A DNA stretch of 43,460 nucleotides from Candidatus Zixiibacteriota bacterium (GCA_020344395.1 CP070824.1:2351940-2395399); one strand, 5' to 3'. Positions 1-43,460 are shown, numbered from the stretch's first letter. A program made the numbers and translations. Notes: generated by a model from the letters alone, not told the origin.

Positions 1-359
1 TCGGTCTCGCAGCAGCAGTTCGTTTTGCGTAAATCGAGGTTCATTTGTCAGCTATTCCTGATCAGAGGCGACAGCACTCTACATCTGCCAACTCAGATCG
101 GTTCTCAATCTAATATATCGGCGGTCGGTCGCAACGGGAATCTTCCAAACAGCTTAGAATCCGGCTCCCGGCTACGTCCTCCGTAACACCGTTTTGTGGT
201 ACAATCCGTTCCGGACTGAATCTTTTGTTGATTGTTCCGAGAATAGATGTTAACAGCCACCTGTCGGGTCTGCCTTGCCATCTTTGCCCAATGGCCACGA
301 CCCGGCAACCTGATCTGCTGGAACCGGCCTTGTAGCCGATAGCCTGTGAGGATGCAAGC
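1..359. other. Gene-free leader before the first gene
   Basis: I can support no gene here. The short open frames lack a ribosome binding site and recognisable sequence. An extended -10-like TGGTACAAT lies at 197-205, but no matching -35 box is seen. A Shine-Dalgarno GAGGA at 348-352 belongs to the gene starting at 360. The stretch 285-345 is GC-rich and could fold, but I could not assign it to a riboswitch class. Confidence 0.5.
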
Positions 360-2483
360 TTGACCCTGGAAGAGATTCTGGTACACGCCCGATTGCTCAG
401 TGAAGATCAGTTAGGCGAAGCGCTGGCCTGTCAGGCTCAATCGGGTGGCGAGTTGGATGATCATTTGCTGCGTCTGGGCTACCTGGGCGAAAAAGTACTT
501 CGGGGAATCCTGGCCGAAGCTTCCGGGCATCCGGTGATTGATGTCTCCGATCTGCAAGTTGACCCCGAGGTTCTGGCCATTCTGCCGGCCGACCTGGCCT
601 GGCGGAGGAGAGTCCTTCCCATCGAATTCAGCCAGGGATCAGGCCTTCTCAGGGTCGTGTGCAAACACCCTGTAGATTCCGGGCTGGTGCATGAGCTTAC
701 CCGGCTGGCGGGAGTCCGAGAGGTAGACCTGAACGTTGCACTGGGAACAGCCCTGGATACTGCCATCCTGGAACATTACCGAGATTCCTTCGGACAGTTC
801 AGAGTGAGTTCAGACTCCACCGCCGATTCGGAACACATCGACGACTCAGAAGCAGAACCGGATGTAGACCTGTCAGAGTTGGATGGGAACGCCATTCTGC
901 TGGTATCACCTGACTATCAACTCGACGCTTACCTCTGGAAGGCACTGGCCCGGGAAAACACGTCCGTGGTGGCTGTTGAGTCAGAGACAGAGGCAATTCA
1001 GGCACTTTCCGAAGGTAACTTTTGTGCTCTTCTGATAAAAGACACCGATCGGGCGCGTTTCCTGGAATTGATCAACAGATTCCGAAAGCAGGCCCCGACA
1101 GCGCCAATACGTCATTTCAAATCTGCCATGGATCTTATAGCTGGAGATTCGGGTCAGACAGTGTTTGCGGATCTTCTGCAGAACAATCTGAGTCTCTTCA
1201 CCTCCCTTCTGATTTCCGAGGATAAACTGTCCTCCGATCACAGTCAGAAAGTTGGTGCCCTTGTTGATCGCCTGTGTCGACTGATCGGCCTGTCCGATGA
1301 ACACCGCATGCTTGTCACCAACGCCGCTTATCTTCACGAACTTGCCCGCATGTATTTTGGGGAATCAAGCGAACCCAACTGGGAGCACAATCTGATCGAG
1401 TTGTCGGCGAAGAGCCTGGAGCTGCGCAGGTTCCCGCGAGCCGTTGTGGACATCATACGTTCGATGTACAAGGAGATCGCGAACCGACCCCTTCCGGAGT
1501 TGACGTTTACGGACGTGGCCGGCAACATAGTGACGATAGTAGATTTCTATCTCGACCACTGGCCCGACCAGACAAAGCTCACGACGGATCAATTCGAGAC
1601 AGTCAAACAGACATTGCGAAACCGGACTGACAACCTGTTCCTGCGCGAAGTAGTGGAACATTTCCTGCAGTTGCTGCGACGGGAAGAAGTGACAGTTGGA
1701 GTCAGAAGCCCGGACTGTAATGCTCTCATCCTTGATGAGACAAATGAGGATCACCTGATGCTCGAGCACTGTCTGCTGAACCTCGGCTTCGATGTCACCA
1801 TGGCTCACTCGGTCGATCAATGTCTGGAGTTTGCCGACAGGGATCAACCGCACATTATCGTTATTAAGAAATCCGGCGACGCTGCCGAGGTCACAGATCT
1901 GGTCAAGAATCTTGTCTCACGAGGGTTGCCGGTAAGTCAGGTTCCGACCTTTGTGATGGTTGACGGCGCGTCAGCGCAGGGACTGTACGGACTGTTCAGT
2001 ATTGGGGTCGAAGATATTATTCCTATTGACCATGATCTCGATCCCTTGCTTGTAAAAATGAATCGCATTCGGAGCCGCTTGAACGCCGAAACAGACCAGC
2101 GCATCAGGATCATGCAGGACATGGGAACGCACGGCTCTCTCGAGGATATGAACGTTATCGATCTGCTGCAGGCTATGGGTTCCAGCGGCAAAACGGTGCG
2201 AATCAGTATCACGGCCAGAGGGAAGCAGTTGACGATCGTGCTTGTCCAGGGTAAGATCATTCACGCCGAGTGTGATGAGTTGCTTGCCGAAGCCGCAGTA
2301 ATTGCGGGCCTTCAGTGGGACAAGGGTGTGTGGAGCGTCGATCCGATCTCCACCGACGAACTCCCCGAACCGAATATATTCCGCAGCATTGATTCGATCC
2401 TGATCGAAGGTGTCCACGTCATTGATCAGCAAAAAATCCCCGGTTCAGGCGTTATTCCGGCCGAAACCGAGTTGCCTGACTGA
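360..2483 (+). CDS. MshEN / HD-like / receiver-like / DUF4388 scaffold protein
   Basis: A 707-residue cytoplasmic signalling protein. Residues 1 to about 140 resemble the MshEN domain (N-terminal domain of GspE/PilB-type ATPases), which binds c-di-GMP in some families, with tandem short helical repeats such as LSEDQLGEAL. A receiver-like fold follows (about 177-255), then an HD-GYP-like helical region (about 262-435) where the metal-binding HD pair is degraded to HE (YLHEL). A second receiver-like fold (about 455-585) reads IIVIKK where the phosphorylated Asp should be. A DUF4388 (PatA-type) domain ends the protein (about 592-680). The start is TTG at 360, preceded by GAGGA 7 bases away; an ATG at 352 is out of frame and stops at once. 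No partner gene is adjacent. It probably acts as a c-di-GMP- or protein-binding scaffold rather than an enzyme. Domain limits are read by eye. Confidence 0.85.
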   Translation: MTLEEILVHARLLSEDQLGEALACQAQSGGELDDHLLRLGYLGEKVLRGILAEASGHPVIDVSDLQVDPEVLAILPADLAWRRRVLPIEFSQGSGLLRVVCKHPVDSGLVHELTRLAGVREVDLNVALGTALDTAILEHYRDSFGQFRVSSDSTADSEHIDDSEAEPDVDLSELDGNAILLVSPDYQLDAYLWKALARENTSVVAVESETEAIQALSEGNFCALLIKDTDRARFLELINRFRKQAPTAPIRHFKSAMDLIAGDSGQTVFADLLQNNLSLFTSLLISEDKLSSDHSQKVGALVDRLCRLIGLSDEHRMLVTNAAYLHELARMYFGESSEPNWEHNLIELSAKSLELRRFPRAVVDIIRSMYKEIANRPLPELTFTDVAGNIVTIVDFYLDHWPDQTKLTTDQFETVKQTLRNRTDNLFLREVVEHFLQLLRREEVTVGVRSPDCNALILDETNEDHLMLEHCLLNLGFDVTMAHSVDQCLEFADRDQPHIIVIKKSGDAAEVTDLVKNLVSRGLPVSQVPTFVMVDGASAQGLYGLFSIGVEDIIPIDHDLDPLLVKMNRIRSRLNAETDQRIRIMQDMGTHGSLEDMNVIDLLQAMGSSGKTVRISITARGKQLTIVLVQGKIIHAECDELLAEAAVIAGLQWDKGVWSVDPISTDELPEPNIFRSIDSILIEGVHVIDQQKIPGSGVIPAETELPD

Positions 2484-2510
2484 GTCTTCTCTTCGGGGTT
2501 CCAGCACCGG

Positions 2511-3458
2511 CTAGAATCTCCGGGTGTAGGAGTGGCAATAAGGTTGGCCCCCGCTCTTGTCGTAATAGTCCTGATGATATTCTTCCCCCTCCCAGAACTG
2601 ACCCGCCCGGACCACTTCAGTAACGACGTTGAATCCCTTGTCTCTAAGAATGTCGATCAGCTTTCTGATGGTGTTCTCCTGATCATCATCCCGGACAAAC
2701 ACAGCAGATCGATACTGCTCTCCGATATCAGGCCCCTGACGATTCATCTGGGTCGGGTCATGGATCTCAAAGAATAGCCTGGCCAGAGTTTCGTAGTCGA
2801 CTTCTGAGGGATCGAATACGACCTCAATTGCTTCGGCGTGACCTGTGGAGCCGTTGCAGACTTCCTGGTATGTCGGGTTTTGCTTATCCCCACCCATGTA
2901 TCCGATCCTGGTCGATACCACTCCCGGAGCCTGGCGGAAGAAATGTTGCACCCCCCAGAAACAGCCGCCTGCAAAGTAAGCGGTATCCATTCCTGAAGCC
3001 TCAACGCTCGGGGCAAAGGAGAGTGAAAGCGAGTTTACGCAGTGACGCAGGTTCTTATCGGTCATTCCCTCACCAACGAATACATGACCGAGATGACCGC
3101 CGCAACGGTGGCAGACAATTTCGGTTCGTACGCCGTCGGCATCGGGAATCCGATCGACGGCACCGGGGATCTCATCATCGAAGCTGGGCCATCCGCAATG
3201 GGAACTGAATTTATGTTCGGACAGGAACAGGGGCGCGTCACACCGGCGGCACAGGTAGGTCCCTTTGGCCGAATGCTTGTTGAATTTCCCCGAATTTGGC
3301 GGTTCGGTTCCCTTCCTGAGAATAATCCGTTCTTCTTCTGGCGACAGTTCATTGTACTTCATATTCTGCTCCGGCGACTGAGCCAATGCTGCAAACAGGA
3401 AGATAAAGGCAAAGCAGGCACTGATCACTGACGCGGCCTTGATTATTGTACCATTCAT
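2511..3458 (-). CDS. msrBA: Fused peptide-methionine (R)/(S)-S-oxide reductase, MsrB-MsrA order
   Basis: A 315-residue bifunctional repair enzyme that reduces both diastereomers of methionine sulfoxide. The N-terminal MsrB domain (about 38-150) has the zinc cysteines C70/C73 and C116/C119 and the catalytic Cys in RHCVNSLSL (C140). The MsrA domain (about 157-315) has the GCFWG active site (C166) and a C-terminal QPYCH resolving cysteine. The first 27 residues look like a signal peptide cut after ALA, suggesting export to the periplasm. The ATG at 3458 has no clear ribosome binding site and is preceded at once by a -10-like TATAAG. The ATG at 3362 ([10 protein letters not shown] follows) has GGAG 8 bases upstream, so both exported and cytoplasmic forms are possible. 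The gene is convergent with the scaffold gene, 27 bases away. Confidence 0.93.
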
Positions 3459-3516
3459 ATCTTATAAGACAACGGCTGAGGGGAGCTTGTTCCCCGGCCC
3501 GCGCTGATCCATCATG

Positions 3517-3556
3517 AAAAAAAGAAACGGCGGAGAGAACTGCCTCTCCGCCGCTT
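3517..3556 (-). terminator. Rho-independent terminator of the chemotaxis receptor gene
   Basis: Read on the minus strand, GGCGGAGAG and CTCTCCGCC form a 9-bp stem followed by a T-rich tail (TTTCTTTTTTT). It lies about 30 bases past the receptor stop codon at 3587. Confidence 0.9.
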
Positions 3557-3586
3557 GGCTGGTATGTCCGGATATTGGTAACGGCC

Positions 3587-5743
3587 CTAATCACCGTCAG
3601 CAATCCTGAAGCGGGTGACCAGTTTCTGCAATTCTTCCACCTGACGGTAGAGTGATTCGGCAGCATTTGCGGACTGTTCAGCACCTTTGGCCGTCTCGGT
3701 CGTTACCGAGGAGATCTGCTGCACGTTCTGCGAAATCTGCTCGGCTGCAGATGACTGTTCGCCGGTTGCAGTCGCCATCTGCTGAATCATCTGCATAACG
3801 TGCTGTGACATGTTGACAATGTCGGTCAGGCTGTTGCCTGCCCTGTCAACCAGTTCACGACCTTTGTCAACCTCCGTGATCCCGTTCTCCATGACGCCCA
3901 CGGCCTCAGCCGTCTCAGTCTGAATACCCTTGATCATGCCGGCGATTTCGGCAGTGGCTCGACCGGTACGCTCGGCCAGCTTGCGCACCTCGTCGGCCAC
4001 CACGGAGAAACCCCGACCCTGCTCGCCGGCCCGAGCGGCCTCAATAGCAGCGTTGAGGGCCAGTAGATTCGTCTGATCAGCGATATCGTCAATCACTCCA
4101 ATTATCTCCCCGATTTGATTGGCTGACAGAACCAGCTTGCCGATAGAGTCGGCCGACTTGCTTACGGAATCAGCAATGGCCTTCATGCCCGTAATTGTAA
4201 AAGCCACTATCTCGCCTCCAGATGTCGCTGTGTCCGAGGCGCGTTTTGAGACCTCGGTGACCTCCTCGGCATTCCTTGCGGATTCGACGATTGTTGCGGC
4301 CATCTGTTCGATGGCCGTTGAGACCTGATTGATCTGATCGGCTTGTTCTCTCGATCCCCTCGACATTTGCTCGGAAGAGGAAGCGATATCGTTGGCGGCG
4401 TTCACCAGGTGCGTGGCATTGTCACCAATCCGGCCGACCAGGTGGCTCAGGTTTGCCACCATGACACCGAACGAGCGGCCCAGTACATCCTGGTCGGAGC
4501 GCGGCTCCACGGTGACCGTTAAATCATTGGCTGCAATCCTTTCGGCGGCGTCAGCGATTTCCCGTATCCGATCAATCAACTTCCTCGAGGCCGTCTGAAG
4601 CTGCCCTATTTCATCGCTGGAACTCACCTCCACCTCGTGTTGGATACTGCCAACAGCAATATCCTGCAAGACGTTGGCAACGCTTTCGATCGGTTTGGCA
4701 AATCGTCTGGCAAAGACGAACATCGTTACCAGCGCGGCGAGCAGAAGAATCAGGCCAATCCACAGCTGATTCCAGACCAGGGTTGCGGCCTCCGCAAGAA
4801 CTCTGTCCTCCGGGACTTCGATAACCACGGACCATCGTTCAGTGGTTTCACCTACCTTCACAGGCGCGGTGACTCGGAAAATGCCTTTATCAGAAGTTGC
4901 AGCGACTCCACCCGTCCCCGCCGGCAAGCGGCCCCCGGCCGGGATCCCGCTCCCTGCATCAGGGTCGATTCGTTCGAGCTTGCCCGCAGCGTCCGCGCCC
5001 CGGCCGGTCAGACCACACACAACGCCATCCTCTGAGAGAATGGCCATACGACCAGAACCATCATATAAATACAGCCGATCGGCTATCTCCTGAAACAGGC
5101 TAAGCTTCAGATCTATGCCCACTACGCCATAGAATCGGCCGTCGGCCATGATGGGAACGAGCACCGATGTAACGATCTCACTGTTATCTGCGGTAAAACG
5201 GTAGTGAGGATCAGCCAGTATTTCCTCACCTCTGTTCTTGCACCGCTGATAATAGTTCTTGTCCGGCGACTCTGTGTGACCGGAGTATGATGCGAGGCTG
5301 AGGTCTCCGTCGTTTCCTTTGATCCAGTAGGGTAGGAAGCGCCCGGCATTGTCATGCCCAGCCTGCCCGACAAACTTGTAATCCTTGCCGTCAAAGGCAT
5401 CACGTGCCCAGCAAGTGTATATTCCGGCAAAAGTCTCATTTTCTTCTGTAAGGGCACGCATAATCCCTGTTACGTCTTCCCGGGTTATGTCGGGTGTCGC
5501 GGATCGGTCTTTGATGGCCGACAGCGTTCCGGCCAACGTGCGACCCACACCAAGCGCCTCCTCCAGGGTTGCACTGACGGCGTTGGCCTGAGACTTCGCA
5601 ACACTTGCCAGATGAGCTTCAGCACTTCTGCTTGCCACGCTTTCCATAGAAAGCGCAGAATAGAGAACCGTCGAACCGATGGCCAGCAGCAGGCATACCC
5701 CCACCCACAGGACGATTCTCACCTTAAGTGTCGACACCTTCAT
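3587..5743 (-). CDS. Methyl-accepting chemotaxis protein with periplasmic dCache sensor
   Basis: A 718-residue inner-membrane receptor. It has an N-terminal transmembrane helix (about 6-28) and a periplasmic double-Cache sensor (about 35-320, with motifs such as YTCWARDAFDGKDY). A second helix (LWIGLILLLAALVTMFVF) leads to a HAMP domain. The long cytoplasmic signalling coiled coil carries the conserved hairpin NLLALNAAIEAARAGEQGRG, where CheA and CheW bind. The C-terminus (RFRIADGD) lacks a CheR-tethering pentapeptide. I chose the ATG at 5743 because AAGGGAAG precedes it and the helix follows; an in-frame ATG at 5797 adds 18 unlikely residues. No che gene is in the window, so this is an orphan receptor. 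The ligand cannot be told; dCache domains bind amino acids, organic acids and other small molecules. Confidence 0.95.
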   Translation of the reverse strand: MKVSTLKVRIVLWVGVCLLLAIGSTVLYSALSMESVASRSAEAHLASVAKSQANAVSATLEEALGVGRTLAGTLSAIKDRSATPDITREDVTGIMRALTEENETFAGIYTCWARDAFDGKDYKFVGQAGHDNAGRFLPYWIKGNDGDLSLASYSGHTESPDKNYYQRCKNRGEEILADPHYRFTADNSEIVTSVLVPIMADGRFYGVVGIDLKLSLFQEIADRLYLYDGSGRMAILSEDGVVCGLTGRGADAAGKLERIDPDAGSGIPAGGRLPAGTGGVAATSDKGIFRVTAPVKVGETTERWSVVIEVPEDRVLAEAATLVWNQLWIGLILLLAALVTMFVFARRFAKPIESVANVLQDIAVGSIQHEVEVSSSDEIGQLQTASRKLIDRIREIADAAERIAANDLTVTVEPRSDQDVLGRSFGVMVANLSHLVGRIGDNATHLVNAANDIASSSEQMSRGSREQADQINQVSTAIEQMAATIVESARNAEEVTEVSKRASDTATSGGEIVAFTITGMKAIADSVSKSADSIGKLVLSANQIGEIIGVIDDIADQTNLLALNAAIEAARAGEQGRGFSVVADEVRKLAERTGRATAEIAGMIKGIQTETAEAVGVMENGITEVDKGRELVDRAGNSLTDIVNMSQHVMQMIQQMATATGEQSSAAEQISQNVQQISSVTTETAKGAEQSANAAESLYRQVEELQKLVTRFRIADGD

Positions 5744-5860
5744 TGCGCTTCCCTTCAAAGCTGCACGCCTGTCCGTCAGCAACTCGCAGTTGCGCACCCC
5801 GGCCTGCCGCTATCGGTTTACACGACGCGGCGGCCGGTTGGTACGCACTAATGGGCATAA

Positions 5861-7030
5861 TCAGAAATTCAGGACAAACGAGGTCTGAGCTCTGAAGCTC
5901 TTAGCCGCTCCGCTATTCTTGTAGTGGGTCTTCCATTGTGATAGTTCAAGGCCCATGGTGAAGAGCGGAATCGGTGTCACCTGGATATTGCCGAAGATGC
6001 TGCGGTTCTTGGATCTGTTGCCGTCCGCAATATCGTCATCATCAGGATTATCCAGTCCAAAACCTGCTGTGACCTTCATCTTCGGATTGGGTGTCATCCA
6101 GAATGAAGCCCAGGCGCCAGTGGTAGTTACGCCATCGAAAGTACTGTTATTGTCGATACCGCCCAGGTAAGAAGCCAGGTTGGCGCCTTTCTGTATTTCA
6201 CCCGAGAAACCGGCGCCGGTCGGCAGATCCACAGCCACATGACCGACGATAGCATTGCTCTTGTAGGTCTCTTCAGTACCAAGCGTTCCTTCCGCCTTCA
6301 TGCGGCCATAAAGACCCGATACTCCAAATCGCACGGATGTACCTGAGGCAAGCTTATGGTTCACATCCACCAGTCCCTGAAATGACGGAACGGCGGCGTC
6401 AGTACCATCGTCGGAACCGTCGGCGACTTCCGTAGCCAGGCTGAGAGTAGGCGTCAGGTCGTTGCCTATGGTACGGAAGAACCCGCCGGAGAACGTTACG
6501 TCAGTCTGATCATTCGATGAAACGCGATATGACAGTCTGATCTGCGGGCGGCGATAGCCGATATTGCCAGTGTTCCACAGGGCACCGTAATTGAGTGTCG
6601 TGGGCTGCAACGGCGAAATCAGATCATCGGTCTGCCCGGCCAACAGCTGGGTCTGACCGGACTGTACCGTCAGATAGGCATGTCTCAAGAGCAGGGCGGC
6701 GTCGTTTTCTGCTGTGCCGCCACCGTAGAAATCGAACTCTAGTTTGCCGTTGACGACGGCCTCCCGGTACCCCTTACCTTCGCTGACCACGCCGAAGCGC
6801 GTCTGCCGGTGCGTCATGTTGAACTGCGCGTCATCCTCAGTGCCCAGCTGAGGTTGCACCCACATGATGTAGTTACCGTTGCTTGTTAGATTCTGATCAT
6901 AGGACGCATCAAGCTTGACATATCCATACCAGTCAAACTCGAAGGTCGGCTTGTCACCTGCAAGGGCACCGAACGCAGCGACAAGTACGATGGAGATCAG
7001 TAGAGCAGCCGATTTAATGGTCGGCATCAT
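5861..7030 (-). CDS. Outer-membrane porin-like beta-barrel protein
   Basis: A 389-residue protein with a signal peptide (cut probably after GALA, about residue 25). The mature chain is rich in alternating aromatic and polar strands and ends in phenylalanine (TSFVLNF), the usual signal for insertion by the BAM machinery. The beginning (FEFDWYGYVKLDASYD) resembles DcaP-like or phosphate-selective-like porins. A barrel of about 16 strands is plausible. The start is doubled (ATG ATG at 7030 and 7027) after a strong AAGGAGGA. It lies upstream of the chemotaxis receptor on the same strand with a gap of 117 bases. Substrate unknown. Confidence 0.82.
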   Translation of the reverse strand: MMPTIKSAALLISIVLVAAFGALAGDKPTFEFDWYGYVKLDASYDQNLTSNGNYIMWVQPQLGTEDDAQFNMTHRQTRFGVVSEGKGYREAVVNGKLEFDFYGGGTAENDAALLLRHAYLTVQSGQTQLLAGQTDDLISPLQPTTLNYGALWNTGNIGYRRPQIRLSYRVSSNDQTDVTFSGGFFRTIGNDLTPTLSLATEVADGSDDGTDAAVPSFQGLVDVNHKLASGTSVRFGVSGLYGRMKAEGTLGTEETYKSNAIVGHVAVDLPTGAGFSGEIQKGANLASYLGGIDNNSTFDGVTTTGAWASFWMTPNPKMKVTAGFGLDNPDDDDIADGNRSKNRSIFGNIQVTPIPLFTMGLELSQWKTHYKNSGAAKSFRAQTSFVLNF

Positions 7031-7344
7031 GGACTCCTCCTTCCCGAAATTGCCTTCGCACCCAGGCCGGCTAGCAGCCCACCGAAGCCTCTCAACCGGA
7101 GGCGCGGATCTGAAGAGCCAAGGCGGTTATCAACGCCACCCCCCTTTTCCTCAGATAGTCGGCACTCCCGGTCAGAAGTTAATGTCCGGGGCAAAAGTTA
7201 ACGAATGGAGGTGTGCAAATTTTAGACAGTGTTCATCCCCCTCCGGCCCACGGGCGTGAGGTAGAAGCTGCCTTCACAGACTGCCGTCAATTGGCATTAC
7301 CCGGCAGAAATCAAGCCCGGCCGAAAGTGCTCCCCCCGGGGCTG
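7031..7344. other. Intergenic region upstream of the porin gene
   Basis: No gene seen. AAGTTAA occurs twice (7176-7182 and 7196-7202), the first extending to AAGTTAATGTC, about 146-173 bases before the porin start. It could hold a regulator site or promoter element. I saw no convincing -35/-10 pair. Confidence 0.4.
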
Positions 7345-8958
7345 TCACTCAGTCCCAGACTCGATCGGCGTCCACTCGCCGAAGTTCTCCACCACGACCT
7401 TGCACCGGCCTGTTGATGTCCACCTCTCGTTGGCGTTGTAGCGCCATTCCAGAAACTCGCTGCCACCACCGCCAAGGGTGGTAATAAGGAGCCTGTTGCT
7501 GAGGTAACCGAAGGAGTTGGCTCTGTCGGCGGGCCACTTGGAATCTCCCCGAGAAGGATCCACCGGTATCCAGCCATAGTTGGGCAGATATATCTCCACC
7601 CAGCGGTGGAAAACATCGTCATAGGAGGCATCATCGCCACGGATAGCGATCGACCCCGCATACCTGGCCGGCAGGCCGGCGGCCCGGCACATAGCGATAT
7701 ACACGAAGCTGTATTCGGAACACGATCCGGTGCCCCGATCGAGAACAGCCGGAGCAATGTTCCAGCCTCCGGCCAGTTCGTACTCAATGTGATCGATAAC
7801 ATAGTTGTAGATCTTCCGGCCGATCCAGTAGGGATTGGTCTCGTCTCCCACAGCCGCCTCCAGACCATCCCTGATAATCTCATTGTCAAGAGAGAATTTG
7901 GCATCGTCAACAGAGTATGCCTCGCGTATTGCCTCGGGTATGTCATTCAGGCTGCCTACCTTCTCGGGGAAAATGAAGTACAGCGTATTGTACAGTCTGG
8001 CCGAAGCAAGCATGGTGACGTTGGTGAAATCGGTCGGTGCGATATCAGTAAACTCAAAGTGAGCCACCTCGAGACCCCATTTATCGCTCAATATTCCTTT
8101 TGGCTGGGGATCGAATTCAATCTCCGAGATAATATCCTGGTTGTTTAGACTCTGCGGGACAGCTAGGTATACATCCAGCGTCTTTAGATCACCCGGGCCA
8201 TAGTTCCTGACCTGATGTATAAACTCCATCTGCTGCGCCTTCTCATCCGATCGCGAAAAGACTGTTCCATCGTCAGTCACCAGCTTGTAGATCAGATCCG
8301 ATTGGTAGTCAACGTTCCACAGATTCGAGCCATCCCAGGCCAGTCCCTGTGCGTGCGACCCCGGCGCCTCGAAACAGACGACAACATCCCCCTCAGCCGG
8401 TGAAACCATATAGATCATATCCTTATAGCGATCCGAGACCCACAGGTAGGTTCCATCGAAGGTCAGGCCCCAGGCGTGAGATGTCGGTGCCGGAATCGAT
8501 TCGATAGTCGTACCGTCTTCGCTGCTTATCTTGCGAATTCGGTCACCACGATCTGCGGCCAGCCAGAGGTGCCCATTATCCCACGTCAGGCCGGTTGGTC
8601 GTGACACCGGGCAGTAAATCGTCTTTTCCACCACCCTGGTTTCCGGGTTTATCGCATAAATCAGTTGCTCTTCAGCATCGACGCACCAAAGCCGCTCGCC
8701 ATCCCAGGCCAACCCGCGCGGAACATAGGCCGGAGCCGGCAGGGAATCAGCCACCGATCCATCCTGGGGATCGATCTTATAGATCATGTCGCTTTTCCTG
8801 TCGACATTCCACAGGTACTCACCATCGAACGTCAGCCCCTGCGGACAATCGAAAGGCGTGGTGAATGACATAATGGTATCGCCGGGAGCAGCCACTATCG
8901 ACTGAAAAACTAAGGCCACGACGATCATGCTTTGTCCCATGAATTTCGAAACGCGCAT
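7345..8958 (-). CDS. Secreted beta-propeller protein with C-terminal transglutaminase-like domain
   Basis: A 537-residue exported protein. After a signal peptide (cut near IVAA), residues about 25-235 form five or more blade repeats of about 42 residues with the pattern GLTFDGEYLW..D..xDMIYKIDP, as in SMP-30/NHL-like propellers. The C-terminal part (about 370-500) is a transglutaminase-like domain with the Cys-His-Asp triad visible: C413 in GTGSCSEYSF, H451 in VFHRWVEIY and D467 in WIPVDPSRGD. Such bacterial domains are usually thiol proteases or amide-cleaving enzymes. The start at 8958 has AAAGGAG 8 bases upstream; the in-frame ATG at 8988 adds ten residues with no support. Substrate unknown. 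Confidence 0.88.
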   Translation of the reverse strand: MRVSKFMGQSMIVVALVFQSIVAAPGDTIMSFTTPFDCPQGLTFDGEYLWNVDRKSDMIYKIDPQDGSVADSLPAPAYVPRGLAWDGERLWCVDAEEQLIYAINPETRVVEKTIYCPVSRPTGLTWDNGHLWLAADRGDRIRKISSEDGTTIESIPAPTSHAWGLTFDGTYLWVSDRYKDMIYMVSPAEGDVVVCFEAPGSHAQGLAWDGSNLWNVDYQSDLIYKLVTDDGTVFSRSDEKAQQMEFIHQVRNYGPGDLKTLDVYLAVPQSLNNQDIISEIEFDPQPKGILSDKWGLEVAHFEFTDIAPTDFTNVTMLASARLYNTLYFIFPEKVGSLNDIPEAIREAYSVDDAKFSLDNEIIRDGLEAAVGDETNPYWIGRKIYNYVIDHIEYELAGGWNIAPAVLDRGTGSCSEYSFVYIAMCRAAGLPARYAGSIAIRGDDASYDDVFHRWVEIYLPNYGWIPVDPSRGDSKWPADRANSFGYLSNRLLITTLGGGGSEFLEWRYNANERWTSTGRCKVVVENFGEWTPIESGTE

Positions 8959-9142
8959 ACCGGACTCCTTTGCCTTTGATAGTTGCAACTTTGTCTCTGT
9001 CCTACCCGTATTTGACGCAAGATACGTTTACCATGATGATATCCGCAAGCGTTTCTACAGAACTCCACTTGCCATCACCCGGGTCATGGCTTATTCTGAG
9101 TTCTGCCGTACAACAAACACCCCTGCTGAATTGAGGGAGAAT

Positions 9143-10507
9143 ATGACTGAGCCACAGCCACCAGCCGCTTCTGATTATGACGAGTCATCCGGCGATCGAC
9201 CCCTGAGTCGCAAGTTCGAGCCGGTTACCATCACCGAACGTAATACGGCCATTGACACCGTTCGCGGTGTTGCCGTGCTGGGTATTCTGGTGATAAACAT
9301 ATACTTTTTCGCCCTGCCGATGCCCGTTTTCATGAATCCGCCCCTGGCCGGCGGATTCACCGGCCTGAACCTGTTAACGTGGGAAGTTACGTCTTTATTC
9401 TTTTATCAGAAGATGATGGCAATCTTTTCGATGCTCTTCGGGGCTGGTTTGATCCTGATGGCCAATCGAGCCGAAGCGAATCAGAAGCGGTTCGGGGGCG
9501 TCTACTACCGCCGACTCTTCTGGTTGCTGCTCATTGGCCTGGCCCATGCGTACCTTCTCTGGTATGGTGACATTCTGTTTTCCTATGCCATTTGCGGCCT
9601 TCTTCTCTACCCGCTGCGAAGACGCTCGCCTAGGCTGCTGATAATCCTGGGGGTGATTGTGCTGGTGATCGGTATTCTTCTGCAGTCAGGTATGGGCATG
9701 TTCAGTGGCATGATCAGGGACCGGGGCACAGCCGCTGAGATTTCCCAGACCGCGGGTGAAACTCTCACACCCGATCAGAAGATGTGGTTGGAGATATGGA
9801 GCCAGGTGAGAACATCCTTCGAGCCCCCGCCGTCTGTTATAGAGGCTGAAGTTACAGCTTATCAAGGCAGCTTCAGCCAGAACTTTGCCTATCGGTTTCC
9901 GGTAACCTTGATAATGCAGACTCAGGCATTTCTCTTCATGGTATTCTGTCGCGTGCTGGGGCTCATGTTGCTGGGGATGGCGCTCATGAAGCTCGGGGTG
10001 TTTTCGGGGGAACGATCAGACAAGTTCTTCTTCGGATGCATAGCGGTCGGCTACGCGGTCGGCTTGCCGCTGGTAGCAACGACCGTTTACCTGAACATGG
10101 AGACTGGTTTTGACTTTGTTTACATACTGACCATCGGCGGTCATTTCGACTATATCGGCAGCATCTTTGTTGCACTGGGGCATACAGGGGTGATAATGAT
10201 TGCGGTCAGGAAGAGACTCCTCGCCAGACTGACCGGCTACCTCGCGGCCGTTGGCCGGATGGCTCTCACCAACTATCTGATGCAGACAATCATATGTACG
10301 GCCATTTTCTATGGCTTTGGTCTCGGGTTGTTTGGACAGGTTGATCGCTTTGCCCTGATGGGATTCGTGCTCGGCATCTGGGTTCTGCAGTTGTTTTTGA
10401 GCCCGCTCTGGCTCACGTACTTCCGTTTCGGACCAGCGGAGTGGCTCTGGCGTACACTGACGTACTGGCGTCTGCAGCCCATGAAAGCCGAATCGCCGAC
10501 GCAATAG
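9143..10507 (+). CDS. DUF418 family multipass membrane protein (YeiB-like)
   Basis: A 454-residue integral membrane protein with about ten hydrophobic helices. It has the family opening (TAIDTVRGVAVLGILVIN) and the C-terminal DUF418 block (GRMALTNYLMQT and the following helices). DUF418 proteins are distant relatives of membrane acyltransferases; their substrates are mostly unknown. The start at 9143 is chosen because GAGGGAGA lies just upstream; a longer open frame back to 8927 would overlap the divergent transglutaminase gene. The gene converges on the small membrane protein. Confidence 0.88.
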   Translation: MTEPQPPAASDYDESSGDRPLSRKFEPVTITERNTAIDTVRGVAVLGILVINIYFFALPMPVFMNPPLAGGFTGLNLLTWEVTSLFFYQKMMAIFSMLFGAGLILMANRAEANQKRFGGVYYRRLFWLLLIGLAHAYLLWYGDILFSYAICGLLLYPLRRRSPRLLIILGVIVLVIGILLQSGMGMFSGMIRDRGTAAEISQTAGETLTPDQKMWLEIWSQVRTSFEPPPSVIEAEVTAYQGSFSQNFAYRFPVTLIMQTQAFLFMVFCRVLGLMLLGMALMKLGVFSGERSDKFFFGCIAVGYAVGLPLVATTVYLNMETGFDFVYILTIGGHFDYIGSIFVALGHTGVIMIAVRKRLLARLTGYLAAVGRMALTNYLMQTIICTAIFYGFGLGLFGQVDRFALMGFVLGIWVLQLFLSPLWLTYFRFGPAEWLWRTLTYWRLQPMKAESPTQ

Positions 10508-10531
10508 AGACCATGATCCGACTTGAGACGT

Positions 10532-10566
10532 GGAGAGGTTCGACCGAGCGCTAGCGACCTCTCTCC
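10532..10566. terminator. Possible hairpin between convergent genes
   Basis: GAGAGGT (10533-10539) and ACCTCTC (10557-10563) form an inverted repeat between the DUF418 stop and the end of the convergent gene. There is no T tract, so termination is only a possibility. Confidence 0.35.
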
Positions 10567-10922
10567 TGAAACATGGCGATTGTCTCCGGCTGAAACAAAA
10601 CCCATATACCGTATCCCCCGAGCGCGGTACCAATCGGAAACGAAAAGAGGTTTAAGAAACTCAAGATGAGCGCAAGGATCCGTCCCCATTGTGCGTACTT
10701 CAGCAAACCCATTCCGGCGATGATATTAGGCAATGAGACAACTGTCGTTATGAGAACCACGATCGAGCCAAGTATTCCAAGTATCATACCCGCGCGGACA
10801 TTATCAGTCGCGGCCAGCCCGGCACCGAAGACTGTCAGAATCAATAAGAATAACAGCGCCAGCAGACCCATCGCTCCCCACAACAGGTACAGGGCAGCAA
10901 GTAACTTGACATGTTTGTTCAT
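10551..10922 (-). CDS. Small four-helix membrane protein
   Basis: A 123-residue protein, nearly all hydrophobic, with about four membrane segments (LLAALYLLWGAMGLLALLFL is the first). It has no catalytic motif that I recognise; small membrane proteins of this look are common hypothetical proteins. The start at 10922 follows TAGGAGA; the in-frame ATG at 10985 would add 21 polar residues without a ribosome binding site. It is divergent from the FN3 protein gene. Confidence 0.75.
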   Translation of the reverse strand: MNKHVKLLAALYLLWGAMGLLALLFLLILTVFGAGLAATDNVRAGMILGILGSIVVLITTVVSLPNIIAGMGLLKYAQWGRILALILSFLNLFSFPIGTALGGYGIWVLFQPETIAMFQERGR

Positions 10923-11052
10923 AGTGCTTTCTCCTACAGTAACTCTATTTACGGAGTAACTGGGAGCTTGTTGCACCGCAGACAAACGCGATGTAGACCA
11001 TTTTGCTCGTCACTCGGCGATCGCAGCTGACAACCCGGCACCCCGAAATGTC

Positions 11053-11082
11053 TTGACAGATTGGCGGAATCGTCCGTAATTG
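11053..11082 (+). promoter_or_regulatory. Candidate promoter of the FN3-repeat protein gene
   Basis: A consensus -35 box TTGACA lies at 11053-11058, about 100 bases before the start at 11157. The -10 box at the right distance (TAATTG at 11077) is poor, so this is a weak call. Confidence 0.3.
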
Positions 11083-11156
11083 CTAATAGTCGCATCAAAA
11101 TATCAGTCGTCTCAAAAAATCTAACTTACTAACCTGTGCAGGCAGGGAGAGAGTAC

Positions 11157-13850
11157 ATGAACCATCTGCAAAGAACCATGTGGGCTGTGCTGGCTGCTGT
11201 CTTAGTTGTCGCGATTCCCCAACTCGGCCTGGCCGACAGCACAACGGTTTCGGAGACTTCCCCGGAATCGACCATCTACACATTTTACCCCCAGACCGCT
11301 TCCTTTTGGACTGGTTATGTCAGGAGGTCCGTCCCACTGATCGGATCAACAACCTACAGCCGATATGACGGCTCCATTCGTGTGGGGTACATCGGCAATA
11401 TTTTAGACCCTGATTACACTTACCGCGGATGGGCCAAATTCGACATCACCGGCCTGCCAGATAATGCCTGTGTTGAGTCGGTTGAGCTGGTGGGATATTG
11501 TTATGACGCCTCCAGCGATCCTCACACTCTGAAGGTCAACAGGTTAACAATCGATCCGGTAACGTATAGCAGCACTTCTGGCCTGTTTAGTGCCATCTAT
11601 AATACCAACTACGTCCAGTGCTCCAGTTGTATGCGATCCACCGGCAGCCACACTGTCGTGCTCAGCTCTCTGGCGAGATCTGACCTGGAAAGTGCAACCA
11701 GCCGGAACTGGTTCGCAGTGGGATTACAGGAATATTCTGACAACGACGACCCCGGCCGCTGGTATGGATACGGTACCGGAAACCGGCCTTATCTCAGGGT
11801 GACGGCCTCCACCCCGCCGACCAGTGCTCCCGGAACGCCCACTGTCTCGGTGGCTCAGCCGTGTTCACTCCAGGCATACACTGTCTATTGGAGTTCAGTA
11901 TCCGGAGCCACCAGCTACAGATTGTACGAAAACAGCTCCTTGATATGGGAAGGTTCAGGCACCTCCGTGCCGATGAACAACAGTCCCGGAACTTACAATT
12001 ATTATGTGCGGGCCGGCAACAGTTGCGGCTACGGTCCTCCCAGTGGCACTAGGGTTGTGCAGGTCCGATCAACACCTGCGCCACCCACCGGGCCGACTGT
12101 AAGTCCCCCTGATCCCTGTGCCACCACGAGCTATCAGATCAGTTGGGGCTCGGTCAGCGGGGCCACGTATTATCGTCTGTACGAGAACGGCGGCATAGTT
12201 TATCAGGGCAGCAGCACATACCGAGACTTCTCACATGGAAGTGGGACCTTCGATTATTGGGTGCAGGCCGGCAACGATTGTGGTCTAGGTGGTTCGAGTG
12301 ACACCCTGTCTGTTCCTCTCGACCAGGTACCCAATCCGCCCAGCACTCCGGCAGCCTCGCCTCCGGACCCGTGTGAAGGACAGAGCTACGAGATATACTG
12401 GCCGCCTGTTTCAGGCGCAACCGGTTACCGTCTGTACGAAAACAGCATTCTGATTTACGAGGGTCCCTCGACAAGCCAGTTCTATTCACGTGGGCCTGCC
12501 ACGTTCAGCTACTGGGTCGAGGCCGGAAACAGCTGTGGCTGGGGAACCAAGAGCGGAACCCTTCAGGTACAGGTCACAGGGACACCTGCAGCTCCTGCTA
12601 AACCGACCGCAACACCGCCTGACCCGTGTGAAGGTGAACAGTATACTGTCCAATGGAATCCGGTGAGCGGCGCCACGAGCTATCGCCTGTACGAAAACGG
12701 CGGTATAGTCTACCAAGGGCCGAGCCTACAGGAGACCTTCTCGCACGGAGCTGGATCCTACGACTATTGGGTAACAGCCGGAAACCAGTGTGGCTACGGA
12801 GGCCCAAGCGGGACAAAGCAGGTTCAGGTTCTGGCCGGACCATCGCCGCCCAGCACAGTGCTGGCTCACATGGCACCGTGCGCAGATTCATCATACAAAG
12901 TGTGGTGGAGCAGGGTCAGCGGTGCAACCAGCTACCGTCTGTTTGAAAACGGCGGCCTGATTTGGGAGGGCTCCGATACAGTCAGGGTGCTCTCACACTC
13001 TTCCGGGACCTACGCTTACTATGTACAGGCGGCCGTTGGTTCCTGTTACGGCAGTAGTAGTGCCGTAGCACACGTCGAGATCCAGATGGATGTACCTCCC
13101 ATTCCAAGTGCACCCAACGTCTCAGACCCGTCACCATGTGCCGGCGTTCAGTATACGCTTAACTGGGCTACGGTCGCTGGCGCCACCGGTTATGTGCTGT
13201 ATGAGAACGGTGTCCCCATCTGGTCAGGTTCGGGCGGAATGCTAATACCCGTAACCCGGCCGGCAGGAACATATGCATACTCGGTCCGGTCAGTCAACGA
13301 TTGCGGCAAGAGCGACTACGGCCCTGAAACCGTTGTACATGTGGTCGGGACACCGGCTGCTCCGGCTGCTCCCTCGTCCTCGGACACGATTCCGTGCGAG
13401 GACTCCACCTACACCATCTCCTGGAGCCCGGTTGGCGGCGCAACAACTTATCGACTGTCGGAAAACGCGGTCCAGATTTACGAAGGCCCGAACATCCAGG
13501 TCAGCCTGTCAAACGATACAGGATCGTATAATTATGAAGTTATAGCAGGCAACCAGTGCGGCTGGAGTTCGAGCAGTAGCGCCAGATCAGTTTCGGTTAT
13601 TGTGTGCTGTTGCAGCGGACCGACCGGGAATGTCGATGGCGACATACTAAACGTTATCGATATCGGGGATCTGACGACTTTGATTACCTACCTGTTCATC
13701 CCACCCTTCCCGGTACCACCGTGCATGGAGGAGGCGAACATCGACGGCACCACAGATGGCGTGGTAGACATGGGCGACCTGACCGCCCTGATCAGCTACC
13801 TGTTCATCCCGCCATTCCCCGCACCTGAGGTGTGTCAGAAGCCTCTGTAG
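11157..13850 (+). CDS. Secreted protein with seven FN3-like repeats and a dockerin pair
   Basis: An 897-residue exported protein. After a signal peptide (cut near LGLAD) comes a beta-sandwich region (to about residue 220; TYRGWAKFDITGLP) resembling the DNRLRE/carbohydrate-binding-like modules of surface proteins. Seven tandem FN3-like repeats of 85-90 residues follow, each built around VSGATSYRLYEN and AGNxCG, most with two conserved cysteines, probably one disulfide each. The C-terminus is a dockerin-like pair of calcium F-hands (GNVDGDILNVIDIGDL and NIDGTTDGVVDMGDL), a probable docking or anchoring module. The start at 11157 has AGGGAGAGAG upstream. There is no enzyme motif, so a structural or adhesive surface role is likely. 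A strong terminator follows. Confidence 0.9.
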   Translation: MNHLQRTMWAVLAAVLVVAIPQLGLADSTTVSETSPESTIYTFYPQTASFWTGYVRRSVPLIGSTTYSRYDGSIRVGYIGNILDPDYTYRGWAKFDITGLPDNACVESVELVGYCYDASSDPHTLKVNRLTIDPVTYSSTSGLFSAIYNTNYVQCSSCMRSTGSHTVVLSSLARSDLESATSRNWFAVGLQEYSDNDDPGRWYGYGTGNRPYLRVTASTPPTSAPGTPTVSVAQPCSLQAYTVYWSSVSGATSYRLYENSSLIWEGSGTSVPMNNSPGTYNYYVRAGNSCGYGPPSGTRVVQVRSTPAPPTGPTVSPPDPCATTSYQISWGSVSGATYYRLYENGGIVYQGSSTYRDFSHGSGTFDYWVQAGNDCGLGGSSDTLSVPLDQVPNPPSTPAASPPDPCEGQSYEIYWPPVSGATGYRLYENSILIYEGPSTSQFYSRGPATFSYWVEAGNSCGWGTKSGTLQVQVTGTPAAPAKPTATPPDPCEGEQYTVQWNPVSGATSYRLYENGGIVYQGPSLQETFSHGAGSYDYWVTAGNQCGYGGPSGTKQVQVLAGPSPPSTVLAHMAPCADSSYKVWWSRVSGATSYRLFENGGLIWEGSDTVRVLSHSSGTYAYYVQAAVGSCYGSSSAVAHVEIQMDVPPIPSAPNVSDPSPCAGVQYTLNWATVAGATGYVLYENGVPIWSGSGGMLIPVTRPAGTYAYSVRSVNDCGKSDYGPETVVHVVGTPAAPAAPSSSDTIPCEDSTYTISWSPVGGATTYRLSENAVQIYEGPNIQVSLSNDTGSYNYEVIAGNQCGWSSSSSARSVSVIVCCCSGPTGNVDGDILNVIDIGDLTTLITYLFIPPFPVPPCMEEANIDGTTDGVVDMGDLTALISYLFIPPFPAPEVCQKPL
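11815..13610 (+). repeat. Seven tandem FN3-like coding repeats
   Basis: Seven coding units of about 255-265 bases, sharing the core protein motif GATSYRLYEN and a later AGNxCG motif. Units 2 to 4 are the most alike and share PPDPC at their start. The DNA copies are diverged, so this is an old expansion in which the reading frame is kept. Confidence 0.9.
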
Positions 13851-13867
13851 ACTATAATATCCTGTTT

Positions 13868-13908
13868 GCTGCAGTGTTGAGTTGATGACTCGACACTGCA
13901 GCTCTTTC
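13868..13908 (+). terminator. Rho-independent terminator after the FN3 protein gene
   Basis: A 15-bp stem (13868-13882 with 13888-13902, one G-T pair) with a 5-base loop and a short T-rich tail (CTCTTTC), starting 18 bases past the stop codon. Confidence 0.75.
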
Positions 13909-14197
13909 AGGCAGCCACATCGATGTCTGACCCTTGAGACTTTCGAACCAGATAAGTGCCCCTGCTCATCACGCACAACCGGCCGCTCATAACATTTATA
14001 TCGAACAAAAGACTACCTGAAGCGTAATTATACTGTCGACAGGGGTGGATTGATTTATTGTCTTCCACAGAAGAAACCAGCCCGGCACATTAAACGTATA
14101 TTGCCTGCTAACCATGAAGCCGGTTAACTTACATTGGCGGTTACGTAACGAGCAAATCTCGTATGCGGCTGAGGCTGAATTCCGGCCGGCGTGTTGA
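13909..14197. other. Upstream region of cassette 1
   Basis: No gene seen. It should hold the promoter of the sigma-factor operon. A -10-like TATATT is at 14097-14102. GCCTGCTAAC (14103-14112) and TTAACTTA (14124-14131) also occur, nearly unchanged, upstream of the paralogous sigma gene at 41266. No clear ribosome binding site precedes the ATG at 14198. Confidence 0.4.
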
Positions 14198-14755
14198 ATG
14201 GCTACTAACATATACATTATATGGCAGGGTGTCCTTGAGGGTAGCCCGGCTGCCTGGCAGGAACTGGTGGGGCTTTATTCCGGTCTTGTCAACACAATCG
14301 CGATTCGTGTTGGACTGGATGTCGCTGACGCCGAAGACTGCGCCCAACAAACGTGGCTGACCCTTTATCGCAAACGAAGCTCAATACGCGATCCGAAGGC
14401 CTTGCCGGCCTGGCTGATCCGCACAACCCACCGAAGAGCTGTACGCATGTTTGAGCGACTCCGCCGAGGTGCCTCTGCGGGCAGGTCATTCGAGCAGGCA
14501 AAGAAGACTGTAACCCTACCCGTTGATGTCATAGAACAGCTTGAAACCCAGGCTATCATCGAGATTGGCATGCGCCAACTCGACCCGAGATGTCGTAAGT
14601 TGTTGCGTGCCCTATACTTGTCCCCGGAAGAGAGATCGTACCGGGAGATAGCCGGAATCCTGAAGATTAGACCCAATTCATTGGGACCGTTACGCTCTCG
14701 CTGCATGATCAAGTTAAGAAAAATCATAGAGAATCTTGGTTTTGAATCGGACTAA
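14198..14755 (+). CDS. ECF-type RNA polymerase sigma factor (cassette 1)
   Basis: A 185-residue sigma-70 family factor with only regions 2 and 4. Region 2 holds ADAEDCAQQTWLTLYR and PAWLIRTTHRRA, which bind core polymerase and the -10 element. Region 4 is the C-terminal helix-turn-helix (YREIAGILKIRPNSLGPLRS), which reads the -35 element. It aligns along its whole length with the sigma factor of cassette 2 (both start with five or six residues, then IWQ.VL.GS), supporting this start although the ribosome binding site is weak. It is first in a four-gene operon; the next gene begins 46 bases later. ECF factors usually control their own operon and are held by a protein encoded next door. No extra sensory C-terminal domain is present. 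Confidence 0.92.
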   Translation: MATNIYIIWQGVLEGSPAAWQELVGLYSGLVNTIAIRVGLDVADAEDCAQQTWLTLYRKRSSIRDPKALPAWLIRTTHRRAVRMFERLRRGASAGRSFEQAKKTVTLPVDVIEQLETQAIIEIGMRQLDPRCRKLLRALYLSPEERSYREIAGILKIRPNSLGPLRSRCMIKLRKIIENLGFESD

Positions 14756-14801
14756 ATCGAACACAGGATGCTCCTTTAAGCAGCACAGGCAGTAAAGCAT
14801 A

Positions 14802-15320
14802 ATGCCAAAGAAACACAGGATCGGAAAACAGAGTAAAGGACGAGCACTATCCATGAAGTCAATATTGGCAGGACTTGAGGCTGGTGCTGTTCGATTGACG
14901 GAAGATATGATTAACCCAAATGATGATGCTACAAAGAGATACGGAGCCATCCCGCTGATGTTTGAGAAGCAGCCGAGACGAGAGATCGCAGTAGGCCGGA
15001 TTACTTATGATTCGTGGCGACAAGGCCCGGCTCCCGCGCTCCGTAACGTCATGGATGGTCATTTGCGCCGCCTCACCCTTAAAGCAGGATCAGTCAAGCT
15101 GGAGATTGTTGCCCAGAAGGTCCGAAATGATTGGGAGTTTGTGGCCCGAGTATATTCCAGAAAAGGCGTCAGGCATGATATGGTGCTTCGAGTGGGCCGT
15201 CGAAAAATTCTGGCTGGCTCTGGCGGATACTTTCTGTGGTCGTCAAAGCTGGTACCGCGGAACTTACAATTGTTGTCCTATGAACATGATATAGTCTTTG
15301 AACAGCTTTCATGGCAATGA
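14802..15320 (+). CDS. Sigma-partner-like protein, cysteine-free (cassette 1)
   Basis: A 172-residue soluble protein with no signal peptide or membrane helix. Its last 105 residues match those of the 192-residue protein in cassette 2 (pattern DSW..GPAPALR...RRL.LKAG, then VA and WEF.ARVY), defining a conserved, probably beta-rich domain that I do not recognise. The cassette 2 protein begins with a zinc-finger-type anti-sigma motif; this one has no cysteine at all, so any binding of the sigma factor must work differently. The stop codon overlaps the start of the TPR-CHAT gene, suggesting coupled translation and a direct functional link. Role as anti-sigma factor, adaptor or CHAT substrate is inference from position. 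Confidence 0.75.
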   Translation: MPKKHRIGKQSKGRALSMKSILAGLEAGAVRLTEDMINPNDDATKRYGAIPLMFEKQPRREIAVGRITYDSWRQGPAPALRNVMDGHLRRLTLKAGSVKLEIVAQKVRNDWEFVARVYSRKGVRHDMVLRVGRRKILAGSGGYFLWSSKLVPRNLQLLSYEHDIVFEQLSWQ

Positions 15321-18037
15321 AGAAGATCAACCCTGACCGTATCGCCGAGAGGTTCTTGTCAACCGGCAAGTTTGATAAGATTACACCTGAGGAGCTGGCA
15401 ACAGTCTGCGACCGTATAGTCAGAACCGAGACACAGGTTTCAGTACCGACCTCCATCGATCTCGGTCGCAGATTTGTCACCCGAGCGGAGCCTTACGGCG
15501 GGCCTCTTCTGATGACCGCACTGCGAGCCCTCGGATGGGCTTATCTGGTCGGGGGCGAGTATTCAAGGGCCGAAAAGACATACCTGAAGGCCAGATCTCT
15601 CCTTCGCCGGGATGCTCTTTCCCGGGGACGCATAGACAGGGTACTGATAGACGTTTACATGTATCTTGGCCGCCTGGGCGAAGCCAAACGCCGAGCCCGC
15701 ATGGCCCTGGGCACCTTCCGCCGCCTGAAGGCGGATGACGACATTGCCAAAACCAACGTCAATTATGCCAACCTGCTGCATCGACAGGACCGGCATAAAG
15801 AAGCCAGAGTTTTGTACCAGCGCGCCGGCGATCATTTCCTTTCCCGAAAAGACGATCTGGCCGCGGCGTTGTGTTTCTACAACCTGGCTAACACGCTCGT
15901 CCAGCTGTTTGACTTTAAGAAAGCCGCGGAACTGTACGAGAAGGCACGAAAGATATTCAAGCGGCACGGTCACCTCTTACACGCCACCGGATGCCTCTAT
16001 GGTCTATCCTGGCTCCACATGCTTCAGGGTGATTTCCACATGGCTTTGCAGGAGCTGTCAGTCTGCGAGAACGGCTACCGGCAGGGTAAACAGCCCCGCG
16101 AATTGATACTGTGCCAGCTGGATCGAGCCGAATCCTACCTCAGTTTGAACCTGTTTGTGGACGCTCGCAAGGCGGCTGAGGACGCCTCGAGAAAAGCCGG
16201 CGAACTTGGGATCATGTATGAAAAAGCCAAGGCAGAATTCTTCTGCTCCAAGGCGACGTTGGGTCTCGGGCAGATACGTGCCGCCCGAGCCGGCCTCCGG
16301 CGAGCAGAAGAGGGCTTCAGCAAGGAGAAGAGTAAGGGTTTTCTGGCCGCGGTCAGATTTTTTCAGGCGCAGTTGGAATCCTCCAACGGTTTGAACCGGG
16401 CCAGGCTGGCCTCATCACGCAGGCTTCTCCGCAAGGCCCAGCTCCCTCTGTGGGAAGCGATCTGCGATTTGCAGATTCTCGCGGCTCAACCGAATGATCA
16501 CTCGACTGCCAGAAGACTGGCCAGAAACAAGGCGGTGAAAACGGTACCTCATCTCCTGGCCTCGCACCATACGTTGATGGGCGACCGAGAGGCGGGCCGC
16601 AGCCGGACGAGTTCGGCAGTACGGCACTGGACCAGGGCAGCCAACATACTTGATTCTGTTCGAGCCAAGTTGCCACCGGTCGAGATGCGATCAGCTTTCT
16701 TCGGCCAGCAGTCCGATCCCTACCGCAAGCTGATCAGAGCCGAATCAGACAGGAACCCGCTGAAAGCTGCAGTCTGGTCTGAGAAATTCAAGACGGCTGG
16801 TTTGTGGGCCACCTCAGATGAAGTCCTCGCCACCAACCCGGCCCGTCAACAGATAGAGAAGAGTCTGTCGGAACTCGCGACCCAGGTTACGGCCGTATCG
16901 GCTCTGGTGGATGACAAGTCTGGACACCGCTCCATGACCGGCCGGGTTGGAGAGGCTTTCGATAAACTGGGGCGGAGAATTCGGAACGAGCTGGCATCCC
17001 TCGAGCAGCTTGAAGATTCGCGGCCCGAGGCTTTTGAGGATGTCTCTTCCCAGATCGTGTCATGTTCAATGAAACAACCTATAGTCCAGTTCCACGTTGG
17101 TGCAAGGGACATATTCGCCTTCGTGCACTACAGGGGTAGCAGCAGAGCACACTGCTATCCCGACGGAACTGCAGTCCTGGGCGGGCTGGTCGCACGCTGG
17201 CGCTTTCTTGTGGAATGCGCACCCGCCTCGATAAGGAAGCCCCGGTCGCGCGATCTGAGCGATGAAAAAGAAATCCTCCGCAGAATAAGTACCTGGCTGC
17301 TTCCGCCACTGGAGCTGCCCGGTGATAATCATCGGTTGTTGATCTTGCCGGAAGGACAATTGGCCAGCCTACCATGGGCAGGGCTGCATCACAACGGTGG
17401 CTGCCTGACGGATTCTTTCGAACTTGTGTTTGCCCCCAGTCTCAGGCACCACCTTCATGCAGAGCGGATTTCCGTTCGATCCAGGAAGGTCAGGATCTTT
17501 GTAGGTGAATCTCATGGTCTGCCGCACATCAGGGAGGAGCTCGCGGCTGTTCGGTCCCGTGCCCCCAAGCATCTCACTGAGTTCTACGATCCTTGCCGGC
17601 GTTCCGACTGGCCGGATAACAGTTCCGCCGGTCTATGGCACTTCACAGGCCATGCCTCTTTGAGATCTGACAACCCGTTTTATTCTGCCTTGATGCTGGC
17701 TGACGGCCCCCTGTTTGCCGCCGATTTCAGACTGAAGAGAAATCGTGTAAAACTGGTTACTCTTGCGGCCTGCCGGACCGGTCAGCACACCAGCCTTCCT
17801 GGCGAGGAATCGACCGGCCTGGTAAGATCGCTCCTTGAAATGGGAGCTCAGAATGTCATTGCAAGTAATTGGGCAGTTTCCGATCTGTCCACCTCACTAT
17901 GGATGGATCTTATGTATAAATCTTATTTGAGCGGCTCGACAGCCGGTGAGGCCGTCAGGCACGCTGCTGAGGGCGTCAGGGAGACGTTCCCGTCAGTTTA
18001 CAACTGGGGAGCTTTCTCCACATTTGGCGCTGGATAA
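15317..18037 (+). CDS. TPR-CHAT caspase-like protease (cassette 1)
   Basis: A 906-residue cytoplasmic protein. The first 500 residues are helical TPR-type repeats (for example CFYNLANTLVQLFDFKKAAE), usual for binding a partner protein. The last 300 residues are a CHAT domain, a clan CD peptidase related to caspases and separase. Its catalytic pair is present: His in HFTGHA (H779) and Cys in AACRTG (C819), with the downstream helper block VIASNWAVSD. The start is ATG at 15317, overlapping the previous stop as ATGA; an ATG at 15311 is the alternative. It aligns end to end with the paralogue at 37337-40042. CHAT proteases cut one or few protein targets when triggered. The target here is unknown; the neighbouring partner protein, the sigma factor and the subtilase are candidates. 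Confidence 0.92.
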   Translation: MKKINPDRIAERFLSTGKFDKITPEELATVCDRIVRTETQVSVPTSIDLGRRFVTRAEPYGGPLLMTALRALGWAYLVGGEYSRAEKTYLKARSLLRRDALSRGRIDRVLIDVYMYLGRLGEAKRRARMALGTFRRLKADDDIAKTNVNYANLLHRQDRHKEARVLYQRAGDHFLSRKDDLAAALCFYNLANTLVQLFDFKKAAELYEKARKIFKRHGHLLHATGCLYGLSWLHMLQGDFHMALQELSVCENGYRQGKQPRELILCQLDRAESYLSLNLFVDARKAAEDASRKAGELGIMYEKAKAEFFCSKATLGLGQIRAARAGLRRAEEGFSKEKSKGFLAAVRFFQAQLESSNGLNRARLASSRRLLRKAQLPLWEAICDLQILAAQPNDHSTARRLARNKAVKTVPHLLASHHTLMGDREAGRSRTSSAVRHWTRAANILDSVRAKLPPVEMRSAFFGQQSDPYRKLIRAESDRNPLKAAVWSEKFKTAGLWATSDEVLATNPARQQIEKSLSELATQVTAVSALVDDKSGHRSMTGRVGEAFDKLGRRIRNELASLEQLEDSRPEAFEDVSSQIVSCSMKQPIVQFHVGARDIFAFVHYRGSSRAHCYPDGTAVLGGLVARWRFLVECAPASIRKPRSRDLSDEKEILRRISTWLLPPLELPGDNHRLLILPEGQLASLPWAGLHHNGGCLTDSFELVFAPSLRHHLHAERISVRSRKVRIFVGESHGLPHIREELAAVRSRAPKHLTEFYDPCRRSDWPDNSSAGLWHFTGHASLRSDNPFYSALMLADGPLFAADFRLKRNRVKLVTLAACRTGQHTSLPGEESTGLVRSLLEMGAQNVIASNWAVSDLSTSLWMDLMYKSYLSGSTAGEAVRHAAEGVRETFPSVYNWGAFSTFGAG

Positions 18038-18075
18038 TTGGAATTTGGCATTATATTGAGAGTGAGGATGACAAC

Positions 18076-21000
18076 ATGATTACCGAGCACATTAGATGGA
18101 CTCTTGCGCGAGCGGTCTGGACAGGAATCACCGTTTTCGTCATACTGTTAGTAGGCAATGGTCTCGTGCGGGCTGACGATAACAACGGGCTCAGCAGAGA
18201 TAAAACCGGAACGGATGACCTCGAGGCTCCCCGGGCTGTTTTCACTGCAGAGCAGGTAGTAGTAAAATTCACGTCTGATACAGTATCCTGGGCCGAGTTC
18301 AGCGATTCGATAAATGCCGATGTATCGCGCCAACTGTCCCATTCGGGAGCATTCCTGTTTCAACTTGGCCCGGACGACAACCCGGAGGAGTTCGCGGAAG
18401 AACTCAACCAGGTGGGGAAAGTCGAGTACGCTCATCCAAACTACCTGGTCGACGATCTGCACCCCGTCCAGGGAAGTTACCCGTTCTCTGACGTGGCCGG
18501 CACCGGCAGTTTCGACGATCAGCCGGCGGTTTCTACAGTCGACCTGACCTCAGCACAGGACCTTGCCAGCGGAAGCGGCGTGACCGTCGCGGTCATCGAC
18601 GGCGGCATTGACATCTTCCACCCTGAGCTGTCGGGAATTGCTACTTACGGATATGACTATGTGGATGGTGATGATGCTCCTTTTGATGAACCCGGAGGAC
18701 AATGCAGCGGCCACGGCACTTTTGTGGCCGGCGTAATTCACCTCGGTGCACCGGACGCAGAGATTCGGGCTTACCGAGTGATTGATGCCGAAGGAATCGG
18801 AGACGGGTTCACGCTGGCCATAGCCATTGAGAACGCCGTTGACGATGGCTGCGACATCATTAATCTCAGTCTTGTGCTGATGGCCGAGCATATGGCCGTC
18901 AAGGATGCCATCGCCTATGCGGCCAGCCAGGGAGTACCGGTCATCTGTGCAGCGGGCAATGAAGGCACAAGCTTGCCGGTCTATCCCGGAGCCTGGGATC
19001 TGCCTATCACAGTGGGCGCCGTCGATACCGCGCAACTGCTGGCAGATTTTTCTACCTATGGTAACCAGATTGATGTCTGTGCGCCCGGAACGGACATCTA
19101 CTCCACTTACCAGGACGACGGCTTTGCCTGGTGGAGCGGCACCAGCTTTGCCACACCGTTCGTCACGGCTCAGGCCGCCCTGCTGAGAGAGGTTCGCCCC
19201 ACAGCGTCAAGTCAGGACCTGATCACGGCCATATCTCTTACGGCGGCCGACCTCGATGAAAACAACCCTGATTACCAGGGACAGCTTGGAAACGGCCTGG
19301 TCGACTTCTATTTGTCAATCGGTTTTATGAACACGCTGGAGACAGCCTGGGTTGTGCCGGATACTCTGTTCATGGAATTCATGGAAGGAGTACAGGCGCT
19401 CGTGGTGCCGGAAGCGTGGGTTCACATCTACTCAAGCAATGCTCCTGCCATGTATGTACCCCAAGTATTGCCGGGTGACCCGACATTTGTCTGGACTGAT
19501 TCTTTGACAGGGTTCACCGACGACTCGGTTCTGCTGTACATCAGCCCCTCTCCCGGGCCGGTCGGCACATACTACAATACCGTCAGATTCGATGTCGACG
19601 GTGTCCCGGTCCCGACAGACCTGACGGTTTGCGTGACGGTCATTCCCAATCCTGACACAACCTATCATGCTTTCGTTGCCCCCAATGTGCTGAACTTCCG
19701 GGCTCCGGCGTACTCCGAAATGGCATTGACAGAGACAGCCGTCTTGTACTCCAGCAACGCCCCTGCATCTTACCTGGGGTACAGGTTAGAGCCAAGGAAC
19801 GATTTCCTATATCTTCAGGACTCCACCGGTTATCTCTTCGATTCATTAACAGGAATCACCGTGGACTCTATCACGGTAATGGTGCTTCCGAGTCTGGCCG
19901 CTGGCCCCGGTTTCTACACAGATTCCGTGGTTTTCGAAGTGGATGGCGTGGAGCAACCGCCGCTGCTGGTCATAAACGTTGAATTGACAGATCCCAATGG
20001 TCCGACCGCCTGTTGCGACGAACCGGGGGATGTGAATAGAAACGGGGTTGCTTACGAGATCGCCGACCGAGAGACTCTGGCCGTAGCCCTTTTTTACGGC
20101 GATTCGACTTATCTGCCCTGCATTGGCAATGCCGACGTGGTCAGAGACTGCCTGATAAACAATGATGATCTGGTCTATATGCAGGCTGTTATCCAGGGCG
20201 ATACCGTGCCACCCATCCCGGAGTGCGGTCTCTGCACGGAATATCTCTTCCTCCCGAATGGCGACAGCGCCTGGATTTACCACGATACCGATTTTGTGTA
20301 CGTCGTTGATGAAGGATCAACTGAGGCGGTATTTGGTAGTGTCTTTGTCACGTCGTCCAATGCCCCGGCGAACTTCATTGTGGAAGTTGTCGGGCCACCC
20401 CATTTCATCACCTTGCTGGAGGATCATGGTATAACCAACGATTCCTTGCGCTTCCAGGTGAGCGCCAACGGGTCCCCGGCCGGGTGGTACGTCGAGACCC
20501 TGCGGTTCATGGTTGAGGGTGCGGTCAACAACCCGGTTTATGTGGACGTGCCGATTCTGGTCCAGCCCACAGGACCAGTGCCTGACAGCGCCCATGTCCA
20601 GCCAACCAGCGTCTATTTCAATGCAACGGCCGGCAGTAGTTTCGAGCAGTACGACGACGTGTATCTCACATCATCCAACGCACCCGCCTTCTATACGGCC
20701 TACGTGCTGAGCAGTGCGGGCATCGTCACCATCCAGGATTCAGCGGGCATGACCAATGATTCTGTGGCTTATGTGGTGCGGAGCGATTCGACCTTCGAGC
20801 CGGGCATCTATGTTGACACGATCGCTTTCGAAGTCGAAGGCGTAGTCAACAGCCCCGTTCATCTTGAAGTCTATCTGACAATCGACACCGTTGGCGGTGC
20901 AACTTGCTGTGGGTTTCCCGGTGATGTCGACGGCAACGGCATCCTCTATGAAGCAAGCGACGCGAATCTTCTGGTATCTGCTCTCACCACCGGCGACACT

Positions 21001-22383
21001 GCCTACCTGCCATGCATCGGCAACGCCGACATCGATGGCGACTGCCGGATAGATCTATCCGATCTGATAATCCTGCAGGCCGTCATAAACGGCGATTCCC
21101 TTCCGTACCCCACCGAGTGCGGCGGCTGTCGTTCATATGAATTGATTCCGGATTCAAGCGGGCAGGGTACAGCTATCGTGTGGCCTTACTCACAGGTCTA
21201 CGAGGTTCCGGCTGATAGTCCATTTACATTCTCAGGCGGTGTATATCTGACCTGCAGCGGAGGGCCGACAAACTACACCGTCGGCTTTCTGGATTCACCG
21301 GATTTCACCACGCTGCTGAACAACGCCGGAATAACCGATGACTCGATCCTCTTTACGGTCGGCAGCGATACCGGACTCGACTCCGGACTGTATGCCGACA
21401 CCCTCATGATTGTGGTCCAGGATGCGGCCAACTCTCCGGTGTATGGTATAGTCTACGTGGATGTGGGCGGGGCCGGTTCCGGCTTGGGCGTGGCTACTGC
21501 CTGGCCTGTCAGTCAGGCGTTCGAGGCACCTTCCGACAGCCAGCTCGTGCAGCCGGGTAGCGTGTATCTTACATGCACGAAGGAGCCTCACGACTTCACC
21601 GTAGGAATACGTGACGAAGCCGACTTCCTCGTGCTGCTGGATTTCAGCGGGACGACCGATGACTCGGTGAATTTCACCGTCAACGGCGGCCTGGGCATGA
21701 CACCGGGACTGTACGTGGACACTTTACAATTCGATGTTCCGAATGCCTCCAACACACCGGTATTCTCGGTCGTGTACCTGACGGTAACCGAGCCGGTTAA
21801 TCCAAGCGACGATTCGGCGTGGGTCGACCCGTCCTTTGTGCAGAGCAATTTCATGAGCATTCATGATCCGCTCGATACCGTCGGAGTCTTCCTTAGCTCG
21901 ACTAACGCGCCCGCAATGTACAGTGGCTATGTCATTGGAGGGCCGACCAGCTTTGTAAGCTTACCTGACTCGGTTGGGTTCACCAACGATTCGGTCTTCC
22001 TCGTGTTCGACCCGTGGAACTACATGGCGGGCACGCATTACGATTCTATCCTCTTTGACATTTCGGGAATCGACAATCCCGTAATCTTGCTTGTCTCCAT
22101 GTACGTGGCCATGGATTCGATGCCGGCCCTGACTCTTACGGCCTATCCTAACCCGTTTAACCCTGCCGTGAACATTATGTTTGACCTGCCCGTGGCCTCC
22201 GAAGTCCGACTGCAGATATTCAATGTCGTCGGGCGGATGGTGAGTACCCTGGTTGATGGTGAGCTTGGTGCCGGCCGGCACTCGGTAGCCTGGGACGGCA
22301 GCACATATGCCAGCGGTATTTACTTCTACAGGTTGGAAACGAACGAAGCTGTCCTTACTCGAAAGATGGTGCTATTGAAGTAA
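18076..22383 (+). CDS. Secreted subtilisin-family protease with dockerin-like and FlgD-like modules (cassette 1)
   Basis: A 1435-residue exported serine protease of family S8. A signal peptide (helix about 14-32) and an inhibitor-like propeptide (about 55-125, with the usual VEYAHPNY) precede the catalytic domain (about 155-415). The triad is visible: D175 in AVIDGGID, H213 in SGHGTFVAGV and S357 in GTSFATP, with the oxyanion Asn at N295. Then come beta-sandwich repeats marked by SSNAPA (about 430-1340), interrupted by two dockerin-like segments starting at CCDEPGDVN and CCGFPGDVDGNG. A C-terminal FlgD-like/type IX-style module (about 1355-1435, YPNPFNPAV to KMVLLK) probably directs or anchors it at the surface. 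The ATG at 18076 follows GAGGA. It is last in the sigma/CHAT operon, 38 bases after the CHAT gene, making it the likely effector. Confidence 0.94.
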   Translation: MITEHIRWTLARAVWTGITVFVILLVGNGLVRADDNNGLSRDKTGTDDLEAPRAVFTAEQVVVKFTSDTVSWAEFSDSINADVSRQLSHSGAFLFQLGPDDNPEEFAEELNQVGKVEYAHPNYLVDDLHPVQGSYPFSDVAGTGSFDDQPAVSTVDLTSAQDLASGSGVTVAVIDGGIDIFHPELSGIATYGYDYVDGDDAPFDEPGGQCSGHGTFVAGVIHLGAPDAEIRAYRVIDAEGIGDGFTLAIAIENAVDDGCDIINLSLVLMAEHMAVKDAIAYAASQGVPVICAAGNEGTSLPVYPGAWDLPITVGAVDTAQLLADFSTYGNQIDVCAPGTDIYSTYQDDGFAWWSGTSFATPFVTAQAALLREVRPTASSQDLITAISLTAADLDENNPDYQGQLGNGLVDFYLSIGFMNTLETAWVVPDTLFMEFMEGVQALVVPEAWVHIYSSNAPAMYVPQVLPGDPTFVWTDSLTGFTDDSVLLYISPSPGPVGTYYNTVRFDVDGVPVPTDLTVCVTVIPNPDTTYHAFVAPNVLNFRAPAYSEMALTETAVLYSSNAPASYLGYRLEPRNDFLYLQDSTGYLFDSLTGITVDSITVMVLPSLAAGPGFYTDSVVFEVDGVEQPPLLVINVELTDPNGPTACCDEPGDVNRNGVAYEIADRETLAVALFYGDSTYLPCIGNADVVRDCLINNDDLVYMQAVIQGDTVPPIPECGLCTEYLFLPNGDSAWIYHDTDFVYVVDEGSTEAVFGSVFVTSSNAPANFIVEVVGPPHFITLLEDHGITNDSLRFQVSANGSPAGWYVETLRFMVEGAVNNPVYVDVPILVQPTGPVPDSAHVQPTSVYFNATAGSSFEQYDDVYLTSSNAPAFYTAYVLSSAGIVTIQDSAGMTNDSVAYVVRSDSTFEPGIYVDTIAFEVEGVVNSPVHLEVYLTIDTVGGATCCGFPGDVDGNGILYEASDANLLVSALTTGDTAYLPCIGNADIDGDCRIDLSDLIILQAVINGDSLPYPTECGGCRSYELIPDSSGQGTAIVWPYSQVYEVPADSPFTFSGGVYLTCSGGPTNYTVGFLDSPDFTTLLNNAGITDDSILFTVGSDTGLDSGLYADTLMIVVQDAANSPVYGIVYVDVGGAGSGLGVATAWPVSQAFEAPSDSQLVQPGSVYLTCTKEPHDFTVGIRDEADFLVLLDFSGTTDDSVNFTVNGGLGMTPGLYVDTLQFDVPNASNTPVFSVVYLTVTEPVNPSDDSAWVDPSFVQSNFMSIHDPLDTVGVFLSSTNAPAMYSGYVIGGPTSFVSLPDSVGFTNDSVFLVFDPWNYMAGTHYDSILFDISGIDNPVILLVSMYVAMDSMPALTLTAYPNPFNPAVNIMFDLPVASEVRLQIFNVVGRMVSTLVDGELGAGRHSVAWDGSTYASGIYFYRLETNEAVLTRKMVLLK

Positions 22384-22440
22384 CGACAGAACTCATAGCC
22401 CTCCTTAATCAGCATCCGGTTTATCCGGACTGATATAGAG

Positions 22441-22480
22441 CCCGACGTTGAATCAGAAGATTCGACGTCGGGTTCTGCAT
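22441..22480 (+). terminator. Rho-independent terminator of cassette 1
   Basis: CCCGACGTTGAATC (22441-22454) and GATTCGACGTCGGG (22459-22472) form a 14-bp stem with one G-T pair and an AGAA loop, followed by TTCTGCATTT. It lies 58 bases after the subtilase stop codon and may also serve the convergent gene. Confidence 0.85.
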
Positions 22481-22487
22481 TTATAAT

Positions 22488-23189
22488 TCACTGTAACACT
22501 GAAAAACTGATTCCTGCGGTGATCCCAAAAACGCTGTGCCTGAAGTCCGCACCTTCACGTGCCTTCTCCAGACCGGCCGTGTATCGGCCTTCGATGGATA
22601 CTTTCGTCGTGCCCCACCCAAGATTGAGACCGCCTCCGACAACCACCTCGAATTGCGTGTCCTTGACATCCGGTATGTCATCGGTGTATTTCGAAAAATA
22701 ATAGACTTTGGTCCCTCCGACGAAACCTTCGTCTTCAATCTTCCATTCAGTGGCTATGTTGAATGCCACCGCCGGACCGGCAAACAGGTATGGCTTCAGG
22801 CGCCCTGCCGTGGGGATTGAAAACTGTGCCAGGACCGGAATCTCAACATAGTCCAGCCTGGTCCACACGATTTCCGAGTAGTTGGTGTCGCCGATGGTTG
22901 TACTCGCGTCCCAGTCAGCACCTTTCATCGAGTAAAGGACCTCGGTCCGCACGGCCCAGCGTTCGTTTAGATGCACAGCCACCATACCCCCGGTCAGTGC
23001 CCCGACGATGTATCCAGCATCGGCGGACCGATAAATGTCGGCGGAATCAACATCAGTCTTGCCCGCAAAGGATGCGAGATTGAGACCGAATTTCGGGCCG
23101 ATCTCGATTGTTACCCCGGCTTGAAGGTTCGGTGTCCTCAGAACTGTCAAAACCACAAGCATGCCAACGATGGTGAGCAGTTTTTTCAT
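22488..23189 (-). CDS. Outer-membrane beta-barrel protein (OmpW/PorT-like)
   Basis: A 233-residue protein with a classic signal peptide (MKKLLTIVGMLVVLTVL, cut near LQAG) and a small barrel of about eight strands. The opening IGPKFGLNLASF and the later VEIPVLAQF and KPYLFAGPAVAF are typical of the PorT / outer membrane beta-barrel family (OMP_b-brl) of Bacteroidetes-like bacteria. The start at 23189 follows AAAGGA. It is convergent with the subtilase gene. Family members are structural or assembly proteins; no specific role can be given. Confidence 0.88.
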   Translation of the reverse strand: MKKLLTIVGMLVVLTVLRTPNLQAGVTIEIGPKFGLNLASFAGKTDVDSADIYRSADAGYIVGALTGGMVAVHLNERWAVRTEVLYSMKGADWDASTTIGDTNYSEIVWTRLDYVEIPVLAQFSIPTAGRLKPYLFAGPAVAFNIATEWKIEDEGFVGGTKVYYFSKYTDDIPDVKDTQFEVVVGGGLNLGWGTTKVSIEGRYTAGLEKAREGADFRHSVFGITAGISFSVLQ

Positions 23190-23270
23190 TCCGGGTCCTT
23201 TCCGCAATGAAGATGGACGTCTTGATTGATTGCTACCACCCAATCAACTTACAAACATCGCTGCGATACA

Positions 23271-23299
23271 AGAAAAAACTCAGGCATCCGGCTGCCTGA
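23271..23299 (-). terminator. Rho-independent terminator of the SDR gene
   Basis: On the minus strand TCAGGCA and TGCCTGA form a 7-bp stem with a 6-base loop, followed by GTTTTTTCTT. It lies about 80 bases past the SDR stop at 23378. Confidence 0.8.
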
Positions 23300-23377
23300 A
23301 TCAGTCCACCAGTTTTGACTCCGACACCGTCGTGTCCACATCAGGCAGCAGAAATTGGTTGCCCCTGAGGATTCTTG

Positions 23378-24088
23378 CTACCACTCGATTGTGCCGCCGC
23401 CCATGAGATCGTAGCACTTGCAGGCAAGGGACTCATCAACCTGCCCGACCCACTCAAACAGCCTCTCAGCCGCCTCCCGCGGATCCGTGTCGGCATCTCG
23501 GGCTGCCGCCGAAGTCAGCAGCCGGCCCGGATGAACCGCATGCACCAGGATATTCTCCCCTCTCAGTTCCCGGTTAAGGCAGGCGGTAAGCATGTTCTGT
23601 GCGCTCTTGGCAATCTTATAGGAGTACACCATGCGCGCCGAGGAATGCCCGGCTGCTGCCGTCTTGCCGATTGACCCGAAGCGCGAGGTGATATTCACCA
23701 CCACCGGCTTCGGTGCCTTTCTCAGAAAAGGCAATGCCGCCCTCGTGCAACGCAGGGCACCAACACAGTGAACGTTGAAGTATGACAACATATCATCAAC
23801 AGGTGCCTCCATTGCCCCGCGTGCCTTCCTGATGCTGCCGGCGTTGTTGATCAGAAGATCCAGAGCCGGCGCATGCTTTTGCAACGCTGCAACGATTCTG
23901 TCCTCCAGCGATTCTGATGTCACGTCTGAGACGATCGGAAAACAGCCCGATGGGAAGGCTTGCGATAGATCATCGGCGACTTTCTGATCTCGCAGCAGGG
24001 GAAAGACGACCCACCCGCGCTCAGCATATACGTCAAGCAACTCTCGCCCGAATCCTCTGCCTGCACCTGTTATCAGCACTGTCGACAT
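23378..24088 (-). CDS. Short-chain dehydrogenase/reductase
   Basis: A 236-residue NAD(P)-dependent oxidoreductase of the classical SDR family. The cofactor motif TGAGRGFG is at residues 7-14, NNAG at 81-84 or next to it, and the catalytic Tyr and Lys are Y157 and K161 in YKIAK, with Ser upstream in NITSRFGS. The start at 24088 follows AAGGAGA. It begins 85 bases after the serine hydrolase stop on the same strand. The substrate cannot be told; closest in style to carbonyl reductases of the sniffer type. Confidence 0.92.
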   Translation of the reverse strand: MSTVLITGAGRGFGRELLDVYAERGWVVFPLLRDQKVADDLSQAFPSGCFPIVSDVTSESLEDRIVAALQKHAPALDLLINNAGSIRKARGAMEAPVDDMLSYFNVHCVGALRCTRAALPFLRKAPKPVVVNITSRFGSIGKTAAAGHSSARMVYSYKIAKSAQNMLTACLNRELRGENILVHAVHPGRLLTSAAARDADTDPREAAERLFEWVGQVDESLACKCYDLMGGGTIEW

Positions 24089-24173
24089 GCCGTTCTCCTT
24101 ACCATTGGTCAGTCTAGCGGATGATCCGAGTAATAAGGCCGGGACGTTACCCGGCTGCAACGAACAGATATTA

Positions 24174-26078
24174 TCAGTACGACCATGTCCTCAGTCCAAT
24201 CAGGCCCCAGTAGCCGAAATACAGTGTCATCCCGAGGCAGGCGGAAGAAAGAAGCGTTGCATATACTCGCGCAAACTTGCTCACGGGTTTGAAGAAACTC
24301 TTATACGTGGTATAAACGCTCACAACTGAGAGTCCGGCAAAGACAAGTGTGGATATGAAGAATATCACATTACGTACTGTCATCTGCCCGAACTGAAGCA
24401 TGGTCTGATCCGCAACCGGCATAACCCCCAGCACCAGCGAAAGAACAGCGAGCAGGGGGATAATTCTCATCCATAAGTATGGTGATCTGTCGCCTTTTTT
24501 CCAGACTTTCTTATACAGGTGTACAGGTATCCAGAACAAGCCATAAGCGACCCCCGAGAGCATCGTCAGCAACGCTACAAAAAAGAAGGCTCGATGTACC
24601 AGCGGCTTCCAACCTGCAGTTCGCTCGTAATATGAGCCCTGGCTGGCGTACACCATTTTGCCATCCTCGGTCTCCACGAAAACACGGCTGGCGCCTGGAT
24701 GATTTCGTTTTCTGAACATGTTCTGCGAAACAGGAATCAGCGCCGACTTATCGCTCATGAAGTCCTGTTGATACAGGGTATCATTCGCATACAGAATGGT
24801 TGTTCCCGAGAACAGCAGGTCGGTGAACTCCAGAAGCTGCATTCTTGGGCTGCGATATTCATAATAGCCGCAATAGGATTCGAGAATTTCCGCCGGGACC
24901 CGTGCCGGCGGCGCAGGAGTACTGTCGGCATCACACGCGAGAAATCCGCGCGCCTCGGCCATCAGGCCATCATAGATAACAAAAGCAAACTCGTTATACA
25001 TCACCACGTAGCCCAGCCCGCAATCATTGTTGTACGAGTAGTCGGCGAAGAAACCGGGGACAATCCCGCCATGACCAAACCACCTCCGACCTTCTTTGGT
25101 GGAACTCGAGATCCCAAAGCTGTAGCCATATTCCAGACCCGCTCGCGCCGCAATGGTGGAAGTTGGTCTTCCCATTCTGTCGATCAGATCAGCACGGATG
25201 ACCTGTTCCGTTCCCACCCTGCCCCGGTTCAGCATGAATTGCACGAACAGAGCCATTTCTTTTACAGACGTGGTCAGGGCTCCGGCTGGCTCGTCGTAGT
25301 CAAACCACCGAGGGACCGGTTCCCTGTCCTTGTTGTATCCTGCTGCCAGCATCTCGCGGTGCTCATCGGTTCTCCCGATGGTGGTGGTATTCATACCAAT
25401 CGGTTCGAAAATAACTCCGGTCAAAAAGTCCTGATAGCGCTGGCCGCTGATCTTTTCAAGAATATATCCGGCCAGGGTGTACCCGGGACTTGAGTAACTA
25501 CAGCGGGTGCCGGGCGGCCATCGCACTGTCCGCAGATTAGCTTTGATTTCGAGACAGCGCTTAAGTGGCAGCACAGGACCTTCGAAATAAAACCAATTCA
25601 AGTGCGAATCATCAAAGCCAGCCGTATGTTCCAGCAGATGAATCACCCTGACCGGGTGAGTCTCCCGCCATGGATTGTCTATCTCAATCTCGGGGGCAAT
25701 TTCGCGGACCGGGGTGTTCAGATCAATCCTGCCTTCTTCAACAAGCTTGAGAAACCCCAATCCGATAAAGCTCTTGGTGCATGAGCCGACACGAAAATGC
25801 GTCTCTTCCGTTACCGGCTCGCCGGTTTCCTTATTAGCAAACCCGTAGGTGCCAATGAATATGATGGAATCTCTGGACACGAGAGCCACGGCGGCACCTG
25901 GAATCGATCGTTCCTTAACCATCTCATCCAGTTTGATATCCAGTTCCTCTAGTGTCTGAGGAACCGGGGCGCTGGCCGTATCATTGGGAGCTGTCTGCGC
26001 ATTCAGCGCACCGCACCACATAAGAGTTGCGAGCAGAGCCCCCGCCAGGAGCCGAGGATACCCTGAGAGAACCGTCAT
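24174..26078 (-). CDS. Serine hydrolase (class C beta-lactamase-like) with membrane tail
   Basis: A 634-residue exported enzyme of the beta-lactamase/penicillin-binding-protein-like family (S12). A signal peptide is cut near LNAQ. The serine-lysine pair is SCTK (S99, K102), the second motif is YSS (Y195; the family usually has YxN) and the third is HGG. The catalytic part ends at about 430. The C-terminus has about four hydrophobic helices (FFFVALLTMLSGVAYGLF is the first), so it sits in the inner membrane facing the periplasm. Family members are peptidases or esterases, few true lactamases. The start at 26078 has AGGAGGT about 11 bases upstream. Confidence 0.9.
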   Translation of the reverse strand: MTVLSGYPRLLAGALLATLMWCGALNAQTAPNDTASAPVPQTLEELDIKLDEMVKERSIPGAAVALVSRDSIIFIGTYGFANKETGEPVTEETHFRVGSCTKSFIGLGFLKLVEEGRIDLNTPVREIAPEIEIDNPWRETHPVRVIHLLEHTAGFDDSHLNWFYFEGPVLPLKRCLEIKANLRTVRWPPGTRCSYSSPGYTLAGYILEKISGQRYQDFLTGVIFEPIGMNTTTIGRTDEHREMLAAGYNKDREPVPRWFDYDEPAGALTTSVKEMALFVQFMLNRGRVGTEQVIRADLIDRMGRPTSTIAARAGLEYGYSFGISSSTKEGRRWFGHGGIVPGFFADYSYNNDCGLGYVVMYNEFAFVIYDGLMAEARGFLACDADSTPAPPARVPAEILESYCGYYEYRSPRMQLLEFTDLLFSGTTILYANDTLYQQDFMSDKSALIPVSQNMFRKRNHPGASRVFVETEDGKMVYASQGSYYERTAGWKPLVHRAFFFVALLTMLSGVAYGLFWIPVHLYKKVWKKGDRSPYLWMRIIPLLAVLSLVLGVMPVADQTMLQFGQMTVRNVIFFISTLVFAGLSVVSVYTTYKSFFKPVSKFARVYATLLSSACLGMTLYFGYWGLIGLRTWSY

Positions 26079-26670
26079 GATATATAAAACCTCCTGTCAA
26101 AACACCGTTCCCGATTGGACAGGCGGGACTCCTGTGATGTTGCCAGCCAAAGTTCCAGGCATCGCACAGAATCGCGTGTGAATTACCGGAGCGGCAGCCT
26201 TCGCTCTATTTGCCATAGAATATAGTGTAATCGGCCCTCTCGTTGCACCTTCATTCCCTGTGTGACGGTATCGAGGCCGGTGAACCACGCCCCCTCTCCC
26301 ACACACCGATGACAATTGGCTACACGGCGCCGCACGGCGCGGTCTATCGTGGCCCGTAATGCGTTGTCGGGCAAATACTTATCTATTTCGGGGCTAGCGT
26401 TCTACAACTCAGGGCGGTGGCCTTTTCTGGGCTTGACCACTAATTTGACCAAATTCTCTATGGACATCTCAGGAACAAACCGATATTATAGATTGTTGGA
26501 ATTGGTTTCGGTCTATGCTATTGTCCAGGCTTTGTTGTTCGTGTGAAATCTCCGATAAAGCTAAATCGCGGGACCGATGCGCAATGGTGCGCTTTAACGA
26601 GTTTATCCCGACGAATGTAATTCCTTCGGGATCAGATTTCATGAGCGGATAAACAAAACCGGAGAGTAGA
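26079..26670. other. Intergenic region and leader of the RRM gene
   Basis: About 590 bases without a gene that I can support; the short open frames are not protein-like. A doubled TTGACC lies at 26433-26438 and 26445-26450, possibly promoter or operator. Two hairpins sit just before the RRM gene: GCGCA/TGCGC (26579-26592) and ATCCCGA/TCGGGAT (26605-26632), so the mRNA leader is probably structured. Confidence 0.4.
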
Positions 26671-27003
26671 ATGAACATCTACGTGGGTAATCTGTCGTTT
26701 GACACGACAGAGGAACAGTTGCGTCAGGCCTTTGAGGGTTTTGGCGAGATTTCCAGCGTAAACATCATCACTGACAAGTACACCGGGGAATCGAGAGGAT
26801 TCGCCTTTGTGGAGATGCCCGATCATGGCGCAGCCACCAGTGCCATCAGTGGCCTGAATGGTCAGGAGTTGAACGGACGCGCGTTGAACGTCAACGAAGC
26901 GCGCCCGCGCACTGACCGTGGTGGCGGTCGCGGTGGCGGCGGCGGTCGTGGCGGCGGCGGTGGTCGCGGAGGCCGTGACAACTATCGTCGGCGCAACCGG
27001 TAG
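26671..27003 (+). CDS. Glycine-rich RRM-type RNA-binding protein
   Basis: A 110-residue protein: one RNA recognition motif (residues 1-78) and a tail made almost only of Gly and Arg (RGG-like). RNP2 is IYVGNL (3-8) and RNP1 is RGFAFVEM (42-49), with the aromatic residues that stack on RNA bases in place. Bacterial proteins of this type act in RNA binding during cold or other stress. A GGAG precedes the start at 26671. It is a single gene with its own terminator. Confidence 0.95.
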   Translation: MNIYVGNLSFDTTEEQLRQAFEGFGEISSVNIITDKYTGESRGFAFVEMPDHGAATSAISGLNGQELNGRALNVNEARPRTDRGGGRGGGGGRGGGGGRGGRDNYRRRNR

Positions 27004-27050
27004 TGACAGTTCGCTCACTGCTTTTATAAGCGACAGACAACCTGAAGCAA

Positions 27051-27090
27051 GGGAAACCGGAGACCCGGTTTCCCGTGTTGTTTTAATTTG
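27051..27090 (+). terminator. Rho-independent terminator of the RRM gene
   Basis: GGGAAACCGG (27051-27060) and CCGGTTTCCC (27065-27074) form a perfect 10-bp stem with an AGAC loop, followed by a T-rich stretch. Confidence 0.92.
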
Positions 27091-27323
27091 TCAGGCGCAA
27101 ATGGATTGGCGTTTTGTAATAGTATTGAGCATCAGTCTTAAGAATAATCTTTTTGGGGCGGCAACCGGAAGGTAACTCTCAGCCGCTGAAAGTGTCGCTG
27201 CCGTTCACTGTCTTCACGAACGCGCCCGAAATGCATGGCCGGACCTTTCAGTAACTCTGTTGGTTCAGGATGGCAATTGTCGTAGGTTATTTCCTCACCG
27301 GTGCCAGGTTCAGAGAAGCCGCC

Positions 27324-28547
27324 CTACATTTGCACCAGCCGCTTTACTGTCGAGCCCTGAACCAGCACTGAAAACGCCACTACCACGTAAGTTACGGCCA
27401 CGATAAGGTCTCTGGCCTCGCCGGCTGCGAGCGACAGAGCCAGGGCAATTGATATTCCTCCCCTTAGACCGCCCCAGGTCAGTATGCGTATAGCATTCTG
27501 ACTGAACTGCCGTCTGAATCTGAGAAGACCAACAAACGCCGATACGGATACAAACCTGGCCAGCAGACTCAGTGGAATAGCCACCAACCCGGCAACGAAG
27601 TAACTCCAGCTGAAAGCCAGCACCAGTATTTCCAGGCCGATCCAGGCAAACAGGACGGCATTCAGGATCTCGTCGATCAACTTCCAGAAAGTATCCAGAT
27701 GGTCGCGGGTGACATCAGACATAGCATACATCCGACCGTGATTACCGATCATGAGACCGGCCACAACAATTGCAATCGGACCTGAGGTGTGAATCGCGGT
27801 TGCCAGAGCATACCCCCCGCTCACGAGAGCCAGCGTAATTAGAATCTCTACCGAGTAGTCATCGACATTCTTAAGCAGACGGTATGCGGCCCAGCCGATG
27901 GCAAACCCGAAAACGACCCCGCCTACAGCCTCCTTGAGGAACAAGACAAGTACTGTGTCGATACCGGTAGTCGCTCCGCCGGTGGCTATCCCGACCATAA
28001 CCAGGAACACCACCACACCCACGCCGTCGTTAAACAACGATTCCCCGGCGATCTTGGTTTCAAGGCTCCTGGGTGCTTTGACTGATTTGAGGATTGCCAT
28101 CACCGCAACCGGATCGGTCGGAGCGATGAGAGCACCGAACACCAGGCAGTACATAAATGACAACTGTACATCCAGCACCTGGAATGCGAAGTATAGGGCC
28201 GTGCCGACCATGAAGGTGGTAGCCACAACGCCGACTGTGGCCAAGCCGCCGACTATGTATTTCTGCTCGGACAAATCCTCAAGATTGATTTTCAAGGCCC
28301 CTGCAAACAGCAGGAAACTGAGCATCCCTTTCATAAGTGTTTCAGAGAAGTCGATTCCGGTCAGAAACCGCCCGGCCTGTTCTTCAATGCCGAATCCAAG
28401 CTTGCCCAGTCCGATCAGACACAAAGACAGCGTCAACGCGATCATCATCAGTCCAACCGTGGATGGTAGCCTTACAAATCGATAGTTTATGTAGCTCAGC
28501 AAAGCGGCAATCGTAAGAAAAACGGCAATGATGCTGAAGATGGCCAT
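27324..28547 (-). CDS. Na+/H+ (cation/proton) antiporter, CPA1 family
   Basis: A 407-residue inner-membrane antiporter with about twelve hydrophobic helices. The family signatures are clear: [32 protein letters not shown] and [13 protein letters not shown], the last holding the Asp of the ND ion-binding pair. It should exchange Na+ or K+ for protons, controlling pH and salt. No ribosome binding site is visible before the ATG at 28547. It lacks the cytoplasmic C-terminal extension of longer family members. Confidence 0.95.
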
Positions 28548-28674
28548 AACAGATCGGTGATTACAAAATCAGTTTCAGCCGCTATTTACCGAGGGGATGT
28601 GTGAGTGTCAACTAAAAGGGATGGCACGTTCATCTTGCACCGGGATACTTGTTTCCAGAGTCAGCGGAGACCGT

Positions 28675-29232
28675 TCAAAACAGAAAAGGAATGAACATTC
28701 TGGTTTTTTTCATATAGTCTCGATATTCATCGCCGAAAAAGTGGATATTCTCAGCTTCCTCCACCCTCGCGGTCATGGTGAAAAAGATGGTAACAATCAC
28801 TGCCAGACAAGAACTCGCCCAGGACGGCTGTTTGAAAAACACACCCCAGGTCCCAATGACACCGGCACTGTATATAGGATGTCGGATGTAACGGTAAGGC
28901 CCGCGCGTCACCAGCCGGGTGGTCCTTTCGACACCTGTCAGCGACGGATCATCACGCTCGCGGCCGGGTCTGCCCATCCTGCGCAACACCAGGAAACTGT
29001 AAAACACCAGGGCCCCGGACGCAGCCAACAGCAACCAGGAGATCACTTGACGGCCACTCAGGGGTGCGTCGAACCAACAGTCAAGGTTCAGTAGTATCAG
29101 AGCCAGGATCGATTCGAAAGCAAAGAACCGATAGAAACCGTGGGCGCGTATGTTGCGCAAAGATCTACGCGACAGCCAAACAAATCCCACTGACACCACA
29201 AGAAATACTATCACCTTCGATTGAATATCCAT
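28675..29232 (-). CDS. Isoprenylcysteine carboxyl methyltransferase-like membrane protein
   Basis: A 185-residue membrane protein of the ICMT/PEMT-like methyltransferase family. The SAM-binding signature is present: RGPYRYIRHPIYSA, then EEAENIHFFGDEYRDYM near the C-terminus. There are about four membrane helices. In bacteria these proteins methylate small or lipid substrates, mostly unknown. The start at 29232 has GGAG 8 bases upstream. It lies 127 bases past the antiporter start on the same strand. Confidence 0.88.
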   Translation of the reverse strand: MDIQSKVIVFLVVSVGFVWLSRRSLRNIRAHGFYRFFAFESILALILLNLDCWFDAPLSGRQVISWLLLAASGALVFYSFLVLRRMGRPGRERDDPSLTGVERTTRLVTRGPYRYIRHPIYSAGVIGTWGVFFKQPSWASSCLAVIVTIFFTMTARVEEAENIHFFGDEYRDYMKKTRMFIPFLF

Positions 29233-29322
29233 GATTCAACTCCGCTCGTCAGGAAATTGAACATAATCCTGCAACTCGCTGGATACGGCCTGATCCTGAT
29301 GCTGTCCTGAGTGGCTCCATAA

Positions 29323-30108
29323 CTACAGTCCCAGTTCCCCCGCTTCAAACTCGAACTTGGACGGCTTCAATCTGATCAGCCACTCAGAATCGGAATCCCC
29401 GGACAGGCTCGCCGGATCGGAAAGGTATTTTTCGTTGACCTCAACGACCAGGCCCGACAGAGGTGTGAGAACAATATGTGATCGAAGATCGGTCGAAAAT
29501 ATCCGGAGATAAACGCTGCCCTGGCGCAATTCGTCTCCTCTGGTCGGCAGGAAGACATTCTGGATACGGCCCGCAGTACTTAGGAAATCACCTGCAGCGC
29601 CCAGAAGGATTGTGCCATCGTCCTCCAGTCTTTTCCAGCCGTACTCACGGATAGCTGTCGGTTGCCTGTCTCTATCCGTCGCACCACTCAAGACGGGAGG
29701 GTCGACCGGACTGGATGAATCGCGAGCCTCAGTTGCATGGACGAATTCCGAGGCACGTTGAAGCACCGAAGTAAGTTCCGATCTGGTGAAAGGCTTGGCC
29801 ACATAATCGAAGGCACCCAGATTGGTTGCCTCAAGGGCGGTGTTGATCGTTGCATAGCCCGTAATCATGATTACCGGGATTTGCGGCGCCCGCTCTTTCA
29901 TAATCTTAAGGAACTCCAGACCGTCCACTTCCGGCATCATCAGATCAGTGAGAATGATATCGATGCTGGTTTCGTCCATTAAAGAAAGTGCTTCTTTGAC
30001 CGAGCGCACCGTATGCAGAGTAAACTCCTCCTTTCTGACATGCTTCCGGATGCTCTCCAGGACTATCCGCTCGTCGTCAATAGCCAGAATGCTGAGGTTA
30101 CGTTTCAT
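29323..30108 (-). CDS. Response regulator with GcvH-like C-terminal domain
   Basis: A 261-residue protein, last in the operon kinase-like protein / histidine kinase / regulator. The receiver domain (1-120) is complete: acidic pair DDE (11-13), phosphorylation site D55 in LTDLMMP, MITGYA, and KPF. A linker leads to a domain (about 170-250) resembling the glycine-cleavage H protein (LTPLSGLVVEVNEKYL), the family that carries lipoate. At the lipoyl-lysine position (ESVKA in GcvH) this protein has TDLRS, so lipoylation is unlikely. There is no DNA-binding domain. The start at 30108 follows GGAGCAGGA; the in-frame ATG at 30144 would overlap the kinase stop. It probably signals by protein contact. 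Confidence 0.88.
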   Translation of the reverse strand: MKRNLSILAIDDERIVLESIRKHVRKEEFTLHTVRSVKEALSLMDETSIDIILTDLMMPEVDGLEFLKIMKERAPQIPVIMITGYATINTALEATNLGAFDYVAKPFTRSELTSVLQRASEFVHATEARDSSSPVDPPVLSGATDRDRQPTAIREYGWKRLEDDGTILLGAAGDFLSTAGRIQNVFLPTRGDELRQGSVYLRIFSTDLRSHIVLTPLSGLVVEVNEKYLSDPASLSGDSDSEWLIRLKPSKFEFEAGELGL

Positions 30109-30140
30109 AATCCTGCTCCAGTATCTCCAACCCTGTATTG

Positions 30141-31958
30141 TCAATCATTACTGCCGGAAGCCGGCAGGACTATCTTAAACACGGCGCCACCTTGTTCGGA
30201 TTCCTCAATCACGATGGTTCCGTGATGACGTTCTGCAATTCCCCAACTGACCGCCAGGCCGAGGCCGTTGGTGCCCTTGGTCGAGAAGAACGGCTCAAAA
30301 ACCCTGTCTGCCAGTTCATCTGGTATGCCCGGACCGTTGTCCTCCACAGCTATGATGCATTTATCCGCAACCACATCATAGCTGGTTCGGAGAGTTATCT
30401 GCCCGTGACCGTCCATCGCGTCGGCTGAGTTGAGCATCAGATTAAGAATGACCTGCTGTAACTGTTGCATGTCACAGAGGATAGAGGGGAGTTTCTCGAC
30501 GAGGTTCTTTGTTATCGAGATATTACGGAATTGAGGCAGCTTGTGCACCAGGAGCAGAGCTTCCTCAACTACACGGTTGGGGTCGCGTTGCTGGAGATCG
30601 AGTTTTTCGAAGCGTGCAAAATCCAGGAGATTTCGCACTATCTCCCTGCACCTGATGGTTTCCCGGACAATTACGCCCAAGTCGTGGCGATATCGATGAT
30701 TGTCAGGCAGTTCCGACATAAGATCTTCGGCAAAAGCGAGAATCCCTGTCAACGGATTGTTGATCTCGTGCGCCACGCCGGCTGCGAGTTTGCCGACGGC
30801 AGCCAGTTTGGCGGCTTGCACCAACTGGTCATTGAGTTCCTTTTCGGACGTAACATCACGAGCGATGGTGCAGATCCCCGTGGTTTCACCGCCATGGTCG
30901 GTTAACGGAAAGCGGACTGTCTGGAAATGGCGATCCCGACCCCTCAGGTGATATACCTCATGATAGGTGCGGTGCCGACTCGACTTGATGACCTCGGTAT
31001 CATGTTCTCGTATTATGCGGGCGACGTTAACCGGCAGTATTTCCTCCGGCTTATGCCCGATGAAATCTCCAGGAGTCAGGCCGAAAGCCTGCGCACATAC
31101 AGGATTGACGATCAGGTAGCGTCCGGTGAGATCTTTTATTGAGATCCAGTCGTGAGCCGAGTCGATAAAACTCTTGAAGCGCTGTTCGGCGCTTTCGATC
31201 TCGCGATGAAGCATGATTCTTTCGGTTATCCGGTGCCATGTTCCAACGACCCCTTCCGGTGATCCGCTCCGCCCGAGGATGGGGGTGTGGATTATCTCCC
31301 AGTATGCTTCCCTTGGCCGGGCTGTCTGCCAGACAATGGACCGCTGACGACCGCTCCGGAGGACATCATCCAGGATGCCCGATATCTCATCACAGGAAGG
31401 GAACAGTTCGGTATTACGCAGCACATCGAAACAGGTACTGCCCTCCACGTTCTCGGCAGTGAACCCGCCAAACTCAAGAAAGGCGGCATTGGTCCGAATC
31501 ACTTTCTTGTCGCGGTCAAAAACGATAATCAGGTCGGGGAGTGTATCAAAAAGACTCTGGAGAAACCGGCGCTCAGTTTCGATCTTCTCCTCGAGCTTGG
31601 TTATCTCCACCAGATGCCATTCTTGTTCTTTCTGGGCATTGGCCAGGTCCCAGAAGATGTGGGCGATGGTGTGGTCGATCAGCCTGACACCGTGGGGAAG
31701 CAGTCGATAGATATCTTCGAGCACTTTGTCACTGCCCGTCAGCTCGATCACCAGTTCGAGATCTTTCCCCCACATCGCCTGGATCAGATCATTGCTGGTG
31801 GGAATGCCGAGTTCCTTCGCCCGCAGCACGCCCGGCGCCCCGGGATCGATATCCACCACGCACTTCACATCGAGTATCAGTTCTCTGAGAAAAGGCCCGG
31901 TAGCCAGGTCGAGGATGCCTATACAGCCCTTCCCAGCGCCTACAATCACAGTTTTCAC
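30141..31958 (-). CDS. Rossmann-PAS-PAS histidine kinase
   Basis: A 605-residue cytoplasmic sensor kinase with no membrane helix. Residues 1-105 are a Rossmann-like fold (VIVGAGKG, then DIDPGAPG and VIELTGSD), as in the dehydrogenase-like N-termini of some Deltaproteobacterial sensor kinases, and may bind NAD(H). A short coiled coil and two PAS domains (about 133-245 and 258-370) follow. The phosphorylated His is H397 in GVAHEINNPL, and the ATPase domain has the N box (NLMLNSADAM), DNGPGIP and GTNGLGL. The start is GTG at 31958, sharing GTGA with the stop of the upstream kinase-like gene; the regulator begins 32 bases after its stop. Together they form a coupled phosphorelay unit. A redox or PAS-cofactor signal is possible. 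Confidence 0.93.
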   Translation of the reverse strand: MKTVIVGAGKGCIGILDLATGPFLRELILDVKCVVDIDPGAPGVLRAKELGIPTSNDLIQAMWGKDLELVIELTGSDKVLEDIYRLLPHGVRLIDHTIAHIFWDLANAQKEQEWHLVEITKLEEKIETERRFLQSLFDTLPDLIIVFDRDKKVIRTNAAFLEFGGFTAENVEGSTCFDVLRNTELFPSCDEISGILDDVLRSGRQRSIVWQTARPREAYWEIIHTPILGRSGSPEGVVGTWHRITERIMLHREIESAEQRFKSFIDSAHDWISIKDLTGRYLIVNPVCAQAFGLTPGDFIGHKPEEILPVNVARIIREHDTEVIKSSRHRTYHEVYHLRGRDRHFQTVRFPLTDHGGETTGICTIARDVTSEKELNDQLVQAAKLAAVGKLAAGVAHEINNPLTGILAFAEDLMSELPDNHRYRHDLGVIVRETIRCREIVRNLLDFARFEKLDLQQRDPNRVVEEALLLVHKLPQFRNISITKNLVEKLPSILCDMQQLQQVILNLMLNSADAMDGHGQITLRTSYDVVADKCIIAVEDNGPGIPDELADRVFEPFFSTKGTNGLGLAVSWGIAERHHGTIVIEESEQGGAVFKIVLPASGSND

Positions 31959-32971
31959 GGCCTGTCCTCCGATGCCGCATTGGCTCCCCTACCATCCACC
32001 GTGGATGCGGGGATGGGAAAATCTGCGTCAAGCATATCCCGGTAGTCACTGATTAATTCATCCATCGTCCCGTAATGTCCTCGTGGTTCGATGGCAAAGT
32101 GCATGAGGATATTGTTAAGACGTTTCGGAATGTATGGAAACAGTTTCCTCATATTGATTATGCGGTACTCGTAGAAGGCGGAGCCATCGCCATGCCCTAG
32201 GCTTCTCTTTATTTTCTGTGAGAATTCGTCGGCTTGAAGGACAACGTGAAAGGATTTAATACCCTGACCCGCAGCGTAGCTGATGATATTACCCATGCTC
32301 CACACATCGAAATCGGACACGTGCTGGTTCAGATCAAAGTCAATCCAGCGGTACTTACCGGTCTCGCTGTCGATAATTATATGATCGTTCCGGATATCAC
32401 CATGGCAGGTATCGTGTTCATGAAGAAACTTGATCGACTCCATACTGTCGGACAGATTGTGAAGGATACGCGGCAGGTCCCGCTGAAAGTATTCTTCATG
32501 TGGCGCGGAATTGTTGTGTATGTGCTGAAAGATAGACGGGCCTCTTATGAAATCGATTATGCGAACATGGTTCCCCGCATCGTCCAACTCCGTAAACCCC
32601 TGCATAAACCGGTGATCGCCTTGAACCAGATTGAGCACACTGGCTTCTTTCTCCGGGCTGCGATAACATCGTATCTTGAAAACGCCGATATGCACGACAA
32701 ACTCCTCGTGGAAGGTCATCTTCAGGATCACTTTGTTCGTCGTTTCAAGGTCTATGGCGCTGAATACCCAGTACTTGGGTTGATCTTCAATGCCAAACCG
32801 CGTCTCATAGCGGTGCCCTTCAATCACGAACTCCCGACCTCCTACCCGGATCACGTTGCCGCGCTGAATTCGCATACAATCGGAGGTGTCCGATATTACT
32901 TTCAACCGGTCTACAGACGGCCAGTTGGTCAGTGTCTTGATGCGAGATCGAAGTCTTTCCAGGTCATTCAT
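31955..32971 (-). CDS. Atypical protein-kinase-like protein
   Basis: A 338-residue cytoplasmic protein with a kinase-like core. The lysine of the N-lobe is in VILKMTFHE. The catalytic loop reads HGDIRNDHIIID, and the magnesium loop reads DFD instead of DFG. The HGD form is shared by choline kinases and aminoglycoside phosphotransferases; the usual loop Asn is His. A glycine-rich loop is not clear, so activity is uncertain. The start at 32971 lacks a strong ribosome binding site. The stop overlaps the histidine-kinase start by GTGA, so it belongs to that signalling operon, perhaps as an input subunit or a Ser/Thr kinase acting on it. Confidence 0.8.
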   Translation of the reverse strand: MNDLERLRSRIKTLTNWPSVDRLKVISDTSDCMRIQRGNVIRVGGREFVIEGHRYETRFGIEDQPKYWVFSAIDLETTNKVILKMTFHEEFVVHIGVFKIRCYRSPEKEASVLNLVQGDHRFMQGFTELDDAGNHVRIIDFIRGPSIFQHIHNNSAPHEEYFQRDLPRILHNLSDSMESIKFLHEHDTCHGDIRNDHIIIDSETGKYRWIDFDLNQHVSDFDVWSMGNIISYAAGQGIKSFHVVLQADEFSQKIKRSLGHGDGSAFYEYRIINMRKLFPYIPKRLNNILMHFAIEPRGHYGTMDELISDYRDMLDADFPIPASTVDGRGANAASEDRP

Positions 32972-33179
32972 CGTCTTGTATCGTCAGTGGCGACGATGTC
33001 GGGTCCGAAGGAACTCATCGATTGCCACTCATGGGGAATGTGACAAAGTTGATCTGCTAAAGCAAGTGTGTAAAATGACGTCCTGGCGGCCCGGTTCCCT
33101 TGCCCCGGTGGTGCCATCTGATAAGAGCCAGGATCCATATTAAGCCGAACGCTCCCTCCTGCGGTTAAACAGGGCATAA

Positions 33180-33215
33180 TTAAAAAAACCGGCAGGCTAT
33201 GCTAAGCCTGCCGGT
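33180..33215 (-). terminator. Rho-independent terminator of cassette 2
   Basis: On the minus strand ACCGGCAGGCT and AGCCTGCCGGT form a perfect 11-bp stem with a 6-base loop, followed by seven T (reverse of 33182-33188). It lies 39 bases past the subtilase stop. Confidence 0.95.
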
Positions 33216-33254
33216 CTGCCTACTACCGGTCGTGGACGAACCGCGACGGTGTTC

Positions 33255-36200
33255 TTATTTCAATAACAGCATCTTGCGCGCTTCAACGAACTCACCGGCT
33301 GTCATTCTGTAGAAGTAGAGTCCTGAGGCCACGGACGTGGCATCCCATTGTACACTGTGATACCCCGCCTCGAGACGGCCATCAATGATGGTGGTCACTT
33401 TTCGTCCAAGGACGTTGTAGACTTCCAACTTGACCTCTGAGGCTGTCGGAAGACCGAAGGCAATGGTCGCCACCGGATTGAACGGGTTAGGATAGTTCTG
33501 GGCCAGGAAATAGTCATCCGGCAGTCCGGTTTCCCCGGCTCCCTTTACAGCAAGCGCGAGAGACCGGTGATCTGCATCCGACGCCGTTGCGGAAACCACC
33601 TCGTAGTTTCCCTCGATCGTCACCAGTTGATTCTCTCCCGCCGGGATGCTGTTGCTGCCATCCAGATCCAGCAATCCGACAACCAGGCGATCATCTCGCT
33701 GACCGACCAGCAGATCAAGCTCGGGTGCGGCGAGGCTGGCTGCATCGGCAGTCCCCCGGCCGGTCAGACTGATCATGATGCCGCGCAACTCGACATCAGA
33801 AGTCAGCGTCAACTCAGTATTGCCGCTCACCTGTCTGGCCTCGAGTGATCCGACCGACCCCGGCAACATGGCCCTGGCCGGCGGCGCGGCATCGGCGCAG
33901 GACGGCAACGGAGCGTAAGTAATGAACAGATGGTCAATCAGAGCCGTCACGTCGGCTATGTCCACGACGCCATCGGGACCGTCCAGCGGTGCCACGTCAG
34001 CCTCACCATACGCCTCAAGAGGCTCCATACTGATAAACAGGTAATCTATCAGTGCCGTCAGATCACCCATATCAACCTCGTAGTCGAAACTGCCATCTAT
34101 ATTACCCCGCGGGACCCCCAAACAGGTGTTGCCAAACGGATCACAGTACAGATTACCTGCTGAAACCGCCAGCACCGGGACTTCGCCTATCACCACTGCG
34201 CCCGGGTTCTCTCCACCATCCAGACGTGAGATAACTGTAGTGTGAGTAGCACCGTCATCCGGTATATCGGTCAGGGCGATATCTATCAACTGCTCCTGGC
34301 TCGACGACGTCAGGGAAAACGTCAGGGTGGCAAAGTGAATGTAATCCCATACGCTGGGAAAGACCTGGTTCTGCGACAGGACAGCAGTCGACGACACCGC
34401 GTCCACCACCGCAAACTCCCTTATCTCGCCGCCAAGATTGTGCCACTGAATGTTGTCGAGAGTCAGGGGTGAAGTGGCGCAGTCATACGAAAAGGCTAAC
34501 GATATACCACCGAAATCATCCGAGGCGTTGATCCAGACTTCTACATCCCAGGTGTCATTACCCGGTGGCACTGACAGGTTCATGAAGCGTACCGTGTCCT
34601 CAGACGTCGGATAACCACCTTCATGCAGAAGTTCGCAGGAGGGCGGTGTGAACGTCCAGAACAGGTAGCTCCACAGTGTCATGAAGTCATTATTGGTGAT
34701 GCCCGGATAGCCATCGATGAGTTCAAGCGACGTATTAGGGGATGGGTCGCAGTCCAGATACAGATAGCCCAAGAACTGAGCGATATCACTTATGTCGATC
34801 CAGCCATCTTCATCGAAGTCGCCGCATGATAGATCTCCCGGAGACAAGCCAACGCTGAGTGGCGCGGCGTGATGGCTTATATCAGATGCAACGGCCGAGA
34901 CGATTTCGTACTCTCCGTCAAGAGTCAGAACCTCAGTCCGCCCGGCCAACAACGTCTGGTCACCATCCAGATCAACGATACCAACGGACACCAGATCGCC
35001 GGTCTGGCCCGATATCAGATCCATGCGATCGCTGAGGGCGCTGGTGATTGCCGTTCCTTCATCACCTTTCAGTTGAATCTGCAGACCGCGAAGTTCTGTC
35101 GAAGAATTGATCCAGACGGTTGTTCTGCCGTCTTCGAACACGGTGCCAATCGAGCCCACCGGGTCGGCCGGAACAGCCGGCGGCGCGGCATCGGCACAGG
35201 ACGGCAACGGAGTGTAAGTGATGAACAGATGATCGATCAGAGCTGTCACATCGGCTATGTCCACCACACCATCGGGACCGTCCAGCGGTGCCACGTCAGC
35301 CTCACCATACGCCTCAAGAGGCTCCATGCTGATAAACAGGTAATCTATCAGAGCCGTCAGATCACCCATATCAACCTCGTAGTCGAAACTGCCGTCAATA
35401 TTACCCCGAGGGATCCCCAGACAGGTGTTGCCAAACGGATCACAGTACAGATTACCTGCTGAAACCGCCAACACCGGGACTTCGCCTATCACCACTGCGC
35501 CCGGGTTCTCCCCACCATCCAGACGTGAGATGACTGTAGTGTGGGTAGCACCGTCATCCGGTATATCGGTCAGGGCGATATCTATCAACTGCTCCTGGTC
35601 CGACGGCGTCAGAGAAAACGTCACCGTGGCAAAGTGAATGTAATCCCATACGGTGGGGAACATCTCGGTCTGAGCCAGAACCGCTGTCGATGACTCGGCA
35701 TCAATCACCGCGAACTCTACCAGAGAGCCTTTCGTCTCGTGCCACTGGACGCTGTCAATAGTCAGCGGTGAAGTGGCACAGTCATATGAAAAGGCCAGCG
35801 AAACACCACCAAAACTATCCGATGCGTTGATCCAGACATCTACATCCCAGGTGTCGTAGCCCGGTGGCACCGAGAGGTTCATGAAGCGTACCGTATCCTC
35901 AGATACCGGGTAGCCACCCTCATGAAGCAGAACACAGGATGGCGGAGTGAACGTCCAGAACAGATAGCTCCACAGCGTCATGAAGTCATTACTGGTGATG
36001 CCGAGATAGCCGTCAATCAGCCCAAGCGACGGATTGGGTGACGGATCACCGTCCAGATAGAGATAGGCGAGAAGCCTGGTAATATCGAGTATGTCGATAC
36101 TGCTGTTCAGATCAAAATCGCCGCACGAATTGTCTGCGGCCGCTGTCAGGGACGCACCTACATCAATGAGCCCGGATCCCAGTTGGCCGGCGTACCCTGT

Positions 36201-37313
36201 ATTAATATTATCGATGTTGACAGCCGTACCCACGATAGCATTCAGGGCTTGATCCCAGGTAGCAGTAGGAACGAGCGCAAACACCAGAGCAGCCTGCCCG
36301 CTCACAAAAGGAGCAGCAAAACTGGTTCCTCCCCACCAGGCATAACCTTCATCCCGGTAAGGGGAGTATACCTCAGTGCCAGGGGCACACACATCAATGT
36401 AATCCCCGAACGAAGAAAAATCGGCCAGCAGGCTCACCGAGTCAATCGCCGCGACGGCCAGCACGTTGGGATCACTGGCCGGGTAATGAGCTTCTCCCAG
36501 CGGTTCGTTGCCGGCCGCAGCCACGACTATAACGTTGTTTTGTTTTGCATAATCGACAGCCTCGGCAATGGCCTCATGATCTGCCGTTGATACCAGCGAA
36601 AGGTTGATCACCTTGCAGCCGTCTGCGATCGCCTGTAAAATCGCTTCTGCAACGACAAAGCCATCCGCTTCACCGTCGACGTCAGTCACACGATAGGCCA
36701 CTATCTGTGCGCTCGGGGCGACCAGATGAATAACGCCGGATACGAAAGTACCGTGGCCGCTGTTGGCCCCACCTGGTTCATCGTTTGCCACAGCGTCCAC
36801 GTCGACGTAATCATATCCGGACACTACCGACCCTTCAAAGGCGGGATGGTCGAGGTCCACACCGCCGTCAAGTACACCTATCTTGACACCTCCGCCGGTC
36901 ACAATCGAATGCACTGTAGGCAAGTCCAACGTTTGCGCAGCCGGCTGGTCCTCGTAGCTCCCCGTTCCGGCGACATCGGAAAAGGGCAGGCTGCTTTGTA
37001 CCGAGTTGAGAGGGTCAATCAAGAAGTTAGGATGACAGAATTGGACCTCAGGCAGCGCCTCTATCTCCGCCGCCAACGCCATCAAATCTCCCGGTGCAAT
37101 TGTATTGACCAGGTGCACCTCGAGTTGAGGCAATTCCTGGACAACGTAGGCTCCGTAGTCCGCTATAACCTGATCAACAGACTGGCCCTCCGCCATCTTG
37201 ATGACCAGCTCCGCGGACGCGAACCTTGGCTCAGCCTGAACAGCCACGGACAACAGCAGGCATATTGCCACAACCGTCGCCATCAGGCTCATGTGCTCAC
37301 TGAGTCGTTTCAT
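33255..37313 (-). CDS. Secreted subtilisin-family protease with cohesin-like and dockerin-like modules (cassette 2)
   Basis: A 1352-residue exported S8 protease, paralogue of the cassette 1 subtilase. After the signal peptide (helix 9-27) a propeptide ends near VQFCHPNF. The catalytic domain has D149 (GVLDGGVD), H187 (SGHGTFVSGV), N269 (AAGNE) and S331 (GTSFAAP). The rest differs from cassette 1: two copies of a 433-residue unit, each with dockerin-like F-hands (DGYxGITxNDFMTLWSYLF), a cohesin-like beta sandwich (TWDVDVWINASD) and another dockerin pair (VDMGDLTALIDYLF). A FlgD-like C-terminal module (NYPNPFNPVATI to KMLLLK) ends it. The ATG at 37313 is chosen because GGAG lies 8 bases upstream; ATG at 37319 is possible, and longer frames overlap the CHAT gene. 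The gap to the CHAT stop is 23 bases. Confidence 0.93.
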   Translation of the reverse strand: MKRLSEHMSLMATVVAICLLLSVAVQAEPRFASAELVIKMAEGQSVDQVIADYGAYVVQELPQLEVHLVNTIAPGDLMALAAEIEALPEVQFCHPNFLIDPLNSVQSSLPFSDVAGTGSYEDQPAAQTLDLPTVHSIVTGGGVKIGVLDGGVDLDHPAFEGSVVSGYDYVDVDAVANDEPGGANSGHGTFVSGVIHLVAPSAQIVAYRVTDVDGEADGFVVAEAILQAIADGCKVINLSLVSTADHEAIAEAVDYAKQNNVIVVAAAGNEPLGEAHYPASDPNVLAVAAIDSVSLLADFSSFGDYIDVCAPGTEVYSPYRDEGYAWWGGTSFAAPFVSGQAALVFALVPTATWDQALNAIVGTAVNIDNINTGYAGQLGSGLIDVGASLTAAADNSCGDFDLNSSIDILDITRLLAYLYLDGDPSPNPSLGLIDGYLGITSNDFMTLWSYLFWTFTPPSCVLLHEGGYPVSEDTVRFMNLSVPPGYDTWDVDVWINASDSFGGVSLAFSYDCATSPLTIDSVQWHETKGSLVEFAVIDAESSTAVLAQTEMFPTVWDYIHFATVTFSLTPSDQEQLIDIALTDIPDDGATHTTVISRLDGGENPGAVVIGEVPVLAVSAGNLYCDPFGNTCLGIPRGNIDGSFDYEVDMGDLTALIDYLFISMEPLEAYGEADVAPLDGPDGVVDIADVTALIDHLFITYTPLPSCADAAPPAVPADPVGSIGTVFEDGRTTVWINSSTELRGLQIQLKGDEGTAITSALSDRMDLISGQTGDLVSVGIVDLDGDQTLLAGRTEVLTLDGEYEIVSAVASDISHHAAPLSVGLSPGDLSCGDFDEDGWIDISDIAQFLGYLYLDCDPSPNTSLELIDGYPGITNNDFMTLWSYLFWTFTPPSCELLHEGGYPTSEDTVRFMNLSVPPGNDTWDVEVWINASDDFGGISLAFSYDCATSPLTLDNIQWHNLGGEIREFAVVDAVSSTAVLSQNQVFPSVWDYIHFATLTFSLTSSSQEQLIDIALTDIPDDGATHTTVISRLDGGENPGAVVIGEVPVLAVSAGNLYCDPFGNTCLGVPRGNIDGSFDYEVDMGDLTALIDYLFISMEPLEAYGEADVAPLDGPDGVVDIADVTALIDHLFITYAPLPSCADAAPPARAMLPGSVGSLEARQVSGNTELTLTSDVELRGIMISLTGRGTADAASLAAPELDLLVGQRDDRLVVGLLDLDGSNSIPAGENQLVTIEGNYEVVSATASDADHRSLALAVKGAGETGLPDDYFLAQNYPNPFNPVATIAFGLPTASEVKLEVYNVLGRKVTTIIDGRLEAGYHSVQWDATSVASGLYFYRMTAGEFVEARKMLLLK
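33881..34826 (-). repeat. Long direct repeat, copy 1, in the cassette 2 subtilase gene
   Basis: About 950 bases closely matching 35180-36125 at an offset of 1299 bases (433 codons). It encodes dockerin, cohesin-like and dockerin segments. Long stretches are nearly identical (for example around 33950-34190), indicating a recent in-frame duplication or gene conversion. Confidence 0.9.
35180..36125 (-). repeat. Long direct repeat, copy 2, in the cassette 2 subtilase gene
   Basis: Partner of the repeat at 33881-34826, with an exact offset of 1299 bases at both ends. The 350 bases between copies encode a region that matches the sequence after copy 1 only weakly, so the original duplication was longer and only this part has stayed alike. 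Confidence 0.9.
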
Positions 37314-37336
37314 GATCATATCTCCTTCTCTTTGCA

Positions 37337-40042
37337 TTACGCTCCAAATAGTGAAAAAGCCGCCCAATTGTGGACGGACGGGAATTCTTCTCGCACGGCC
37401 AGAGCCGCCTCGGAAACAGCCTCTGGCACTGATTTTCCGGAGAGATAATTCTGGTAAAACAGCTGCATCCATCGAGCGGTTGACTTGTCCGACACCGCCC
37501 AGTGACTGGCCAGCACGTTCCTGGCCCCCATTTCCAGCAGTGAACGCACCAGACCGGATGATTCCACGCCCGGGATGTATGTCTGCTGTCCGGTCCGACA
37601 TGCAGCCAGGACGGCCAGTCCGACCTTGTTCTGCTTCAGCCTGAAATCAGCAGCGAATATCGGCCCATCTGACAGCGATAAGGACGAATAAAACGGGTTA
37701 TCACTCCGCATCCGAGCGTGCCCTGTATAATGCCACACTTTGCTCTCGGTATTGTCCGGCCAGTCTCTTCTCAGGCAAGGATCAAAGACCGTCACGTTCG
37801 GCGATGCCTGATTTAGCAGGTCTGACAGTTCTTCCCGAGTATGTTTGAGATCCTGACTTTCACCGACAAAAATTCTGATCTGCTCTGATTTGATTCTCAG
37901 TCCGGCGGCACGGATATGATGACGTATGCTGGGAGCGACAATTATGTGCTGGTCCCTTATAATAGGATGACCGTTTGTGGACAAAGCATGCCAGGGCAGA
38001 TTGGTCAGTTTTCCGTCCGGAATGATCAGCACCCTCTTGTCTCTGTTCGAGATCTCCAGAGGTGACCAAAGCCAGCCCGCGAGATCTGAAAAGATGTGCC
38101 TCTCCTCCTTCAGATCAGAGCGGAGGTTTTTCCCCCCGTTGATAAGGGCGCGGTTCAGTTGTACCTGCCAGCATCCCAGATAATCCGAGACAATGCGCAA
38201 CCCATCGCCGAGTCTGTGGTGTCTTGTTTCACCCCGTTCATGGATGAATGCAACCAGGTCGTTTCCCTCGAAATGAAACTGCACGATCGGCTGGCGTATC
38301 GATGCCGCCTGAATATCTTTCAGCAAATCATCGAAACGTACTTTTGCCGGAGGCAAAGTGTATTCAAGCTGCGCTACATTATGACGCACTTGTCTTTGTA
38401 GCCTTCGAATTTCCCCGGCCACGGCTGATGTGCCTTCGGTTCTGGTGCCGGCAGACTCTGATATCCGCGCAGACAGGGTTGTGACCTGACGGGCGAGCTG
38501 TTCGAGGCTGGTCTCAGCCTGCCGGCGCAGGTTGCTGGATATATCGTTCTCGGAAGGTGGTCTCCAGAGGCCGGCGGTTTTGTAACGCTCCGCCCAGGTC
38601 GAGGCGCGAGCCGGGCTGATGGCAGTCTCTGATGCAATCAGTCTCAAGTACGGATCGTTCCTGTGGGCCAGGAAAGCTGAGCGGAGCTCTACGGGCGGCA
38701 ATTTGGCCCGCACTGCTTCAAGTCGCTCGACAGCCTGACTCCAGTGACGGCGCGCCTCCGCCATCCGTCCCCGCTCGGCCTGCCGGTCTCCCAGAATAGT
38801 CTGCCACTGCGCGTACAGATGCGGTACCGTCTTAACGGCGGCGTTTCGGCTCAGGCGTTGGAAAGTCGTGTTGTCGTCTGGCCTGGAGGCCAGAATCTGA
38901 AGATCGCAGATTGCTTCCCACAATGGCAATTGGGCGCGCGAAAACTTATCTCGGATGCGCCTGATCCGGGCAATTGGTGTCCGTTTGCCTGCACTGATTA
39001 AGGAATCCGACAGCTCCACAGCGGCCAGAAATCCCTGGTTATTGACTTTCCCAAAACCGGTTCTGGCCCGTCCCAGCGCTCGGGAGGCCTCAGCTTGATG
39101 CCCAACCGCCCGCGCCGCCCTGGCCACGAAAAGCTCTGCTTTGGCCGACTCGTAGTCCAGCCCCAGTCGCCGTGATTTCTTTCCTGCACTGTGGGCCGCT
39201 CTCCGAGCATCCGTAAACAAATTCAAACCCAGATATGCTTCCGCTCGGTCCAGTTGACACAGCATCTCACCCTTGGGCTGACCTGCCTTGCGGTAGTGAG
39301 CCTCACAGTCCGCAAGCATACTCAGTGCCTGGTGATAGTCCCCTTCCAACATGTGCAGCCAGGCCAAACCGTATCGACACTCATTTGAATAAAGATCATA
39401 TCCATGTTCTGCAAACGCCTTCTCGGCCTGTTTGTATAGAGAATTTGCCCTGGAGAAGTCAAACAACTGAACCAGCGTGTTGGCCTGGTTATACTGGCAA
39501 AGAGCCAGGCTCAACCTGTCCCTGCGATATCTAAAATAGTCACCGGCCAGGCTATATTGCTTGAGTGCCTCACGGTGGCGATCCTGCCGGTGAAGAAGAT
39601 TGCCATAATTGGCGTGCGTCTTGGCAGCCTCACCGTCTTCTCCCAATCTCCGAAAGGTGGCTAGCGATATCCTGGCCCGGCGGCGAGCTTCCTTGAAGTC
39701 ACCTAGGTACATATATGTGTCAATAAGGATTCTATCAATGCGGGCCCGGACAAGCGGTTCCCTGAGAGCCAGGGCCCGAGCCTTCAGATATGCAGGCTCA
39801 GCCTGTCGATACGTGCCGCTGACATGCAGGGCCCATCCAAGCGCGCGGTAGGCTGTCTGAAGAAGAACACCTTTGTGTCGCATGGCCTGCTTGACAAAGG
39901 CGCGGGCATTTCTCACCGCCTCGGTCAACGACTGCTGTGTCAGCTCGCGGATGATACGGTCACAGGCCCGAGCCATATCAGATGGGTCAGCCTTACCGAG
40001 TTTTCCGCTGCGCAGAAACTGTCGTGCTGCCTTCTCCATCAT
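37337..40042 (-). CDS. TPR-CHAT caspase-like protease (cassette 2)
   Basis: A 901-residue paralogue of the cassette 1 protein with the same layout: TPR-like helices over the first 500 residues (YNQANTLVQLFDFSRANSLY) and a C-terminal CHAT protease domain. The catalytic His (H775 in HYTGHA) and Cys (C815 in AACRTG) are 40 residues apart, as in cassette 1. Conserved blocks include LPLWEAICDLQILA, VRAKLPPVE and ESSGLVRSLLEMGARNVLAS. The start at 40042 shares ATGA with the preceding stop; ATG at 40060 or 40039 are alternatives. It has no signal peptide or membrane helix, so the protease acts in the cytoplasm. There is no CRISPR or Cas7-11-like gene nearby, which separates it from type III-E TPR-CHAT. 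Confidence 0.92.
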   Translation of the reverse strand: MMEKAARQFLRSGKLGKADPSDMARACDRIIRELTQQSLTEAVRNARAFVKQAMRHKGVLLQTAYRALGWALHVSGTYRQAEPAYLKARALALREPLVRARIDRILIDTYMYLGDFKEARRRARISLATFRRLGEDGEAAKTHANYGNLLHRQDRHREALKQYSLAGDYFRYRRDRLSLALCQYNQANTLVQLFDFSRANSLYKQAEKAFAEHGYDLYSNECRYGLAWLHMLEGDYHQALSMLADCEAHYRKAGQPKGEMLCQLDRAEAYLGLNLFTDARRAAHSAGKKSRRLGLDYESAKAELFVARAARAVGHQAEASRALGRARTGFGKVNNQGFLAAVELSDSLISAGKRTPIARIRRIRDKFSRAQLPLWEAICDLQILASRPDDNTTFQRLSRNAAVKTVPHLYAQWQTILGDRQAERGRMAEARRHWSQAVERLEAVRAKLPPVELRSAFLAHRNDPYLRLIASETAISPARASTWAERYKTAGLWRPPSENDISSNLRRQAETSLEQLARQVTTLSARISESAGTRTEGTSAVAGEIRRLQRQVRHNVAQLEYTLPPAKVRFDDLLKDIQAASIRQPIVQFHFEGNDLVAFIHERGETRHHRLGDGLRIVSDYLGCWQVQLNRALINGGKNLRSDLKEERHIFSDLAGWLWSPLEISNRDKRVLIIPDGKLTNLPWHALSTNGHPIIRDQHIIVAPSIRHHIRAAGLRIKSEQIRIFVGESQDLKHTREELSDLLNQASPNVTVFDPCLRRDWPDNTESKVWHYTGHARMRSDNPFYSSLSLSDGPIFAADFRLKQNKVGLAVLAACRTGQQTYIPGVESSGLVRSLLEMGARNVLASHWAVSDKSTARWMQLFYQNYLSGKSVPEAVSEAALAVREEFPSVHNWAAFSLFGA

Positions 40043-40617
40043 GACACACTGTGTTTCCAATTAAGTGCACCAAAGTCTATGGCTAGGTCGGCGGAGCGCA
40101 ACCCGAGCTTCCGGGGCGGCTTCGCTGCCGTCCACCTGAAACACCAGCGTCGACCCGGATACAACTGCTTTCGCCCTGCCTCCAGAATGAACCCGGAGGA
40201 TACCCGTCCGCGCTGATACACTCTCGCGGTAAACTCCCAATGCCTAGTCTGACGTTCTGCAACGAGTTCAAGCGATACCGGGCCGGCTGTCAGCCGCATC
40301 CTGCGTTCCATACCCCTTGCCGCATCCCGCAACGCAAGGGCCGGGAGGCCGGACCAGGAATCGAACTCCACTGTACCGGAGATTGTGCGCGCTTGCTCTC
40401 GAGACTGAAGAAGCTGAGGAATGAAGCTGTGTCTGGACATAACGTCGGGCGGGGGCATGACCAGATCCACATCGACCAGGCCCCTGAACCGGCCAAGGAG
40501 TTCATAGAGTTCTCGACAGTCAGGACATTCGGCCAGGTGAGACCTGAACGGTATCCTGCCGGTTTCAGCAGCCTTTATCATCTGCTCTCGATCTGGATGT
40601 TTGTTGCGTTTCTTCAT
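40039..40617 (-). CDS. Anti-sigma-like zinc-finger protein (cassette 2)
   Basis: A 192-residue soluble protein. Residues 5-45 look like the zinc-binding anti-sigma domain: H27, C31 and C34 form HxxxCxxC (SHLAECPDC), with H7 as a possible fourth ligand. The C-terminal 105 residues are the conserved domain shared with the cassette 1 protein (DSWSGLPALALRDAARGMER, WEFTARVYQRG). No membrane helix is present, unlike many anti-sigma factors, so the signal should be cytoplasmic. It lies 100 bases after the sigma gene and overlaps the CHAT start by ATGA. Binding to the sigma factor is inferred from motif and position. Confidence 0.82.
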   Translation of the reverse strand: MKKRNKHPDREQMIKAAETGRIPFRSHLAECPDCRELYELLGRFRGLVDVDLVMPPPDVMSRHSFIPQLLQSREQARTISGTVEFDSWSGLPALALRDAARGMERRMRLTAGPVSLELVAERQTRHWEFTARVYQRGRVSSGFILEAGRKQLYPGRRWCFRWTAAKPPRKLGLRSADLAIDFGALNWKHSVS

Positions 40618-40717
40618 AGCTTCAAAAGTTCTGCGGTGACACCCGCCTGGTGGCAGGCCCGGTCGGTTCTGTCAATCACCGTCTGCTATCATGTGTCTGG
40701 TTTTCGAGTTTAAGTAC

Positions 40718-41266
40718 CTACTGACCCTCTAAATCCTCGAGAATTCTCCGTAACTTCTTGATACATCGTATCCTGGTAGGGCCCAGACTGTTCACCGGGA
40801 TCCCCATATCAGTTGCGATTTCTGCGTATGACTTTTTTGGGGCGGCAAAGAAGACAGCCCTGAGCACCTCCTGGCAACGGTCATCCAAGTGTTCGAAAGC
40901 ATGGTTTAGTTGTGCACGTTCCTGTAGCCGAATGAGGTCATCTTCAGGTGGCGGTACTGTGGATTCGGCCGCGAGTTGCCCCAGAGCCCTGAGTTCCTTC
41001 GCCCGGCGCCGCACCATTCTGGATGCTTTACGTGAGGCTACCCTGATCAGCCAGGATGGTAACCTGGTCGGGTCCTTGATTGACTCTCTGCTCTTATAGA
41101 GCGCGATCCAAGTCTGCTGGGCACAATCCGCCGCGTCATCCCCGGTCAGACCGAAACGCAGTACAACCGAGTAAACGAGAGATGCATACCTGGTGACTAA
41201 CTTCGTCCAATCTTCCGAACTTCCGGTCAGGACCCGTTGCCAAATGACACTGACTGACTCTCTCAT
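40718..41266 (-). CDS. ECF-type RNA polymerase sigma factor (cassette 2)
   Basis: A 182-residue sigma-70 family factor with regions 2 (DAADCAQQTWIALYK, PSWLIRVASRKA) and 4 (YAEIATDMGIPVNSLGPTRI). It is paralogous to the factor at 14198; both share NSLGP followed by R.RC and KLR in the -35-reading region, so promoter recognition may overlap. I chose the ATG at 41266 because the paralogue aligns from its first residues; a GTG at 41305, with GAGGA upstream, would add 13 residues and cannot be excluded. It is first gene of cassette 2 and divergent from the TetR gene. Confidence 0.92.
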   Translation of the reverse strand: MRESVSVIWQRVLTGSSEDWTKLVTRYASLVYSVVLRFGLTGDDAADCAQQTWIALYKSRESIKDPTRLPSWLIRVASRKASRMVRRRAKELRALGQLAAESTVPPPEDDLIRLQERAQLNHAFEHLDDRCQEVLRAVFFAAPKKSYAEIATDMGIPVNSLGPTRIRCIKKLRRILEDLEGQ

Positions 41267-41582
41267 TCGTAATTTCCGAGGCGATGAAGGACAGAGAGGA
41301 AACACCAGTCTTTATCCTCAAATGAGCGCAGACTGATATCTACCATAAGTTAATGTCAGCAGGCCTCTTATCAAAGACCTATAATTGACTTTATTTTCCT
41401 TTATGATGTACTTAGCGAGGAATATAGGGCACTACTAAATGATGGGTTCTGCCCCAGCTTGTATCCTGCCCAAACAGGGTCATGCCGGACAGCCTTTGCG
41501 ACGGCATCGGGGGTATCGTGGCGCGTGCGCTCACTTCAAAATCTGCCGGCACTCGAAACATCATAGGTAAGTTTACGTAGTG
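41267..41582. other. Divergent intergenic region of cassette 2 and the TetR gene
   Basis: No gene seen. Read on the minus strand it holds GCCTGCTGAC next to TTAACTTA (41346-41364), matching elements upstream of the cassette 1 sigma gene. The TetR promoter and operator lie just beyond its right end. Confidence 0.4.
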
Positions 41583-41588
41583 TATAAT
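41583..41588 (+). promoter_or_regulatory. -10 box of the TetR gene promoter
   Basis: A perfect TATAAT, directly before the operator palindrome. No good -35 box is seen 16-18 bases upstream. Confidence 0.6.
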
Positions 41589-41590
41589 GT

Positions 41591-41609
41591 ATTACACATC
41601 ATGTGTAAT
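41591..41609. promoter_or_regulatory. Operator palindrome for the TetR repressor
   Basis: ATTACACAT and ATGTGTAAT, a perfect 9-bp inverted repeat around a single C, between the -10 box and the ribosome binding site of the TetR gene. Its place over the expected transcription start suggests autorepression. Confidence 0.8.
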
Positions 41610-41628
41610 TGGCTTTGGAGTGAAGTTT

Positions 41629-42267
41629 ATGTCTCGAAAAACGATGGAACGCATGGTTCGCAGAAAATTCGTCACGGGTGCCGCCCGCCGGCTCTTTGCC
41701 TCGAAGGGCATTGAGAATACAAGAATGGAAGATATTGCGGCCGCGGTCGACTACACCCGCCGGACCATTTATAGCTATTTCAAGAGCCGCTACGAGATCT
41801 GTTTGCTCGTCTTCGTCGAAGATCTGGCCGCGCGTTGGGAAGAACAGAAGCGGGCTGTAGCTCTGGTAGAGTCAGGTCTGGAAAAAATAACCGTCTGGGG
41901 CCACACTCTTTTCACCTATGCCCAGGAGAACCCCCATTACATGCGACTGGAGGCTTACTGGGATTACACGCGGCTTGACCCAAAACAGCTAAGCCGGGAA
42001 TCTTTTCTCTCCTTTGAGAATTTGAACAACGGTCTCGCGGACAGTCTCCGGGAGATGTTCAGGCTGGGCATGCAAGACGGTTCTCTGCGCCCCGGTCTTC
42101 ACGTAGATATGTGTATCAGCCAGTATCTTTACTCGCTGCGAAGTGTCATTTACAGGGCCCTCTCGCCCGGTTACTCGTTTGCTGTTTTTGAGCCTGGTGA
42201 GTATGTGGAGAATTATCTGGATCTCTTCAGTCGAGGAATCTGCAGCATGGAAGGAGCAGGCAAATGA
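41629..42267 (+). CDS. TetR family transcriptional repressor
   Basis: A 212-residue regulator with an N-terminal helix-turn-helix (ARRLFASKGIENTRMEDIAA, then TRRTIYSYFKSR) and a helical ligand-binding part that I cannot assign to a ligand. The start at 41629 has GGAG 8 bases upstream; an ATG at 41587 would begin inside the operator region. The stop overlaps the next gene by ATGA, so both form one operon, probably controlled by the palindrome upstream. Confidence 0.93.
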   Translation: MSRKTMERMVRRKFVTGAARRLFASKGIENTRMEDIAAAVDYTRRTIYSYFKSRYEICLLVFVEDLAARWEEQKRAVALVESGLEKITVWGHTLFTYAQENPHYMRLEAYWDYTRLDPKQLSRESFLSFENLNNGLADSLREMFRLGMQDGSLRPGLHVDMCISQYLYSLRSVIYRALSPGYSFAVFEPGEYVENYLDLFSRGICSMEGAGK

Positions 42268-43460
42268 GCGGTAGCATGAAACAGCGGGCATTGCAGTCTA
42301 TCGCAGGACGACGCCGGTGGCTACATCACCTCCTGATCTTAAGCCTCATTCTCACACCGGTCATACGCACAGATGGTGATGACAGCACATCAACTCTGAC
42401 GCCTCCGCCGGGCAGCTACCGGGTCCTTTCAGAGGATCGGATTATCACTTTTCCATTCGAGGTGTTTCGTGGAGATATCCGGTTTCGAGCCGAAATAAAC
42501 GGCCGTGAAGTTTACATGTTGCTCGACGACGGCTTCATGTGGGATCAGATACTCTTCTGGGGCAGCCCCACGGTGGACTCCTTGAATCTGAATTACGACG
42601 GAGAGACCGACATAGGGGGCGGACCAGATGACGATGCTTCGATTGCCTCAAGGACTGCCTCCGGTATCACTATCCGCTTTCCCGGTGTCGAGTTCACCGA
42701 TCAGACGGCCGTGGTGACGCCGTACAGTTCAGGGGTCAGCAACATGTGGCAGGGCAGCATAGGGCAGGTCAGCGGGACGTTCCTGAAGCATTTTGTCGTT
42801 GACATCAATTTCGACGACATGATGATCACTTTGATTGAGCCGCACAAATTCGTGTATCGCGGCCAAGGCGCCGAAATTCCGTGGACACCACTGGGTTTCG
42901 GGCCATGGGCGATTCCTGCCTCGTTATCATTGACGGACGGCCGAAGCGTATCTATGGATCTGATGATGGACCTTGGCTACAACGACCAGTTGCAGATTGC
43001 GACCAGAGGTGAACATGATATCACCGTGCCCGAGCGAGCCCTGCCCGCAAGTCTGGGCCGCAACATTCAGGGCACTGAGACGCTGGGCCATATTGGACGC
43101 CTGCCTTCGGTCATCATCGGCGGTTACGAGATCAAGGATGTCTTATCCGGCTTTGTTTCCGAAGAACACAGTGGCCATACTTTTCACGAGGGCATGATAG
43201 GGCTGGGACTGCTGTCCCATTTCAACCTGGTTTTTGACTATTCCAGGCAACGGTTGTTTGTCGAACCCAACCGCAACTTTACGGCACCGTTTATATACAA
43301 TATGTCCGGACTGGCCTTGCGACCCGGCAGTGGCAACTACCTCAGCATCCAGCGCGTTCACTCCGACTCTCCTGCAAGCGAGGCCGGATTGCAGGTCGGT
43401 GATCGGGTTATTCAGATTAATCGCCGAAGTGTGACCGAGTACGACTTCTGGGAACTGCAG
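42264..43460 (+). CDS. Retropepsin-like / PDZ domain protein, cut by window end
   Basis: The first 399 codons of an open frame that runs off the window. It starts at the ATG sharing ATGA with the TetR stop, with AAGGAGCAGG upstream. The N-terminal hydrophobic stretch (HHLLILSLILTPVI) is a signal peptide or anchor. Two aspartyl-protease-like halves follow, with LLDDGF at about residue 94 and MDLGYN at about 237, where active pepsin-like enzymes have DTG or DSG. At the end a PDZ domain begins (VHSDSPASEAGLQVGDRVIQ). Bacterial proteins of this layout are periplasmic and mostly unstudied. Whether it cuts peptides is doubtful because of the altered motifs. Regulation by the TetR gene is inferred from the operon. 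Confidence 0.82.
   Translation, partial: MSGSMKQRALQSIAGRRRWLHHLLILSLILTPVIRTDGDDSTSTLTPPPGSYRVLSEDRIITFPFEVFRGDIRFRAEINGREVYMLLDDGFMWDQILFWGSPTVDSLNLNYDGETDIGGGPDDDASIASRTASGITIRFPGVEFTDQTAVVTPYSSGVSNMWQGSIGQVSGTFLKHFVVDINFDDMMITLIEPHKFVYRGQGAEIPWTPLGFGPWAIPASLSLTDGRSVSMDLMMDLGYNDQLQIATRGEHDITVPERALPASLGRNIQGTETLGHIGRLPSVIIGGYEIKDVLSGFVSEEHSGHTFHEGMIGLGLLSHFNLVFDYSRQRLFVEPNRNFTAPFIYNMSGLALRPGSGNYLSIQRVHSDSPASEAGLQVGDRVIQINRRSVTEYDFWELQ

Follow-up and report, generated by a model that had tools for sequence, protein, structure and literature searches.

A TPR-CHAT protease is encoded in a cassette with an ECF sigma factor

The locus described here raises the question of whether a CHAT protease can free a sigma factor by proteolysis without the involvement of CRISPR. 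In the Craspase system of type III-E CRISPR, Csx29 cuts Csx30, and this frees CASP-sigma (PMC10028731). An earlier, sequence-only reading of the DNA had noted a TPR-CHAT gene that overlaps a candidate sigma-partner gene beside a sigma factor, and had suggested that a related logic, with a different trigger, may operate there. We analyzed the window, i.e., the whole stretch of 43,460 nucleotides from a Candidatus Zixiibacteriota bacterium (GCA_020344395.1, CP070824.1:2351940-2395399), and compared it with genomes of the same phylum.

ORF coordinates and a match to Pfam Sigma70_r2 (E=5.8e-11) confirmed the arrangement. The first gene of cassette 1 encodes an ECF-type sigma-70 factor of 185 amino acids (14198 to 14755, plus strand; NCBIfam sigma70-ECF, 63 bits). 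It is followed on the same strand by the gene for a 172-amino-acid partner protein, P0002 (14802 to 15320), a putative soluble anti-sigma factor placed by subfamily A profile alignment, and by the gene for the TPR-CHAT protease (15311 to 18037; 908 amino acids), which overlaps the partner gene. The CHAT gene had been read as starting at 15317. Its ORF opens at 15311; position 15317 is an internal ATG and a possible alternative start, which would give an ATGA overlap with the partner stop codon. Downstream, and absent from the sequence-only reading, lies the gene for a secreted S8 subtilase of 1435 amino acids with a prodomain and a type IX sorting tail (18076 to 22383, plus strand; Peptidase_S8, E=1.3e-39). 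A Pfam-type domain search also matched this protein to Fervidolysin_NPro-like and Por_Secre_tail. Elsewhere in the window, a response regulator receiver domain is fused to a glycine-cleavage H-protein-like domain (29323 to 30144), and the gene for this fusion sits beside that of a PAS histidine kinase (30141 to 31958).

Pfam domain analysis of the TPR-CHAT protein placed the CHAT domain at residues 654 to 906 (E=6.7e-34, 118 bits versus a cut-off of 24), preceded by an arm of TPR hairpins. The motifs HFTGHA (residues 777 to 782) and AACRTG (residues 819 to 824) carry the dyad His781/Cys821, whose codons lie at 17651 to 17653 and 17771 to 17773 on the plus strand. Both residues were kept in all 40 of the complete cassettes described below, including those of subfamily B, and the earlier description of an intact His/Cys dyad with a TPR arm was therefore correct. 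An AlphaFold (AF2) model of the protein was obtained with a pLDDT of 84.7 and a pTM of 0.82. Its best PDB match in Foldseek was the Craspase TPR-CHAT protein (7xsq_B; E=2.4e-15, TM about 0.4 to 0.5), and the order of matches was Craspase TPR-CHAT (Csx29), separase, and DdvA. The model is uncertain directly after each catalytic residue (residues 785 to 790 and 823 to 834). This would fit a site that needs activation, and a shallow alignment could equally be the cause. Hydropathy analysis found no membrane segment in CHAT or in any member of the partner family.

The same genome carries two further cassettes

The sigma/partner/CHAT/subtilase cassette occurs twice in the window and three times in the genome. 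Cassette 2, which also was absent from the earlier reading, is a complete, paralogous set of the same four genes on the minus strand (33255 to 41305), 11 kb from cassette 1. It encodes an ECF-type sigma factor (40718 to 41305; Sigma70_r2, E=1.3e-13), the 192-amino-acid partner P0006 (40039 to 40617), a TPR-CHAT protease that is 51% identical to that of cassette 1 (37337 to 40060), and a secreted S8 subtilase with a type IX sorting tail (33255 to 37601), the true start of which is probably near 37.32 kb.

The third cassette is split between two places 1.7 Mb apart. We considered a biological rearrangement and rejected it in favor of a scaffolding fault. Its breaks coincide with two 100-base N runs (L056, 8499 to 8598, and L057, 6960 to 7059, at about 2.196 Mb and 0.528 Mb of contig C1 of genome G000) with identical short flanking sequence on each side, which indicates that the single-contig genome is misjoined there.

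The four genes form an invariant unit in Zixiibacteriota

In order to determine how widely the arrangement is conserved, the CHAT protein was used to search 61 genomes and partner profiles to search the 132 genomes of the phylum, and 48 neighborhoods were taken. Most of the genomes with cassette genes are MAGs that bear the name Candidatus Zixiibacteriota. With the window included, the searches yielded 53 CHAT loci. In 40 of these all four genes were present, invariably with sigma first, then partner, CHAT, and S8 subtilase, along one strand. The other 13 loci were incomplete: they run into contig ends or N gaps, or they carry an internal stop or a split CHAT gene. Among the 53, every CHAT locus whose flanks were intact had the anti-sigma gene, and the overlap between the partner and CHAT genes was nearly universal. 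The sigma factor, partner, CHAT protease, and S8 subtilase are an invariant unit in the complete cassettes of this phylum.

The CHAT proteins fall into two subfamilies: A, which shares 41 to 59% identity with the window protein, and B, which shares about 25%. Of the catalytic triad of the subtilase, Asp and His were present in 40/40 complete cassettes and Ser in 37, the remaining three being alignment gaps. Mirror-tree analysis revealed that the pairwise distances of the four cassette proteins correlate (0.69 to 0.80 within A and 0.50 to 0.77 within B). These values fit genes that travel together, and shared descent alone could also give them.

Three cassettes are broken, by a split subtilase (L045, 4874 to 6279), a split CHAT gene (L073, 5578 to 8333), or an in-frame CHAT stop (L059, 39 to 2102); these breaks reflect either real decay or draft-assembly errors. 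At one locus, the cassette is closely preceded by the gene for a second, unrelated-looking TPR-CHAT protein of 705 amino acids (L040, 13385 to 15499; CHAT, 209 bits).

The partner resembles class-I anti-sigma factors

We consider it very probable that the partner is a class-I anti-sigma factor of the soluble type, which would bind the adjacent sigma factor. This assignment is based on a zinc motif, on the matches of the subfamily B partners, and on an AlphaFold model with a helical domain and a beta-sandwich. Most subfamily A partners carry Hx3Cx2C, and wherever the motif was read by script, a further His was found 20 residues upstream (21 in one copy); together they are predicted to be a four-ligand zinc site. 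In P0006 the ligands are H7, H27, C31, and C34, and the spacing H-x19-H-x3-C-x2-C is conserved in the family. The AF2 model of P0006 (pLDDT, 84.8) has four helices in its N-terminal domain and a beta-sandwich after it, with Hx3Cx2C spanning helices 2 and 3. Such a placement of the motif is the feature by which class-I anti-sigma domains are recognized (PMC7406223); it is present in P0006 and in most subfamily A copies and absent from P0002. Matches of P0006 to zf-HC2 (E=0.005) and to the RsrA model (E=0.006) were both sub-threshold. A PDB fold search with the P0006 structure gave no match at E <= 0.001.

The zinc ligands have been lost, with the beta-domain kept, from the clade of cassette 1 (P0002 and L034 to L036) and from L047 and L052. 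P0002 has no Pfam match of its own and, if it is a class-I anti-sigma factor, must be a zinc-free form. It matches the profile of the subfamily B partners, which are also without the zinc site and are homologous to those of subfamily A (hhalign probability, 96%; E=4.6e-9). The N-terminal profile of subfamily B matches membrane anti-sigma proteins whose genes adjoin those of ECF sigma factors (E of about 1e-4 to 1e-3), and weak CarboxypepD_reg matches also were seen in the B partners. Through this profile we located small membrane anti-sigma proteins of 147 amino acids downstream of ECF genes at three loci (L160, 993 to 1433; L161, 504 to 944; and L162, 644 to 1084).

An invariant Arg (Arg81 in P0002 and Arg97 in P0006) lies in a flexible loop of the beta-domain, the least certain part of the model. 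This loop is a possible cut site. The residue after the Arg is Pro in many subfamily B partners, which disfavors cutting at exactly that position.

A promoter-like element precedes the partner gene

Inspection of the junction between the sigma and partner genes revealed a promoter-like element directed toward the partner gene. In cassette 1 it reads GGACTAA-N15-CTCCTTTAA (14749 to 14779, plus strand), and the stop codon of the sigma gene overlaps with its -35-like part. Within the clade of this cassette, GGACTAA-N15/16-CTCYT was found at the same junction in four of five cassettes and in none of the shuffled sequences. The GGACTAA form of the window had one exact match in its genome, the cassette 1 junction itself, and no regulon is visible there. 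For cassette 2 we tentatively assign GGTACTTA-N17-CATGAT (40688 to 40718, minus strand), the -10 part of which is poorly conserved; a similar sequence, GGTACTAA, stands at the corresponding place in L056 and L060.

At the 21 subfamily A junctions outside these two clades, the pattern G[ACT]ACG[AG]-N14-19-CTCT[AG] was present in 19, compared with a shuffle mean of 0.05 and a maximum of 1; the pattern was derived from the junctions tested, so that the shuffle test is not fully independent, and independent support comes from the genome search. The spacing was 16 in 17 of the 20 matching cassettes (these 19 and L040). By manual count, half of these 20 junctions (10) have the -10 part downstream of the stop codon of the sigma gene, and the element therefore is not explained by coding. 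Subfamily B junctions carry a less clear, GTATT-type element (4/16).

In one family (f4), the element TGAACGA-N15-18-CTCTGT also occurs, correctly oriented, in front of flanking genes, and a reversed control of the pattern had no matches in the same ten genomes. Phylum-wide, about 12 of 40 matches were within a few kilobases of cassettes (manual count). The targets include a second S8 subtilase with a sorting tail and a DUF5666 lipoprotein. Once, the element was found in front of a gene for a di-haem cytochrome c peroxidase (CCP_MauG; L178, 1501 to 2700), which hints that peroxide may be part of the cue or of the response.

The combination of GAAC and TCT fits ECF promoters generally. Given this fit, the junction element, and the f4 elements of flanking genes, it is very likely that the sigma factor drives the operon of partner, CHAT, and subtilase genes as well as secreted neighbors (the latter at least in family f4), and not its own gene. 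No clear shared promoter was found family-wide upstream of the sigma gene itself. A match there in one family was rejected, as it is the reverse complement of the promoter-like element of a divergent gene.

CHAT may cut the anti-sigma factor

We propose that the unit is a CRISPR-free signaling cassette in which CHAT cuts the anti-sigma factor on cue, freeing the sigma factor for the expression of secreted proteases, and we put the probability of this reading at about 0.5. In the cytoplasm, the soluble anti-sigma factor encoded by the adjacent gene would keep the ECF sigma factor inactive. The TPR arm of the CHAT protein would read the cue, whereupon the CHAT site would become competent. Activated CHAT then would cut the anti-sigma factor, probably within the flexible loop of the beta-domain or next to it, and so release the sigma factor. 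Free sigma would transcribe the anti-sigma/CHAT/subtilase operon from the junction promoter, providing feedback, and, at least in one family, the neighboring secreted subtilase and lipoprotein genes as well. The output would be a burst of secreted proteases. We infer the cut from the Craspase precedent, the gene overlap, and the conservation of the dyad, of which it is the best reading.

CHAT is encoded downstream of the presumed sigma-driven promoter and could be an output only. The main alternative is built on this position: the anti-sigma factor would sense the cue itself, through its zinc site or its beta-sandwich as ChrR/RsrA do, and CHAT would belong to the regulon, for example as a protease that acts in the cytoplasm to control damage or to kill the cell. 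ChrR consists of an anti-sigma domain and a sensor domain, and the C-terminal beta domain of the partner recalls it. Further points in favor are that the promoter-like element puts CHAT inside the sigma-driven operon, that one element-bearing gene encodes the di-haem cytochrome c peroxidase, and that zinc-type soluble anti-sigma factors often are redox sensors (PMC7406223). However, subfamily B and the clade of cassette 1 have no zinc site and yet keep CHAT and its dyad, and the association of intact CHAT loci with an anti-sigma gene has no exception. We regard this alternative as possible but doubtful.

It is rather unlikely that CHAT acts on the sigma factor or another cytoplasmic protein, with proteolysis limiting the response rather than starting it. 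Protease control of a sigma factor has been proposed for ECF54 in the account given in PMC8999054, and the position of the CHAT gene, directly after the anti-sigma gene and downstream of the junction element, is one that a shut-off factor could have. Against this, the protein nearest in fold, Csx29, has an anti-sigma factor and not a sigma factor as its substrate, and the gene overlap couples CHAT to the anti-sigma factor and not to sigma. The subtilase, present in every complete cassette, might itself be the regulator, as a site-1-like protease, with CHAT as a signaling scaffold. However, it has a signal-peptide-like hydrophobic N terminus and, in the window, a type IX sorting tail and is predicted to act outside the cell; the partner and CHAT have no membrane segment, and a mere scaffold would not need the invariant dyad, all of which makes this role very unlikely. 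CHAT proteases occur in defense systems, but an anti-phage function with CHAT as a suicide protease is highly improbable here, given that PADLOC matched neither CHAT, partner, nor sigma, that the CHAT-domain matches on plasmids were all weak and partial, with the partner unmatched there, that phages gave one weak CHAT match, and that the cassette neighbors are housekeeping or envelope genes and the outputs secreted proteases. The plasmid CHAT relatives also were considered as ECF-linked cassettes and rejected, as the two loci inspected had no sigma, partner, or subtilase genes.

Comparison with known systems

Cutting of the anti-sigma factor by CHAT, the reading we prefer, has its closest precedent in Craspase, whose module (Csx29, Csx30, and CASP-sigma) likewise sets a TPR-CHAT protein with a His/Cys dyad beside an ECF sigma factor and an anti-sigma partner. 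The cassette differs in that its partner is of 170 to 200 amino acids, is of the class-I anti-sigma type, and has no detectable relation to Csx30, and in that a secreted subtilase takes the place of the CRISPR machinery. We considered the partner as a relative of Csx30 by sequence and rejected this, as profile searches found no relation; partner profiles had no match at E <= 1 among PDB chains (entry 8eey is deposited as containing Csx30). The claim that no CRISPR is present held as far as it was tested: the Cas search, which covered Cas1, gave no match in the genome, which is 84.8% complete, and the window showed neither an array of direct repeats with short spacing nor a match to any Rfam family. 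The Craspase-related logic suggested by the sequence-only reading stands in part. The nearest fold is that of Csx29, the sigma/partner/CHAT unit is invariant, and the partner is a probable anti-sigma factor, but kinship with Csx30 was not borne out. That the cassette family is a CRISPR-independent sister or ancestor of the Craspase module, later captured by type III-E with crRNA-guided target-RNA recognition as its trigger, is a speculation with the odds well against it.

The kind of system is already known, through the neighbors of ECF54 and through DdvA. ECF54 is an ECF sigma group, with a listed model from Geodermatophilus, that has CHAT, subtilase, and carboxypeptidase-type domains nearby and is described without an anti-sigma factor; proteolytic sigma control has been proposed for it from the same neighbors (Casas-Pastor 2021, as reported in PMC8999054). 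The cassettes resemble that described neighborhood, with CHAT and subtilase near an ECF sigma factor in 40/40 complete cassettes. Unlike ECF54 as described there, every complete cassette has an anti-sigma-like gene between sigma and CHAT. The carboxypeptidase in that description may be the C-terminal domain of this anti-sigma factor, as the weak CarboxypepD_reg matches of the B partners suggest. DdvA of Myxococcus (PDB 8rot) likewise ties a CHAT domain to an ECF anti-sigma factor; it is a single transmembrane anti-sigma factor that carries CHAT, whereas in the cassette the two are separate soluble proteins.

The soluble zinc anti-sigma factors ChrR/RsrA also combine an Hx3Cx2C helical domain with a C-terminal domain beside an ECF sigma factor, but the cassette partners lose the zinc site in some clades and are accompanied by a protease. 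Separase, the second-best kind of fold match, likewise joins a helical-repeat arm to a clan CD protease; it is eukaryotic, has another substrate, and is much larger.

What is new, relative to the sequence libraries and literature compared, is the anti-sigma factor with its two forms, zinc and zinc-free, together with the junction element, the secreted regulon, and the invariance of the arrangement across the phylum. The cassette provides a candidate substrate and a promoter, both defined, along with outputs that are secreted, and it corrects the picture, as drawn in the ECF54 description, of CHAT- and subtilase-linked ECF sigma factors without an anti-sigma factor. If the proposed mechanism is true, the cutting of anti-sigma factors by caspase-like proteases would be a widespread bacterial switch rather than a CRISPR oddity, and the logic of Craspase would gain a natural CRISPR-free model.
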